Part shown: one piece after another, positions 1 to 64,000 of the stretch
Layout of the letters: every line of letters begins with the position of its first letter
Numbering within the stretch: position 1 is the stretch's first letter
Source: Corynebacterium vitaeruminis DSM 20294
Lineage (GTDB): Bacteria > Actinomycetota > Actinomycetes > Mycobacteriales > Mycobacteriaceae
DNA length: 64,000 nt
Assembly (NCBI RefSeq): GCF_000550805.1
Contig: NZ_CP004353.1
Span: 2,232,001 to 2,296,000 of the forward strand
Reading direction: 5' to 3'
Notes under the pieces: generated by a model
What the model was told of the DNA's origin: nothing
Seen by the model: only the letters and a program-made list of their open reading frames with translations
The model's database searches: none
Position numbers and translations under genes: made by a program

Positions 1-2
1 GC

Positions 3-671
3 GTGCGCACGCTCGCTGCCGTGGGCAAGTCGGCCGCCGCGATCTTCGTGTGGGTGTGGGCGGCGCTGGCGATCCTGACCACGCTCGGCACCAACGTCAC
101 CCCGCTCATCGCCTCGGCCGGCGTCGTCGGCGTGGCCCTGGGCTTCGGCGCGCAGAGCCTGGTCAAGGACTTCCTCTCCGGCATCTTCATGCTCATCGAG
201 GACCAGTACGGCGTGGGCGACACGATCGACGTCGGCGAGATCACCGGCACCGTCGAGGACGTCTCGCTCAGGCTCACGACGCTGCGGGATGTCAACGGCA
301 CCCAGTGGTTCGTGCGCAACGGCGAGATCCTTCGGGTGGGCAACTTCTCCCAGGAGTACGCGGTGGCGCTCATCAACACCCCCGTCGCGCTCTCCGCGAA
401 CACCGACGAGGCCATCGCCGCGGTCAAGCGCGCGGTCGAGGCCGCGGTGAAGGAGCCCGCGATCGCCGACGTCATCCTGGACGAACCCACCGTCGACGGC
501 ATCAACGCCATCAAGGTCGACCACATGCTCATCCGCACGCGCATCACCACGCTGCCGGACCAGCAGTGGTTCGTCGAGCGCGAGGTCGGTGCCGCCATCC
601 TGGACGAGATGCAGGCCTCCGGCATCCCATACCCGCGCCCACACCGCGTCGACTACGGTAGTGAGGCATGA
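3..671 (+). CDS. Mechanosensitive ion channel, MscS family (5' end outside window)
   Basis: This is the C-terminal part of a small-conductance mechanosensitive channel, a membrane protein that opens under turgor stress. The visible 222 residues begin in a hydrophobic segment (about residues 12-30). They continue through the pore-lining helix, rich in small residues (ASAGVVGVALGFGAQSL, about 38-54), and the beta domain (YGVGDTIDVGEITGTVEDV). The alpha/beta cytoplasmic domain follows. The N-terminal membrane helices lie upstream of the window, so the GTG at position 3 is probably internal. The stop overlaps the start of the next gene by 4 bases (ATGA), which indicates cotranscription with glbO. 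The family call is firm; the subfamily is not determined. Confidence 0.85.
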   Translation: MRTLAAVGKSAAAIFVWVWAALAILTTLGTNVTPLIASAGVVGVALGFGAQSLVKDFLSGIFMLIEDQYGVGDTIDVGEITGTVEDVSLRLTTLRDVNGTQWFVRNGEILRVGNFSQEYAVALINTPVALSANTDEAIAAVKRAVEAAVKEPAIADVILDEPTVDGINAIKVDHMLIRTRITTLPDQQWFVEREVGAAILDEMQASGIPYPRPHRVDYGSEA

Positions 672-1093
672 CCAACCATTCCCTCGGCGAGCCGCAGGAC
701 CCGCAGCTCGCCCAGCAGACCTTCTACGAGGCGGTCGGCGGCGAGGACACCTTCCGCGAGGTCGTCCACCGCTTCTACCAGCAGGTTCAAAAGGACGATC
801 TCATCGGCCCCATGTACCCGGCCGACGACTGGGACGGCGCCGAGGATCGCCTCCGGTGGTTCCTGTCCCAGTACTGGGGCGGCCCGCAGACGTTCTCCGA
901 GAACCGCGGCCACCCGCGCCTGCGCATGCGCCACGCCCGCCTCCTCATCGGCGAGGCGGAGGCGCAGCGCTGGCTGGAGATGATGGACAAGGCCATCGCC
1001 GAGATCGACGAGCAGCGCCTACCGCTGGCCCACCGCGCCGCGATGCGCGAGCACATGCAGCGGGTGGCCTACATGCTCATCAACAAGGCCTAG
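668..1093 (+). CDS. glbO: Group II truncated hemoglobin (trHbO)
   Basis: A 141-residue heme protein of the trHbO class, which binds oxygen and reacts with peroxide or NO in the cytoplasm. Group II marks are visible: a tyrosine in the CD region (GPMYP), the RWFLSQYWGGP segment with the conserved Trp, and the proximal-histidine segment HPRLRMRHA, nearly the same as the mycobacterial protein as I remember it. The length is typical. It starts inside the stop of the MscS gene, and the next gene starts two bases after its stop, so the three probably share a transcript. The assignment is confident from motif similarity; the physiological role here is inferred. Confidence 0.93.
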   Translation: MTNHSLGEPQDPQLAQQTFYEAVGGEDTFREVVHRFYQQVQKDDLIGPMYPADDWDGAEDRLRWFLSQYWGGPQTFSENRGHPRLRMRHARLLIGEAEAQRWLEMMDKAIAEIDEQRLPLAHRAAMREHMQRVAYMLINKA

Positions 1094-1094
1094 C

Positions 1095-1982
1095 GTGGCC
1101 TGGGTCCTCCTCGGCGTGCTCGCCGGGTTCATGGTCCCGTGGCAGACCGTCGCCAACAACCGCCTGCGTCTTTCCACCGGCACGCCCTACTCCGCCTCGC
1201 TCGTATCTTTTTCCGTGGGCACCGCGGGGCTCGTTGCGGTCTGCCTCGTTCTCGGTTTGCTTTCCGACGCTACGCTGGCCATCTCCCTGCCCAAGTGGAT
1301 GTGGCTGGGCGGGGCCTTCGGCGTGGTGGCGCTGACGGGCAACATCCTGCTCTTCCCGCGGCTCGGCGCCGTGGAGACCGTCGTCTTGCCCATCGCGGGC
1401 CAGATCCTCATAGGGCTGGTTATCGACCAGTTCGGGTGGTTTCACGCGCCGGTGCAGCACCTGACGCTCATCCGCGGGCTGGGTGCCGCGGTGGTCATGG
1501 CGGGCGTGCTCGCCTGCGTCGGCCGCCCCTCCGAGGCCCAGGCGCCCCGCGGGGCGTGGGGCTGGCGGGCGGCGGGCATCGTCTTCGGCGCGCTCATCGC
1601 CTGCCAGGCCGCGGTCAACGGCCAGCTCGGAAAGGCGCTCGGCTCGCCGATCCCGGCGGCGCTCATCTCCTTCGCGGTGGGCACGGCGCTGCTGCTTGTG
1701 GTCAACGCGGCCCTGCGCTGGCGCCCGCGCGCAGAGCGCATCGACGAACGCCCAAACCCGTGGTGGATGTGGCTCGGCGGCTTCATCGGCGCGACCTACG
1801 TGCTGGTCAACGCCGCGCTCGCCCCGCTCATCGGCACGGGGCTGACCGTCATGGCGGGCCTGGCGGGGCTCATGGCCGGGTCGCTGCTCGTCGACCGGAT
1901 CTTCGGCCGCGGCACCCGCCTGGCCCAGGTGGTCGGCGTCCTGCTCATCCTGGGCGGCGTGGCCGCCATGCGGCTGATCTAG
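1095..1982 (+). CDS. DMT-type transporter, YdcZ/DUF606 family, duplicated
   Basis: A 295-residue integral membrane protein of about ten hydrophobic helices, made of two related halves. Each half has the motif of small residues and WQ/CQ seen in YdcZ proteins: VPWQTVANNRL near the N-terminus and ACQAAVNGQLG near residue 176. YdcZ proteins usually have one half, so this is a fused duplication, as is common in actinobacteria. The substrate is unknown. The GTG start lies two bases after the glbO stop. The stop overlaps the stop of the convergent ald gene by three bases, leaving no room for a separate terminator. Confidence 0.8.
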   Translation: MAWVLLGVLAGFMVPWQTVANNRLRLSTGTPYSASLVSFSVGTAGLVAVCLVLGLLSDATLAISLPKWMWLGGAFGVVALTGNILLFPRLGAVETVVLPIAGQILIGLVIDQFGWFHAPVQHLTLIRGLGAAVVMAGVLACVGRPSEAQAPRGAWGWRAAGIVFGALIACQAAVNGQLGKALGSPIPAALISFAVGTALLLVVNAALRWRPRAERIDERPNPWWMWLGGFIGATYVLVNAALAPLIGTGLTVMAGLAGLMAGSLLVDRIFGRGTRLAQVVGVLLILGGVAAMRLI

Positions 1983-3055
1983 CCGAGCGCCCTGGCGACG
2001 GCCGCGTTGACGATCTCGCCGTCGCGGACGTTGATGCCCCCGGCAAGGCCCGGGTACTGCTCGATCGCGCCGTCGACGCCGAGGTTGGCGGTCGCGCGCA
2101 CGTACGGGCTCGTCGCCGCGCTCAGCGCCCTCGTCGAGGTGTGCGCCACCGCGCCTGGCATGTTGGGCACGCAGTAGAACACCGTCTCCCCCACGGTGAA
2201 GGTCGGGTCGGAGTAGCTGGTCTTGCGCGAGGACTCGAAGCAGCCTCCCTGGTCGATGGCCACGTCCACGAGCACCGACCCCGGGCGCATCGTCGCCACC
2301 ATCGCGTCGCTGACCAGCACCGGTGCCTTCGCGCCCGCCACGAGCACCGCGCCGATGACGAGGTCGGCGTCGGCTAGCTCCGCCGCGAGCGCCGCCGGGT
2401 CGGACAGGACGGTGCGCACGCGGCCCTGGTAGACGTCGTCGAAGCGCTCGAGCACCCGCGCGCTGATGTCGAGGACCGTGACCTCCGCGCGCAGGCCCGC
2501 GGCCATCGCCACCGCCGAGGCGCCGACGTGCCCGCCGCCGATGACCACCACCTTGCCCGGCGGGGTGCCCGGGATGCCCGAGAGCAGCACGCCGCGCCCG
2601 CCCTGGGTGGACTGCAGGTGGTGGGCGCCCGCCAACACCGCGAGCCGGCCTGCGACCTGGCTCATGGGCGTCAACAGTGGGAGGCCGCCCATGGCGTCGG
2701 TGACCGTCTCGTAGGCGATCGCCGTGGTACCCGCCTCCATGAGCGCACGGGCCAGCTCCGGGCTGGCCGCCAGGTGCAGGTAGGTAAACAGGATGAGGTC
2801 GCGGCGCAGGAAGCGGTACTCCTCCGGCTGCGGCTCCTTGACCTTGACCACGAGCTCGCAGGCCCAGGCCTCCTCGGCGGTGCCCAGCACCGCTCCGGCG
2901 GCCTCGTAGTCGGCGTCGGTGAACGAGCTGTGGGCTCCCGCGCCGCGTTGGACGAGCACCGTATGGCCGTCGTGAAGCAGCGAAGCAACCGCCTGCGGGG
3001 AGGCCGAGACGCGGCCTTCCTGGTTCATGATCTCTGCGGGGATTCCGATGCGCAT
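1979..3055 (-). CDS. ald: Alanine dehydrogenase
   Basis: This enzyme interconverts L-alanine and pyruvate plus ammonia using NAD(H). The 358-residue product starts MRIGIPAEIMNQEGRVS, a standard Ald N-terminus, and shows the substrate-site lysine region KVKEPQPEE and the histidine region FTYLHLAASPEL. The Rossmann motif is VVVIGGGHVGASA, and the C-terminal NLGVDGAIEQYPGLAGGIN is conserved. The start at 3055 is chosen because AAGGAGAA lies just upstream and the family N-terminus begins there; longer in-frame extensions look non-coding. It is transcribed alone and convergent with the DMT gene. Confidence 0.95.
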   Translation of the reverse strand: MRIGIPAEIMNQEGRVSASPQAVASLLHDGHTVLVQRGAGAHSSFTDADYEAAGAVLGTAEEAWACELVVKVKEPQPEEYRFLRRDLILFTYLHLAASPELARALMEAGTTAIAYETVTDAMGGLPLLTPMSQVAGRLAVLAGAHHLQSTQGGRGVLLSGIPGTPPGKVVVIGGGHVGASAVAMAAGLRAEVTVLDISARVLERFDDVYQGRVRTVLSDPAALAAELADADLVIGAVLVAGAKAPVLVSDAMVATMRPGSVLVDVAIDQGGCFESSRKTSYSDPTFTVGETVFYCVPNMPGAVAHTSTRALSAATSPYVRATANLGVDGAIEQYPGLAGGINVRDGEIVNAAVARALG

Positions 3056-3243
3056 GGTTCTCCTTGTCGTGCGCCGATGGGCGCGGATAGGGCCCGACGA
3101 GGGTGAGGGAAAGTGGGTGGTGCCCGATCGTGGAAGCCACCTAGCACCACAGTAACGCCCGCCACATACGCCCGGGGGTGGATTGACCGAGAAAACTTCG
3201 CTCACACTGCCGACTCGCGGCGGGTGCCCTAGGCTTTGCACCC

Positions 3244-4437
3244 ATGAACGACCAACCCACCCGCGGGAGGCTAGGAGAAGTAGCGGCCAGCTTCGGGATG
3301 CTGGGGATCACCTCCTTCGGCGGGCCCACCGCGCACATCGGCTACTTCCGCGAGGAATTCGTCACCCGCCGGAAGTGGCTGGACGAGCGCGCGTTCACCG
3401 ACCTCGTCGCCCTGTGCCAGCTCCTGCCCGGGCCCGCCTCGAGCCAGGTGGGCATGGCGCTGGGGTTTCAGCGCGCGGGGTTTGCCGGAATGGGGCTGGC
3501 GTGGCTGTTCTTCACTGCGCCCTCGGCGCTCGCGCTCGCGCTGTTCGCGCTCGGAGTGGGGGCCGGGTGGCAGGGCTCCGGCGCGCTCGCGGGGCTGCTG
3601 GCGGCGGCGGTGGGCGTGGTCGCCCACGCGGTCTACTCGATGTTTCGCGGCGTGCGGCTCACCGCGCTCACCGCATCCTTGATGGCGGCGGCGCTTGTCG
3701 CGTGCGTCGCCCTCCCCAGCGCGTTCACGCAGATCGCGGTCATCGCGCTCGCCGCCGCCGCGGGTTTCCTGTTCGCCCGCCCGGAGCTGCCGCCCTCGGA
3801 CGGCTCGAGGCTGCGCGATCCGGGTGCGGCCGTGGCGGCCACAGCGGGCGCGGCGCTCGTCCTCGGGGTGCTGGGGGCGCTGTTCGTCATCGCCTTTCAC
3901 GGCTCGTGGTCGTGGCCGCTTATCCGGTTCGCCGACTACTTCTACGCGGGCTCGCTCGTCTTCGGCGGCGGACACGTGGTGCTGCCGATGCTCCAGCCGC
4001 TGGTCACCGGCGCGGGCGGCATCCCGACCGAGCTGTTCCTCAACGGCTACAGCGCCGCCCAGGCGGTGCCCGGCCCGCTGTTTACCTTCTCCGCCTACCT
4101 GGGCGCCGTCGAGCACGGCTGGCCCGGCGCGGTGCTCGCGACGGCGGCGATGTTCCTGCCCGCCGCGCTGCTCACGGTCGTCGGCCTGCATTCCTATTCG
4201 CGGCTTGCACACAGCGTCGCTTTCCGACGCTGCCTGACGGGAATCAACGCCGCGGTCGTGGGAATCCTCGCGGCGGCCTGGTGCACACCCGTGTTCACCC
4301 ACGGGGTCTGGCTGGCCTCGCGGCCGGTCGCGGCGGCGGCCATCGCTATCGGGTGCTTCGCGGCGCTAGCCTTTTGGAAGCGCCCGCCGTGGCAGATCAC
4401 CGTGGCCGCGGCGCTCCTCGGGTGGCTCGTGCTCTAG
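3244..4437 (+). CDS. chrA: Chromate transporter, CHR family
   Basis: A 397-residue membrane protein of the CHR family, which exports chromate. It has the bidomain architecture. The N-terminal half has TSFGGPTAHIGYFREEFV, then RRKWLDE and the CQLLPGPASSQVG motif. The C-terminal half repeats the pattern with FGGGHVVLPMLQPLV and VPGPLFTFSAYLGA. Both halves are full length. The start follows a purine-poor leader and no strong ribosome binding site is seen; the position is chosen because the family N-terminus fits. Substrate specificity is inferred from family membership only. Confidence 0.88.
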   Translation: MNDQPTRGRLGEVAASFGMLGITSFGGPTAHIGYFREEFVTRRKWLDERAFTDLVALCQLLPGPASSQVGMALGFQRAGFAGMGLAWLFFTAPSALALALFALGVGAGWQGSGALAGLLAAAVGVVAHAVYSMFRGVRLTALTASLMAAALVACVALPSAFTQIAVIALAAAAGFLFARPELPPSDGSRLRDPGAAVAATAGAALVLGVLGALFVIAFHGSWSWPLIRFADYFYAGSLVFGGGHVVLPMLQPLVTGAGGIPTELFLNGYSAAQAVPGPLFTFSAYLGAVEHGWPGAVLATAAMFLPAALLTVVGLHSYSRLAHSVAFRRCLTGINAAVVGILAAAWCTPVFTHGVWLASRPVAAAAIAIGCFAALAFWKRPPWQITVAAALLGWLVL

Positions 4438-4448
4438 CCACAACGTGG

Positions 4449-5063
4449 CTACACGAGAAGGCTGAGGCCCGAGCTTCGGTAGACGGTGCCAAACGGGGCG
4501 TCCAGGCGCACCCACCGCCCGCAGGTGGACACCCGCAGGTGGCGCGGGATCTCCAGCGGGGCGTCGAAGCCGGGGATGAGCCCCAGCGAGGTGCACGCGA
4601 AGATCATCCGCATGGGGATCTCGGCCCTGCCCTCGCCCTCGACGGTGAGCACCGTCTGGTCGAGCAGGCTCTTCGGGGGGCCGAGCGGCCCGTTGAACTG
4701 ACGCGCCAGGTCGTGGCCCTGGTCGGCGAGACCGCGCACCACGTCGACCGGGACCTGATCGACAAGCGTGAAGCCCGAGGCCGGCGGCAGGGAGCCGGGC
4801 CACGAGGCCTGGCGGTTGGTTCCCGCTCCCCCGGCGAGGAGGTCGGAAGCACCCACGACGCCACCGTCGGGATCGACGCTGCCAGCGCAGCGTCGTGAAG
4901 CGACGACCTCGAACGGCGTGGACACGAACACCTCGAGCGAGCCCTCGCGAAGCGAACGGGCGCGGACGAGCGCCTGGGGATCGAGGCCGCTCGCGCGCTG
5001 CACGAGCGAGGACACGCCCGCGGCGCCCTCCTTCATCGACACGGTGACGGTGAGTGCATTCAT
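4449..5063 (-). CDS. Conserved hypothetical protein (Rv2474c-like position)
   Basis: A 204-residue soluble protein with no motif that I recognise. It lacks a signal peptide and membrane segments. Its place beside a thioesterase, ettA and ssb resembles mycobacterial Rv2474c, Rv2475c, Rv2477c and Rv2478c, so it may be the Rv2474c counterpart; this rests on gene order, not on sequence comparison. Start at 5063 (MNALTVTVSM) is preferred; a GTG nine bases upstream is possible. Convergent with chrA, with an 11-base gap. Confidence 0.6.
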   Translation of the reverse strand: MNALTVTVSMKEGAAGVSSLVQRASGLDPQALVRARSLREGSLEVFVSTPFEVVASRRCAGSVDPDGGVVGASDLLAGGAGTNRQASWPGSLPPASGFTLVDQVPVDVVRGLADQGHDLARQFNGPLGPPKSLLDQTVLTVEGEGRAEIPMRMIFACTSLGLIPGFDAPLEIPRHLRVSTCGRWVRLDAPFGTVYRSSGLSLLV

Positions 5064-5135
5064 GGCGACCACACTACTCCCCCCGGCGCGCGGCGAAAGG
5101 AGCCGCGAGCGCCAGGTGACAGCCGTCGGCGGCCG

Positions 5136-5561
5136 CTACTTGGCGGAGTCTGCGACGCGGGTCAGGATCTTCAGCTCGGCGTCGTTGATCGCGCGCGGGC
5201 GCGCCGTCTTGAGGTCGATGACCACCTGGACCGCCTCGACGATCGCGCAGGTGGTGCCGTTGAGGTCCTTGATCTCCTGGCGGGTGGTAAACGAGGTGCG
5301 GCCGACCTCGACGACCTGCGTCTCCACGATCACCGCGAAGGTGTCCGGCATGATCGGGCGCAGGTAGTCCACCTCGATCTTGCGTACAAACACCGGGGCC
5401 GCCTCGACGCCGCGCTCGACGAACTCCTCGTGGGCCATGATCTGGCGGGCCTCCTGAGCCAGCTCGATGTAGGCGGGGTTGGTAATGTGACCGAACCGGT
5501 CAAAGTCGGACCAGCGGCACGGGACCTTGGTGATGTGTACGTTGCGATTTTCTTCGGCCAC
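5136..5561 (-). CDS. Acyl-CoA thioesterase, hotdog fold
   Basis: A 141-residue single-domain hotdog protein of the 4-hydroxybenzoyl-CoA thioesterase/YbgC type, expected to hydrolyse acyl-CoA esters in the cytoplasm. The active-site segment RWSDFDRFGHITNPAYIELAQEAR (residues 17-40) holds the conserved Asp, the GHxxN pattern and the following helix. Length fits a single hotdog domain. It corresponds by position to mycobacterial Rv2475c. The natural substrate cannot be read from the sequence. Confidence 0.83.
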   Translation of the reverse strand: MAEENRNVHITKVPCRWSDFDRFGHITNPAYIELAQEARQIMAHEEFVERGVEAAPVFVRKIEVDYLRPIMPDTFAVIVETQVVEVGRTSFTTRQEIKDLNGTTCAIVEAVQVVIDLKTARPRAINDAELKILTRVADSAK

Positions 5562-5745
5562 GATTGGCTCTCTCCATCAATAATGTGCGTGCGAGCGCAT
5601 CGGTTACTTGCCCGAACCAGCCTAGTCCGGCGGCCCGGGTTCCTCACCACAAAATAGTAGTTTTCCGAACAAACATTTCTAAATCGATGCGCCACGCTGG
5701 GAAAACCTCACGCCTCACTCTTCCCGCAACCGCCCCAAGGCGAAC

Positions 5746-5786
5746 AAAAAACCCGCGCGCGACGCGGTGAGGCGGTCGCGCGTGGG
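5746..5786 (-). terminator. Intrinsic terminator of ettA
   Basis: Read on the minus strand, 12-base arms at 5786-5775 and 5763-5752 pair with one mismatch (CCCACGCGCGAC with GTCGCGCGCGGG) and are followed by a run of six T. It lies 85 bases after the ettA stop. The rest of the 309-base gap 5562-5870 holds a 13-base tandem repeat (AAGGCTAGGAATC, twice, 5794-5820) and the promoter side of the thioesterase gene; I see no gene in it. Confidence 0.8.
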
Positions 5787-5870
5787 CGGGAGTCAAGGCT
5801 AGGAATCAAGGCTAGGAATCAAAGCCAAGAGCCAAGAACTGCGGCGTCAAAGCCGCGCAGCGGGAAAACC

Positions 5871-7541
<1,671 letters not shown>

Positions 7542-7695
7542 GTTGATTACTCCCTTTTCACACAGTAGTGAGTGCGGTATTAGCACTAGTCAGTCCAAAG
7601 GGTACATGAGTTTAGCCACCAATACCCACACTCCGCTACCCCGCCCCGGCGCGTTCCTATCACCCCCTTTTTGCTTTGCTTGTCGACGCCTACGG

Positions 7696-8349
7696 CTAGC
7701 AGGCCACGGCCGTCAGGGACGGGTCTGCGTGCCCGGTGTGCTCGGTATGCTCAGCGTGCTCGGTGTGCTCACCCTCCTCCTGCGAAGGCTCAGCGGGCGG
7801 GCGGTTGCTGTAGTCGCGGTTGATGATCGAATCGTCCACGCCGGTGGGGTCCGGCGTCTCCGTGCCGTCGATGGTCACCTCGTCGTTGGGGACCGACTTG
7901 CGCGATCCCGCAACGTAGCGCGAGAGCTCGAGCCCGAGCGCGCTGGCCTTCAGCCGGGTCACCGAGCGGATCTGCTCCTTGCCGTCCTTCTCGTCCACCC
8001 AGGTGTTGGTGTAGAGGTAGCCGCTGGCCATGATGGGGCGGCCCTTCTGCAGGGACTTCTTGGCGTTGATGGCTAGCTGTCCCCAGCACTCGACGTCAAT
8101 GAACAGCAGGTCCTGGTCTACCCAGCCGTCGTTGGCGCTGCCGGGTCGGGTGGACTCGGCGGCCCCGCCCGGGGAGTAGCCGGACTGCTCGAGGTTGCTG
8201 CGCCCCTGCTCCACGGCCTGGCGGTCGGGCTGCTTGCGCACCCGGCGCGAGGAGGCCACGCGCAGGCGGCACACGAAGTTGCCGGAGGTGGTCTTGGTGA
8301 GGACGGGGTCGTCGGCGAGGTGGCCGATGATGGTGGTCTGAGCGTGCAT
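7696..8349 (-). CDS. ssb: Single-stranded DNA-binding protein paralogue
   Basis: A 217-residue SSB with an OB-fold N-terminus: MHAQTTIIGHLADDPVL, then GNFVCRLRVASSRRVR, and later VDVECWGQLAINAKKSLQKGRPIMASGYLYTNTW-type strands. It carries an insertion of about 35 residues (NLEQSGYSPGGAAE region) between OB strands. The tail is histidine/glutamate/threonine-rich (HTEHAEHTEHTGHAD) and does not end in the acidic DDDIPF-like tip used by replicative SSB to recruit partners. By position it matches the second mycobacterial SSB (Rv2478c). The start is supported by AAAGGAA upstream. It likely has a specialised role rather than being the main replicative SSB. Confidence 0.87.
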   Translation of the reverse strand: MHAQTTIIGHLADDPVLTKTTSGNFVCRLRVASSRRVRKQPDRQAVEQGRSNLEQSGYSPGGAAESTRPGSANDGWVDQDLLFIDVECWGQLAINAKKSLQKGRPIMASGYLYTNTWVDEKDGKEQIRSVTRLKASALGLELSRYVAGSRKSVPNDEVTIDGTETPDPTGVDDSIINRDYSNRPPAEPSQEEGEHTEHAEHTEHTGHADPSLTAVAC

Positions 8350-8494
8350 GATGAGAGTTCCTTTCCACGCGGGGACCCTGGGTGGGGGCGCCCGGGGCCC
8401 TCGCGTGTGGTCGGTGTTTTCCTGGTCTGTGAGGCGATTGCTCCTCACACCGCGAAGCATCCCAACCAACCCGAGGCCCTTCAACCCCTCGTCG

Positions 8495-8557
8495 AAAAAC
8501 GGCCCGATTTCTGTGGATAACTTCGAAGGGCGAAAAGTTATCCACAGAAATCGGGCC
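8495..8557 (-). terminator. Hairpin terminator containing two inverted DnaA-box sequences
   Basis: Arms 8501-8523 and 8535-8557 are a perfect 23-bp inverted repeat with an 11-base loop. On the minus strand the hairpin is followed by GTTTTTC, so it fits an intrinsic terminator for the copD/ctaG gene that ends at 8573. Each arm contains the consensus DnaA box TTATCCACA (8538-8546 on plus, 8512-8520 on minus). Whether DnaA binds here is unknown. Confidence 0.75.
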
Positions 8558-8572
8558 GTGTGGAAGGAGGGC

Positions 8573-10615
8573 CTAGCGCTCGAACCTCTGATTGTGGTAT
8601 TCAGAAACGTTGTCCATCTCGCCGGAGTTCATCCGCGCGAGCATCTCGTTGTAGGCGTCCATCTCGTCGATGCCGGTTTCCTCCTCGCGGCGATCGAACT
8701 CCTCGATCTCCTCCTTGTCCTCCTTCAGCCACTGCAGGAACAGCGTGCCGAAGACCACGATGAGCGGGAACGAGCCCGACGCCCACGCGATGCCGCCGCC
8801 GACGTTCTGGTCGTGCATGAGGTCCACCGGGTACGGCAGGTTCAGGTTCGAGTAGAAGTCCTCGGCGAGGATCTGCGACAGCTGCATCAGGTACACGCCG
8901 AAGTAGAGGTGGAAGGGCATGGAGAACACCAACCACGCGAGCCGCTTCATCACGGAGTTCTCCACCGGCTTCGGGTCGCCGCCGATCATCTCCCAGTAGT
9001 AGATGTAGCCGGAGGTGAGGAACACCCAGTTCATGATGAGGTGACCCGCGTGCTCGGAGACCATGAGGCTGTACCACGGGGTGATGTAGAGCAGGTAGAA
9101 GATGGTGATGAACTGGATGGTGTTCGCCGCCGGGTGCATGATGAACCGCAGCGACTTCGAGTGCAGGAACGCCTCGATCCACTCCCGCATGCCAGGCTTG
9201 CCCGGCTCACCCGGCGCGATCGTCTCCAGGGCCAAGGTCAGCGGCGCGCCGATGACGAGGAAGACCGGGATGACCATGGACAGCACCATGTGGGTGACCA
9301 TGTGCATGGAGAACTGCGCGGGCATGTACAGGCCCACGCCGGAGCTCATGGACACCGCAAGCCCTACGGAGCCGAGCAGGAACCAGAAGGTGCGCCACCA
9401 CGGCCACGACTTGCCCTGCTCACGCAGGCGGTACAGCCCCCACAGGTACAGGCCGGTGAGCACGATGCCGAAGGTGGTGAACATGAGGTCGTAGCGCCAC
9501 ACCGTCCACACGCTGGTGACGGTCGGGGCCTTGGTCACCTCGTAGCCCATGTCGAGGACCATCTGCGAGAGCGTGATGTCCCGCGGCGGGGGCGGCGGCG
9601 TGCGGCCCAGCGAGACGGCGACACCCATGGTCGCCGCCATGACGATGACCTCCACCACCGCAACGCGGATGAACAGCCTCGGCTTCTTTTCCAGCTGCGG
9701 AATTGTGCGCTGGCGGTGAGCGAAGCCGAACACGCCGAGCAGGACGGTGAGCAGGAACTTGGCCACGATGACCCGGCCGTAGGCGACGGTGAACAGGTCC
9801 TCCACGCGCACGCGGATGGCGGCGTTGATGATGCCGGTGAGCGCCATGGCGATGATGCTCACCAGCGCCAGCGTCGAGTAGCGGCGCACGCCGACCGCGA
9901 GGTTGGGGCCGAGCCTGCGCCCGTGCGCGATGAGCCCGATGAGCCCGCCCACCCACAGGAAGGCGAACAGCAGGTGCAGCAGCAGCGAGTTGGTGCCGTA
10001 GTCGTGGTCGCCGCCGGAGGCGGAGTGCCCCTCGAGCCCCAGGGGCGCCACCTGCAGGATCGCGAAGACGAGCCAGACCGGCTGCCACATCCACGAACGC
10101 AGCCCGAGCGAGACGAGGCCAAACACGAGGGCGATGATCGCCGAGGCGAGCGCCGCCTGGGCCGCGGACACCTGCCCGATCGCGATCGACCAGGACGAAG
10201 GCTTGAGGGCCTCGGATAGGGGCTGGCCGGAGACGTCGGAAAGCGCCATCGGAACCATGAGCAGCTCGATGAGGCCGAACCCCAGCGCCGCTAGGGAGCC
10301 TGTGCGGGCCGCGAGCACGCCGTCGACCGTCAGCCGCGCGTGCGGGAGGTCGTCCGAGGCGGGCGAAATGAAGAAGGCGCTGGTGAGGAAGCTACCCACC
10401 GACAGGGCGACGAGCAGCCAGCCGACGCCGCGCAGGAACGGGTACCCGGCGGTGGTGAGGATGCCGGGGTCGGGGATACCCAGCGCCGCGAGCGAGTCGC
10501 CGGCGAAGATCCAGCCGAGGACCGCCGCGACGAACCCCGCGACGAGCGCGAAGCCCGCGTACAGGGGCCACGACGCGCGCGCCTTTCCGGCCGCGCTAGT
10601 TTGAGTGTCAGGCAT
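8573..10615 (-). CDS. CopD-CtaG fusion: copper/cytochrome oxidase assembly membrane protein
   Basis: A 680-residue polytopic membrane protein. The N-terminal part (to about residue 330) resembles CopD-type copper uptake proteins with several helices. The C-terminal part (about 390-640) is the caa3-oxidase assembly factor CtaG domain, with histidine-containing helices such as PAQFSMHMVTHMVLSM, HPAANTIQFITIFYLLY and SEHAGHLIMNWVF. The fusion is common in actinobacteria and probably supplies copper for cytochrome oxidase assembly. The tail is acidic and cytoplasmic. The start at 10615 (MPDTQTSAAG) lacks a clear ribosome binding site, so starts 18 or 57 bases upstream remain possible. Confidence 0.85.
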   Translation of the reverse strand: MPDTQTSAAGKARASWPLYAGFALVAGFVAAVLGWIFAGDSLAALGIPDPGILTTAGYPFLRGVGWLLVALSVGSFLTSAFFISPASDDLPHARLTVDGVLAARTGSLAALGFGLIELLMVPMALSDVSGQPLSEALKPSSWSIAIGQVSAAQAALASAIIALVFGLVSLGLRSWMWQPVWLVFAILQVAPLGLEGHSASGGDHDYGTNSLLLHLLFAFLWVGGLIGLIAHGRRLGPNLAVGVRRYSTLALVSIIAMALTGIINAAIRVRVEDLFTVAYGRVIVAKFLLTVLLGVFGFAHRQRTIPQLEKKPRLFIRVAVVEVIVMAATMGVAVSLGRTPPPPPRDITLSQMVLDMGYEVTKAPTVTSVWTVWRYDLMFTTFGIVLTGLYLWGLYRLREQGKSWPWWRTFWFLLGSVGLAVSMSSGVGLYMPAQFSMHMVTHMVLSMVIPVFLVIGAPLTLALETIAPGEPGKPGMREWIEAFLHSKSLRFIMHPAANTIQFITIFYLLYITPWYSLMVSEHAGHLIMNWVFLTSGYIYYWEMIGGDPKPVENSVMKRLAWLVFSMPFHLYFGVYLMQLSQILAEDFYSNLNLPYPVDLMHDQNVGGGIAWASGSFPLIVVFGTLFLQWLKEDKEEIEEFDRREEETGIDEMDAYNEMLARMNSGEMDNVSEYHNQRFER

Positions 10616-10721
10616 GGGTTTCAGGGTAGCCCACCGCACGCCCATCACCCACTCGGTGCATGGTTTCATCACCCAAAAGAGCCACTCTATCCTCCTTTTT
10701 GCTTATCGACGCCAAAGGTAC

Positions 10722-10754
10722 GCCCGCCACACGCGATAAACGCAGGTGGCGGGC
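10722..10754 (-). terminator. Possible terminator hairpin after dedA
   Basis: Arms 10722-10730 and 10746-10754 pair perfectly over 9 bases (GCCCGCCAC with GTGGCGGGC). It lies just after the dedA stop on the minus strand. There is no clear T-run directly after the stem, so intrinsic termination is only plausible. Confidence 0.5.
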
Positions 10755-10772
10755 TGATGGGGCAAAGGCTCC

Positions 10773-11450
10773 TTAGGCGACGGTCGAGTTCACCGGCTCG
10801 AGCTCGGCGACCGGAGCGGCGGTCACCTCGCCTTTCGACGAGCGGCGATTCTTCAGCCAGCCGAAGGCCATCGGCAGGACGGAGATGGCCACGATGATGA
10901 TCATGATCTTGTCGATGGAGGTGGCAACGCCCGGGATGTCGCCGAGCAGCACGCCGACCATCACCATCGTGACCACCCAACCGATCGCGCCCGTGACGTT
11001 CCAGGTGAGGAACTTGCGGTACGGCATCTCGGCGGTGCCAGCGGCGAAGGGGACGTAGGTGCGCACGATCGGGACGAAGCGGCCGAGCACCAGCGCGGCC
11101 GGGCCGTGCTTGGCGAAGAACTCCTCGGCGGCGACTAGGTGCTTGGTCTTAAGAATCCGGGCATCATCTTTGAACAAGCGGCGGCCGAAGCGGCGGCCCA
11201 GCCAGAAGCCCACCTGGTCGCCAAGGAAGGCTGCAGTGATGGCGATGGCCAGGAGAGCCGCGACGTTGATGCCGAGGTCCGAGCGGATGATCGCCGCGGT
11301 CACGAGCAGCGAGTCGCCGGGGAGGAACGGGAACAGGACGCCGGACTCGATGAAGATCACGACGGCCAGCCCCATGACGACGTACTGGCCGAACTGCTGC
11401 AGGAGGTTTCCTGAGTCCATGAAGGCGGTCAAAAGACCCATGCTGATCAT
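10773..11450 (-). CDS. DedA family membrane protein
   Basis: A 225-residue member of the DedA/SNARE-associated family, recently linked to flipping of polyprenyl phosphate or phospholipid carriers. Diagnostic segments are ESGVLFPFLPGDSLL (about residues 30-44), GRRFGRRLF and GRFVPIVRTYVPFAAG (about 125-140), with an arginine in a membrane-embedded loop. Four to five hydrophobic helices are visible. The start at 11450 (MISMGLLTAF) is preferred because AGGAG lies 8 bases upstream; the reading frame extends further back but that part is antisense to the kinase gene. Confidence 0.88.
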   Translation of the reverse strand: MISMGLLTAFMDSGNLLQQFGQYVVMGLAVVIFIESGVLFPFLPGDSLLVTAAIIRSDLGINVAALLAIAITAAFLGDQVGFWLGRRFGRRLFKDDARILKTKHLVAAEEFFAKHGPAALVLGRFVPIVRTYVPFAAGTAEMPYRKFLTWNVTGAIGWVVTMVMVGVLLGDIPGVATSIDKIMIIIVAISVLPMAFGWLKNRRSSKGEVTAAPVAELEPVNSTVA

Positions 11451-11561
11451 TGATGTACTCCTGAAAAAATCGGAATCGTTTTGTCTTTGCCAACCATTCT
11501 CGCGAAGCCCCTCTAAGAAACCGCCAAGAATTGTCTTACGCAGGTCAGCTAGGCTAGAAGC

Positions 11562-12524
11562 GTGCAGAATCGAGACGCAGACCAAGAGCTTTTCCGCCAG
11601 AGCGCCAAGCGCTTTGCCATCCGCATGGGGCTGGTGTCGGCGGGGATGGTCTTCGCCGGCGCCGCCATGTTTTTCAGCGCCCTGTGGTGGAAGGCGACCT
11701 TCGGCAGCTCGAAGCCGGACGCGCCCCGGCATGTGACCATCTCTTTCGAGCCCGTCGACCTGTTCATCTCCGTAGCCATGCTCGGCGCGGGCGCCATCGT
11801 CTTGGCCTCGGCCGCGGCATTCTACTTCGCCCGCCAGGCCACGCAGCCGCTGGCCGAGGCGATGGAGCGCCAGAAGAACTTCATCGCGGATGCCTCCCAC
11901 GAGCTGCGCACTCCCCTTGCGGTCATGCACGCCCGCGTCCAGCAGCTTCAGGCGCTGTCCGCGGGGAATGAGAAGATCGCGCCGGTGGCCAAGGAGCTGC
12001 GCCGGGACACCCAGGACATGGTGGACATCGTCAACGACCTCCTCGAGATCGCCTCCACCACCACCGACCTCGACGCCACGGCCTCGCTGTCGGGCGCCCT
12101 CGCCGATCTCGAGCACAACCAGTCGCTCATCGCCACCCAACGCGGCATTAGCCTCGCCATCCCCGCGCGCGACGCCGACACCCGGATCAGCATGTCCGAG
12201 GTGTCGCTGCACCGCTGCCTCAACGCGCTGGTGGGCAACGCCTTAAGCCACACCCCCACCGGCGGGCACGTCGCACTTCACCTCGAGGAAACCGACAAGG
12301 AGGTCACCGTCCGCATCACCGACGACGGCCCCGGCATCACCGGCATCGAACCCTCCCGCGTCTTCGACCGCTTCGCCAGCGGCACGCCCGGCCGCGACCA
12401 GTCCCACGGCATCGGGCTGGCGCTGGTCAAGGACGCCGTCCACCGCTTCGGCGGTACGGTGGGTGTGGAAAATACCGGGCCCAAGGGAACCACCTTCGCC
12501 CTCACGCTCAAGAAGGCCGACTAG
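11562..12524 (+). CDS. Two-component sensor histidine kinase
   Basis: A 320-residue membrane kinase. Two hydrophobic segments (about residues 22-42 and 68-90) bracket a short extracellular loop of about 25 residues. The dimerisation/phosphoacceptor helix follows with FIADASHELRTPL (His113). The ATPase domain shows the N box (LNALVGNALSHTPTGG), the G1 box (ITDDGPGI) and GIGLALVKDAV. The sensing loop is too short to show a ligand domain. It starts with GTG. The response regulator follows 10 bases after the stop, so the pair forms an operon with kinase first. The signal is unknown. Confidence 0.9.
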   Translation: MQNRDADQELFRQSAKRFAIRMGLVSAGMVFAGAAMFFSALWWKATFGSSKPDAPRHVTISFEPVDLFISVAMLGAGAIVLASAAAFYFARQATQPLAEAMERQKNFIADASHELRTPLAVMHARVQQLQALSAGNEKIAPVAKELRRDTQDMVDIVNDLLEIASTTTDLDATASLSGALADLEHNQSLIATQRGISLAIPARDADTRISMSEVSLHRCLNALVGNALSHTPTGGHVALHLEETDKEVTVRITDDGPGITGIEPSRVFDRFASGTPGRDQSHGIGLALVKDAVHRFGGTVGVENTGPKGTTFALTLKKAD

Positions 12525-12534
12525 GAGGCACCCC

Positions 12535-13191
12535 ATGGACCCGCTGCTCTACCTCGAGGACGACCTGCGCTTGGGAGAGGTCACCCGCGACATCTTGTCC
12601 ATGCATTGGGACGTCACGTGGGTGGTCTCGCTGGCGCAGGCCAAGCCCCAGCTGGAAAAGAACATGTTCGCCGTGTGCATCTTCGACCGCATGCTTCCCG
12701 ACGGCGACGCCACCGAGCTCATCGCCTGGATGCGCGCCCGGCGCGACGCCACCCCAGTGCTGCTGCTCACCGCGCTCGGCCAGGTCTCCGACCGCGTCAG
12801 CGGCCTCGACTCCGGCGCCAACGACTACCTCGTCAAGCCCTTCGACTTCGAGGAGCTGGAGGCGCGGCTTCGCGCGCTCACCCGCGACTACTCCGGCAAG
12901 GATCAGGGCATAGAAATAGGCAGCTGGGTCCTGTATCCGGACCACAGCTGCCTCGAGTCGCCCTACACGGGAAGGATCATGCTCACCGCCAAGGAGAACG
13001 CCCTCATGACCGTGCTCGCGCGCGAGCCCAACCGGGTGTTTAGCCGCGAGCAGTTACTGGGGGCTGTGTTTGATCATGGAGATTCTCTGTCGACGGTAGA
13101 TACGTACGTTCACTACGTCCGTCGGAAAGCTGACCGCGATCTGATCCAAACCGTTCGGGGAGCAGGCTACCAACTCGGCACGCCAGCTTAG
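12535..13191 (+). CDS. OmpR/PhoB-type response regulator
   Basis: A 218-residue DNA-binding response regulator. The receiver domain has the acidic pair LYLEDDL, the phosphoacceptor Asp51 in IFDRMLPDGD, and the conserved lysine in LVKPFDF. The C-terminal winged helix is of the OmpR class (LTAKENALMTVLAREPNRVFSREQLL, then YVHYVRRKADRDLIQTVRGAGYQL). A strong AGGAGG precedes the start. It is partner to the kinase upstream. Its last 152 bases overlap the convergent PAP2 gene. Confidence 0.93.
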   Translation: MDPLLYLEDDLRLGEVTRDILSMHWDVTWVVSLAQAKPQLEKNMFAVCIFDRMLPDGDATELIAWMRARRDATPVLLLTALGQVSDRVSGLDSGANDYLVKPFDFEELEARLRALTRDYSGKDQGIEIGSWVLYPDHSCLESPYTGRIMLTAKENALMTVLAREPNRVFSREQLLGAVFDHGDSLSTVDTYVHYVRRKADRDLIQTVRGAGYQLGTPA

Positions 13192-13696
13192 CACACAGCG
13201 GCGCGAGCGCACCGGACCAGACCAGCGAGAACGCGACGTCCGTCGGGTAGTGCACGCCGTTGATGAGCACGGTCGCGCACACGACCGGCACGAGCACCAT
13301 GGCGAGGATCCGCAGCACGCGGTTGCGGCTGAACAGGAACAGCGAGACCGCGAGCGCCATCGTGAACGCGGTGTGCCCGCTCGGGAAGGACCAGTCCCCC
13401 GGCGTGAACGCGGTCGGGTGCGGCAGCAGCGACGGCTCCGGGCGCGGGCGCGCGACCAGCATCTTGATGAAGACCACCGGCAGCCACGTGGCCGCGACCG
13501 TCGCGCCGAACTCCAACCCGCGGCGGTAGTCGCCCGCGCGCCAGGCGATGAAGGCCGCCAGCGCCAGCACGTAAACGACGGCAAAGCCCGGCTCCAGCGC
13601 CGCGTACAGGCCCGAGGTCAGCTCCCCGAGCACCCCGGTGTGCAGCGAGTTCGCCGCGATGGTGAATCCCAGCTCTCCTGGAATGAATTCGTTCAT
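13040..13696 (-). CDS. PAP2-family membrane phosphatase
   Basis: A 218-residue membrane phosphatase of the type 2 phosphatidic acid phosphatase family. The three phosphatase motifs are present: KMLVARPRP, PSGHTAF and the HYPTDV segment with the catalytic histidine. Helices flank them. The substrate could be a lipid or undecaprenyl pyrophosphate. The domain itself ends near residue 165. The last 50 residues are hydrophilic and antisense to the response regulator, so this tail is probably not conserved. The start (MNEFIPGELGF) is chosen at 13696. Confidence 0.83.
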   Translation of the reverse strand: MNEFIPGELGFTIAANSLHTGVLGELTSGLYAALEPGFAVVYVLALAAFIAWRAGDYRRGLEFGATVAATWLPVVFIKMLVARPRPEPSLLPHPTAFTPGDWSFPSGHTAFTMALAVSLFLFSRNRVLRILAMVLVPVVCATVLINGVHYPTDVAFSLVWSGALAPLCAKLACRVGSLLPERFGSDRGQLSDGRSERTYLPSTENLHDQTQPPVTARG

Positions 13697-13889
13697 GAAC
13701 CCAAGGCTAAATTGCGGTTTCCAAGAATCCACCAAGAATTGCGCACCGCCTCTGAGCTGGGCGGATGCTTTGGCCGTCGACAAGCAAGCTGGCTAGAACC
13801 TGTCAGTTTTCTGTGACCCTCCCCTTTTTCGGTTAACCGTAGGAGAATGAGTGGTGAACGATTCTTGGCTCGTACGGAAAGGACACAAG

Positions 13890-14072
13890 ATGGCCGGAAA
13901 GTTTGAAGTGTACGAAGATAAGGCTGGCAAGTACCGCTTCCGCCTGAAGGCTGGCAACGGTGAGATCGTCGCCGTTGGCGAGGCGTACGAGACGAAGGCA
14001 GCCTGCATCAAGGGCACCGAGGCCGTCCAGCGCGCCGCGGCTGAGGCCGTCCTCAAGGACCTCACCGCCTAA
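13890..14072 (+). CDS. YegP-type DUF1508 small protein
   Basis: A 60-residue protein with one DUF1508 unit: MAGKFEVYEDKAGKYRFRLKA, then NGEIVAVGEAYETKAACIKGTEAVQ. Proteins of this family are small, abundant and of unknown function, usually with one or two such units. The start at 13890 is preferred because GGAAAGGA lies a few bases upstream; a GTG further up would add 13 residues. A terminator follows 17 bases after the stop, so it is a single-gene unit. Confidence 0.88.
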   Translation: MAGKFEVYEDKAGKYRFRLKAGNGEIVAVGEAYETKAACIKGTEAVQRAAAEAVLKDLTA

Positions 14073-14089
14073 AAAGACCTGCTCAGAAA

Positions 14090-14118
14090 GGGCGTCCGCT
14101 TTGCGCGGGCGTCCTTTT
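14090..14118 (+). terminator. Intrinsic terminator of the DUF1508 gene
   Basis: Arms 14090-14099 and 14105-14114 form a 10-bp stem with two G-U pairs, followed by TTTT. The sequence from 14119 to 14300 has no gene. It holds one copy of a recurring 13-mer (14124-14136) and a possible last decayed CRISPR repeat around 14259-14274 (GCAGGTGC core, out of register by 12 bases). Confidence 0.8.
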
Positions 14119-14300
14119 GCGTTGCTTGTCGACGCCTATCGGTAGCGAATCAAGGTTCCGGCGGAGAATGCTGGTTCGGGTGAGGAAATGCTGTTCACCT
14201 GAGGGCCCGGGAAAACCCATTCGCGATTGACGCCCATGGTGCTGGCGACAAGGAGTGTGCTCGCAGGTGCCGGGACAACATATTTGGACACAAAGTGGAG

Positions 14301-15364
14301 GGCTGATTCCCGCAAGTGCGGGGCGCACTTGCTCCTGGAGTAACGGTTGCAAACCCATTTGGGCTCATCCCCGCAGGTGCAGGGCGCACCATGTCGATGC
14401 CGAGTAGGTCGTGGAGGTCGAGGGCTCATCCCGCAGGTGCGGGGCGCACCATGACTGCCGTTGCAGACGCGCAGCGCCGCGGGGCTCATCCCCGCAGGTG
14501 CAGGGCGCACAAAGCGAGGAGGCGTAGGGGGTGAATCTAGCTGGGCTCATCCCTGCAGGTGCGGGGCGCACGGGACAAGAACGAATTCCCGATCCCTGGG
14601 CCGAGGCTCATCCCCGCAGGTGCGGGGCGCACCGTGATGTAAGAGAATCCGGTGACCTGGGCGAAGGCTCATCCCCGCAGGTGCGGGGCGCACTCCATGC
14701 GCACATTCCAAGTGCCGTACCCATGGGGCTCATCCCCGCAGGTGCGGGGCGCACGGGCAGATCAAGTCCCTCATCGCCCGCACGGTAGGCTCATCCCCGC
14801 AGGTGCGGGGCGCACCCAGGCGCGGGCGCGCCGGGCTAGGGGTCGGTAGGCTCATCCCCGCAGGTGCGGGGCGCACCTCCTTGTGGTGGTAGCCCACTTC
14901 CTCGTGCTGGGCTCATCCCCGCAGGTGCGGGGCGCACGCGTCGAGGCTTGCCTCACTCGGCGGCGGCGGCGGCTCATCCCCGCAGGTGCGGGGCGCACCC
15001 TTCGCATACATCATGAACCCGGTCGCCAGGGGGCTCATCCCCGCAGGTGCGGGGCGCACGTTAAGCAGCCAGATTGGAGTGGTGTTGTGGAGGGCTCATC
15101 CCCGCAGGTGCGGTGCGCACATACCTAGGTAGACGTTCCCGGCGCGCTGGGGGGGCTCATCCCCGCAGGTGCGGGGCGCACTCCAGCACGTCGCCGACAC
15201 GGGCGGGCCAGCACGGCTCATCCCCGCAGGTGCGGGGCGCACTACCATTTCCTGTGACTGTGGTGGGACATGCTGGGCTCATCCCCGCAGGTGCGGTGCG
15301 CACCGATGAACTCGGTCGCGTAGCGCTCGGTCCCGGGGCTCATCCCCGCAGGTGCGGGGCGCAC
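14301..15364 (-). CRISPR. Type I-E CRISPR array, trailer-side segment (18 repeats)
   Basis: Eighteen 28-base repeats with a 61-base period (33-base spacers) from 14301 to 15364. In crRNA sense (minus strand) the repeat is GTGCG, stem CCCCGC/GCGGGG around loop ACCT, then ATGAGCC. This orientation matches actinobacterial I-E repeats and places this segment at the old, leader-distal end. Decay is visible: the repeat at 14301 has three changes, the one at 14423 has lost a base, and those at 14362 and 14483 carry a G-to-A change in the stem. The segment is cut from the rest by an insertion sequence in the next spacer. Confidence 0.97.
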
Positions 15365-15440
15365 CTAGCGCCTTGGGCGGGACGAAAGTGAGTCTTCCCG
15401 GGTTTGATGGAGGGTACGAAACCACGGAAGGATAGATCCC

Positions 15441-15758
15441 ATGCCCGCCAATAAGAAGTACCCCGACGAGCTCCGCGACCGCGCCGTCCGCCTTGTCTTC
15501 GAAGCCAAAGAAGACCCCACCACCGCTAACGGCGCAGTCGGACGTATCGCTGAGCAGCTCGGTATCAACAAAGAAACCCTCCGCGGCTGGGTATACCAAG
15601 CCCGCATCGATAGCGGCGCGGCTTTGGGCACGACCACCGCTGACTCTCAGCGCATCGCTGAACTGGAACGAGAAGTCACAGAACTGCGCAGAGCCAACAG
15701 TTTTTTGAAGCAGGCCTCGGCTTTCTTCGCGGCGGAGCTCGACCGCCCCTATCGGTAA
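15441..15758 (+). CDS. IS3-family transposase OrfA
   Basis: A 105-residue protein with the helix-turn-helix of IS3 OrfA (KKYPDELRDRAVRLV, then LGINKETLRGWVYQARID) and a leucine-zipper-like coiled coil (IAELEREVTELRRANSFLKQASAFF). OrfB follows in the -1 frame, and a run of six T followed by G in the codons for the NSFLK segment may serve as the programmed frameshift site. Intact on its own, but the partner OrfB is interrupted. Confidence 0.9.
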   Translation: MPANKKYPDELRDRAVRLVFEAKEDPTTANGAVGRIAEQLGINKETLRGWVYQARIDSGAALGTTTADSQRIAELEREVTELRRANSFLKQASAFFAAELDRPYR

Positions 15759-16402
15759 TCGTCGATTTCATCACCCAGTACAAGAACACTTTCGGGGTCG
15801 AGCCTATCTGCCGCGTGCTCAAAGACGCCGGCATCAAGATCGCCCCAAGTACTTACTACGCCAGGATCAATCACACTCCCAGCAACAGAGACAAACGAGA
15901 CGAGATCCTCATGAATTATCTCAATGCCCTTTTCACCAGCAATTTTTATGTCTATGGGGCAAGGAAACTTCATGCCCTCATCAACAAGGACCATCACCTC
16001 GCCTCCCACGGGCAGGGCCATGTCGCTCGGTGCACAGTCGAACGGCTGATGAAGAAAGCTAGCATTCGTGGCCCCGTCCGCAGGAAGCATCCGAATACCA
16101 CCTACACCGTAAAGAAAGAGCAGTGCCCTGCAGACCTTGTGGACCGAAACTTCCATGTCCCAGCACCGAACATGCTCTGGGTCGCTGACATCACCTACGT
16201 GCGGACCCATGTGGGCTGGGTGTACACCGCTTTCATTACCGACGCCTACTCTAGGAGGATTGTCGGTTGGAAGGTATCCGCGTTCATGTATACCGATCTC
16301 GTGGTCGACACGCTGACGATGGCGATTGATGCGAGATGCCGTGCAGGCCAGCGGATTGATCAGCTAATCCACCATAGTGATCGTGGCGTGCAGTACCGGG
16401 GA

Positions 16403-17836
16403 GAGTGTCTGATGGTTTGTGTGTGGGTGCCCGACCCGCATAAGGAGATAGACCAGAATGATGACTGTGGCACGACGAGACCCAGCCGATAAGGCCAAGA
16501 TTGACGCAATCGAGCAGAAGCTGCTTGCTAACCCAGAAATCGCGAAGTTGATTGATGAGCTCGGTACCTCTACCACTGATGCGAACGACCTAGTTCGAGG
16601 CATGTTACAGGCCTCGATTACAAGGGGTTTGAACGCTGAAATGGATGCCCACCTGGGGTATCAGGCTGGTGATCGAGACGGTAAAGCCGCTGTCGGTACG
16701 GATAATCACCGAAACGGCAGCTACCCGAAGACCATTGACTCGAACTACGGGCCGGTCACCGTGGACGTCCCAAGAGACAGAGCTGGCACGTTTGTCCCCA
16801 CGATGGTGCCGAAAGGCTCGAGGCGTTTAACCGATATCGATGATCTGATCATCAGCTTGTACGCAGGTGGCATGACAATCCGTGATATCCAGCATCATCT
16901 CGCCACCACGATGGGTGTGGATATCTCCCACGAGACAATCTCGGCGATTACCGACGCCGTACTTGATGAAGTCATGGTGTGGCAAAACCGCCAGCTGGAT
17001 GAGTTCTACCCAGTCATCTTCCTTGACGCGTTGCGAATCAAGGTCCGTGATGGGGGCCGTGTGATCAACAAGTCTGCGTACATGGCCATCGGAGTGGATC
17101 TCGAAGGAATCAAGCACATCCTGGGCTTGTGGATCGCCAAAGAGGAAGGAGCATCGTTGTGGGCCCAGGTGTGTTCCAACCTCGCTAACCGCGGTGTCAA
17201 AGATGTCTTCATCGTCTGCTGCGACGGGCTCAAAGGCCTACCAGAAGCCGTGGAATCCACCTGGCCTGGGTCCATGGTCCAAACCTGTATCGTGCACCTG
17301 ATCAGGGCGGCAAATAGGTGGGTTTCCTACGGGGATCGTAGGGCCGTATCTGCAGCGTTGAAAAAGGTCTACACCGCACCGGATGAGCCAACCGCTGCCG
17401 CAGCCTTGGATGAGTTCGAGGCGTCTGAACTAGGTGAGAAGTACCCGAGGTCGGTGAAGGTGTGGCGGGATGCGTGGGAGAGGTTTACCCCGTTTCTGCA
17501 GTTCCCACCGGCTGCGAGGAAGGTGATCTATACGACGAACTCGATTGAATCTTTCAATAATGAGCTGCGGAAGGCCACCCGGAACAGGGTGCAGTTCACT
17601 AATGATGAGTCAGCGATGAAGACGCTGTGGCTGATGATCTGCCATATCGAAGACAAACGAGCAGTCAAGCGGGCTAGGGAAGGCAAACGCGTCTCCGCCT
17701 CTGCTGGCCGGCTCGTGGAAGGTGGACGGGTTGCCGGATGGAAACACGCCATCAACCAGATGGCTGTGGCCTACCCCGACCGATTCGACAAGTACATGTA
17801 AAAATCAGCCCCACACACAAACAACTTGACACCCTC
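16403..17836 (+). mobile_element. IS256-family element nested in the IS3 element
   Basis: Inverted repeats begin GAGAGTGTCTGATGG (left, 16403) and GAGGGTGTCAAGTTG (right, inward from 17836) and share TTTGTGTGTGGG. An exact 8-base duplication GTACCGGG flanks the element at 16395-16402 and 17837-17844, as IS256 elements produce. The transposase gene is intact, so the element may still be mobile. A related but decayed copy lies in opposite orientation at 55459-56899. Confidence 0.95.
16458..17801 (+). CDS. IS256-family mutator-type transposase
   Basis: A 447-residue DDE transposase. The catalytic core shows VIFLDALRIKVRDGG (first Asp), DVFIVCCDGLKGLPEAVESTWPG (second Asp with the mutator-type CDGLKGLP motif), QTCIVHLIRAA (C-x-x-H) and the TTNSIESFNNELRKATRNR segment with the late glutamate. 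Length and order are as expected for an intact IS256-family enzyme. It is the only complete transposase in the window. Confidence 0.95.
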   Translation: MMTVARRDPADKAKIDAIEQKLLANPEIAKLIDELGTSTTDANDLVRGMLQASITRGLNAEMDAHLGYQAGDRDGKAAVGTDNHRNGSYPKTIDSNYGPVTVDVPRDRAGTFVPTMVPKGSRRLTDIDDLIISLYAGGMTIRDIQHHLATTMGVDISHETISAITDAVLDEVMVWQNRQLDEFYPVIFLDALRIKVRDGGRVINKSAYMAIGVDLEGIKHILGLWIAKEEGASLWAQVCSNLANRGVKDVFIVCCDGLKGLPEAVESTWPGSMVQTCIVHLIRAANRWVSYGDRRAVSAALKKVYTAPDEPTAAAALDEFEASELGEKYPRSVKVWRDAWERFTPFLQFPPAARKVIYTTNSIESFNNELRKATRNRVQFTNDESAMKTLWLMICHIEDKRAVKRAREGKRVSASAGRLVEGGRVAGWKHAINQMAVAYPDRFDKYM

Positions 17837-18209
17837 GTACCGGGCGATTGCCTATGGGCAGCGTTTGGAAGAGAACCAGATCATTGCGTCAGTCGGGTCG
17901 AAAGGAGATTCCTACGATAATGCTCTTGCAGAACCCGTGAACAGTTTGTACAAGGGCGAATGTATCCACAACATTGATCAGCACCCCGCAGGGTTTAGAC
18001 ATGCTCGTGACGTCGAGCAAGCGACCGCTGCGTGGGTCGGCTGGTACAACAATGACCGCCTGCACTCACGGCTCGGCAACACCAGTCCTGTCGAGTACGA
18101 GAACGCCTACTGGGCCAGTCTGAACCCCGTTCAAACAGCGGCGTAACCAACCCAAAAACCAGATAACACACCCTCCAAAAAACCCGGGGCTTGACAGTTT
18201 TGCCGTGGA

Positions 18210-21200
18210 GGCTCATCCCCGCAGGTGCGGGGCGCACCAGCCCACGAGGGTGGGTGTCCGCGATCGGCTAGGCTCATCCCCGCAGGTGCGGGGCGCACCA
18301 AAAACCAACTCTGAACTGGGGAGTTACATAGGGCTCATCCCCGCAGGTGCGGGGCGCACCGTTGACGGCCCAGGAGGGTGACGTGGCGGTTAGGCTCATC
18401 CCCGCAGGTGCGGGGCGCACGACAGGCCGAGTGCTGCGGGGTCTCCGACCGCGGGCTCATCCCCGCAGGTGCGAGGCGCACGTCGAGACCGGCGACATGT
18501 CCGCGATCCCCTCGGGCTCATCCCCGCAGGTGCGGGGCGCACCCGAATACAGTTACAGAGTGGGAGGTCGCCACGGGCTCATCCCCGCAGGTGCGGGGCG
18601 CACTAAGCGGGCGCCGCCTCCTTGTAGGCGATGACAGGCTCATCCCCGCAGGTGCGGGGCGCACCGCCGTCAGCATAGGCCGCGCCCTGCCCAAGCAGGC
18701 TCATCCCCGCAGGTGCGGGGCGCACCCGATGGGTCGCTGTTTTCCCAGCAGCAGGCGGGGCTCATCCCCGCAGGTGCGGGGCGCACGGGTCGAATCCCGT
18801 TCGATTTCAACGGCCAGACGGCTCATCCCCGCAGGTGCGGGGCACACGTCTTGGGGGCTGTCCATGTGTGGCTTGATAGCGGCTCATCCCCGCAGGTGCG
18901 GGGCGCACCCTGGCCGTCGGCCATGAGGACAGCGACGGTAAGGCTCATCCCCGCAGGTGCGGGGCGCACAGGCCGAGGCCACCCGATCGCCCGATACCGT
19001 GCGGCTCATCCCCGCAGGTGCGGGGCGCACCGGACGGGACGCGCACCTATGCGCTGGTGGACGGGCTCATCCCCGCAGGTGCGGGGCGCACTATGCTGGC
19101 GCGGATGGCAACAAGACCATCGTGGGCTCATCCCCGCAGGTGCGGGGCGCACCCATGCTCTCCCTGCCCTGCTGCTTCGCAGGCGGGCTCATCCCCGCAG
19201 GTGCGGGGCGCACCCCTTGAGGAAGCCGCCGACTGGTGCCCCGGGGGGCTCATCCCCGCAGGTGCGGGGCGCACGAGCACAGGCCGAGCTCGGGGTGGTG
19301 GGCGATGGGCTCATCCCCGCAGGTGCGGGGCGCACAAAGAATCCACTTATCGGCTAGTCGGTATTGAGGGCTCATCCCCGCAGGTGCGGGGCGCACGGAT
19401 GCGCTTACCCCGGGTTTTCTAGGCCCAAGGGCTCATCCCCGCAGGTGCGGGGCGCACCCGGACTACCGCTGGCAGGTCGACGAGGACGGAGGCTCATCCC
19501 CGCAGGTGCGGGGCGCACATCGTGTGCAGATGCCGTTTCTCGTCCACGAGGGGCTCATCCCCGCAGGTGCGGGGCGCACAGGTTGACCTCGGCACCTCCT
19601 ACCCCCTGCTCGGGCTCATCCCCGCAGGTGCGGGGCGCACCTGCCGTCCTCACGCACGATCACAGGGCGTTCCGGCTCATCCCCGCAGGTGCGGGGCGCA
19701 CCAAACACAAAACCAAAGGAGCGCCCCAAACTGAGGCTCATCCCCGCAGGTGCGGGGCGCACTCTAAATCGCGTTCGAGGTTCTGCGCCTTGGACGGCTC
19801 ATCCCCGCAGGTGCGGGGCGCACTGGCCGACACTGTTGATGCTGACGTGGCAGCAGGGCTCATCCCCGCAGGTGCGGGGCGCACGGCTTTTCCTCAATCG
19901 CCGCAGCCGACTGCTGCGGCTCATCCCCGCAGGTGCGGGGCGCACAGATTGGCGAGTGGTCGGGTTTTGGCGACAAACGGCTCATCCCCGCAGGTGCGGG
20001 GCGCACGCGGAGCAGGGCAAAACCTTCGGCAACGGCTACGGCTCATCCCCGCAGGTGCGGGGCGCACACCACGACCTTCCCAGCGACCGTCGACGCCGAC
20101 GGCTCATCCCCGCAGGTGCGGGGCGCACTGATATCGGTGCGGATGATGTCAAGCATTGGAGGGCTCATCCCCGCAGGTGCGGGGCGCACCCGCATGATTT
20201 GCGGCATGCTGCTGCGTCGATGGGCTCATCCCCGCAGGTGCGGGGCGCACGTTCCGGCTGCCCAGGGGATGTAATTATCATCGGGCTCATCCCCGCAGGT
20301 GCGGGGCGCACTAGTGGCGCATGCAATATTCCCGGGCTACAGCCGGCTCATCCCCGCAGGTGCGGGGCGCACCTTTGTTTTGTAGTGGTCGAGGACGCGG
20401 GCGGCGGCTCATCCCCGCAGGTGCGGGGCGCACCATCACCTCCACCGTGCGACCTGGAGACTCTGGGGGCTCATCCCCGCAGGTGCGGGGCGCACATCAA
20501 GACGCCGATCGCGACGGTGGGGCAGGGGGCTCATCCCCGCAGGTGCGGGGCGCACTCATTTGGGGTTCCCTTCTTGGGGTTGTTTTCCGGCTCATCCCCG
20601 CAGGTGCGGGGCGCACCGCCGTCGTCGACGCGTCTGTGATGGTCAATGGGGCTCATCCCCGCAGGTGCGGGGCGCACGCCTGGGCGAGTCGATTAGCATC
20701 ACGCATGTCCGGCTCATCCCCGCAGGTGCGGGGCGCACGCCTCAGCCACCGACGCATCCGACGCCTGCATAGGCTCATCCCCGCAGGTGCGGGGCGCACT
20801 TTTATGGCTATTACGAGTAGTCTTACGGGGCGGGCTCATCCCCGCAGGTGCGGGGCGCACAGCAGCAGGTTCTTGTCAATCATTTGGGGCCGCGGCTCAT
20901 CCCCGCAGGTGCGGGGCGCACCCGTATTCAGCACGGTGTCATTCGGCCCCGCCGGGCTCATCCCCGCAGGTGCGGGGCGCACCACGGCAAGAACGGCACC
21001 CTTAGGTAATTAATCGGCTCATCCCCGCAGGTGCGGGGCGCACTGTTGATACCCTACGCGGTGCTATTGCAAAAGGGGCTCATCCCCGCAGGTGCGGGGC
21101 GCACTCTCGCCGAGAACACCACCAGTCAGATTCCCGGGGCTCATCCCCGCAGGTGCGGGGCGCACCTCATTCAGGTTATCCATCGACAACCCGGAAGCGG

Positions 21201-24200
21201 CTCATCCCCGCAGGTGCGGGGCGCACGACCTGCCCCTCGCCAAGTGGCAGCACTACGGAGGCTCATCCCCGCAGGTGCGGGGCGCACTTCTCCCGAGCAC
21301 GGGAGGATGGGTGGCGGAACGGCTCATCCCCGCAGGTGCGGGGCGCACTATAGGTGCCATGATTTCCACTATTTTCATGGGGGCTCATCCCCGCAGGTGC
21401 GGGGCGCACGCCTCAGGGATGTCGAAATTCTGGCGGAGCCAAGGCTCATCCCCGCAGGTGCGGGGCGCACTGACCTAGTTTTTATCCCCGGATTGGAAGG
21501 ATGGGCTCATCCCCGCAGGTGCGGGGCGCACTTGAATCCTTATCGGTAGGGGTTTTTGCGGACGGGCTCATCCCCGCAGGTGCGGGGCGCACGACCCGGA
21601 TATGCTTCGTGCGAAGCTGTCCGGGGGCTCATCCCCGCAGGTGCGGGGCGCACGTTAAATAGAACGCCACATTAAACAGTGTTACGGGCTCATCCCCGCA
21701 GGTGCGGGGCGCACTCAAGACCGTCAACAGCTTCGGCGATGTGCTTAGGCTCATCCCCGCAGGTGCGGGGCGCACTTCGCCTGAGCACGGAAAGCACTAT
21801 CGCCGGCCGGCTCATCCCCGCAGGTGCGGGGCGCACTCGCCACCTGGTGCACCCAGGTCGAGAAGGCGGGGCTCATCCCCGCAGGTGCGGGGCGCACCCG
21901 TGCCGACACCGCAGCCGAGTTGGTCAGCGAGGCTCATCCCCGCAGGTGCGGGGCGCACGCATCTTATCCAGCTCGTCGCGGGTGATTCCGGGGCTCATCC
22001 CCGCAGGTGCGGGGCGCACTTAGCGCGCTGACCAGCAGAGAAGCGCCCATCCGGCTCATCCCCGCAGGTGCGGGGCGCACGTCACCGGCGACTCCCCAAA
22101 GAAGACGTGGGACGGCTCATCCCCGCAGGTGCGGGGCGCACTTGTCAACGGCGTGGTACTTCAGCAAACCACTGGGCTCATCCCCGCAGGTGCGGGGCGC
22201 ACCAACGGATAGCGGGTTGACGTGTCCCCGCCCCGGGCTCATCCCCGCAGGTGCGGGGCGCACGAGATGCCGGGCCGCAAGCAGGGCGGCGTGGAGGGCT
22301 CATCCCCGCAGGTGCGGGGCGCACCCCTCAGCGATGGGGCAATGTGCTCAAACATTGGGCTCATCCCCGCAGGTGCGGGGCGCACCGGATCCGCCTGGTG
22401 CGCCTGAGGCTCCGCCGAGGCTCATCCCCGCAGGTGCGGGGCGCACCTCACGAGATCGGCCACGCCATTCGCGGGGATAGGCTCATCCCCGCAGGTGCGG
22501 GGCGCACAACCATGTCGAGCATGGCGAGGTAGGACGGTAGGGCTCATCCCCGCAGGTGCGGGGCGCACTATGAAAAAACCTCCCACCAAACAGGGGGGAG
22601 GGGCTCATCCCCGCAGGTGCGGGGCGCACCCCTTGAGCGAGTCCAGGCGCCCCTGCAGCGAGGGCTCATCCCCGCAGGTGCGGGGCGCACGCTACCCACT
22701 CGCCGGAGCGGACGGAGACGGCGGGCTCATCCCCGCAGGTGCGGGGCGCACATTCTGCTGTGGATTCTCGCCGCGCTGATCGCGGGCTCATCCCCGCAGG
22801 TGCGGGGCGCACAGGTCGGTGAGGAAGCTGCTGTAGGTTGGCCAGGGCTCATCCCCGCAGGTGCGGGGCGCACCGTTTACTGCTTCGTCATTCATGGTGT
22901 GGTTACGGCTCATCCCCGCAGGTGCGGGGCGCACATTTTTCAGCCAGCGCGGTCGAAAGTTCACGCCGGCTCATCCCCGCAGGTGCGGGGCGCACGTTCT
23001 TCCCGAGCTGCGCATTCGTGTCGCAAAGGGCTCATCCCCGCAGGTGCGGGGCGCACTTGCAGCAGTCTGCGGAGGCGACGCGGTCGGTGGGCTCATCCCC
23101 GCAGGTGCGGGGCGCACTGTGGATTCGTACACCACGCCGTTGTAGGTGACGGCTCATCCCCGCAGGTGCGGGGCGCACGATGACGCGCATTTGCACGATT
23201 TTGTGCATGCGGGCTCATCCCCGCAGGTGCGGGGCGCACCGTAGGTGATCACACCGGAGACGTACTGTGGAGGGCTCATCCCCGCAGGTGCGGGGCGCAC
23301 GCGGTGTAGGTGTCCTGCATGGAGCCGGTCGCGGGCTCATCCCCGCAGGTGCGGGGCGCACCCCCGTTGAAGGGCGGGACACCGCCGCGCACCGGGCTCA
23401 TCCCCGCAGGTGCGGGGCGCACTGTTTGGTGGGCTTCGTAGCCTTCCTGTCCCCGGGCTCATCCCCGCAGGTGCGGGGCGCACGGCCTCGAAGCCATCGA
23501 CGTTTTGGAAGCATTCTGGCTCATCCCCGCAGGTGCGGGGCGCACTTCGCGATACCATCGACCGCGGTCTGGAACGCGGGCTCATCCCCGCAGGTGCGGG
23601 GCGCACCGGCCATCATCCACCATCCGCTTCACAGCCATGGGCTCATCCCCGCAGGTGCGGGGCGCACCCTCCCCGCCACCCGCACCAACATGATCGCCGG
23701 GGCTCATCCCCGCAGGTGCGGGGCGCACGGCGAAAATCCGTGATGGTCTCACGAAACATCAGGCTCATCCCCGCAGGTGCGGGGCGCACGGCTACACCTC
23801 ATCATCCAGCACGCCCACCCCAGGCTCATCCCCGCAGGTGCGGGGCGCACGTCCAATAACCGCCCGGACTAGTGGCCATTTCCGGCTCATCCCCGCAGGT
23901 GCGGGGCGCACTCAAAATCCTGGTCAATCACGGCGGCGAGTTTCGGCTCATCCCCGCAGGTGCGGGGCGCACCGCAGGAAATTCCACGCCGATTCTGCCG
24001 TCTTCGGCTCATCCCCGCAGGTGCGGGGCGCACGCGGATCTAAAGCTGCTGGGTGTGTCTGGTCAGGGCTCATCCCCGCAGGTGCGGGGCGCACGATGCG
24101 CAGGTTACCGAGGTGGGCGACGTGTCCGGCTCATCCCCGCAGGTGCGGGGCGCACCGTTTACTGCTTCGTCATTCATGGTGTGGTGACGGCTCATCCCCG

Positions 24201-27200
24201 CAGGTGCGGGGCGCACCAAAACATCCTCGGAATAGATGACGCGACCTGGGGCTCATCCCCGCAGGTGCGGGGCGCACATGACGAGTACCCACCGCATTGA
24301 GCAAGATGTGGGCTCATCCCCGCAGGTGCGGGGCGCACCCCGTTCTTGGCTCGCTTGGGGGTTGGTGCTGGTGGCTCATCCCCGCAGGTGCGGGGCGCAC
24401 CCATCGTCGTTGTAGTCGATCGCGGCGGTGGTCGGCTCATCCCCGCAGGTGCGGGGCGCACTCCTCACACCCACCCACTACAGCTCCGTGGAGAGGCTCA
24501 TCCCCGCAGGTGCGGGGCGCACCCTGGGACTGCTCGGGCTTGTGGTCGGGCACCGTGGCTCATCCCCGCAGGTGCGGGGCGCACGGGACCATCTCATTGA
24601 AAAACCCGGACAGCTTCGGCTCATCCCCGCAGGTGCGGGGCGCACCGAGCCCGACGACATTCCGACGATCGGCGAGATGGCTCATCCCCGCAGGTGCGGG
24701 GCGCACAAAACTCGCTCGGAATCGGCGCGGTAGCCGGTGGGCTCATCCCCGCAGGTGCGGGGCGCACCCCGAGGGGTGGCTTTTCTTATTTACACTTCCA
24801 GGGCTCATCCCCGCAGGTGCGGGGCGCACTCGAGGGCCTTGTCAGCAGCTTCCTGCTTGAGCGGCTCATCCCCGCAGGTGCGGGGCGCACGAAAACCCGT
24901 ACTGGCACATGTCCTTGAACCAGGGCTCATCCCCGCAGGTGCGGGGCGCACAGCTGGGCTGGGAGTCCGTATTCGCTTGTGACCGGCTCATCCCCGCAGG
25001 TGCGGGGCGCACGAGCTTGTGCGCGAGCCGACCTGTCAGGATCGCGGCTCATCCCCGCAGGTGCGGGGCGCACTCCACCCTCGAAGCGTTTCGAGACGGT
25101 GCGGACGGCTCATCCCCGCAGGTGCGGGGCGCACCGGCCCCTCCGGCAAATCGTAGACCACCCACGGGGCTCATCCCCGCAGGTGCGGGGCGCACTACGA
25201 CCTCGCTCCTGACTGGGGGTGGGGCGCGGGCTCATCCCCGCAGGTGCGGGGCGCACTGAAATCCTGATCATTGCGCGATTGTTCTGCCGGGCTCATCCCC
25301 GCAGGTGCGGGGCGCACCCCTCACTTGATTCTTAGCCTGTGCCGGAAGGGGGCTCATCCCCGCAGGTGCGGGGCGCACTCCAACGAGTGCTTCGAGCTGA
25401 TCCAAAGGTACGGCTCATCCCCGCAGGTGCGGGGCGCACTCCAACGAGTGCTTCGAGCTGATCCAAAGGTACGGCTCATCCCCGCAGGTGCGGGGCGCAC
25501 AACTAGGTTTCATGGCAAACCCAGCAGAACTTCGGCTCATCCCCGCAGGTGCGGGGCGCACCCACCAGTGACCTACTGAAGTTTCTGCTCGGAAGGCTCA
25601 TCCCCGCAGGTGCGGGGCGCACTACCAGAGGACGCCACACGAATGGAATGCCTTGGGCTCATCCCCGCAGGTGCGGGGCGCACCTATGCACTATTGAGTT
25701 CTCAAACAACAAGCCGGGCTCATCCCCGCAGGTGCGGGGCGCACGGGGTTTTCACGAAGGCCATCAACGATGATTTGGGCTCATCCCCGCAGGTGCGGGG
25801 CGCACGCAGCACCGAGCGAGAATCCGCCGCCGCCGCCGCCGGGCTCATCCCCGCAGGTGCGGGGCGCACTCTAGGAGGCTAAGATATGGCTACTGCCGCC
25901 GGGGCTCATCCCCGCAGGTGCGGGGCGCACGCCGCCGATCTTTATTTCTCGGAGGTTGGCTTCGGCTCATCCCCGCAGGTGCGGGGCGCACGTCACCTCA
26001 ACATCAAAAACCGCCGCCGCCAACGGCTCATCCCCGCAGGTGCGGGGCGCACCCGGGATACACCCCGGGCCGTGACGTGTACCAGGGCTCATCCCCGCAG
26101 GTGCGGGGCGCACGGCGGAGCATCAAGGCTTACTTTGCGGCGGGCGGGCTCATCCCCGCAGGTGCGGGGCGCACCCTTGGGGTGGTGTTTTTTCCTTACA
26201 CCTAGAGGGCTCATCCCCGCAGGTGCGGGGCGCACCTTGACCAGTGGGAGTTCTTTCCACCCGTGGGCGGCTCATCCCCGCAGGTGCGGGGCGCACGCTA
26301 CCCACTCGCCGGAGCGGACGGAGACGGCGGGCTCATCCCCGCAGGTGCGGGGCGCACCGGGGAAACACTGGTCAGGATGCAGCCGAATGAGGCTCATCCC
26401 CGCAGGTGCGGGGCGCACTTCTTGTCGATTACGGCGCGCGAGAAGATGGTCGGCTCATCCCCGCAGGTGCGGGGCGCACTGTGACGATCGGATACGCGAA
26501 TCTCTCGAAGGCGGCTCATCCCCGCAGGTGCGGGGCGCACCACTGCCGGTGTGACCGGCGTGACCGTCACCGGGGCTCATCCCCGCAGGTGCGGGGCGCA
26601 CTGGCGGAATGCCTGCAGGAGCCTCATAGTGTTCGGCTCATCCCCGCAGGTGCGGGGCGCACCGGTTTGACGGGTTCGCGTTTCAAACGCGACCCGGCTC
26701 ATCCCCGCAGGTGCGGGGCGCACGCGTGGATATTTACCTCGGCAATTCCCGTCGAGGGCTCATCCCCGCAGGTGCGGGGCGCACTTGCTTCGCTTCGAGG
26801 AAATCTTCTTGATTTCCGGCTCATCCCCGCAGGTGCGGGGCGCACGGATGTCCCGTCCTGGGTGGTCAAGATGGTGTCGGCTCATCCCCGCAGGTGCGGG
26901 GCGCACTTGCCGAGCATGCCCTCGAAGGTCGCCGTGGACGGCTCATCCCCGCAGGTGCGGGGCGCACCACTTCCTGCCTTTGGCGGTTGGCTTACCGTGG
27001 GGCTCATCCCCGCAGGTGCGGGGCGCACGTGCTTTTCGCGTTCTTGGATGTACGCCTGGGCGGCTCATCCCCGCAGGTGCGGGGCGCACCGTGTGTCGGA
27101 GGTGGAGCCGACGACGGTGGAGGGCTCATCCCCGCAGGTGCGGGGCGCACACATGCCCCCACAATTTGTGCTGGAGCGTGTTGGGCTCATCCCCGCAGGT

Positions 27201-30139
27201 GCGGGGCGCACGGCGAGGTAATACCCGAACATTGTCCTGATGTAGGCTCATCCCCGCAGGTGCGGGGCGCACGCCCGCAGCTCGTCCAGTGAACCACGGA
27301 ACGCGGGCTCATCCCCGCAGGTGCGGGGCGCACGATCTTGATAGTGTCAATTGTCACAGTCTTTCCGGCTCATCCCCGCAGGTGCGGGGCGCACGGGGCG
27401 CAGAGCCACGCCCACATGCGCGGCGGGGGCTCATCCCCGCAGGTGCGGGGCGCACATCTGCTTCTTACCACCGAAGCTCTTGATGTCCGGCTCATCCCCG
27501 CAGGTGCGGGGCGCACGTGGTGAAGCGTGATGCGAGTGCGCGTGCGAAGGGCTCATCCCCGCAGGTGCGGGGCGCACAACATCATGCCCGCCATCACCGC
27601 CCCCGCATACGGCTCATCCCCGCAGGTGCGGGGCGCACCGCTCGAGACCGACAATCCCGGGGTAAGCACAGGGCTCATCCCCGCAGGTGCGGGGCGCACC
27701 GCCCTCGTAGGCTCCGCCTCACGGCGGAGACGGGCTCATCCCCGCAGGTGCGGGGCGCACCCGCGGTTTCGGCGACGCTGTAGGCGCGTCGTGGGCTCAT
27801 CCCCGCAGGTGCGGGGCGCACCGGAGCCTTGCTATGCGCTCCTCATACACCACAGGCTCATCCCCGCAGGTGCGGGGCGCACTTGTAGTCGACCCGTACC
27901 GTATGCGGCGTATCCGGCTCATCCCCGCAGGTGCGGGGCGCACCAGGTTGAGGCGCAGGATTCGGCGCTTTTGGCGGGCTCATCCCCGCAGGTGCGGGGC
28001 GCACCAACATGGCTGTGGCAAAGCGTTCTCGTGCCCGGGCTCATCCCCGCAGGTGCGGGGCGCACCGCGACTTCTCAACCGTCCACCCCAGCCACTCGGG
28101 CTCATCCCCGCAGGTGCGGGGCGCACAGTGCGGCCGCCCCTGTCGCTATGGCCTGCGCCGGCTCATCCCCGCAGGTGCGGGGCGCACGTGCGGAAAAAGA
28201 GTCGCTGCACTTCCTCACCGGGCTCATCCCCGCAGGTGCGGGGCGCACTCGGACCATGGGTCGCGTTTCCTGGTGGCGTGCGGCTCATCCCCGCAGGTGC
28301 GGGGCGCACTGTGTGTTTTAAAACACGTGCCGATAAGGAGAAGGCTCATCCCCGCAGGTGCGGGGCGCACTTATGCAGCGGGCCACCGGGGAAGCGAATC
28401 GACGGCTCATCCCCGCAGGTGCGGGGCGCACCGTGGAACGCAGCCAGGCGGTATCCGCCGCTGGGGCTCATCCCCGCAGGTGCGGGGCGCACCTTCGGCA
28501 ATACGCTCGACTGGCTCAAGAATGCGGCTCATCCCCGCAGGTGCGGGGCGCACCTCGACCGAGGTCGCGCTGACCTTCAAGGTGCGGGCTCATCCCCGCA
28601 GGTGCGGGGCGCACAGTACCAGATCATTCACCGTAATGGGATGGGTAGGCTCATCCCCGCAGGTGCGGGGCGCACGTGATGATATCAAGACTGTCATGGG
28701 GTCGGGTGGGCTCATCCCCGCAGGTGCGGGGCGCACCTGTATCCGATTTTTGAGTACATGAAGGCCGGAGGCTCATCCCCGCAGGTGCGGGGCGCACCCA
28801 CCGAGCACCGCGCTGACCGCCTTAAAAGTCGGCTCATCCCCGCAGGTGCGGGGCGCACCTTCAGAATCTTGTCGACGATTGGGGAATCCTCGGCTCATCC
28901 CCGCAGGTGCGGGGCGCACCCGCCGTCTACCTCGGCGTCGCATCCGCCAAGGGGCTCATCCCCGCAGGTGCGGGGCGCACGCCGTAGGGGCTTTCTAGGA
29001 GGTGGTTGTCTTCGGCTCATCCCCGCAGGTGCGGGGCGCACTGAGCATGAGGGCGCACGAGAGTGCTATGAGGGGGCTCATCCCCGCAGGTGCGGGGCGC
29101 ACTTCCTGACGGCATTTGCGCGCATTTTCCACGTCGGCTCATCCCCGCAGGTGCGGGGCGCACCTCCAGACCCACAACATCGCCGCGGGCGCGGAGGGCT
29201 CATCCCCGCAGGTGCGGGGCGCACCAGAGTTAATGGTTGATGCCATTAGAAAGCTCCGGCTCATCCCCGCAGGTGCGGGGCGCACCCAGCGCCGCCTGAA
29301 TCAAGTTCTGCGCACGCGGGCTCATCCCCGCAGGTGCGGGGCGCACTCGAAACCGGCGCGCTGCGCAACGGTGCCCGCGGGCTCATCCCCGCAGGTGCGG
29401 GGCGCACTCGCAGCCGCGTGGGATTGGGTGCGGACAACCGGGCTCATCCCCGCAGGTGCGGGGCGCACTCAAACAACAAGCCGTTCCTACTGGTGAAGGG
29501 CGGCTCATCCCCGCAGGTGCGGGGCGCACACCTGGTATTTCACCAAGGTCGGCAGGATAGTGGGCTCATCCCCGCAGGTGCGGGGCGCACGGGGGCCTGC
29601 AGACCGTCAAGCTCGGCCTGTAGGGCTCATCCCCGCAGGTGCGGGGCGCACGACGCCCCCACCGGCTTCGACCAGTCCGGCACCGGCTCATCCCCGCAGG
29701 TGCGGGGCGCACCAAGGCTGGACTCGGTGGCGAAGTCTAGTGAGGGGCTCATCCCCGCAGGTGCGGGGCGCACTAGCGGTGCCGTCCCCGGTTAGAGCGG
29801 GATCACGGCTCATCCCCGCAGGTGCGGGGCGCACATATGCGCAGTTCTAAAGGTTGTCAGTTGACTAGGCTCATCCCCGCAGGTGCGGGGCGCACTCCGA
29901 TGTGATCGTTGATGGATCATATTTGGTGGGCTCATCCCCGCAGGTGCGGGGCGCACGGTACGACACCAGAAGCACGCAGGATTGGCCGGGGCTCATCCCC
30001 GCAGGTGCGGGGCGCACCAGTCCGGCTCATCTCTCAAGGGGTCGATCATGGGCTCATCCCCGCAGGTGCGGGGCGCACTCTCGCCACCATTTTTGCCGTT
30101 GTCGCCAGTGGGGCTCATCCCCGCAGGTGCGGGGCGCAC
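18210..30139 (-). CRISPR. Type I-E CRISPR array, main segment (about 196 repeats)
   Basis: Nearly invariant 28-base repeats with 33-base spacers (a few of 34) run from 18210 to 30139. Arithmetic on start positions gives 196 repeats here and 214 with the trailer segment. The array is read on the minus strand away from cas2, because ATGAGCC ends each repeat in that sense and repeat decay is at the far end. Repeat variants occur only near the old end (18462-18489, 18819-18846). Open reading frames across the array, rich in GSSPQVRGA or LIPAGAGRT, are translations of the repeat and are not genes. A tandem spacer duplication, an identical pair and a one-base-different pair are listed under findings. 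Confidence 0.98.
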
Positions 30140-30242
30140 TCTTGCTGACGTGCGTTTTTGGAGCCGTTTTCATGCTATTACATGCAACTTGCTTTTCCGA
30201 AATGACCTTCGCCAGGTTGGAGTTCATGAGGTGCTGCGAGTG
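30140..30242 (-). promoter_or_regulatory. Type I-E array leader
   Basis: The 103 bases between the cas2 stop and the first repeat are AT-richer than the surroundings and contain no gene. A TAATAG hexamer near 30182 on the minus strand could be a -10 element for the precursor crRNA. Position next to cas2 and invariant repeats at this end identify it as the leader where new spacers enter. Confidence 0.7.
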
Positions 30243-30569
30243 TCAGCGCATCCTGCGAGCTTTGCTCCATCCGGTCCGGCGCGCGGTGCGCTGCCTCTTG
30301 TCAGGGCGAATCATGAGTTTGATGCCATCGAAGTCCGTCGGCACCCAGTCGTTTCGGTGCACTTTGAAGTCGAAGCCCTGCTCATTCGCCGCGTTGTGGA
30401 CGAGGATCGCGCGCCCGTCGCGAACAAGGTCGCAGGTCCGCTCCCACACCGCGTCGCGAACACGGGCGCTAGGCCGCCCGACGAACACGCCTGGCGATAT
30501 CTCCATCAGCCATTTCGTGAGGTCGCCACGTAAGCCAGCTGGACAGGCGGTCACGACCAAGACCATCAT
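30243..30569 (-). CDS. cas2: CRISPR-associated endonuclease Cas2, type I-E
   Basis: A 108-residue Cas2e that scaffolds two Cas1 dimers in the spacer-integration complex. It begins MMVLVVTACPAGLRGDLTKWLMEISPGVFVG, the typical Cas2e start. The E. coli protein is slightly shorter; the extra residues are a basic tail (RQRTARRTGWSKARRMR). Start 30569 lies four bases from the cas1 stop, with GGAGG across the cas1 end. It is the last gene of the cas operon, next to the leader. Confidence 0.95.
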   Translation of the reverse strand: MMVLVVTACPAGLRGDLTKWLMEISPGVFVGRPSARVRDAVWERTCDLVRDGRAILVHNAANEQGFDFKVHRNDWVPTDFDGIKLMIRPDKRQRTARRTGWSKARRMR

Positions 30570-30573
30570 CGCG

Positions 30574-31503
30574 TCACTCTTCCTCCCAGTTGATTCCGCT
30601 CGCAACGGTCTCAAGGTCGCTCCACAGTCGCAGTTCCGCCTCGATGTTCTCCGCCTCAGAGTCGATCTCCATGAGGAAAAGGAGATCCTTCACCATGCGT
30701 TGCAAAAGACGCTTTTCGACGACCTTGTCACGAACGAAATGCCGAACGTACCGGTCAGCATCCATTTGTGCCCCGGCCACGGCATCAAATGCCGCGGGTA
30801 TCGTGATCTCGGCCTTGTACAAATCGGCGAGATCGTAGACGAAGGCTCTGTCCGTGCCTTGGTGAACGATGCCCAGCGCAGGATTGAATCCGAGGCTGAC
30901 AATGACGGCGTGGGCGACGCCGTATAGGGCGGCATTGGCAGCCGTGAGGGCCCGATTGATGGGGTCGCCAGCATCGAAGTCGGCGGGGTTGTAGCTTCGT
31001 CGACTCCAGTAGACGCCAGTTCGGGCGCTGTGTTCGGAGTAGATTCGCTTCATTCGTGCGCCCTCGCGGCCGCGCAGCTGAGCCATGCTGAGTCGCGAGA
31101 CGTCCTCACCAGGAAAGCGCATGGCGTACATTTGCCGCGCGCAAAACAGCCGCCGGCGCTGATTGGTCACGATTGCCGCCTGAGCCATGGCGTTTCTGGA
31201 GGTCTTCGCGAGCGGTCGCCCGTGGGCGTAATAGCGAATGCCCTTCTCCCCTACCCAGACGACGCTCACTCCGGCGTCGCCAAGCAGCGCCATGGCTGCG
31301 TAGGTAACCCGCGTACCTGGCCCCAGCAGCAGCACCGCGAGATCCGCGGCGGGCACATGCGCGACTCCGCGATAGTCGTGAATCGTGAGCGCATTATTGT
31401 CGCGGTTGATCGTCGCTTTCTCCGCGTAGAGAAACGAGATCCTCTCCTCTACCTTGGACAAGGCGATGCGGTCGAGCGGCGTGCTGCTGGGGTTCTCAGA
31501 CAT
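30574..31503 (-). CDS. cas1: CRISPR-associated integrase Cas1, type I-E
   Basis: A 309-residue Cas1e, the catalytic subunit of spacer acquisition. Metal-binding residues are visible: Glu in QLRGREGARMKRIY, His in LGIVHQGTDRAF and Asp in VYDLADLYK. The start at 31503 (MSENPSSTPLDR) lies 8 bases after the cas6e stop and is preferred over an upstream in-frame start within cas6e. It shares little with the type II Cas1 at 49013, so each system carries its own adaptation module. Confidence 0.95.
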   Translation of the reverse strand: MSENPSSTPLDRIALSKVEERISFLYAEKATINRDNNALTIHDYRGVAHVPAADLAVLLLGPGTRVTYAAMALLGDAGVSVVWVGEKGIRYYAHGRPLAKTSRNAMAQAAIVTNQRRRLFCARQMYAMRFPGEDVSRLSMAQLRGREGARMKRIYSEHSARTGVYWSRRSYNPADFDAGDPINRALTAANAALYGVAHAVIVSLGFNPALGIVHQGTDRAFVYDLADLYKAEITIPAAFDAVAGAQMDADRYVRHFVRDKVVEKRLLQRMVKDLLFLMEIDSEAENIEAELRLWSDLETVASGINWEEE

Positions 31504-31511
31504 GGCCGGCC

Positions 31512-32150
31512 CTACCGCCGAGCGAGGGTTAGGAGGCCGCACCCATAGGCACGACCTCTGCCCAAGCCGTCGACAAGCACTTGTCGCAGCTGATCGGGAT
31601 CAGTGACCTCAAGGACGCCACGGTACCGCACCGCCTGCAACGCAACTCGCCGTCGATTGGACTCCTCGCCTTTGTTGAAACGCAGATGCGAGCGTTCGAC
31701 GATAGCGCACTCCTTGAGCGCGAATCCGCCCTTCGCCGCCCGATCCTCGAGCCACTGGGCTTGTCCCTCATTCCCCACGAGCGACACCACCTTTCCACGC
31801 TTGGAATTCTTCTTGAATTCCGACTTGGTCGGGTTGGCCACTAGCTCGAAGTTCCACTGCTGACCTTTTCGAAGCGAACCGAGCAGGGGCATGTAATCGG
31901 CGATCTCGGGCGGCCGCGTCGCCCAACCGGCCTGCTCCACGATGTGGCTCGCGTCGCTGGCCTCGGGGCCAACCACATAGAGCACATACTCGTGGCCCCG
32001 CTTGTCGAGGCGCCAGAGCACTCGGGACTCATCGCTGAGATCAGGAGGAAAGGCTCCGCGCACGGCGGCGTGCATCGCTTGGGGGTTGGTGAGCAACTTT
32101 CGGGCTTGCCGCCGCTCAGGATTTAGCAGGATCCTCGTGAAGCTGGTCAT
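31512..32150 (-). CDS. cas6e: CRISPR RNA endoribonuclease Cas6e
   Basis: A 212-residue Cas6e (CasE) that cuts the precursor at the base of the repeat hairpin, leaving the 8-nt handle GATGAGCC. It has the expected start MTSFTRILLNPERRQ and the HAAVRGAFP segment with the candidate catalytic histidine. The C-terminal glycine-rich loop is GLGRGRAYGCGLL. Start overlaps the cas5e stop by 4 bases. It stays bound to the 3' hairpin as a Cascade subunit. Confidence 0.95.
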   Translation of the reverse strand: MTSFTRILLNPERRQARKLLTNPQAMHAAVRGAFPPDLSDESRVLWRLDKRGHEYVLYVVGPEASDASHIVEQAGWATRPPEIADYMPLLGSLRKGQQWNFELVANPTKSEFKKNSKRGKVVSLVGNEGQAQWLEDRAAKGGFALKECAIVERSHLRFNKGEESNRRRVALQAVRYRGVLEVTDPDQLRQVLVDGLGRGRAYGCGLLTLARR

Positions 32151-32848
32151 ACCGACATCACCGCCTCCATGAAGGGGTCGTCGTGCTGCCCTAGCGGATT
32201 ATCAACCTCGACGCCGCGCAAGTCATGAACGACTTGGCGCCAGCCATACTTCCGATGCTCCTGGGAAAAGGACAGAGGTACGTCTTGACGAGATACCCCG
32301 CTTTCGTTGGGACCGGCATCCCTGAAGATCGGCAGATTGACCTTCTTCGCGCGCTTTACGCGATGCGACTTGGATGCCTGCCACGGAAGTTCCTTCAGCG
32401 CCGTCACCGCGTCCTTGTCCACCGTTCCTACGAAAAGATCGGGAGACGCGGGGCACGAGCGCCGCCCCAAGAACAGCGGAAAGCGGGGGCTGTTCACTGC
32501 TCTAGCCAGCGACTCAATGAATTCATTGTCCTCACTCTCAATCGCCGAAACAAAGACAGCGTCCTCGAGAAAGTAACGCGTCACTAGCCTCGTTCCGCCG
32601 CCAGTCTGCCACTTTTCCGCAGTCTGGTAGTCCTTGAGCAGGGTTCCGGGCTGGTCAACACGCACCGCGAAGGTGAGCCCCGCGAGATCCTCGATGGGGT
32701 CCGTCCGCCGACGCCCTTGGGCCGCTGCCAAGAGTCCCAAGACCCCGGACTTTGTGGGGACTTGTCCCGTGGTTCGAATGTTGTATCGGCTGTCGTCGCC
32801 CCATGACTGCAAGGGCCCCTTCAGCCGAAGCAAAAGGGTGGCGGTCAC
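32147..32848 (-). CDS. cas5e: Cascade subunit Cas5e
   Basis: A 233-residue RAMP protein that caps the 5' handle of the crRNA in Cascade. It opens with LLLRLKGPLQSWGDDSRYN and TKSGVLGLLAAAQGRRR, the usual Cas5e signature. The GTG start overlaps the cas7e stop (GTGA), and the stop overlaps the cas6e start, so translation is probably coupled through the three genes. Confidence 0.95.
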   Translation of the reverse strand: MTATLLLRLKGPLQSWGDDSRYNIRTTGQVPTKSGVLGLLAAAQGRRRTDPIEDLAGLTFAVRVDQPGTLLKDYQTAEKWQTGGGTRLVTRYFLEDAVFVSAIESEDNEFIESLARAVNSPRFPLFLGRRSCPASPDLFVGTVDKDAVTALKELPWQASKSHRVKRAKKVNLPIFRDAGPNESGVSRQDVPLSFSQEHRKYGWRQVVHDLRGVEVDNPLGQHDDPFMEAVMSV

Positions 32849-33963
32849 TTCGATCGCTCCTCCAAGAACGCAGCGACGGATGCGGAAAGCTCATCCAAGG
32901 TGGCTGCCTCCGCGAGGTCCGCAAACGGAGCACCCAACTCTCCGAGGCCCATTACGAAGGCCTTCAGCGGAACAAAGCCATAGGTTTCCTCGATCTGGCG
33001 CTCCTCCGTTGCCAGCTTCTTCGCACCCTCGGCTCGACGTCCGGCCTCTTGATCCGAGCCGACCGGCTCCTCGAAGGCGTTGACTAGGGACACGGAACGC
33101 CCGTCGCGGATAGCGACGTAGACAAGCTCGGGAAGAGTGTTGTTGGCGAAGGTGTTTTGCTTACCGGTGGGAAGGCTCGTGATGAAGCTCTTGATAAACG
33201 CCACCGCGGCCTCACGTGCTGCAGGGTGGTCACCAAGATTCTCACCCAGCGATTCAACGTCGATGGTCGCAAAGCGGTAAAGGGTGGAAGACATCATCTG
33301 GACCGTGCCGATCATGCCGGCGCCTGTTTCCTCGTTGTCCTCGACGAAGTCATCGACGGCGGTGAAGTAGTCGAACTCTGGCTCGGACTCGTGAATGCCC
33401 AGGGCGTGCGCAACCTGGACCGAGGCATCGACGTTGTAGGACGGATCGTCGGCAAGCATGCGGCCGAACATCGCGATGTCGATGCTGTGCTTGGTGTCGA
33501 TCGCTTCCTTCGCCTTCTTCTTATCTGGCTTGCCTTCGCCTTCGATCGCCAGCTTCGCGGCCGCCTCGATCTGACGGGGGCTGAGGAAGACGAGGTAGCC
33601 TGCCTCCGGTGCTCCCACTACAATCTCGTCGCCCTTCTTGACCTTCTTTTCGGTGATCTTGATGCCCGCAGCCTTGAAGACGCTCTCCGCCAGCTTGATG
33701 GCATCGGCCATCTCAATGGACTCATCCAGGCTGTGGATCTTCTCAGCAACGATCTCCACGACTTTGCGGGTGCGGAAGCCCACGCTTCCAGCGGGCAGAT
33801 GCTTTTCGAAGTCCAAACGAATCGCGCGCTTCCACGACTGCGAGGAGACTCGCTGGCGGGGCACTCCGCCGAACACCGCGCTCTTAGGCGCACCGGTGTC
33901 GTCGCGGTTGATCAGGCTCGGGGGAAGGGTCTGCAGGGCGTGAATATCAATGACGAGGGACAT
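32845..33963 (-). CDS. cas7e: Cascade backbone subunit Cas7e
   Basis: A 372-residue Cas7e (CasC/Cse4), present in six copies along the crRNA in Cascade. The N-terminus IDIHALQTLPPSLINRDDTGAPK and PRQRVSSQSWKRAIR are hallmark segments. AAAGGAAA precedes the ATG at a suitable distance. A 24-base gap separates it from cse2, the widest gap between the Cascade genes, so its own ribosome binding site may support the high copy number needed. Confidence 0.96.
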   Translation of the reverse strand: MSLVIDIHALQTLPPSLINRDDTGAPKSAVFGGVPRQRVSSQSWKRAIRLDFEKHLPAGSVGFRTRKVVEIVAEKIHSLDESIEMADAIKLAESVFKAAGIKITEKKVKKGDEIVVGAPEAGYLVFLSPRQIEAAAKLAIEGEGKPDKKKAKEAIDTKHSIDIAMFGRMLADDPSYNVDASVQVAHALGIHESEPEFDYFTAVDDFVEDNEETGAGMIGTVQMMSSTLYRFATIDVESLGENLGDHPAAREAAVAFIKSFITSLPTGKQNTFANNTLPELVYVAIRDGRSVSLVNAFEEPVGSDQEAGRRAEGAKKLATEERQIEETYGFVPLKAFVMGLGELGAPFADLAEAATLDELSASVAAFLEERSK

Positions 33964-33987
33964 TGGGGTTTCCTTTCAATGCTTTCT

Positions 33988-34650
33988 CTAGTTTTCCGTG
34001 GTGGTTTCGGTTTCTTCGCTGGGTGTTCCCGACGGCCGGCCGATGGCAAAATCACGGCCCCATCGCAGCAGAACCCCATTCTTCCGCTTGGGATTTTCCA
34101 GGTCACGCAGATCGACCGCGAAACGTCCGTAGTCGAAACCGAGATGGTTGTTCCGAAGCAGTGAGATCAGATTGCGCGCGTGAATGAGGCGCGAACGCGA
34201 ATTGCGGGCAAGGACCATGGCGTCGAAACGCGGCTTGATGGAGCCGGACTCGCTTTGCTGAACGAGGCGCCCGCAGGCGGAAGCAAAGGTCGCATTCTCC
34301 ACGTGCATCTTGCTCGTTGCCCCCTGCATGTGCAGGGCAAACAGGGTCAAGGCATGGAATGCCGCATTCTCAGACGGTGACGCCTTATTCCCCTGCCCCA
34401 GCTCGCGATCGCTCAGATCCGGCTGCAGGGTGCCAAGCACTAGGCTGATCGCCAACGGATCCCGATCAATTGGCTGGCCCGCGAGCTTTCGCAGTTGCGC
34501 GAGTTCCGCGCGCGCTTCGGCCTTTGCCGAGTGCGTTACGTTTCCGAGGTAGCTATGTTGCAGCCATTCGGCAGTGTTTGACACTGAAAAGCGCAATCGC
34601 GGCTTTCCGACGGCCAATGGCGACTCATCTTTTGTCGAGGGTTGAGTCAT
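33988..34650 (-). CDS. cse2: Cascade small subunit Cse2
   Basis: A 220-residue helical protein (CasB/Cse2, Cas11e), present in two copies on the belly of Cascade and stabilising the R-loop. It has no catalytic motif; the call rests on the basic helical composition (KAEARAELAQLRKLAG, SRSRLIHARNLISLLRNN) and on its position between cse1 and cas7e. Its start overlaps the cse1 stop by four bases. Confidence 0.93.
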   Translation of the reverse strand: MTQPSTKDESPLAVGKPRLRFSVSNTAEWLQHSYLGNVTHSAKAEARAELAQLRKLAGQPIDRDPLAISLVLGTLQPDLSDRELGQGNKASPSENAAFHALTLFALHMQGATSKMHVENATFASACGRLVQQSESGSIKPRFDAMVLARNSRSRLIHARNLISLLRNNHLGFDYGRFAVDLRDLENPKRKNGVLLRWGRDFAIGRPSGTPSEETETTTEN

Positions 34651-36320
34651 CGATCATTCTCCTTTTCTTCACGGTTCTGATCCTCAGATTCAAAGGCAAG
34701 AGGCAAGGCCTCTTTCAACTTCTTTCGTAGCCACATCATCGCGGTGCTGGCCGACTGGATGTGGACCTTCTCTCCAGAGTCGGTGATGCGCCCGACGAGG
34801 GCTTTCGGCCCAGCACCTTTCACGAGCACCGCCGCTTGCTCGAGGATTGTTTGGCGAACTTCCTTCTGCCACTCCGCTATTTGGTTGTCCATGTCGCCAA
34901 CGTTCAGGTGAGAAAGCCAGGTCAGGAAGCGCGGCTCGAGGATTCCGAGAGCGGTATCCGTGGGATACGGCTGGAATTCGTATTCTCCTCCCGCGGCGAC
35001 GAGCAGCTGCCCCGCAAAACTGCCAAGGGCTACTGCGGCATCGTTGGTGGACTTGGCCGCGTCTAGAAGCTTCCTTCGTTGTACACGGGACTTCTCCTCA
35101 AAGAAGAGCGCAATCGGGAGGTCCAGCCCGTAATGCACGACCGTGGCGACGGAAGAACCTTTTGGACCGTATTCAACTGAAAATAATTCAAGCTTCAAGA
35201 GCTTTGGGACAAGGTCAGGCTCTTGCTCAGACAAGTCAGCGAGGAAAGTCAGCGTCTTCGGGCGCTTCGGCGCAAGGTCTTTAGGAGTGAAGCCAAGATC
35301 GCCGTCAATGGAGATGAGCGGAGAAAGGCTCCTCCACATCGTTCTCTCGGTACCATACGGGCGCGGGTAGTAAACCGGCTGTCCCTTCTTCGACTTGTTG
35401 GCGCTATAGCGGTGGGGAGTCATTGGATCGTCGAGGAGATTGGCGCCAGCGTCTGGTATCTTGTCGCCGTTTGAGACGAGTACTCCTGTGACCTTGTCTC
35501 CTACGACAAAAAGTTTGATCCGCCTAGACTGCCAAGTGGCGAGGTCGGAGGCACCACGGGGCACAACAGAATCCGCCATGGAGTTATCGCGCTGCTCCGA
35601 AGAATCTTGAGGGCGCTCCCAACTCGGTTGGTCACCTGGATCGTAATTTTTCCAAACCGTATTCAGGACAAGTGTCTCTCGCAGATTTGCGCCGACGACG
35701 AGGGTTCCACCAGTCATTCCGGTCCATCCCGTACCGATCGGATACCCACGCCCTCCCTTCACCCGCGGATCGCCAAGGGCACCGGACTTAATTCCGGAAT
35801 AGTCGAAGGCCTGCGTGTAAACGACCCACCTAGCAGCTTCTCCGAAGCCAACCCATGACCGCGCCTCACCTGCACGCATCGTAAAGTATTCGTTCTCGGC
35901 CTCCGGCACAATTCTCTGAATCTGTGAATGACCACCGCTCTGTGTAGCCAGATCGGCAACCTGCATGAAGGGAGTCTCAGGGTGCAGGAGGTCGAAGCGA
36001 TCCTCGTGCAACTTCAGGTACTCGAGTACTGCTTCATCAGGACTGTTGTTTCGTGCCGATTCTTGCTGTGTTTCGTACCAGTCAATCACTGCATCGATGG
36101 CATCAGCGTCGCGAAAGTCGGCATCCATTTCTGGGCCATGCGCGCGCCAATAGATTGCTAGCAAAAGCCTAACAAGAGCGTAGGTCTGAACCGGGGAATC
36201 CGCCCGGACCTCTTTTACGGGATTCGAGCCGTCAAAGACTTGCCTAATGCCCAAGTCCGCTTGCTCACCGTTCTCGAGAACGCAAGGAATCCATGGTTCG
36301 TCGAGAAGCGAAAAAGTCAT
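34647..36320 (-). CDS. cse1: Cascade large subunit Cse1 (Cas8e)
   Basis: A 557-residue Cse1 (CasA) that recognises the PAM and recruits Cas3. The N-terminal segment FSLLDEPWIPCVLENG and the following LLLAIYWRA helix are typical, as is the C-terminal four-helix region (LEQAAVLVKGAGPKAL and onward). Length is close to the family norm of about 500-560. GGAG lies 6 bases before the start. It follows cas3 after an 87-base AT-rich gap without a clear terminator, so the operon probably continues from cas3, with possible separate regulation. Confidence 0.95.
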   Translation of the reverse strand: MTFSLLDEPWIPCVLENGEQADLGIRQVFDGSNPVKEVRADSPVQTYALVRLLLAIYWRAHGPEMDADFRDADAIDAVIDWYETQQESARNNSPDEAVLEYLKLHEDRFDLLHPETPFMQVADLATQSGGHSQIQRIVPEAENEYFTMRAGEARSWVGFGEAARWVVYTQAFDYSGIKSGALGDPRVKGGRGYPIGTGWTGMTGGTLVVGANLRETLVLNTVWKNYDPGDQPSWERPQDSSEQRDNSMADSVVPRGASDLATWQSRRIKLFVVGDKVTGVLVSNGDKIPDAGANLLDDPMTPHRYSANKSKKGQPVYYPRPYGTERTMWRSLSPLISIDGDLGFTPKDLAPKRPKTLTFLADLSEQEPDLVPKLLKLELFSVEYGPKGSSVATVVHYGLDLPIALFFEEKSRVQRRKLLDAAKSTNDAAVALGSFAGQLLVAAGGEYEFQPYPTDTALGILEPRFLTWLSHLNVGDMDNQIAEWQKEVRQTILEQAAVLVKGAGPKALVGRITDSGEKVHIQSASTAMMWLRKKLKEALPLAFESEDQNREEKENDR

Positions 36321-36407
36321 TTCTGTCTCCTTCAGTAAGGGGGTTCCGTTGAAGCTAATGAAACAATCGATAAAGAGATTCTTAATCCCTATTTTCGGTT
36401 AGAAGGA

Positions 36408-39194
36408 TCATTTCCGCTCAACTTCATGGAGCCCAATTTCGTGAGAATATTCCAAGACAACTTTTCCCAGCGTGATCCGGTTATTTTCATCCAGCCTGAG
36501 AGCTACTTCCCCCTTCAAAAGGGGGCTTTTCGCCCACCCCTCGGGGGTATCAAGCTCAAGCTGGGTGATGGTGGCCTCGAAGACCGACTCATACCTCGCG
36601 AATCTGCTGGGCAACCTCAGCGAAGAGGATGCGAGCTCGAGGGCTTGCGGGAAATCAAGAATCTCCCCATCTATGTGCATGGTCTCATCACTCGAGCTCA
36701 GGGCGCGGTAACCATAGTCATTTCCGATGATGGGAATGACCTCGATGGACGGGTCGGTGTCACGGACCTGGGCTCGTGCGCGAATGTCCTCCTGATCCGC
36801 CCTCTGCCGAGGCCCGATTCTCTCAAACAGCGCACCAAGGTTCTTCGCGTCTTTAGGAGCAGGCAGTTGAAAGACCCCCGCACGTTGAAGCAATTGCGCA
36901 CGATCGGAAACGCTTGTGTCGACCGCCTCTTCCCATGCCTTTCTCCACTCCTCGGGAATCTCACTCCTTACACGAGAAGTGTCGTAGACGAACTGGACCG
37001 AATCCGGAACATCCTCGGGCCTCTTGAAGGGCTTTGCGCCAAAACGCGAGGTCAGCAGGTAATACGTCCCCAGAAGGATGCTGTTGTCGTAGATTGCTTC
37101 GGTGCCAGGATCGAACTCAGGTGTCGGAGTGGTCCCCCTGATACCGCGGATCAAGACCATTGGCGACTTCATACGCTCCGGTCGGTCGCCGCTGTGCCCT
37201 GAATGCCTGTGGACTCTTCCTAGGCGTTGGATTATCAAGTCGATGGGGGCTATGTCGGTAATGAGCAGGTCGGCGTCGATGTCGAGGCTCTGCTCCAGGA
37301 CTTGTGTTCCACACACGATAAGGCGGTGCGGGCGGCCGCTGCCTCGATGAGACTTCTTGCCAAGCGCTTGAAGGAGGCGTTCCTCTTTGGCCGACCGGTC
37401 ATTGGCCGCGAATGCGGAGTGATGAAGCTCCACCTCGCCTGGGAATTCGGCGGCCAAAGCTTCAAAGCTTTCCTGGGCGCGGCGAATTGTATTCGAAATG
37501 ACGAGGATACAGCCACCATCCTCTGTCGCAGACCGAACCTCTGCTACCAAGGTGGTTAGGTCATCTTCGATGAACCGGATCTCAGCCTCTGCGTCATTGC
37601 CACGCGGAGCAACCTCGATTTCCGAGAGTCCCTTCTCACTGGCAATGGTGATGAGTGGATACGCCGTCGATTGAGGCATCGGCAGCTTAGACTTCCACGC
37701 TGATGAATACGCCTCAACAAAGGAACGCTTGCTTTCCAACGGGAGGGTCGCACTGAGCATGATCACCGAGGCGCCGTATTCCGCGAGCCACTTGAGCGTG
37801 GTTTGGAGGTAGGAGCTCGTGTACGCGTCGTAGGCATGGCACTCGTCTATGATGACTACCTTTCCGGACAACGCAACGTGCCGGAGCATGGAGTGCCGCA
37901 TCTGCAGCGCCATCATCAAAACCTGATCCACCGTACCGATGACGAAGTTGGAGAGCATCCCCTTCTTCCGGCCACTCAGCCAGCTTCCTGCCACCACGTC
38001 GCCACCTGCCTTGTCATCGTCACCGATGTTCCGAAGCCGAAGATTGTTGTAGCTGCTCAGGAGGCGATTCTTCGAATGTGCCAAATAAAGAGAGCTGATG
38101 GTATCGGGCGGAGTAATTGTCTTCGCCCAGTCCTTGAAGCGATCAAACAGGCCATTGGCAGTCGCCATCGTCGGGGCAGCAAGCACCACCCCTTGGGCTC
38201 CTGACTTCTTACCCAAGATTTCGGCCACCTTGAAGGCCGCCTCAGTCTTCCCTTCTCCGGTCGGGGCTTCGATGATGACCAAGGCGGGCACCGCAGCTTC
38301 GACAGCCGCGCGAAGCGCCTGAACCTGAACTTCCCTGGGGCTTGCGTCCTCTGGCCATCCAAAGGAAGACAAATACTCGGATTTTGGATCCCGGATGACC
38401 AATTCGCAGACTTCTCCTATCCACGGATGGGTCAACTCGACCTGGGCCATTCCTTGGATCACACGGGATGCTTGATCCCCTCGTCGTTGCGTCGGAAATG
38501 CTTCGGTGTTCGAGGCGATCCAGTCGCACATCACGACGAATCCTGTGAGGACTTCAATCGCGCCGGCAGGCAAATAATCCAGTCGACTAAGCAGGTCAGA
38601 AATCCCTGTGACCTGCGCAAGCGAGTCGAGCAGCTCACGGTGCACCGCTTTCCAGCCGGCGGGGTAGTCGTCAACAATATCCCTTACCAGGCCTCGCGTC
38701 GATGCATCTGCAGGCAGACCATGATGCGCCTCGGCCACAGATACGAGGGGCAGAACCTTGCGCCGGCGCGCACCATTGTTGCAGAGCCATTCGAGCTGGA
38801 TCGCGCCAGAGAACGCCGCGTGATAGGGCTTGTTTTGTTTTTCCAGAAGATCCATGTTCACTGGCAGCCCCGCATCCATGACGGAATCGATGAGCGAACG
38901 CTTGGAGGTGGGATCCACGAGCTTTTCCTGAAAGCAGATGGAAGCCTTGCCGATATCGTGGGCTGCTGCACACCAGATCGCTAGGACTCGAACCTCTTCC
39001 CGCGAGAGGCTCGTCGCCTTGATGAGGAATTCTTTCGTCTGATGAGAAAGATAGTTATCCCACACGTACTCGGCGACCGCGCCAGAATCCGCCATGTGCT
39101 GGGCGAGATTCATCGGCCCTGACTCGTCGCCCGACTTGGCTAACACTGACCTTGTCTGGGCACCTAAAGCAGTTGCAAACATTTCCCAATTCAT
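36408..39194 (-). CDS. cas3: CRISPR-associated helicase-nuclease Cas3
   Basis: A 928-residue HD-nuclease and superfamily 2 helicase that degrades targets bound by Cascade. The HD domain shows WCAAAHDIGKASICFQ and NKPYHAAFSGAI. The helicase shows IIEAPTGEGKTEAAF (Walker A), VVIIDECHAYDAYTS (Walker B/DECH), IMLSATLP (motif III) and IIQRLGRVHRH (motif VI). The C-terminal Cas3 domain follows. Start at 39194 (MNWEMFATALG) is preferred over one 57 bases upstream because GAGG lies 7 bases before it. First gene of the operon and divergent from fic; the CRISPR-like RNA described at 39282-39370 lies in its upstream region. Confidence 0.96.
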   Translation of the reverse strand: MNWEMFATALGAQTRSVLAKSGDESGPMNLAQHMADSGAVAEYVWDNYLSHQTKEFLIKATSLSREEVRVLAIWCAAAHDIGKASICFQEKLVDPTSKRSLIDSVMDAGLPVNMDLLEKQNKPYHAAFSGAIQLEWLCNNGARRRKVLPLVSVAEAHHGLPADASTRGLVRDIVDDYPAGWKAVHRELLDSLAQVTGISDLLSRLDYLPAGAIEVLTGFVVMCDWIASNTEAFPTQRRGDQASRVIQGMAQVELTHPWIGEVCELVIRDPKSEYLSSFGWPEDASPREVQVQALRAAVEAAVPALVIIEAPTGEGKTEAAFKVAEILGKKSGAQGVVLAAPTMATANGLFDRFKDWAKTITPPDTISSLYLAHSKNRLLSSYNNLRLRNIGDDDKAGGDVVAGSWLSGRKKGMLSNFVIGTVDQVLMMALQMRHSMLRHVALSGKVVIIDECHAYDAYTSSYLQTTLKWLAEYGASVIMLSATLPLESKRSFVEAYSSAWKSKLPMPQSTAYPLITIASEKGLSEIEVAPRGNDAEAEIRFIEDDLTTLVAEVRSATEDGGCILVISNTIRRAQESFEALAAEFPGEVELHHSAFAANDRSAKEERLLQALGKKSHRGSGRPHRLIVCGTQVLEQSLDIDADLLITDIAPIDLIIQRLGRVHRHSGHSGDRPERMKSPMVLIRGIRGTTPTPEFDPGTEAIYDNSILLGTYYLLTSRFGAKPFKRPEDVPDSVQFVYDTSRVRSEIPEEWRKAWEEAVDTSVSDRAQLLQRAGVFQLPAPKDAKNLGALFERIGPRQRADQEDIRARAQVRDTDPSIEVIPIIGNDYGYRALSSSDETMHIDGEILDFPQALELASSSLRLPSRFARYESVFEATITQLELDTPEGWAKSPLLKGEVALRLDENNRITLGKVVLEYSHEIGLHEVERK

Positions 39195-39239
39195 CGAAAT
39201 CCTCAATTTAAATAAGAAATTAGGTTGTTTCTGTTTTCG

Positions 39240-39268
39240 AGTATAACTCACCTCTCGGTAGGATGTAG
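39240..39268. promoter_or_regulatory. Overlapping divergent -10 elements for cas3 and the CRISPR-like RNA
   Basis: On the minus strand TATACT at 39245-39240 has CTACAT 17 bases upstream (39268-39263) and would start cas3 transcription near 39233. On the plus strand TATAAC at 39242-39247 overlaps it and would start an RNA near 39254, leading into the first pseudo-repeat; it has no convincing -35, which is common in corynebacteria. Both are predictions by eye. Confidence 0.5.
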
Positions 39269-39281
39269 CCTCGAGAAGAAC

Positions 39282-39370
39282 AATTTCTCTGCAGTGGCGG
39301 AGATGAGCCGTTCTTTTTTAAGTTGCCAGGCTGGTTTTTCTCACCTTCCCCGCACTTGCGGGGCCCAAAG
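39282..39370 (+). ncRNA. Candidate CreA/CreR-like degenerate mini-CRISPR RNA
   Basis: Two I-E pseudo-repeats on the plus strand, antisense to the cas3 upstream region. The first (39282-39309) keeps the handle GATGAGCC and a stem CTCTGC/GCGGAG around a 4-base loop. Against the normal CCCCGC/GCGGGG stem one C-G pair became T-A on both sides and one became a T-G wobble, so folding is kept. The second (39343-39370) keeps a perfect CCCCGC/GCGGGG hairpin with loop ACTT and has lost the handle. The hairpins start at 39287 and 39348, exactly 61 bases apart, leaving a 33-base pseudo-spacer (39310-39342) that begins GTTCTTTTTTAAG. Cas6e could release one crRNA-like RNA from this. CreA and CreR RNAs of other type I systems have this form and guide Cascade to partly matched promoters. 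Transcription is unproven. Confidence 0.78.
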
Positions 39371-39526
39371 CCGAAACTGAATCTTGATCTCATCACAATG
39401 TGTGAACTTAGCCATCCCCCACGACACTCGGGTATTTGATCGAAAATCCTTGCGTAATTCGGGTTCACGCCACACCGCAATAGTCTGAATTTATAGCCTG
39501 AATTTCATCTCTCAAGTTAGGAAACA

Positions 39527-40168
39527 ATGCTCAGCGACAAATTGGTGAAGGTTCTTTACACAGCGGGAACGGTCTTCGACAACCTCCGCTCGAGCGAGCT
39601 TTCGACGAGGTCCTTCCTCCAGAGCGGCGATGACTCTGGCATCGTTTCTCGCGCAGACCTTGACCTACTCAATGACCTGCGAGACGCAGCAGAGATTGCG
39701 GTGCACCACAAGAGCGTTCAATCACCGGTGAGCGAGGCAATCGTGAACGAGATGCATCGGGCCATGACCCGATCGGCCGCGCTGCGCCCGGGCAAGCTGC
39801 GTACGAAAGAGCAGAACATCGGTGTGTCCACTTCCTATGGTCGCCACATGCCACCGGCGCTCGAACCAGGGGAAATTGATGGACTGCTTCGATCCGCGCT
39901 CACTCAAGGCGACCGTCGTCGACAAGCCGCGTGGATATTCGTGCTCCTCGCCAAGGCACAACCATTTGAGGATGGAAATAAACGCACGGCATTGCTCACC
40001 GCCAACATCCATCTTCCGCTGTCCGAATACCTTTGCGCACCATTTGATCCAGATGACATCGAGGTATCAAGGAAGTTTCAAGATCTCCTCGCCCGAGCCT
40101 ATGTCTTCGACGAGATCGACCCGGTCGTTGACTATCTCCTAGAATATGGGCTGATCATTGGGGAATGA
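39527..40168 (+). CDS. Fic/Doc-family protein, candidate toxin next to cas3
   Basis: A 213-residue protein with a single Fic domain. The core motif reads AQPFEDGNKRTALLTAN (about residues 144-160). Fic enzymes transfer AMP or phosphate to target proteins and normally need a histidine where this protein has Gln145, so chemistry may differ or be lost; the rest of the loop (PF, DGNKR) is intact. No inhibitory (S/T)xxxE(G/N) helix is obvious, and no antitoxin gene lies next to it. AGGAAAC precedes the start. It is divergent from cas3 and downstream of the CRISPR-like RNA, whose 5' bases match codons 9-11. I infer a toxin or host-acting modifier under Cascade control; a fixed housekeeping role is the alternative. 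Confidence 0.82.
   Translation: MLSDKLVKVLYTAGTVFDNLRSSELSTRSFLQSGDDSGIVSRADLDLLNDLRDAAEIAVHHKSVQSPVSEAIVNEMHRAMTRSAALRPGKLRTKEQNIGVSTSYGRHMPPALEPGEIDGLLRSALTQGDRRRQAAWIFVLLAKAQPFEDGNKRTALLTANIHLPLSEYLCAPFDPDDIEVSRKFQDLLARAYVFDEIDPVVDYLLEYGLIIGE
39548..39583 (+). promoter_or_regulatory. Candidate Cascade target site (PAM plus seed) at the start of fic
   Basis: AAG at 39548-39550 is followed by GTTCTTT at 39551-39557, identical to the first seven bases of the pseudo-spacer at 39310. Beyond the seed only 8 of 26 positions match, so pairing is partial, which in known Cre systems allows binding without destruction by Cas3. The site lies 21 bases inside the fic gene, where bound Cascade could block elongation. 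AAG is the canonical PAM of E. coli I-E; the PAM of this system is not known. Confidence 0.6.
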
Positions 40169-40187
40169 TGGGCGATCCGTCCTCGTG

Positions 40188-41384
40188 TCAACGATCTGAC
40201 GTGGCGGAACCACGCTGCCTCGTCAAAAGCAGCATGACCAGCGCCGCCACCTGCATCGCTAGGCAGACGGCAACCAGCCCGGCGGTCGACTTCTCGTAGA
40301 GGTAACCCAGGAGCGTGCCGCCCACGAACCAAGCCGCGCCGTAGAAGGCGGCGAACAGCCCGTAGGCGGTGGCGCGGCGCTGTTTCGGCACGAGGTCGGC
40401 AACGCCAGCGCGCAGCGTGCTTTCCTGCACGCCCATCGCGGCGCCCCAGATGAGCACGCCCGCGATCGCCGTCCAGAAACCGCCGCTAAACGACAGCACG
40501 GTGCCAAGCCCAGCGAGGATTGGCAAGGAAACCAGCACCTTGATGCCGATCTGGTCGTAGTACTTGCCCGTGATGAGGGCAGCGATGGCGTCCACGCCCA
40601 TCGCGATCGCGTAGATGACCGGGATGGAGGCCACCGGCGCGATGCCACGCTCGGAAAGGTGGTAGCCGATGAGCCCGAAGGTGGCGTATCCGGCCATCGT
40701 CAGCGCGACGAAGACGGCGTAGCGCCAGAAGTCGGGCGAGAGCGCAACCGCGTCGCCCTCGGTTTCCTCGACCGTCGCCTCGTAGCGGGCGGGCTCGGGC
40801 ACCTTCCTGGCCAGCCAGAACAGGATCACCATGGCGATCGCACCGGGGATCGCCAGGATGGCGAAGCCCGTGGAGTAGCCGCCCGTTGCGGCCAGCACCG
40901 CCGCGACCAGCAGCGGCCCGGCGAACGCACCAGTCTGGTCGAGCGCCTCGTGGATGGCGAAGGCCTTGCCGCGGCCGGTCTCGCTGCCAGCGTGCGAGAT
41001 GAGCGTGTCTTTTGCGGGGCTGCGCACGGCCTTGCCGACGCGCTCGAGCAGGATGAGTGCCGATGCGCCCGCGACACCGAGCGGCAGCGCCAGCGCCGGG
41101 ACCGCCGCGGCGGTGAGCAGGTAGCCAGCGATCGTCCACGCCCAGTAGCGGTGCGTGCGGTCGGCGGCGGGACCGGAGACCAGCCGCAGAGCCAGCGCGG
41201 TCGCCTCCCCCGCCGCGGTCACCGCGCCCACCAGCGCGGCGCTCGCACCCAGCGAGCCAAGGAAGGGTCCCGTGATCGAGCGCGCCCCCTCGTAGACCAC
41301 GTCCATCAGCAAGCTGACGACGCCAAAGGTGACGACGAACCCCCAGGGCGAAAGCCCCATCTTCTTCTCACTCGGCGCGGGCAT
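40188..41384 (-). CDS. Major facilitator superfamily transporter
   Basis: A 398-residue membrane protein with about 12 hydrophobic helices in two halves, and a cytoplasmic loop with PEPARYEATVEETEGD between helices 6 and 7. Motif-like segments include RLVSGPAADRTHRYW after helix 2. The family fold is clear, but the substrate is not; drug efflux is only one possibility. The start at 41384 (MPAPSEKKMG) is chosen because earlier codons run into the tRNA gene. Convergent with fic, with a 19-base gap. Confidence 0.8.
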   Translation of the reverse strand: MPAPSEKKMGLSPWGFVVTFGVVSLLMDVVYEGARSITGPFLGSLGASAALVGAVTAAGEATALALRLVSGPAADRTHRYWAWTIAGYLLTAAAVPALALPLGVAGASALILLERVGKAVRSPAKDTLISHAGSETGRGKAFAIHEALDQTGAFAGPLLVAAVLAATGGYSTGFAILAIPGAIAMVILFWLARKVPEPARYEATVEETEGDAVALSPDFWRYAVFVALTMAGYATFGLIGYHLSERGIAPVASIPVIYAIAMGVDAIAALITGKYYDQIGIKVLVSLPILAGLGTVLSFSGGFWTAIAGVLIWGAAMGVQESTLRAGVADLVPKQRRATAYGLFAAFYGAAWFVGGTLLGYLYEKSTAGLVAVCLAMQVAALVMLLLTRQRGSATSDR

Positions 41385-41494
41385 ACTCCCAAGTCTATTG
41401 CCGCGGGCCGAGCGAAAAGCAGACTGTCTCCAAGCACACGAAAAGGCACTTCCCGAGGCTCGGCAAGAACCTCGAAAAGTGCCTTTGACCTGCG

Positions 41495-41568
41495 CGCCCC
41501 CAGCAGGATTCGAACCCGCGACCAATCGGGTAGAAGCCGACTGCTCTAATCCACTGAGCTATGGAGGC
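41495..41568 (-). tRNA. tRNA-Arg, anticodon TCT
   Basis: On the minus strand the acceptor arms GCCTCCA and TGGGGGC pair, the D arm AGCTCAGTGGATTAGAGC and the T arm GCGGGTTCGAATCCTGC are standard, and the anticodon loop CTTCTAC gives TCT, which reads AGA. Discriminator base is G; no CCA is encoded. Confidence 0.95.
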
Positions 41569-41655
41569 ATGTGGGAAATTCCAACCTTTACAGGTTAGCG
41601 CATTCCTTCCTCACCAATGAAAACGCGCCCGGCTTCCCCGGGGTCGCCCCGGGAG

Positions 41656-42303
41656 TTAGCTCGCGCGCCGCGTCGGCACGATCGAGAACGCCAGCTCCAC
41701 CAGCAGCGCGAGCAGCACCACCACGATCGCGCCGCCGACCATCTGCGGATAGTCGCGAGTCTTGAGACCTGCGAAGATGAACCTCCCGAGCCCTGCGTCG
41801 GCGGTGTAGGCGGCCAGGGTCGCGGTGGCGATGACCTGCACGCAGGCCGAGCGCAGCCCGCCGAGGATGAGCGGCCACGCGAGCGGAAGCTCCACCTGGG
41901 AGATCTGCTGCCACGGGGTCATGCCCATGGCGCGCGCGGATTTCACAACGAGCGGGTCGACGCTGGCCACGCCCGCGTACGCGCCCGCCAAAAGCGGCGG
42001 GATCGCCAGCACCACGAGCGCGATGGAGGGTGCGAGCAGCCCGATGCCGATGAACAGACCGAGCAGGGTGAGCAGGCCAAGGGTCGGGATCGCGCGCCCG
42101 GCGCCGGCCACCGCGGCTACTACCCCGCTACCGCGGCCGGAGTGCCCGATGGCGATGCCTATGGGCAGCGCGACGAGCGCGGCCACGGCCACCACGACGG
42201 CGGTGATACCGAGGTGTTGGACTAGGCGCAAAAGGATGCCGGAGGTGCCGGTCCAGTTGTGGACGTCGCTAAGCCAGGAAAACGAGGAGCTGAGGAGATC
42301 CAT
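41656..42303 (-). CDS. OpuC-type ABC permease (second)
   Basis: A 215-residue permease of glycine betaine/choline/osmoprotectant importers, with about five helices and the coupling EAA-like loop ARAMGMTPWQQISQVELPLAWPLILGG. Its start overlaps the stop of the first permease (ATGA), so the two are translationally coupled. It is the last gene of the operon; the expected substrate-binding protein gene does not follow. Confidence 0.88.
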   Translation of the reverse strand: MDLLSSSFSWLSDVHNWTGTSGILLRLVQHLGITAVVVAVAALVALPIGIAIGHSGRGSGVVAAVAGAGRAIPTLGLLTLLGLFIGIGLLAPSIALVVLAIPPLLAGAYAGVASVDPLVVKSARAMGMTPWQQISQVELPLAWPLILGGLRSACVQVIATATLAAYTADAGLGRFIFAGLKTRDYPQMVGGAIVVVLLALLVELAFSIVPTRRAS

Positions 42304-42953
42304 CAGGCGCCCACCCCTCCCCGAGCGCGGGTCCACGGGGTCAGCAGTCGCCCGAGGAGGACGACCATGGCGTCGACAAGCAGGGCTAGCACGACGGTGA
42401 GGACGAGCCCCATGGCGACCTCGGCCACGATGTTGCGCTGGAAGCCGTCGGTAAACAGGGTGCCCAGGCTCTTGATTCCCACGACGGCGCCGACGGTGAC
42501 GAGGCTGACGGTGCTGACGGCGGCCACGCGCAGGCCCGCGATGATGACGGGAGTGGCCAGCGGCAGCTCGACGTTGAGGAAGGACTGCCAGGGCGAGTAG
42601 CCAACCGCGACGGCCGAGGTGCGCGCGGCGGGCGAGACCGCGCCGAACGCGTCCGCGCAGCTGCGAGTGAGCACGGCGACGGCGTAGATGCTTAGGACGA
42701 TCACCATCGTCGCCTGCGAGCGCATGGACGTGCCCGTGATGATGGGCACGAGGATGAACATCGGCAGCGAAGGAATGGCGTACAGGGCGCTGATCAGGCC
42801 CAACAGCGCGGTGCGGCCGAGCGAGAAGCGCTGCGCGATCCAGCCCACGGGCACGGAGATGACGGTCGCGATGGCGATCGCGGAGAGCGCCAGCCACAGG
42901 TGCGTGAGCGTCAGCTCCGCCATGTTATTTACATTGTGCGAAATCCAATTCAT
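42303..42953 (-). CDS. OpuC-type ABC permease (first)
   Basis: A 216-residue permease related to its downstream neighbour, with the EAA loop segment AVAVGYSPWQSFLNVELPLATPVIIAG and a long last loop before the final helix. Its start overlaps the ATPase stop by 4 bases. With the second permease it would form the heterodimeric channel of an osmoprotectant importer. Confidence 0.88.
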   Translation of the reverse strand: MNWISHNVNNMAELTLTHLWLALSAIAIATVISVPVGWIAQRFSLGRTALLGLISALYAIPSLPMFILVPIITGTSMRSQATMVIVLSIYAVAVLTRSCADAFGAVSPAARTSAVAVGYSPWQSFLNVELPLATPVIIAGLRVAAVSTVSLVTVGAVVGIKSLGTLFTDGFQRNIVAEVAMGLVLTVVLALLVDAMVVLLGRLLTPWTRARGGVGA

Positions 42954-43762
42954 TCCCGCACCGCCCCCACCACGCGCCCGGTTCCATCCACGACCACGGT
43001 GGTTTCGCCACGCTTTTCGACGCTCAGCCTTCGGCTGCCGGAGTTGATCCCGAGGAAGTCCGCCACGAACTCGCCCGCGGGGTGAGCGAGCAGATCCGCG
43101 GCGCTGCCGCGCTGGGCGATGGTGCCGCCGGGACGCAGGACGATGATGTCGTCGGCGAGCGCGAAGGCCTCGTCGATGTCGTGGGTGACAAACAGGACGG
43201 TCTTGCCCAGCTCGGCCTGCAGGCGGCGGACCTCCTGCTGCAGCTCCCGGCGCACGATCGGGTCGACGGCCGAGAACGGCTCGTCCATGAGCAGCACGTT
43301 CGCCTCCGCGGCGAGCGCGCGGGCGACGCCGACGCGCTGCTGCTGCCCGCCGGAGAGCTGCGCCGGGTAGCGGGTGAACATGGCCGCATCGATGCCGACG
43401 AGCTCGAGTAGCTCCCCCGCCCGCTTGCGCGCCTCGGCCTTGCTGGCGCCGGCGAGCCGGGGCACGACGGCGACGTTGTCGATGGCGGTGCGGTGCGGGA
43501 AAAGCCCGCCCTGCTGGAGGACATCGCCGATCGAGCGACGCAGGCGCACCGGGTCCTTGGTGGCCACGTCGACGCCGTCGACCAGCACCTGGCCGCCGGT
43601 CGGGTCGATCATGCGGTTGACCATGGAGATCAGCGTGGACTTGCCCGAGCCGCTGGAGCCGACCAACACGGTGGTGGTGTTGTCGGGCACGGTGAAGGAC
43701 ACGTGGTCGACGGCGGTGGTGCCGTCGGGATAGACCTTGGAGACGTCGCGGAACTCGATCAT
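42950..43762 (-). CDS. OpuC/ProV-type ABC transporter ATPase
   Basis: A 270-residue ATPase with Walker A VGSSGSGKSTL, Q-loop VLQQGGLFPH, signature AQLSGGQQQRVGVARAL, Walker B LLMDEPFSAVD and the switch histidine in FVTHDIDEAF. The start motif MIEFRDVSKVYPDGTTAVDHVS is typical of quaternary-amine importers. Only about 50 residues follow the ABC core, so it lacks the paired CBS domains found in ProV. A TATATA sequence upstream near 43822 on the minus strand may be its -10. Confidence 0.9.
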   Translation of the reverse strand: MIEFRDVSKVYPDGTTAVDHVSFTVPDNTTTVLVGSSGSGKSTLISMVNRMIDPTGGQVLVDGVDVATKDPVRLRRSIGDVLQQGGLFPHRTAIDNVAVVPRLAGASKAEARKRAGELLELVGIDAAMFTRYPAQLSGGQQQRVGVARALAAEANVLLMDEPFSAVDPIVRRELQQEVRRLQAELGKTVLFVTHDIDEAFALADDIIVLRPGGTIAQRGSAADLLAHPAGEFVADFLGINSGSRRLSVEKRGETTVVVDGTGRVVGAVRE

Positions 43763-43941
43763 CGGGCCACCTCGCCAAGGCGTGTGCGGCTTGCTGCGTG
43801 ACGGTAAATGATCGTCTCCTTATATATGCATCGATGGCAATGTGCGCCCCAGCCTACCCGCCGCATTCTGCGCGGCGCGAGAAATTGCCTATGATGGGTC
43901 GGTAGTTGGGGATCGATTGCGACACGGGAGCGAAGAACACG

Positions 43942-44640
43942 ATGAAGAAAACCACGGCCGCCGCGCTCTTGCTCGCCGCCGCCACCCTCGCGGCGGCTAC
44001 CACCGCCTGCTCGAAGGACGGCGAGGAATCCTCGCCCGCCAGCAGCGTGGCGACGTCCACCACTTCCTCCGCGGCACCGACCACCGAGGCCTCCGCCGTC
44101 AACAAGGGTGCCGCCCCCGGCGGCGTGGGATCCTTCACGATGGACGGCCCGGCCGCCATCACCGGCGCCACCTACGACTCGATGCCCTACGAGCTCCCGC
44201 TCAACCCCGCGGGCCCGCAGGACACAATGGTCCGCTGGGTCACCGGCTGGGGGCAGTCCCCCACCACGCCCGAGAAGGGCACCACCTACGTGCTCGGCCA
44301 CGCGTGGGGCCAGCAGAAGCTCGTGTTCAACCCGATCTCCGAGCTGGTCACTGCCACCGCCGACATGAACGCCCCGGTCACCGTCCCCGGCGACGAGGGG
44401 GTCACCGTGCGGCGGTTCAACTCCACCGCGCTCAACGGCTCGAAGATCACGATGTCGGACGGCACCGGCGCCCGCGAGTGGGTCGTGGACACCGCTTACC
44501 TCGTGGACAAGGACGAGGCCGCCTACGATACCCAGCTGGTCGACGAGACCATCCCCGGGCGCATCGTGCTCATCGCCTGCTCGGTCGACGGCTCCCAGGA
44601 CCTCGACTACAACGTCATCGTGGAGGGGCACCTGGACTAG
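43942..44640 (+). CDS. Sortase-like lipoprotein (class E/F type)
   Basis: A 232-residue secreted protein. An N-terminal signal with a lipobox-like end (LAAATTACSKDG, Cys near residue 23) suggests membrane anchoring as a lipoprotein. After a low-complexity Ser/Thr linker comes a sortase beta-barrel with the catalytic histidine in TYVLGHAWG and the cysteine in VLIACSVDG, followed by DYNVIVEGHL. The arginine usually found shortly after the cysteine is not obvious. It may process surface proteins or act as a non-standard transpeptidase; no LPxTG protein is encoded nearby. TATGAT at 43890 may be its -10. Confidence 0.72.
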   Translation: MKKTTAAALLLAAATLAAATTACSKDGEESSPASSVATSTTSSAAPTTEASAVNKGAAPGGVGSFTMDGPAAITGATYDSMPYELPLNPAGPQDTMVRWVTGWGQSPTTPEKGTTYVLGHAWGQQKLVFNPISELVTATADMNAPVTVPGDEGVTVRRFNSTALNGSKITMSDGTGAREWVVDTAYLVDKDEAAYDTQLVDETIPGRIVLIACSVDGSQDLDYNVIVEGHLD

Positions 44641-44722
44641 GGCGGTCGCCGTGGGCGTCGAAAAGCGAATGCACAGGTAGACTAGGCGGCAGTTAAATCC
44701 CTGACCGAAAGGCCCACGCCCC

Positions 44723-45526
44723 ATGACCCTACCAGCTCCCACGATGAACGCCCGCGCCGTAGTCACCGGCGCCAGCCAAGGCATCGGCCGGGCGATCGCC
44801 CGCGACCTCGCCGCGATGGGCTACAACCTCATCCTGGTCGCCCGCCGCGAGGAAATCCTCAAGGAGCTGGCCGACGAGCTGGAGAAGAAGCATGCCATCG
44901 TCGCCGAGGTCCGCGCCTGCGACCTCGCCGACGAGACCGCCCGCGCAGCACTCATCGAAGAGCTCCAGGGTCGCGAGATCAACATCCTCATCAGCTCCGC
45001 AGGCATCGCCTCCTTCGGCCCCTTCCTCAAGCAGGACTGGGGGTACGAGACCAAGCAGTTCTCGCTGAACGCCACCGCCGTCTTCGAGCTCACCCACGCA
45101 GTGCTGCCGGGCATGGTCGCCCGCGGCACCGGCGCCATCTGCAACGTCGGCTCCGTGGCGGGCAACGGCCCGATCCCCAACAACGCCACCTACGTGTTCA
45201 CCAAGGCCGGCGTCAACGCGTTTACCGAGGCCCTGCACTACGAGCTCAAGGGCACCGGCGTCACCTGCACCCTGCTGGCACCCGGCCCCGTCCGCGAGGC
45301 GGAGATCCCCGCCGAGGAGCAGTCGATCGTGGACAAGGTGGTCCCCGACTTCCTGTGGACCACCTACGAGTCCTGCTCCCGCGAGACCCTCGAGGCCATG
45401 GCCGCGGGCAAGCGCCGCGTCGTGCCCGGACCCCTGTCGAAGGCCATGAACGTGGTCTCCCAGTTCGCGCCGACCGGGCTGCTCGCACCCGTGATGGGGG
45501 CGTTCTACAAGAAGATGGGCGAGTAG
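44723..45526 (+). CDS. cmrA: Short-chain dehydrogenase, probable mycolate reductase CmrA
   Basis: A 267-residue classical SDR. The cofactor motif is VVTGASQGIGRAIA, the active site shows Ser in VGSVAG and YVFTK (Tyr and Lys). The C-terminal region (GKRRVVPGPLSKAMNVVSQFAPTGLL) matches what I recall of CmrA, which reduces the 3-oxo group in the last step of mycolic acid synthesis. In M. tuberculosis and other mycolate-makers the gene (Rv2509) lies close to orn (Rv2511); here orn is at 53097, with the II-C system in between, which supports the identity. The exact function is inferred. Confidence 0.78.
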   Translation: MTLPAPTMNARAVVTGASQGIGRAIARDLAAMGYNLILVARREEILKELADELEKKHAIVAEVRACDLADETARAALIEELQGREINILISSAGIASFGPFLKQDWGYETKQFSLNATAVFELTHAVLPGMVARGTGAICNVGSVAGNGPIPNNATYVFTKAGVNAFTEALHYELKGTGVTCTLLAPGPVREAEIPAEEQSIVDKVVPDFLWTTYESCSRETLEAMAAGKRRVVPGPLSKAMNVVSQFAPTGLLAPVMGAFYKKMGE

Positions 45527-45572
45527 TACTGCCCGTGTCAATCCCCAGATGAGGGTAATTTTCCGTTTTTCT

Positions 45573-45600
45573 GCGACATATTGCAATCGCCTACTACAAT
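45573..45600 (+). promoter_or_regulatory. Predicted promoter of tracrRNA (and possibly cas9)
   Basis: GCGACA at 45573-45578 and TACAAT at 45595-45600 are 16 bases apart and would start RNA near 45606, at the first base before the anti-repeat. No other promoter fits between the tracrRNA terminator and cas9 because only 19 bases separate the T-run from the cas9 start. Confidence 0.6.
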
Positions 45601-45605
45601 CGAAA

Positions 45606-45685
45606 ACGAACTGAACCTCAGTAAAACATTGCCCCGCTTGCAGTGTTGAATGCTCCAGCCGGCCGCCTCGTGCGGCCGGCTTTTT
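45606..45685 (+). ncRNA. tracrRNA of the type II-C system
   Basis: The anti-repeat GAACTGAACCTCAG (45608-45621) pairs with the crRNA repeat when the array is read on the minus strand, with one changed base. Next come a nexus-like hairpin region (AACATTG with CAGTGTT, 45626-45648) and a strong terminator hairpin with 9-bp arms (45658-45666, 45672-45680) and five T. The layout closely resembles the C. diphtheriae Cas9 guide scaffold as I remember it. It lies in the same direction as cas9 and just upstream. Confidence 0.93.
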
Positions 45686-45704
45686 CATAAAAGAAAGGCC
45701 CACC

Positions 45705-48700
45705 ATGGTCTCCCTCAAATATAGAGTCGGCATTGACGTCGGAACCTTCTCCGTTGGCCTCGCAGCTATCGAGGTTGATGAGAAAGACATGCCTGTGAAG
45801 ATCCTCAGCGCGGTCTCCCACATCCACGATTCGGGGCTCGACCCAGACCAGCAGCAAGATGCTGTCACTCGTCTCGCGTCAAGCGGCATCGCACGCCGTA
45901 CTCGTCGGCTTTACCGTCGCAAGCGTCGCCGTCTCGTCCAGCTGGACAAGTTCATTGAGGGGCTCGGGTGGCCGGTCAAGGAGTTTGAGGAATACAGCGA
46001 TCCGTTCATGCCCTGGCACGCGCGGGCAGAACTGGCTGCGGGTTTCATTGAGGATGAGGCAGAGCGAAACGAGAAGCTCTCCATCGCCATGCGGCATATC
46101 GCGCGTCACCGTGGCTGGCGAAACCCGTATTCAAAGGTGTCCACCCTCCACACTGAGGTTGCACCCAGCGAGGCTTTCCTCGCGATCAAGGAGGAGATTG
46201 CCAAAGTGGCGGGCATCAAGATCCCTGACGACATCACCGTCGGCCAGCTCGTCGCTTTTTGCAACCTAGGCAAGCACCGGCTCCGCGGCAAGGGCGGCGT
46301 GCTTTCTTCACGCCTCCTCCAAAGCGACCACGCCAATGAGATCATCGTGATCGGCCGCATGCAAAATCTCGATTCTTCGCTGGTGAAGCAGCTTATCAAC
46401 GAGGTGTTTAAAGCCGAGTCTCCAAAGGGGTCTGCTGCGGGACGAACTGGTGTGGATCCGCTCCAGCCCTCCAAGAAACGCGCCCTCAAGGCTACCGAGG
46501 AGTTCCAGCGTTACCGGATCGCCTCGTTGATCGGTAACCTCCGCATCCGTGAGGGCAGTGGACAACGACGCCTGACAAAGGAGGAGACCTCCCTCGTCTT
46601 CGATCACCTCATCAACCTCAAGCCGAAGTCGGAGCCGTCATGGCTGGCTGTGTGCGAGATCCTGGGAATCGATCGCGGCAACCTCCGCGGTACCGCCACG
46701 ATGACCGATGATGGCGAGCGCGCGGGTGCCGCTCCTCCCGTCCATGAGACCACGCGCCGTATCCTCAACTGCAAGGTTAAACCTCTCGTAGCTTGGTGGA
46801 TGGAGGCTAATGCCGAGGATCGCTACGCCATGATTAAAGCTTTGGCCAACTCCGAGGTCGATGACTTCGACTCACAATCAGGCGCCAAGGTGCAGGCCTT
46901 CTTCGCCGAGCTTTCCGACGAAGATAACTTGAAGCTCGATTCACTCCACCTACCCATGGGCCGAGCGGCCTACTGCGAAGATACTCTCGCACGCATCACC
47001 AAGCGCATCCTCGAAAACGGCGAGGACCTTTACGAGGCACGCCTCCATGAGTTCCAAACTCCGGTCGATTGGACACCACCCGCTCCCGAGATCGGTGCTC
47101 CAGTAGGCAACCCAGCGGTCGATCGCGTCCTCAAGGCCGTGTCGCGGTGGTTGGAAACCGCCGTCGATACTTGGGGAGTGCCCACACACATCACCATCGA
47201 GCACGTCCGCGACGCGTTCACCAGCGAGAGAAAATCCCGCGAAATTGACCGCGATCAGCAAAGACGCGCCAAGAGGAACTACGAGGTGTTCGCAGAGATG
47301 GAGAAAACACTCGGTGTTCAGAACCGCAATCGCTCTGATCTCACTAGGTACCTCGCTGTCCAGCGCCAAAATGGACAGTGCGCCTACTGCGGAACGCCCA
47401 TCTCGTACCAAGGCGAGGGCAAAGACAATTTTGAGATGGACCACATCGTGCCCCAAGCTGGCCCAGGTTCAACCAACAAGCGCGAGAATCTCGTCGCGGT
47501 GTGCCCTAGCTGTAACAGGTCAAAGGGTAACGTTCCTTTCGCCGTTTGGGCTGCGAAATCGACCAACCCGAATATCTCTGTAAAAGCGGCCGTTGAGAGG
47601 ACTCGCCACTGGCTGGCGGATCCCGGCTTGAACGCGACCCAATTTGCCAAGTTCCGTAAGGCTGTTTGCGACCGACTTTCCCGCGTTTCCATCGATGAGG
47701 AAATCGACGCACGCTCCATCGAGTCGGTGGCATGGATGGCCAATGAGCTCCGCGGGCGCATCGCTCAGCGTTTTGCCAAGGACGGGACAAAGGTCGCCGT
47801 CTATCGCGGTGAGCTCACAGCCAAGGCCCGCGGCGCATCCGGAATCAGCAAGCGCCTCGTCTTCCTCGATGGCTATGGCAAGACCCGCTTTGACCGACGC
47901 CACCACGCCGTCGACGCGGCGGTGATTACCTTCATTACCCCGACGATCGCGACCATCCTGGCTCAGCGTGATTCGATGCGCGACTCCCAGAACCTCCTTC
48001 GCGAGCCTGCTCAGTGGAAGGAATTCACTGGCCTCGAAGAAAAAGACCGTTTCATGTGGACGCGGTGGAAGATCCAAATGGAGAAGCTCAGCGTCCTACT
48101 CAACGAAGCTCTCGCAAACGATCGAATTGTTGTGATGTCGAACCTGCGGCTGCGCCTCGGGAACGGCTCCGCACACGAAGACACCATTGGCAAGCTGACC
48201 AAGCTCCACGTTGGCGACGCTCTTTCGGTGGCGATGATCGATCGCGCGGCTTCAGAAGCACTGTGGTGTGCGCTTACCCGGCATCCTGATTTCGACCCCA
48301 AGGAAGGTCTCCCCGCCGATCCGAGCCGACAGATTCGGATTCACGGCACACGCCTCGGCGCCACGGATGAAATCGGATTCTTCCCAGTCAACGCGGGATG
48401 CATTGCCCTCAACGGTGGATACGTCGAGCTCGGCTCCAGCTTCCACCACGCACGCATCTACAAGATCACCAGCGGAAAGAAGCCTGTTTACGCGATGATG
48501 CGCGTGTACACCGTGGACCTGCTCCCCTACCGCAACCAGGATCTGTTCACCGCAGAGATCAAGCCGCAGTCTATGACGATGCGCCAGTGCGAGCCCAAGC
48601 TCCGCAAGGCGATCGCTGAGGGGAACGCCGAATACCTTGGATGGCTTGTCGTCGATGACGAGCTGCTCATTGACCCGACTCCATTCAGCGACGGTCAGGT

Positions 48701-49007
48701 TGGAAACGCACAACAGGAGCTCGGGCCAATTCGACGATGGCGGATTGACGGTTTCCCCTTGAATTCAAAGTTCCGTCTTCGCCCAATCCAAATGAGCACG
48801 GAAGGCCTCGATCTGAAAGCACCATCGGGGGTTAAGAAGGATCGTTTTGGCCCCGATGTGCGCAAAATCGTGGACTCTCCTGGCTGGCGACCTGCGGTGA
48901 ATAAGCTCTTCTCCAGCGGAAAAGTAACTGTCATCCGTCGAGATGCTCTGGGACGTCCAAGACTCGAGTCGGCTGCACATCTCCCGATCAGCTGGAAGGT
49001 CGAGTGA
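45705..49007 (+). CDS. cas9: CRISPR-associated endonuclease Cas9, type II-C
   Basis: A compact 1100-residue RNA-guided nuclease. RuvC-I has Asp11 in YRVGIDVGTFSVG. The arginine-rich bridge helix (ARRTRRLYRRKRRRLVQL) follows. RuvC-II has Glu499 in ITIEHVRD. The HNH domain has two CxxC pairs (CAYC, CPSC) around MDHIVPQ, with catalytic His580. RuvC-III has HHAVDAAVITF with Asp737. All nuclease residues are present, so both strands should be cut. Length and lack of csn2 or cas4 place it in II-C, near the C. diphtheriae protein (about 1,080 residues). The PAM-interacting domain is the C-terminal quarter; the PAM cannot be read. AGAAAGG lies 6 bases upstream of the ATG. Confidence 0.97.
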   Translation: MVSLKYRVGIDVGTFSVGLAAIEVDEKDMPVKILSAVSHIHDSGLDPDQQQDAVTRLASSGIARRTRRLYRRKRRRLVQLDKFIEGLGWPVKEFEEYSDPFMPWHARAELAAGFIEDEAERNEKLSIAMRHIARHRGWRNPYSKVSTLHTEVAPSEAFLAIKEEIAKVAGIKIPDDITVGQLVAFCNLGKHRLRGKGGVLSSRLLQSDHANEIIVIGRMQNLDSSLVKQLINEVFKAESPKGSAAGRTGVDPLQPSKKRALKATEEFQRYRIASLIGNLRIREGSGQRRLTKEETSLVFDHLINLKPKSEPSWLAVCEILGIDRGNLRGTATMTDDGERAGAAPPVHETTRRILNCKVKPLVAWWMEANAEDRYAMIKALANSEVDDFDSQSGAKVQAFFAELSDEDNLKLDSLHLPMGRAAYCEDTLARITKRILENGEDLYEARLHEFQTPVDWTPPAPEIGAPVGNPAVDRVLKAVSRWLETAVDTWGVPTHITIEHVRDAFTSERKSREIDRDQQRRAKRNYEVFAEMEKTLGVQNRNRSDLTRYLAVQRQNGQCAYCGTPISYQGEGKDNFEMDHIVPQAGPGSTNKRENLVAVCPSCNRSKGNVPFAVWAAKSTNPNISVKAAVERTRHWLADPGLNATQFAKFRKAVCDRLSRVSIDEEIDARSIESVAWMANELRGRIAQRFAKDGTKVAVYRGELTAKARGASGISKRLVFLDGYGKTRFDRRHHAVDAAVITFITPTIATILAQRDSMRDSQNLLREPAQWKEFTGLEEKDRFMWTRWKIQMEKLSVLLNEALANDRIVVMSNLRLRLGNGSAHEDTIGKLTKLHVGDALSVAMIDRAASEALWCALTRHPDFDPKEGLPADPSRQIRIHGTRLGATDEIGFFPVNAGCIALNGGYVELGSSFHHARIYKITSGKKPVYAMMRVYTVDLLPYRNQDLFTAEIKPQSMTMRQCEPKLRKAIAEGNAEYLGWLVVDDELLIDPTPFSDGQVGNAQQELGPIRRWRIDGFPLNSKFRLRPIQMSTEGLDLKAPSGVKKDRFGPDVRKIVDSPGWRPAVNKLFSSGKVTVIRRDALGRPRLESAAHLPISWKVE

Positions 49008-49012
49008 TCTAA

Positions 49013-49930
49013 ATGAACGCTGGCTGGCAGGTGCTTGATTTCACGAGTTTCAAGGGTACGATTTCCTACTCTCGAGGTCAGCTCCGTGTACTTCCAGGGG
49101 ATAGCGATGACGGGATCGAAGTACCTCTTTCTCCTGTGGCGGTCGTCCTCGTCGGGGTCTCGGCATCTGTTAGCGGAGCCGTGCTTTCTAAACTGAGCGA
49201 ATACGACATCGCACTTTTGGTGTGCGATTGGAGGGGAATCCCGGTCGCCGGCGCATGCCCATGGGCCGAACATACAAGAATTGGTGCCCGGCACCTCGCG
49301 CAGTCTGAGCTCTCCCGCCCGCGCAAGAAGGCTGCTTGGGCGAGAATTATTTCTGCAAAGATCAAAGGGCAAGCTTCCACGCTAAAAGCACTTGACGTCC
49401 CTGGGGCTGCTGAACTCATTGCAATGGGAAATCGGGTCCGGAGTGGTGACCCCGACAACTTGGAAGCACAGGCCGCTCGAAGGTTTTGGAGTTTGATCTC
49501 GGAAGGCAAAGAATTTTCTCGCGTGCCTGGTGCCGCTGCCGGATCAACCAATTCAGCGCTGGACTACGGCTACACCATCCTGCGAGGCTTTGGAATCCGG
49601 GCGGTAGCTTCGGCTGGACTATGCCCTTCACTCGGAGTATTTCACCACGGACGCTCAAACCAGTTCAATTTGGTAGACGATCTCATAGAACCGTTTAGGC
49701 CGGTCATTGATCACTCCGTGTTTTCAAATGAATGCTTTTCCGAGGATTTGAACAAGGAATCGAAGCAGCTTCTGGTTCAGGCCGCGAACAGCCAGTTTTC
49801 TCGAGATGGAGAACCCGTTCCAACTGCTATGTCCAAGCTCGCCCAAAACTTTGGTCGATACGTGGAAGACGAGGTCGGGTCATTAGACGTTCCGATTTGG
49901 AAAGGCCCATTCGATGCCGAGAAGGGATAG
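49013..49930 (+). CDS. cas1: CRISPR-associated integrase Cas1, type II-C
   Basis: A 305-residue Cas1 of the type II branch. It has the N-terminal beta domain (GWQVLDFTSFKGTISYSRGQLRV) and the helical catalytic domain, with Glu in NLEAQAARRFW, His in LGVFHHGRSNQFNLVDDLIEPFRP, and the Asp in that same segment. It begins 5 bases after the cas9 stop and overlaps cas2 by 17 bases. It differs clearly from the I-E Cas1 at 30574. Confidence 0.95.
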   Translation: MNAGWQVLDFTSFKGTISYSRGQLRVLPGDSDDGIEVPLSPVAVVLVGVSASVSGAVLSKLSEYDIALLVCDWRGIPVAGACPWAEHTRIGARHLAQSELSRPRKKAAWARIISAKIKGQASTLKALDVPGAAELIAMGNRVRSGDPDNLEAQAARRFWSLISEGKEFSRVPGAAAGSTNSALDYGYTILRGFGIRAVASAGLCPSLGVFHHGRSNQFNLVDDLIEPFRPVIDHSVFSNECFSEDLNKESKQLLVQAANSQFSRDGEPVPTAMSKLAQNFGRYVEDEVGSLDVPIWKGPFDAEKG

Positions 49931-50243
49931 TGAGCCAGTGTGGTGCGTTGTAATGTTTGACCTCCCGGTGAAGACCAAGGCGGAAAGAAAGGCTGCTACT
50001 CATTTCAGAAACTCGTTGTTAGACATCGGCTTCTGCATGGCTCAATACAGCGTCTACGTTCAGTTCCTTCCATTAGCTTCTCGTATTCACGCATTAGTAA
50101 AGAGCATCAAGCAGGATCTTCCACCAGGTGGCGACATCAGAATTCTTTCCGTCACTGACAACCAGTGGTCAAAAACCATTCGATTCTCAAATGCAAAACC
50201 GGAACAACCAGAAGACGCGCCTAGCCAATTGATGATTTTCTAG
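49914..50243 (+). CDS. cas2: CRISPR-associated protein Cas2, type II-C
   Basis: A 109-residue Cas2 with the ferredoxin-like start VWCVVMFDLPVKTKAERKAATHFRNSLLDIGF (Asp in the FDLP motif) and the MAQYSVYVQFL strand. Start inside the end of cas1 suggests coupled translation. No csn2 or cas4 follows, fixing subtype II-C. The array starts 51 bases after its stop. Confidence 0.95.
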   Translation: MPRRDSEPVWCVVMFDLPVKTKAERKAATHFRNSLLDIGFCMAQYSVYVQFLPLASRIHALVKSIKQDLPPGGDIRILSVTDNQWSKTIRFSNAKPEQPEDAPSQLMIF

Positions 50244-50294
50244 GACAAGAAACCCCTGATAACTCCAGCTTAGGCGGCCATTTTCGGGCACACT

Positions 50295-52957
50295 GAAGTC
50301 TACCAGGGGTTTTATGAACTGAACCCCAGCTGATCCAGGAAGGCCCGCTTGCGGACGTGAAGTCTACCAGGGGTTTTATGAACTGAACCCCAGCCCGTCG
50401 CGGACCTTCTGCACGCCGACGAGAAGTCTACCAGGGGTTTTATGAACTGAACCCCAGCGGGCATGAGGAGGATTGCGGGGGAGACTGAAGTCTACCAGGG
50501 GTTTTATGAACTGAACCCCAGCCGGTGACCCACACCATGTACCGGTCATCGAAGTCTACCAGGGGTTTTATGAACTGAACCCCAGCTAAACCTAGCGCGG
50601 GAGTAAAACTCCACGAAGTCTACCAGGGGTTTTATGAACTGAACCCCAGCAGCGCTTTCACAATGCGGGATTTCCTACGAAGTCTACCAGGGGTTTTATG
50701 AACTGAACCCCAGCTGCGCCTTGGTCGGTCAGTGCTAGGAGGGAAGTCTACCAGGGGTTTTATGAACTGAACCCCAGCTGCCGGGGGTGCGGCACAGACT
50801 GATGGGGAAGTCTACCAGGGGTTTTATGAACTGAACCCCAGCTGTCGTGGCTGTCAGTGTGTGGGCGGTTTGAAGTCTACCAGGGGTTTTATGAACTGAA
50901 CTCCAGCATTGACAGTGCTGGTCTTCTTGTGCTAGAGAAGTCTACCAGGGGTTTTATGAACTGAACCCCAGCTGGTGAGCCACGACGGGATTTCTTGTTG
51001 GAAGTCTACCAGGGGTTTTATGAACTGAACCCCAGCATTCAGACCCATCAAAGTAGGCATGCTTGAAGTCTACCAGGGGTTTTATGAACTGAACCCCAGC
51101 ATATCCAGCATCAGAAGCGCGCTCAACAGAAGTCTACCAGGGGTTTTATGAACTGAACCCCAGCGAACGCGTGGACGGGATTCACTACCGGCGAAGTCTA
51201 CCAGGGGTTTTATGAACTGAACCCCAGCGCAATGGGGCTTGGGTGCGAACGCTTGTGAAGTCTACCAGGGGTTTTATGAACTGAACCCCAGCCATGTGGC
51301 GGCGGCGTGTTCCTTGGTCGGAAGTCTACCAGGGGTTTTATGAACTGAACCCCAGCTCGAGGAGATCACGGCCCTAGATCGTAAGAAGTCTACCAGGGGT
51401 TTTATGAACTGAACCCCAGCCGCTAACCCCGTGGCGCACACCGAGCTAGAAGTCTACCAGGGGTTTTATGAACTGAACCCCAGCGGTCTTTGGAATGCAA
51501 AAACCGCCGTGAGAAGTCTACCAGGGGTTTTATGAACTGAACCCCAGCCCGGTATTCCTATATATGCAAAAAAGAAGAAGTCTACCAGGGGTTTTATGAA
51601 CTGAACCCCAGCTCATGCGCTGCATGAGCCATTCGTACCGGAAGTCTACCAGGGGTTTTATGAACTGAACCCCAGCATGGCTATTACCACCTTCATTCCG
51701 AAGCGAAGTCTACCAGGGGTTTTATGAACTGAACCCCAGCCGCGTCAATACCTCCCTACTTAAGGCCGGAAGTCTACCAGGGGTTTTATGAACTGAACCC
51801 CAGCTTGGCGCCGCGTGATGTTCCACCGCCTACGAAGTCTACCAGGGGTTTTATGAACTGAACCCCAGCGGTCATGGCATACCTAATGGATAAGCCAGAA
51901 GTCTACCAGGGGTTTTATGAACTGAACCCCAGCGAATCAGCATGTCATTGAGGATCTCGTGGAAGTCTACCAGGGGTTTTATGAACTGAACCCCAGCCGC
52001 TGCGACACCCACCAATGATCACCCGGAAGTCTACCAGGGGTTTTATGAACTGAACCCCAGCTGCTAGGGATGCGGCTTTTGTTACGAGGGAAGTCTACCA
52101 GGGGTTTTATGAACTGAACCCCAGCGTCCATTTTGCCCGAAGATAGCGAGCGCGAAGTCTACCAGGGGTTTTATGAACTGAACCCCAGCCTGATTCATCT
52201 CACCAGTAGTCCCGGCCAGAAGTCTACCAGGGGTTTTATGAACGGAACCCCAGCGGGTGGGAAACAACAGCATGTTGCCCCGGAAGTCTACCAGGGGTTT
52301 TATGAACTGAACCCCAGCCCTGTGGGCCTTTTTCACGAAGACCGAGGAAGTCTACCAGGGGTTTTATGAACTGAACCCCAGCTGGGGGCGGCGACTGTTT
52401 CTAATACGGGGAAGTCTACCAGGGGTTTTATGAACTGAACCCCAGCCTCTCAACCACATGCTCACCAGAGTTATGAAGTCTACCAGGGGTTTTATGAACT
52501 GAACCCCAGCGACATCCTCGCATCAGCTAGCTTCTTGGGAAGTCTACCAGGGGTTTTATGAACTGAACCCCAGCCGAGTGGCTGGGATTGGGTGAAGACC
52601 CGGAAGTCTACCAGGGGTTTTATGAACTGAACCCCAGCCGAATGATGCGAAGATTTGGTGTGTGTTGAAGTCTACCAGGGGTTTTATGAACTGAACCCCA
52701 GCAGCGGGTGGGTGACGATGTTGTCTCCCGGAAGTCTACCAGGGGTTTTATGAACTGGACCCCAGCACCCGCAGACGGTTAGCCGGTTCATGCTGAAGTC
52801 TACCAGGGGTTTTATGAACTGAACCCCAGCAACCAAAAGGCGATGAGGACCGTTTGCCGAAGTCTACCAGGGGTTTTATGAACTGAACCCCAGCAACCAG
52901 AAGGCGATGAGGACCGTTTGCCGAAGTCTACCAGGGGTTTTATGAACTGAACCCAGC
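50295..52957 (-). CRISPR. Type II-C CRISPR array (42 repeats)
   Basis: Forty-two 36-base repeats with 28-29-base spacers (41 spacers). The crRNA sense is the minus strand, because the repeat then begins GCTGGGGTTCAGTTC, which pairs with the tracrRNA anti-repeat. So transcription runs toward the cas genes. In that sense each repeat ends with CCTGGTAGACTTC, which contains an extended -10-like TGGTAGACT that could start a short crRNA from every repeat, as in Neisseria II-C arrays. Repeats near 52230, 52735 and 50872 have one changed base, and the last (52923-52957) lacks one C. The last two spacers differ by one base. These decay signs mark the far end as older and the cas2 side as the acquisition end. 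Confidence 0.97.
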
Positions 52958-53061
52958 TGGTTCGCATCGAGATACCCGACTAAAACTACTAGCGGAAATT
53001 CTCGCCAAAGAGTTAGGACATCTAGGTTTACCCGCTGAGGAAAACAGACGAAGTTGGGTTG

Positions 53062-53089
53062 TTGGCGCCGGTTCGAACAGGATTAGACT
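53062..53089 (+). promoter_or_regulatory. Predicted promoter of orn, near-leaderless
   Basis: TTGGCG (53062-53067) and TAGACT (53084-53089) are 16 bases apart. Transcription would begin at or one base before the ATG at 53097, giving a leaderless mRNA, which is common in actinobacteria; no ribosome binding site is present. The gap 52958-53096 holds nothing else I can identify. Confidence 0.5.
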
Positions 53090-53096
53090 ATTCCCC

Positions 53097-53726
53097 ATGA
53101 CCGAACCCGTAGCCCCCAAGAACGACCGCCTCGTCTGGATCGACCTCGAGATGACCGGCCTCGACATCCACCGCCACACCATCGTGGAGATCGCGGCCCT
53201 AGTCACCGACGCCGAGCTCAACATCCTCGGCGAGGGCGTGGACCTCGTGGTGCACGCCACCGACGAAGAGCTGGCGGAGATGGACGACTTCGTCACCACC
53301 ATGCACACCACCTCGGGGCTCATCGACGAGATCAAGGCCTCCACGATCACGCTGAAGGAAGCCGAGGACGCGGTGCTCAAACTCATCGAGGAGCACTGCG
53401 ACCCGGAGCACCCGGCGCCGCTCGCGGGCAACTCGATCGCCACCGACCGCTCCTTCATCCGCGAGCAGATGCCGCGGCTGGACGAGGCGCTGCACTACCG
53501 CATGGTCGACGTCTCCTCGCTCAAGGAGCTCGCGCGCCGCTGGCAGCCGCGCGTCTACTTCAACCAGCCCGACAAGGGCATGGCCCACCGCGCGCTCGCG
53601 GACATCATCGAGTCGATCAGGGAGCTGGCCTACTACCGCGAGGCCATGTTCATCCCGGACCCCACCACTGAGCAGGCCGAGGCGGCGAAGGAGAAGGCTA
53701 CTGGCCTCTACCAGCAGTTTTTGTAA
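53097..53726 (+). CDS. orn: Oligoribonuclease
   Basis: A 209-residue DnaQ-fold 3'-5' exoribonuclease that degrades dinucleotides and other very short RNAs, including linear cyclic-dinucleotide products. The DEDDh residues are visible: [12 protein letters not shown] (Asp, Glu), [12 protein letters not shown] (Asp) and [14 protein letters not shown] (His, Asp). Length is slightly above the E. coli enzyme because of a C-terminal extension. Its usual neighbour cmrA lies upstream, beyond the II-C locus. Confidence 0.96.
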
Positions 53727-53774
53727 TTCAGAATCTTTGGGTTAATATTGTCCTCGCTGCTTAAACGCGGTGAT

Positions 53775-53848
53775 GGTGGCTGTAGTTCAGCTGGTAGAGC
53801 ACCAGGTTGTGATCCTGGGTGTCGCGGGTTCGAGCCCCGTCAGCCACC
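53775..53848 (+). tRNA. tRNA-His, anticodon GTG
   Basis: Acceptor arms GTGGCTG and CAGCCAC, with an extra 5' G at 53775 opposite the C at 53848, the identity mark of tRNA-His. D arm TAGTTCAGCTGGTAGAGC, anticodon loop TTGTGAT and T arm GCGGGTTCGAGCCCCGT are standard. Confidence 0.96.
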
Positions 53849-53855
53849 CCAAATA

Positions 53856-53894
53856 GCTCCCCTACCTGTGAAAACAGGTAGGGGAGCTTTTTAT
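53856..53894 (+). terminator. Intrinsic terminator of tRNA-His
   Basis: Perfect 15-bp arms at 53856-53870 and 53875-53889 with a GAAA loop, followed by T-rich sequence. It ends the tRNA-His transcript. Confidence 0.92.
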
Positions 53895-53910
53895 GCCTAA
53901 CTCGGTTCAG

Positions 53911-54435
53911 GGGTTAAGGGTTAAGGCTCAAAATGTGTGTGTGGATTCCGTGATTTAGCGGTGCTGAGCAGGCAGTTTCGGGGATAAATAGCTTTCAGAG
54001 AGCTATTCGACCGCCAAATCCACTCAATACCGGCCAAGGCTGCCGTCGTGTGGTAAGGGATCACGGTTTGCTTATATCCCATGTCAACGAATCGACCTCC
54101 TTGCGAACTGTGCCGAGGTAGAACCATCAAAAACGGTTTCACCTCCAAGAAAATCAGACGGTGGCGCTGCTTAGAATGTGTCACAGCTTCACTAGGAACA
54201 CCCAGACCAACGCGAATAAGAAAGCAGCCTTCCGCCTATTCCTCGCATGGATTATGTCCACCCAATCGCTGGCCCATCACGCGAAAACCCGCGGTATATC
54301 CCGATCAACAGTCAAAATACGCCTCGTGTGGTACAGGCTTAGACGTCGAGCAAAGGTAGCCCCACAACATTCACTCGGCATCCGATACGGCCAAATCTGA
54401 CACGTCGAAGAAACACACATTTTGAGCCTTAACCC
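53911..54435 (+). mobile_element. 525-bp decayed insertion sequence remnant
   Basis: The ends are inverted copies of TTAAGGCTCAAAATGTGTGT (23 bp perfect from 53918), and CGGTTCAG flanks both sides (53903-53910, 54436-54443) as an 8-base target duplication. Inside, from 54081, is the N-terminal zinc-ribbon of a transposase (CELCRGRTIKNGFTSKKIRRWRCLEC), which then shifts frame into FTRNTQTNANKKAAFRLFLAWIMSTQSLAHHAKTRGIS-like helix-turn-helix sequence and stops. The catalytic domain is missing. This fits an internally deleted IS1249-like (IS256-related) element that kept both ends; the family name is tentative. Confidence 0.72.
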
Positions 54436-54602
54436 CGGTTCAGCTTTAAACTACGCTTAAGCAGTCAGATTCACGCCGCGTAGCACAGTGGCGCCGACGG
54501 CATACATAACAGTCCCCTCCCGAAAGATCCGTCATGCATCCTATCCCCGTAGACTTGATGTGATTTTTACGTGTAGCGAAAGTAGTTAGGAAGGCTGCTC
54601 TT

Positions 54603-54827
54603 TTGATTCATGATGCCCTGAAGAAAAATGAGACCATTGACGCAAATTCAGCGCTCGCTGAAAAGGTTGCCGTAGAGCTGCCTGGTTTCATCGACAAGGA
54701 CGGTAGATTCCTTAGTTCTAAGTTCGAGTCCGCGTTATCTGATGTTGACGTCGATATGTCTCGGGAGACCTACGGGTTATCGTTCGTGGGTAAATCCTAC
54801 GGTGATTACCAGTACGGGTGTCAGTGA
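54603..54827 (+). pseudogene. N-terminal fragment of a DNA methyltransferase, type III Mod-like
   Basis: Seventy-four residues from a TTG start with AGGAAGG upstream. The segment ELPGFIDKDGRFLSSKFESAL followed by ETYGLSFVGKSYGDYQ resembles the region before the catalytic domain of type III Mod methyltransferases as I recall it. The frame ends where an IS21-type end begins (54825), so the gene is cut off and its catalytic motifs are absent. It suggests that a restriction-modification locus once stood here. The family call is uncertain. Confidence 0.5.
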
Positions 54828-55458
54828 CGGTGGAAAAGTAGCCCAAGAATGACGGTGGAAAAGTAGCCCATCCGAGAAGAATTGGATGGGTGATTTCCAT
54901 GGATGATTGGGCGCAGATCAGGATTTTGCGCAAAGATGGCATGTCGATTCGCAAGATCGCAGCAACAGTCGGCTGCGCGAAAAAGACGGTAGAGCGGGCC
55001 TTAGCCAGCAACACACCTCCGTCGTATTCGAAACGAGCTCCACAAAAGACCGCGTTTGACGAGGTGGAACTGGACGTTAGGGCCTTGCTCGACGAGGTCC
55101 CTGATATGAAAGCCACGGTTATCGCACAGCGCGTCGCCTGGCAGGGCTCGATGTCGTGGTTTAGGGAAAACATCCGACGAATCCGCCCCGAGTATCTCCC
55201 CCACGACCCAGTCGATACCCTCGACCATAAGCCAGGTGTGCAGATTCAATGTGACCTCATGTTCCCCGATGACGGTATCCCCGATACGCACGGTCACGCG
55301 GGGGTGTTCCCGGTGTTGGTGATGGTGGCATCGTATTCCAGGTTCATGGCCGCGTGTGTTCTTCCCACTAGGACAACCGGTGATCTGGTGTCTGGGATGT
55401 GGCTGTTGCTTCAGCAACGTTTTGGCGTAGTACCCAAGCAACTGTTGTGGGATCACGA
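54825..55458 (+). mobile_element. IS21-family element, left end only
   Basis: The left end has two direct copies of TGACGGTGGAAAAGTAGCCC (54825 and 54850), as in IS21-family ends. The istA gene follows and is cut at 55458 by an IS256-family element. No istB or right end is found downstream of that element. Confidence 0.82.
54890..55458 (+). pseudogene. IS21-family transposase IstA, truncated
   Basis: About 190 residues: N-terminal helix-turn-helix (WAQIRILRKDGMSIRKIAATVG, CAKKTVERAL) and the start of the DDE core with the first Asp in GVQIQCDLMFPDDG. The frame runs into the inverted repeat of the IS256 element after KQLLWDHEG. The rest of the catalytic domain is missing, so it is inactive. 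Confidence 0.87.
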
Positions 55459-56899
55459 GGGCGTGTCAAGTTGTTTGTGTGTGGGGTGTGATTGTTAGAG
55501 GTAGGGCTCGAAGCGATCAGGGTAAGCCACTGACATCTGATTGATGGCCTGCTTCCAGTTCGTCACCCGCCTGCCCTCGATCAGCCGACCACTGGAAGCC
55601 ACGACCCGTTTACCCTGCTTCGCACGTTTCGCGGCCCGCTTATCCTCGATATTGCAGATCATCAACCACAAGGTTTTGACCGCAGACTCATCGTTGGTGA
55701 ACTGCACCCGATTCCGGGTGGCTTTACGCAGCTCATTATTCATCGACTCAATCGAGTTCGTGGTGTAGATCACCTTCCTGGCCATCGGGGGAAACTCCAG
55801 GAACGGGATGAACCGGTCCCACGCATCACGCCACACCTTCACCGACTGCGGATACTTCACCCCCAGCTCAGAGGCCTCAAACTCCGCCAAGGCCGCCAGA
55901 GCGGTCTGCTCGGTGGGGGCGGTGTAGATCTTCTTCAGCCCCGCAGACACCGCCTTACGGTCCCCGTAGGCCACCCACCTGTTCGCGGCCCTGATCAGAT
56001 GCACGACACAGGTCTGCACCATCGAATCCGGCCAGGTCGCTTCCACCGCCTGCGGTAGGCCCTTGAGCCCGTCACAGCACACGATGAACACATCGTGCAC
56101 TCCGCGGGCAGCGAGGTTGGTACACACCTGGGCCCAGAACGAGGCTCCTTCCTCTTTGGCCAGCCAGATACCCAGGATGTGTTTGATTCCCTCCATATCC
56201 ACCCCGATAGCCAGGTGAGGGCGGACTTGTTGACCACCCGACCCCCGTCACGGACTTTGATGCGTAGTGCGTCGAGGAAGATCACGGGGTAGAACTCATC
56301 TAACTGGCGGTTCTGCCAGATCATCACCTCCTCCAACACCGCATCAGTGATCGCGGAGATCGTCTCATGGGAGATGTCCACGCCCATGGCGGTGGCCATG
56401 TGGTGCTGGATGTCTCGTATGGTCATGCCCCCGGCGTAGAGGCTGATGATCATGTCGTCGACGTCGGTGAGCCGGCGCGATCCTTTGGGCACCATTGTCG
56501 GCAGGAAGGAGCCGTTACGGTCCCGGGGGACAGCAACATCGATGGGCCCGTAGTTCGAATCGACTCGTTTGGGGTAGGAACCGTTGCGGGAGTTGTTCTG
56601 ACCAGCAGCTTCCTTGCTGTCCCGGTCGCCGTGCTGGTAGCCGAGGTGGGCGTCCATCTCGGCGTTGAGGCCCCGGTTGATCGAGGCCTAGAGCAGGCCC
56701 CGGACAAGGTCGTTGGCGTCGGTGGTGGAGGTGCCAAGCTCGTCGATGAGCTTCGCCATTTCAGGGTTGGCCAGCAGTTTCTCCTCGATCGCTTTGATCT
56801 TGGCGGAGTCCTGGGGGTTTCGTCGTGCCACGGTAGTCATTATGGTTCATCTCCTTGATGTGAAGGGAATCCCTCATACACAAACCATTAGACACTCTC
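55459..56899 (-). mobile_element. IS256-family element, second and degenerate copy
   Basis: Ends near 55459 (GTGTCAAGTTGTTTGTGTG inward) and 56899 (GAGAGTGTCTAATGG inward on the minus strand) match those of the element at 16403-17836. Orientation is opposite. No target duplication is visible, so one flank has probably been rearranged, in agreement with the missing remainder of istA. Confidence 0.88.
55495..56840 (-). pseudogene. IS256-family transposase, inactivated
   Basis: Same product as at 16458, but with a nonsense codon (GLL-stop-ASI where the intact copy reads GMLQASI, near 56691) and a frameshift after VVNKSA near 56215. The catalytic segments DALRIKVRDGG and VCCDGLKGLPQAVEATWPDS survive in separate frames. 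It starts at 56840 (MTTVARRNPQ). It cannot make an active enzyme but could be mobilised by the intact copy. Confidence 0.92.
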
Positions 56900-57009
56900 C
56901 CAGGGTCCTGCCCACACCTGCTGCGAAAAACTTTTCCATGTTCTACATCGTGCCCTTTCCCCCTTGGGAGTGGTATCCGCGGGGTGAGGGGGCGTCGACA
57001 AGCACCCGT

Positions 57010-57774
57010 TCAGACGCCAAGCCGCCTGACCAGCGCCGGGAGCCCCTCCGCGGCCGTCGCCCGCCACGAATACGTGGCGATCCGTGACAAATCAGTCTCT
57101 TTCGGCGTGATCTCAAGGATCGGCACCCCACGCTGATGCGCCAGAACGGGCAACGACGCCGCCGGATAGACAATCCCAGAAGTACCCACAATCACCACCA
57201 GATCAGCCTGCTGCATACGACGCTCCGCAACCGACCATTCCTCCTGTGGCAACGCCTCACCGAACCAGACCACCCCGGGACGCACCGGATTCCCACACAA
57301 CGAACACGCCGGAGGAGTAAGCCGCTCCACCGGCTCCCGCGGATAATCCCCGTCATCCCGCCACGGTTTAGAACATATCGAACACCGAAAATCAAAGAGA
57401 CTGCCATGCAGATGGGTGACCTCCGTGGAACCAGCCCGCTCATGGAGATCATCGATATTCTGCGTGGTCACATGCACCGTATCCACCAGGTGGCTGCCCT
57501 CCCAGTACGCGATGGCCTCATGCCCCGCATTGGGCCGCGCCTTCATCGCCTGTCCAGCGCGCCACCGGTACCACGCCCACATCGGCTCCGGATCCTGCAC
57601 CCACGCATCGATGCTCGCCATCGCCTGCGGATCAACCTTCGACCACACCCCCGTCTCCGGATCACGATACGTCTCCAGCCCTGAATCGGCACTCATCCCG
57701 GCACCGGTAAATACCTCAATGTTGCGGGCCCCACGCGCCACGGCCACTGCCTGCATAATCGACTGCTCGTCCAT
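57010..57774 (-). CDS. cobB: Sirtuin NAD-dependent protein deacylase
   Basis: A 254-residue Sir2-family enzyme that removes acyl groups from lysines using NAD. The NAD site shows VFTGAGMSADSGLETYRD, the catalytic region TQNIDDLHERAGS followed by HLHGS with the active histidine, and a zinc ribbon formed by CSIC and CSLC. GTSGIVYPAASLP completes the Rossmann fold. Length is typical for bacterial CobB. The gap 56900-57009 upstream of its end holds only IS flank sequence and one copy of a recurring 13-mer (56991-57003). Confidence 0.93.
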   Translation of the reverse strand: MDEQSIMQAVAVARGARNIEVFTGAGMSADSGLETYRDPETGVWSKVDPQAMASIDAWVQDPEPMWAWYRWRAGQAMKARPNAGHEAIAYWEGSHLVDTVHVTTQNIDDLHERAGSTEVTHLHGSLFDFRCSICSKPWRDDGDYPREPVERLTPPACSLCGNPVRPGVVWFGEALPQEEWSVAERRMQQADLVVIVGTSGIVYPAASLPVLAHQRGVPILEITPKETDLSRIATYSWRATAAEGLPALVRRLGV

Positions 57775-57931
57775 GACCCCCAGGGTAGCGCTACGGCTGC
57801 ACCCACGTTTTCAAGGCGAACAGCCAGGCGGACACGCTTAGGCAGGAGTTGTAAATACCCCGCCCACCACAGGGTCTAAAGTGTGAAAGACAGTACTATC
57901 CGATAACAATTTCGAAGGCAGGGATGCACCA

Positions 57932-58780
57932 ATGGTCATGGGCCCCACCCATGCGATGAGTGGTGCCGCGGTCGGCCTGGCCGTGGCCCAGATCCTCCCG
58001 GAACAATGGGGTGGCGTCACCACCGCCGAAGAGACATTCATCTACGCAGGACTCGCTGCCGGAGCCGCCATGCTCCCCGATCTGGACGCCCCCTCCGCCA
58101 CGGTCTCCCGTTCCTTCGGACCCGTGACACAAGTGATCTCCCGTTTCACCGAGAACATCGCGCAGACCTTCGTCAATGTCACCCGCGGCCGCAAGGACAA
58201 ACCCTGCAAGAACGGCCACCGTACCGCCACCCACACCATCTGGGCTGCGCTGGCTGCAGGCATCGGAGCCACAGCCCTGATCGGTGCCTTCGGAAAAACA
58301 GCGGTAATCGGCCTGTTGTTCTTCCTCCTCGGTCTCGGCATCAGGGGGTTGCTGCCGGAATGGTCAAAAAAGACAGACTGGTTGATCGTCACCGGACTGT
58401 CCGCCGCCCTTGCCTACGCGGTGTGGAGTTATGTACCGGAGGAATCCTTCGGTGTGTTCCTCGGATCGGCGATCACGGTCGGATGCCTCACCCACATGCT
58501 GGGCGACCTGGCCACCAAACAGGGCATCCCCGCCTTCGCACCCCTGCTTCCCTTCAAGGGCCGACGCTGGTGGAACCTGAAGCTCCCGAAATTCCTCAGC
58601 ATCCGCGCCAACGGGCCAGCCGACTGGATCCTGCTCACCGGTTTCACCATCGCCGTGATCGCCCAGATCGGCCTGGTTGCCTCAGGAAACATGCGTGACG
58701 TGATGCTGGATCTTCTGCCTTTCGAGGTGGTGGCCCAGGACTTGGGGATAACCGCCCCTGACTTTGCTGACCTGCACTAA
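57932..58780 (+). CDS. Membrane-bound metal-dependent hydrolase, YdjM type
   Basis: A 282-residue membrane protein of the YdjM/LexA-regulated hydrolase family (DUF457). The N-terminal MGPTHAMSGAAVGLA contains the HxxxG metal motif, followed by AAMLPDLDAPSATVS (PDxD). A second metal region is GHRTATHTIWAA, and a third is CLTHMLGDLATKQGIPAFAPL (HxxxD). Several helices lie between them. The start may be 57932 or 57938. Its role in the cell is unknown; relatives are often induced by DNA damage, but I see no clear LexA box. Confidence 0.85.
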   Translation: MVMGPTHAMSGAAVGLAVAQILPEQWGGVTTAEETFIYAGLAAGAAMLPDLDAPSATVSRSFGPVTQVISRFTENIAQTFVNVTRGRKDKPCKNGHRTATHTIWAALAAGIGATALIGAFGKTAVIGLLFFLLGLGIRGLLPEWSKKTDWLIVTGLSAALAYAVWSYVPEESFGVFLGSAITVGCLTHMLGDLATKQGIPAFAPLLPFKGRRWWNLKLPKFLSIRANGPADWILLTGFTIAVIAQIGLVASGNMRDVMLDLLPFEVVAQDLGITAPDFADLH

Positions 58781-58859
58781 CCCAGAGATCCTGTTCCCAG
58801 AAACCGCGTGGCTTAACCCAGAGACCGCGACTGCTTTCTGGGGACAGGATCTCTGGGTT
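58779..58859. terminator. 25-bp imperfect palindrome between convergent genes
   Basis: Arms 58779-58803 and 58835-58859 pair over 25 bases with one mismatch, enclosing a 31-base loop that contains a third copy of AACCCAGAGA. The first arm overlaps the stop codon of the hydrolase gene. Between converging genes it may terminate both, but there is no T-run on the plus side. A small repeat element is another possibility. Confidence 0.55.
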
Positions 58860-58949
58860 ATGGGGTGGCATCTCCGTCCACGACATCGCATCACCGATAT
58901 CAGTACTGATGTCGGGGTTGAGGTGGCGAGACCCTGTCCACGGCCCCGC

Positions 58950-59621
58950 CTACATCTGCACGGTGATCAGGGGCAGCTGGGTGACTGCGAGGGGGAAGCG
59001 CTGTCCGGTCTCCTCGACCACGGCTTCGACGATGCCGGCGAAGGGTTCTCTGGCGATGGTGATCCGGGATCCCGGGACCACACCGTGTTCGGCGAGGTAG
59101 CGCAGCAGTTCGGGGTCGATGTCCTGGACGCGGGTGATGGTGACGGTGACACCGGGTACGGCCGTGGCGAGGGTGGTGTGGCCGAGGTCGTCGATAAGCC
59201 CCTCGGCGGTGGGGATGGGATCACCGTGGGGGTCGCGACGTGGGTGGCCGAGGTGGGCGTCGATACGCGCGATGAGCCGGTCGGAGGCGGCGTGCTCCAA
59301 CAGATCGGCATCCTCGTGGACTTCATCCCAGGTGTAACCCAGCACGTCGTGGAGGAAGGTCTCCAGCAGACGGTGGCGGCGCACCATCTCCAGCGCGAGT
59401 GCCCGGCCGGTGGCGGTGAGGGTGACACCGGAGTAGCGCTCATGATGCACCAGGTCGCGGGCGGCCAGACGTTTGATGGCCTCGGATGCGGTGGGGGTTT
59501 TCTGTTCGAGGATCTCCGCGATCTCACCGAGGGTGGCGGGTTGGCCGCCGTTGCGGTCGGTGATGTCCCAGATCGTCTTCAGATAGTCCTGGGTCTTGTC
59601 GGGAAGATCTGAGATGTGCAT
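58950..59621 (-). CDS. DtxR-family metal-dependent regulator, MntR-like
   Basis: A 223-residue repressor with the DtxR architecture. The winged helix (LPDKTQDYLKTIWDIT, then KTPTASEAIKRLAARDLVHHERYSGVTLT) comes first. The metal-binding dimerisation domain follows (RRHRLLETFLHDVLGYTWDEVHEDADLLEHAASDRL with Glu and His ligands). The SH3-like C-terminus ends the protein. Corynebacteria have DtxR for iron and MntR for manganese; which one this is cannot be fixed here, but DtxR itself usually sits elsewhere (near sigB), so an MntR-like role is favoured. Start 59621 is chosen by the family N-terminus. Confidence 0.85.
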   Translation of the reverse strand: MHISDLPDKTQDYLKTIWDITDRNGGQPATLGEIAEILEQKTPTASEAIKRLAARDLVHHERYSGVTLTATGRALALEMVRRHRLLETFLHDVLGYTWDEVHEDADLLEHAASDRLIARIDAHLGHPRRDPHGDPIPTAEGLIDDLGHTTLATAVPGVTVTITRVQDIDPELLRYLAEHGVVPGSRITIAREPFAGIVEAVVEETGQRFPLAVTQLPLITVQM

Positions 59622-59625
59622 GTCG

Positions 59626-61134
59626 CTAATCGTATCCCACGGTCCCAGCACGATTTTCCCCCTCAACCTCCGGTGACTCAACCTCTGATCCCTCAACCAC
59701 TGGACCGGTCAACTTCGGAAGGGATCTGCGTCGCAGGACGGTGAGCAGCTCCATGCCCTCGGCGTAGGTGAGGTCACTGCCTTGCATGGATACCGGCCCG
59801 GGTACCAGGTTGAGCTTCACGGTGCTCAGGTCCAGCAGCTTCTGGACGGGACCGCGTTTGAGGGTGAGTTCCTGGATGTGGCTGACATCGATGAGTGCCA
59901 TGCGGTGGTAGAACCGACCGGAGTGAACGATCACGGCACGCGGCGCGGTATCGGTGCCAGCGCCGCCGGACTCCCCCACCAGCGTGACGCCCTGCTGTTT
60001 CCTGTCCACGGGGGAAACCCATGTGGCCTGCGGTGGGCTGGTGTAGGTCGGGTGGGTGATGCCGGCGGGGTCGGCGTAGGTCTCGAGCTCGCCGCCATCC
60101 AGTGGTCCGACTACCTCGATGAGGCGGAGCGCCAGATCCCTCGTCCCCACGGGAAGCAGACGCGTGGTGCCGCTCTGTTTGGTCTCCACACCGTAGCCCG
60201 CGACCGAGACCGATACTGTCCACCAGCCGAACAGGCGCCACAGCAGCGGTTGGGTCATGGACACCCCGTGGATGCGGCTGAGGGGGATCGACTGGCGGCG
60301 TCGATCGGCAAGCCCGTAGGAGACATTGAGGATGTCGCCTGCGAGATCAGCCTGGAATTTCCAGGATTTGTCGATGAGGTTCCACACCGAGGGAACCAGA
60401 CCCACGACAACGGGCACCAGGGCTGTGATCCCCAGTGGGGTGAAGGCAATGATCAGCAGCGCCAGCACCGTGATGACGGTGTTGAGGGACACCGCGGTGC
60501 TGCCCAGGGTGCGCATGATGGGGATGGAGGGCACGACCTGCCTCCCGGTGGCCACCGATGTTTCCATGGTCCGGGGCGAGTCCATGTCTGACAATCCGAC
60601 CCCCTCCTGCACCGGCTGCGGATCAGCACGCCGGGCGTGGGTGGCGTCGATGAGCTGTCGGCGCAACTCCTCAGCCTCGGAGCGTTTGAGGAAGGCGATA
60701 TCGATGGCGGAGTTGTTGCCACCGGCAGTCTCCACGCGGACGGCGGCCACGCGGAAGATGCGGGCGATCACTGATTCCACCAGGTCAACGGCCTGGATGC
60801 GATCATAACGGGCGGTGCGCAGCTGGGTGTTGAGCACGCCGCGGCGGTGCTGGACCTCTTCGTCGGTCAGGCGGAACCCGGTGGCTTTCCACCAGATCAG
60901 TGACAGCAGCCAGATCAGCACGCAGGCCAGCACGAATCCACCGAGGGAGGCCAGCAGGGGCCAGATGACCACGTCGGTATCCTCGCTCAGCGCGGTCCAG
61001 ATCGCCTGCAGGGAGGACAGGTTGAGGTTGAGGATGAGGCCGGCGAGCACGGCGAGAATGAGTGTCCAGAAGCGCAGCAGCGGGGTGAGTGGGTGGACCC
61101 GGCGAAAATCATCGGTGGTCTGAGCGGTGGTCAC
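59626..61134 (-). CDS. YdbT-like protein with tandem bacterial PH domains
   Basis: A 502-residue membrane protein with two pairs of hydrophobic helices (about residues 22-42 and 58-80; 205-250) and three PH-like (bPH2) domains, marked by RRGVLNTQLRTARYDRIQAVDLVESV, RRQSIPLSRIHGVSMTQPLLWRLFGWWTV and the last domain near FYHRMALIDVSHIQELTLKRGP. Function is unknown; in Bacillus the YdbS-YdbT pair is linked to resistance to foreign peptides. Its start overlaps the stop of the smaller PH gene by 4 bases, so the two form a unit. Confidence 0.85.
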   Translation of the reverse strand: MTTAQTTDDFRRVHPLTPLLRFWTLILAVLAGLILNLNLSSLQAIWTALSEDTDVVIWPLLASLGGFVLACVLIWLLSLIWWKATGFRLTDEEVQHRRGVLNTQLRTARYDRIQAVDLVESVIARIFRVAAVRVETAGGNNSAIDIAFLKRSEAEELRRQLIDATHARRADPQPVQEGVGLSDMDSPRTMETSVATGRQVVPSIPIMRTLGSTAVSLNTVITVLALLIIAFTPLGITALVPVVVGLVPSVWNLIDKSWKFQADLAGDILNVSYGLADRRRQSIPLSRIHGVSMTQPLLWRLFGWWTVSVSVAGYGVETKQSGTTRLLPVGTRDLALRLIEVVGPLDGGELETYADPAGITHPTYTSPPQATWVSPVDRKQQGVTLVGESGGAGTDTAPRAVIVHSGRFYHRMALIDVSHIQELTLKRGPVQKLLDLSTVKLNLVPGPVSMQGSDLTYAEGMELLTVLRRRSLPKLTGPVVEGSEVESPEVEGENRAGTVGYD

Positions 61135-61622
61135 AGTCCACTCATCCTCTCCCGCGCCTTGATGGCCAGACGGTCGCGCAGGGCATCGGCGACGTCAGCG
61201 GGCAGGCCCTTCACCGAGGAGTCGGTGGTGGCGGAGGCGGTGTTGAGTTTGACCGTCTTCATCCCCAGGGCGCGTTCAATGGGCCCGGCGGTGACATCGA
61301 CGAACTGGATGCGCCCGTAGGGAATCACGGTGTAGGTATGCCAGAGTTTGCCTCGGGTGAGCAGGAGTTCGTCCTCGGTCTCCAACCAACCCAGCCTTTT
61401 GACCTGCTGGGGGATCAGCCACACCATCCAGATCAGCATCACCACGGCCACGGTGGTGCCGAGGTAGAACCACGGGGACACCCAGACACCGGCCGCTGCG
61501 AAACCAAGGGCGATCAATACCCACCACGGCAGGGTGCCGATGTACCGGGCCGTGGTCAGTTTCGGCGAGACGGGGTTCATGCCCTCGTGGGGCTCAGGTG
61601 TGGTGTGCTTCATGTCCCCCAT
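61131..61622 (-). CDS. YdbS-like PH-domain membrane protein
   Basis: A 163-residue protein with two adjacent helices (about residues 30-70) followed by one bPH2 domain: LLTRGKLWHTYTVIPYGRIQFVDVTAGPIERALGMKTVKLNTAS. It is the partner of the larger PH protein downstream. The start is uncertain between 61622 (MGDMKHTTPE) and 61613 (MKHTTPE); neither has a good ribosome binding site. Confidence 0.82.
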   Translation of the reverse strand: MGDMKHTTPEPHEGMNPVSPKLTTARYIGTLPWWVLIALGFAAAGVWVSPWFYLGTTVAVVMLIWMVWLIPQQVKRLGWLETEDELLLTRGKLWHTYTVIPYGRIQFVDVTAGPIERALGMKTVKLNTASATTDSSVKGLPADVADALRDRLAIKARERMSGL

Positions 61623-61669
61623 TGTGCCCGTAGGTTCCCCGCTCAGCGATACCGGGGCGATACCGGGGA

Positions 61670-62467
61670 TCAGGCCTGCAGATCCGCCGGTAGAAGGCGT
61701 TGGGGGACGATGGAGGCGTCGACAAGCCCGCGGCGGACGAGGCGGACGTAGACGGGTTCGCGTTCCCACGCTGAGCGAATGGTGTGGAACCCGCGGGCAA
61801 CGCGGGTCCACAGCTGGCGCACGCCGAACAGTGCCCGGGGGTGCATCATCACCGTCAGGTCGCGTTGGAACCACACGGTTTCATGCGGGCGGACGAAGAA
61901 GGAGAAGTACATGTCCTCATGCACGAAGGTGTTGGCCAGGTCGATGTCATCCCGGACCTCCTCCCACCAGGTTCTGCTCAGTGAACAGTTCGAGCCGAAG
62001 ATCGGATAGTGCCCGAGTGCCTGCTTCGAGGCCCAGCGGTAGGCACCCAGGTAGAGGTCGGCGCTCCACCGCCCCAGATGCCCGGGGAGCTGGAAGGATC
62101 CGATACCGGTCAGTGCCACCACGGTCCGGGTGGGGTCCTGTTCTGCCTGGTCCCAGATGCGGTGGATGCGGTCGAGGTAGTCGACAGGCAGGGTGCAGTC
62201 GGCGTCGATACGCACGATCACGTCACCGCTCGCGGCGTTATATCCGGCCGCGCTTGCCCAGGTGATGCCCCGGCGCGGTTCACGGATGACGGTCGCGTCG
62301 GCGGCCTCGGCCACCCGGACGGAATCATCGGTGCTGCCGTTGTCGACCACGATGATCTGATCCGGGGTGACGGTCTGGGCGTTGATTGAGGCGAGGCAGT
62401 CGCGGAGCAGATCCGCATCGTTGAGGCAGGGAATGACGACGGTGAGTGTGCGGCGTGGGGAGGGCAT
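61670..62467 (-). CDS. Family 2 glycosyltransferase
   Basis: A 265-residue GT-A enzyme: LTVVIPCLNDADLLRDCLASINAQT at the N-terminus, DQIIVVDNGSTDDSVRVAE, RGITWASAAGYNAASGDVIVRIDADC with the DxD metal site, then YLGAYRWASKQALG. It has no membrane anchor and the C-terminal part carries WFQRDLTVMMHPRALFG. Substrates are unknown; a cell-envelope role is likely for the family. Confidence 0.87.
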   Translation of the reverse strand: MPSPRRTLTVVIPCLNDADLLRDCLASINAQTVTPDQIIVVDNGSTDDSVRVAEAADATVIREPRRGITWASAAGYNAASGDVIVRIDADCTLPVDYLDRIHRIWDQAEQDPTRTVVALTGIGSFQLPGHLGRWSADLYLGAYRWASKQALGHYPIFGSNCSLSRTWWEEVRDDIDLANTFVHEDMYFSFFVRPHETVWFQRDLTVMMHPRALFGVRQLWTRVARGFHTIRSAWEREPVYVRLVRRGLVDASIVPQRLLPADLQA

Positions 62468-62556
62468 TGTGACCCGGGCTTTCTACGCAGTGTGTCTACA
62501 CATGGAAGGTGGGTGCGGCGGGAGTGCCCGCGGGGTTTATTTTAGACTCGTTGTTC

Positions 62557-63986
62557 ATGAGCCTCTCAACCGCGTCCCCCACCATCGTCTGGTTCCGCGA
62601 TGATCTCCGCATCCAGAACAATGCCGCCCTGGCCTGGGCCGCCGACCGCGGGCCGGTGATCGGCCTGTTCATCGACGAGGATCAGCCCCGCGCCCTGGGT
62701 GGTGCCGCGCGCTGGTGGCGCGAACGCAGTCTGACCATGCTTGCCGACGCCCTGTCCACCCACGGGGTTCCCCTCCTGCGGCGCTCCGGCGATCCGGTGG
62801 CGCTGGTGGCGGAGGCAGTCCGTGAGACCGGGGCGGGCGCCGTGACCTGGAACCGCCGCTACCACGGACCACTCCGCGAGATGGATGCTGAGATCAAGAC
62901 GCAGCTGCGGGAGCAGGGGCTGGAGGTGCACAGTCACGCCGGGTTCCTACTGACCGAACCATGGGAGGTCACCAGCGGCGCCGGCACCGGCTACAAGGTC
63001 TACACCCCGTTCTCCAAGGCGGCTTTCCCCCTGGCAGACGAATCCGCCGCACAGCTGGGTGATCCTCTGCCCACCCGACTGACCGGTCCCGATGCCCCCA
63101 TGACAGATACCGGGACGCCCCCTGCGCCCGACCCCTTCTGGGCCACGGAGCTGTCCACCCACTGCCACCCCGGTGAGCAGGCCGCCCTGGACCGCCTCGG
63201 GATTTTCCTCGACCGGATGCGCGAGCGCGGCGGGTACGCTGACGGCCGCGATGAGATGGCCCGCGAGGTCACCAGTGGTCTGTCCCCCCATCTGCGTTTC
63301 GGTGAGATCAGCGTGCACCGGGTGTGGGCGGAGGTCACGGCAGCCGCGGATGCAGGTGACATCGACGCCAACGATGCCCAGGTGTTCCGCAAGGAACTGC
63401 TGTGGCGTGATTTCGCCTGGCACCGCCTCTACGCCCTGCCCGACATGGCCACCACCAATGTCCGCGAGCAGTTCAACCGTTTCGGCTGGGCGTGGGATGA
63501 ACGCGAGGCCACCCGGCTTGTCGACGCCGCCACCCCCTGTCCCCCACCTCCTCCGATGAGTTCCACGTGGCATTTGCGGCCTGGCGCGCCGGGCGCACCG
63601 GCATCCCCCTGGTGGATGCCGGCATGCGGGAGCTGTGGGTAACCGGCTCCATGCACAACCGCTCCCGCATGGTGGTGGCCAGTTTCCTCACCAAGAACCT
63701 GCAGATCCACTGGCGGCACGGCGAGGAATGGTTCTGGGAGACCCTGGTGGATGCCGACCCCGCCGCCAATGCCTTCAACTGGCAGTGGGCCGCGGGCAGC
63801 GGTGATGACGCCTCCCCGTATTTCCGGATCTTCAATCCGGAGACGCAGGCGAAGAAATTCGATCCGGATGAGACCTACATCCGGCGCTGGATCCCCGAAT
63901 ACGGCACCCCCGATTACCCCACCCCTATCGTGGATCTGAAGGAATCCCGGCGCGAGGCGCTGGATGCCTATGAGGCGGTTAAATAA
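62557..63986 (+). pseudogene. phr: DNA photolyase, frameshifted
   Basis: A CPD photolyase-type flavoprotein. The first part (62557 to about 63530) has the antenna domain PTIVWFRDDLRIQNNAALAWA and LSPHLRFGEISVHRVW. The second (63540-63986) has [54 protein letters not shown] and [21 protein letters not shown], the FAD-binding core. The two are in different frames, and the break lies in a C-rich run near 63536-63556. So either the gene is broken or a base was miscounted there. Intact, it would be about 475 residues. Confidence 0.88.
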
Positions 63987-64000
63987 CCGAGTCCACCCCG

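What the first reader, a model, noticed from the sequence alone, without database searches (positions are those of the whole stretch)
39282..39370. Hidden two-repeat mini-CRISPR between cas3 and fic with the exact 61-base array period
Two degenerate I-E repeats lie on the plus strand. Their hairpins start at 39287 and 39348, exactly one array period apart, leaving a 33-base pseudo-spacer, the array's spacer length. The first keeps the 8-base crRNA handle and a folded stem with one compensatory C-G to T-A change; the second keeps a perfect hairpin but not the handle. Decay has spared what Cas6e processing of a single guide would need. This is the form of CreA and CreR RNAs, which use Cascade for gene control instead of defence. 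I know of no description of such an element next to a type I-E cas3 and a Fic gene.
Basis: partly seen in the sequence, partly recalled or inferred. Interest (0 to 1): 0.95.

Follow-up and report, generated by a model that had tools for sequence, protein, structure and literature searches.

The report
Self-silencing mini-CRISPR beside cas3
Beside its CRISPR defence genes this corynebacterium carries a tiny two-repeat CRISPR unit whose guide fits the start of those same genes, apparently to keep their own expression down, and many related species carry a matching pair of guide and target.

Summary
At 39282-39363(+) two degenerate type I-E repeats flank a 32-nt spacer: psiR1 keeps a 6-bp stem and the handle ATGAGCCG; the psiR2 stem starts 61 bases later. 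Repeat similarity alone is weak (psiR1 17/28). The case rests on the target and its evolution. The guide matches the cas3 leader on the cas strand (PAM AAT, protospacer 39218-39187); in the first 15 bases only positions 6 and 12 mismatch, and this seed site is unique in the 2.93-Mb genome. In 45 of 77 Corynebacterium genomes with cas3, an equivalent unit carries a guide that fits its own cas3 leader: over 41 distinct guides, positions 1-5 and 7-11 match at 85-100%, 6 and 12 at chance, with PAM AAN in 40 and always the cas strand. A further set gave 9 of 15 genomes. It is best read as a CreR, a crRNA-like RNA by which Cascade represses its own operon; no expression data exist. Fic is a bystander. 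CreR is a known kind, I-E included. Not found described in my searches: handle-to-psiR2 lengths fall in two classes 12 nt (two Cas7 footprints) apart.

The parts
39282..39310 (+). psiR1: degenerate I-E repeat, 6-bp stem CTCTGC/GCGGAG, intact 8-nt crRNA handle ATGAGCCG (39303-39310)
   Evidence: handle [AG]TGA[AG]CC in units of 45 of 77 genomes; 31 of 41 distinct units pair at least 5 of 6 stem positions
39311..39342 (+). guide (32-nt spacer) of the creR unit
39343..39363 (+). psiR2: degenerate repeat with perfect stem CCCCGC/GCGGGG, handle lost (predicted Cas6e 3' site)
   Evidence: stem of psiR2 nearly invariant over 41 distinct units, in part because the detector asks for it
39219..39221 (-). 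PAM AAT of the predicted CreR target
   Evidence: AAN in 40 of 41 (AAC 32, AAT 4, AAG 3, AAA 1; TTA 1)
39187..39218 (-). predicted protospacer in the cas3 leader; identical at positions 1-15 (39218-39204) except 6 and 12; overlaps ribosome-binding site and cas3 start
39240..39245 (-). possible -10 element TATACT of the cas3 promoter (read by eye; the promoter scan did not report it)
   Evidence: inference
36408..39194 (-). cas3 (start taken as ATG 39194-39192, MNWE...; the GTG start at 39251 listed by the ORF listing lies upstream of the target)
30243..36320 (-). cse1-cse2-cas7-cas5-cas6e-cas1-cas2, rest of the tightly packed I-E operon
14301..30139 (-). canonical I-E array (205 exact repeats), interrupted at about 15.4-18.2 kb

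Best explanation
The element is a creR gene: a two-repeat mini-CRISPR transcribed on the plus strand, cut by Cas6e at psiR1 and psiR2 into a crRNA-sized (about 61-nt) RNA that loads into the type I-E Cascade. Guided by 13 of the first 15 guide bases and the PAM AAT, this Cascade binds the cas3 leader (39218-39187, minus strand) without enough pairing for Cas3 cleavage, and blocks expression of the cas3-cse1-cse2-cas7-cas5-cas6e-cas1-cas2 operon. The result is negative feedback: repression eases when array crRNAs or anti-CRISPRs take Cascade away. Shown by computation: the anatomy, the unique seed site, the PAM, and genus-wide covariation of guide and target. Inferred: transcription, Cas6e cutting, Cascade loading, repression and the feedback.
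For: Own target 13/15 with PAM AAT on the cas strand; AANTTCTTNTTTAA occurs once in 2.93 Mb, at this site. The nearest relative (G156, cas3 61% identical) has a different guide and a co-changed target, also PAM AAT, 13/15. 46 units gave 41 distinct guides (first 17 nt); against their own cas3 leaders positions 1-5 match in 41, 40, 39, 41, 39 of 41; 6 in 10; 7-11 in 40, 39, 39, 38, 35; 12 in 12; 13-16 in 36, 27, 25, 20; 17 in 12. All 41 on the cas strand; 34 of 41 score 12 or more of 15, against 18 of 1640 guide-leader pairs swapped between species and 15 of 2050 shuffled guides. With AAN and cas strand required, the own guide is strictly the best of 41 for its leader in 32, tied in 6. Second set: 9 of 15 genomes have the unit, 9 of 9 with AAN and the cas strand, 8 of 9 scoring 11 or more. 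The 29th base of the window array is C 106, G 65, T 30, A 4, in line with AAC/AAG/AAT; one phage protospacer has AAC. Complete I-E gene set.
Against: No transcript, processing or repression data. 32 of 77 genomes with a cas3 relative show no unit under the detector, and 6 of 15 in the second set; four same-genus units of another arrangement were found later among the 32, one of them without a target. psiR1 stems pair 4 or fewer of 6 positions in 10 of 41 distinct units. Of two phage protospacers followed, the perfect match has ACC, not AAN. Three of 41 guides (L009, L030, L037) fit their own leader less well than some other species' guide does. Sites were chosen by best score over positions other than 6 and 12, which lifts the scored positions; the controls had the same freedom. 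The cas3 promoter is not mapped, and the consensus scan found none at the expected place.
Confidence: 0.92

Rival explanations
1. A decayed remnant of a second CRISPR array beside cas3, without function.
For: In several relatives a canonical array starts about 50-75 bases beyond psiR2 in the same orientation (e.g. L012, L013, L015, L016, L022, L024); psiR2 has lost the handle.
Against: A remnant's spacer would not match its own cas3 leader on the cas strand with AAN PAM and the 1-5/7-11 pattern across 41 distinct guides (AAN in 40), nor keep the handle and distances of only 25/26 or 37/38 in 54 of 54 units found.
Confidence: 0.04
2. A CreA-type antitoxin RNA that represses the neighbouring fic gene as toxin (CreTA/CrePA-like addiction module).
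For: fic (PF02661) starts 164 bases beyond the psiR2 stem; CrePA couples a protein toxin to a crRNA-like RNA (PMC12737573, passages).
Against: Guide against fic leader: best 10/15, PAM GCA, background level. The nearest relative has the unit with a tRNA-Arg gene and another ORF on that side, and a fic relative was found in 0 of 5 relatives searched (no positive control).
Confidence: 0.02
3. psiR2 is only an intrinsic terminator or other hairpin and the rest is chance.
For: In 13 of 41 distinct units the 9 bases after psiR2 hold 5 or more T.
Against: Not in the window (CCCAAAGCC follows); does not explain handle, spacing or target covariation.
Confidence: 0.02

Closest known systems
CreR (cas-regulating RNAs; Liu et al. 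2023 Cell Host Microbe 31:1481, not held; known here through passages of PMC12948488, PMC12737573 and PMC13131331)
   Same: crRNA-like RNA from a mini-CRISPR, partial match to the cas promoter region; types I-B, I-E and V-A named in PMC13131331.
   Different: Here in corynebacteria, with the match just upstream of cas3; many relatives have a guide 12 nt shorter. Whether the original paper already lists corynebacteria or short forms could not be checked.
CreA of CreTA (PMC8501985 and PMC9458426, abstracts in part and passages)
   Same: Two degenerate repeats, psiR1 more diverged than psiR2, seed positions 1-5 and 7-11 pair with a promoter next to a PAM.
   Different: CreA represses a toxin gene; this guide fits cas3 and not the neighbouring fic gene.
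Canonical type I-E CRISPR array
   Same: 61-base period, handle, hairpin, PAM class in line with the array's 29th base.
   Different: Degenerate repeats, one spacer, self target with seed-side pairing only.

Membership tests
CreR | two degenerate repeats (psiR1 with 5' handle, psiR2 with hairpin) around one spacer, outside an array, near cas | tested here: met
CreR | partial, seed-side complementarity to the promoter/leader of the cognate cas operon, next to a PAM | tested here: met
   (leader; the promoter itself is not mapped)
CreR | Cas6-dependent processing and effector-dependent repression of cas | not testable with these tools
   needs RNA and reporter experiments
CreR | repression relieved by competing crRNAs or anti-CRISPR proteins | not testable with these tools
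   feature as described in PMC12737573 (passages)
CreTA/CrePA (CreA) | guide matches the promoter of a linked toxin gene | tested here: not met
   fic leader best 10/15, no AAN PAM; fic not linked in the nearest relative. Other, unannotated toxin RNAs were not searched for.
canonical CRISPR array | two or more near-identical repeats | tested here: not met
   psiR1 17/28 and psiR2 16/28 identical to the array repeat in this register

The most novel reading that the evidence does not exclude
CreR units of Corynebacterium come in two quantised sizes: the handle-to-psiR2 distance is 37/38 (as in arrays; the window) or 25/26, with nothing else in 54 of 54 units found by a detector open from 18 to 47, and the class changed at least four times on the cas3 tree. 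The 12-nt step equals two Cas7 footprints, so the short form would assemble a reduced Cascade (about four Cas7) that is a dedicated repressor unable to license Cas3, while array crRNAs of the same cell build the full killing complex.
Probability: 0.5. Interest if true: 0.72.

Novelty: new member of a known kind. Interest (0 to 1): 0.56.

Why it matters
It documents likely RNA-guided self-repression of a type I-E system across much of a genus, with dozens of naturally different guide-target pairs. The match profile is an evolutionary footprint of what Cascade seems to need to bind without cutting: seed 1-5 and 7-11, free sixth positions, fading after about 16. The two length classes give a precise, testable prediction about Cascade size as a repressor/killer switch; an engineered 12-nt shortening in Haloarcula (36 to 24, type I-B, PMC10989794, abstract) kept repression while interference and priming vanished.

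Tried and rejected
fic as target: rejected. Internal structure in spacers as a further function: mean z -0.65 for 16 long, -0.78 for 25 short, -0.24 for 80 array spacers (80 is a part of the array), not convincing. psiR2 as general terminator: only 13 of 41. A common position of -10-like hexamers relative to the target: none. Inverted repeats in 39195-39300: none reported. Plasmid search with array spacers: 20 of 65 records listed, all 65 at 60-80% identity and the listed ones by eye like other species' arrays, not used. Phage hits: only two (H5, H11) of the listed ones were followed. Repeat identity alone as evidence: insufficient. The detectors missed units (loop of 3, no psiR1 stem in register) and were replaced by that. 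In one search L002 and L003 scored only 6 and 7 because the searched region began upstream of the target; with the region extended both score 13. Both detectors skip any unit whose second repeat is followed by a handle, since that is an array unit; so a creR with a complete second repeat would be missed. Hairpin pairs seen but not counted: L102 (distance 29, best match beside itself), L092 (19, 14 on the other strand), L094 (33 and array-edge units), L077/L105 plus strand (51).

Full report
WHAT IS THERE. The window is part of a 2.93-Mb single-contig genome, most likely Corynebacterium: the one named cas3 relative found is C. pilosum and two array spacers match phages of C. vitaeruminis. The minus strand carries a complete type I-E operon, cas3-cse1-cse2-cas7-cas5-cas6e-cas1-cas2, 30243-39194, followed by an array with 205 exact repeats GTGCGCCCCGCACCTGCGGGGATGAGCC and a 61-base period. 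The stems start 61 bases apart and both hairpins are predicted. As repeat similarity the case is weak (17/28 and 16/28).

THE TARGET. The guide TTCTTTTTTAAGTTGCC... matches TTCTTATTTAAATTGAG... on the minus strand right before cas3. In the first 15 bases only positions 6 and 12 mismatch; that Cascade leaves every sixth base unpaired is recalled structural knowledge. The PAM is AAT (39221-39219) and the 32-bp protospacer is 39218-39187, covering the ribosome-binding site and the ATG at 39194-39192. The seed pattern with AAN PAM occurs once in the genome, there. Besides the guide itself and this site, the next two places listed for the window score 12/15 with PAMs TTC and CTT, and the fic leader gives 10/15; guides swapped between species mostly score 8-10.

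RELATIVES. 77 of 201 genus genomes have a cas3 relative at E 1e-60. Stretches upstream of the hit were fetched for all 77, in a few cases short or beside a fragmentary cas3 (for example L056, 495 bases), plus C. pilosum L032, which duplicates one of them (L051). A detector asking for [AG]TGA[AG]CC and a psiR2-type stem at any distance from 18 to 47, and skipping array units, found the unit in 46 of 78 loci, 45 of 77 without the duplicate. In the nearest relative (G156, cas3 61%) guide and target have changed together. The 46 units hold 41 distinct guides (first 17 nt). Matches per position to the own leader were 41, 40, 39, 41, 39 (1-5), 10 (6), 40, 39, 39, 38, 35 (7-11), 12 (12), 36, 27, 25, 20 (13-16) and 12 (17) of 41, then near chance. 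Positions 6 and 12 were not scored in choosing the site; the others were, which lifts them somewhat, and the controls had the same freedom. All 41 lie on the cas strand; PAM AAC 32, AAT 4, AAG 3, AAA 1, TTA 1 (the last, L009, is a weak case, 9/15, with an AAT alternative of equal score). 34 of 41 own pairs reach 12/15, against 18 of 1640 pairs swapped between species and 15 of 2050 shuffled guides. With AAN and cas strand required, the own guide is strictly best of 41 in 32 leaders, tied in 6 and beaten in 3 (L009, L030, L037); all ten seed positions match in 26 of 41. These are species on a tree, not independent draws, and several guides are related.

SECOND SET. A wider search covered all 242 held genomes of the genus, 91 with cas3 at E 1e-100. 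From 15 genomes outside the first 77, 9 have the unit; all 9 have distances 25, 26, 37 or 38, AAN PAM (AAC 8, AAT 1) and the cas strand; scores 9 to 14, 8 of 9 at 11 or more; 5 of the 9 guides equal an earlier guide in the first 17 bases, 4 are new. Six have none under this detector; two of those six (G368, G436) had already been looked at as L088 and L103. Among loci without the unit, a broader scan found units in the other orientation in 4 same-genus loci of a divergent I-E lineage (L069, L074, L077, L078) and, in the usual orientation, in one locus of another genus (L093), distances 26, 26, 26, 38, 38, with a target of 12/15 or more in 4 of 5 (not L069). L006 keeps only psiR2 (read by eye). 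Of 17 genomes of other genera of the family with cas3, only L093 gave a unit with a target that I count.

PAM. The base after the 28-nt repeat, taken from the PAM in I-E arrays (recalled from E. coli), is C 106, G 65, T 30, A 4 in the window array, in line with AAC/AAG/AAT. Of two phage protospacers followed, one with mismatches has AAC; the other, a perfect match, has ACC, which does not fit AAN.

TWO SIZES. The handle-to-psiR2 distance over 54 units (45 + 9) is 26 in 27, 25 in 4, 37 in 11, 38 in 12, none elsewhere. The array value is 38. The classes differ by 12, two 6-nt Cas7 steps (recalled structural knowledge). On a cas3 tree of 45 rows the class needs four changes, all forced by starred branches, against 14.7 on average for shuffled labels (0 of 500 as low), so it is clustered by descent but changed repeatedly (quick tree with long branches). 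Near neighbours L011 (38) and L025 (25) differ in class. Published engineering in a I-B system found that shortening from 36 to 24 kept repression and abolished interference and priming (PMC10989794, abstract), and crRNA acts as a ruler for complex size in a I-F system (PMC6828817, abstract). By title, a study of E. coli reports that shortened-spacer Cascades can still interfere (Kuznedelov 2016, seen only as a reference; paper not held), which speaks against the idea that short guides alone cannot cut. That the short CreR builds a smaller, non-cutting Cascade is inference. The window itself is of the long class.

MECHANISM. Most likely a CreR: Cas6e-processed, Cascade-loaded, binding the cas3 leader with seed-side pairing only and so repressing the operon, with relief when Cascade is drawn off. 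In the window a TATACT at 39245-39240(-) would put the protospacer about 15 bases after the start of transcription (a roadblock); in other species the position relative to possible -10 elements varies. None of this is mapped.

KNOWN OR NEW. CreR is in print for I-B, I-E and V-A (PMC13131331, passage; also PMC12737573, passages; PMC12948488, passages; the primary paper is not held). Seed 1-5/7-11 pairing and a more degenerate psiR1 are known from CreA (PMC8501985, passages; PMC9458426, abstract and passages). The listings showed no paper on CreR in corynebacteria or on size classes, but searches listed only 20 of 87, 40 of 123 and 12 of 136 papers, and the library lacks most subscription papers. 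Hence: new member of a known kind, with a possibly new regularity.

Noticed in passing
window 45705-49007 (+) and about 50231-53000: A second, type II system: Cas9 (TIGR01865) and a 64-base-period array some 6 kb or more from the I-E operon.
   Followed up: partly
window 15.4-18.2 kb: The I-E array is interrupted by about 2.9 kb holding ORFs that look like transposase genes (447 aa and 225 aa; named by eye, no family search).
   Followed up: partly
window 39527-40168 (+): Fic/Doc-family protein whose motif reads QPFEDGNKR, with Q where the catalytic His of HxFx(D/E)GN is expected (motif recalled); it may be inactive or altered.
   Followed up: no
window 25195-25229 and 27513-27549: Array spacers match lysin and tail-protein genes of phages isolated on Corynebacterium vitaeruminis, hinting at the host species.
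   Followed up: partly
L003 4786-4860 (-): In the nearest relative a tRNA-Arg(TCT) gene lies about 340 bases beyond psiR2, the tRNA species that CreT toxins sequester (PMC8501985); probably coincidence.
   Followed up: no
L006 (G126): What looks like a partial deletion leaves only psiR2 upstream of an open cas3 frame: a possible natural creR knock-out for comparison.
   Followed up: no
L069, L074, L077, L078, L093: creR-like units in divergent I-E loci (first four, opposite orientation) and in another genus (L093), again with distances 26 or 38.
   Followed up: partly
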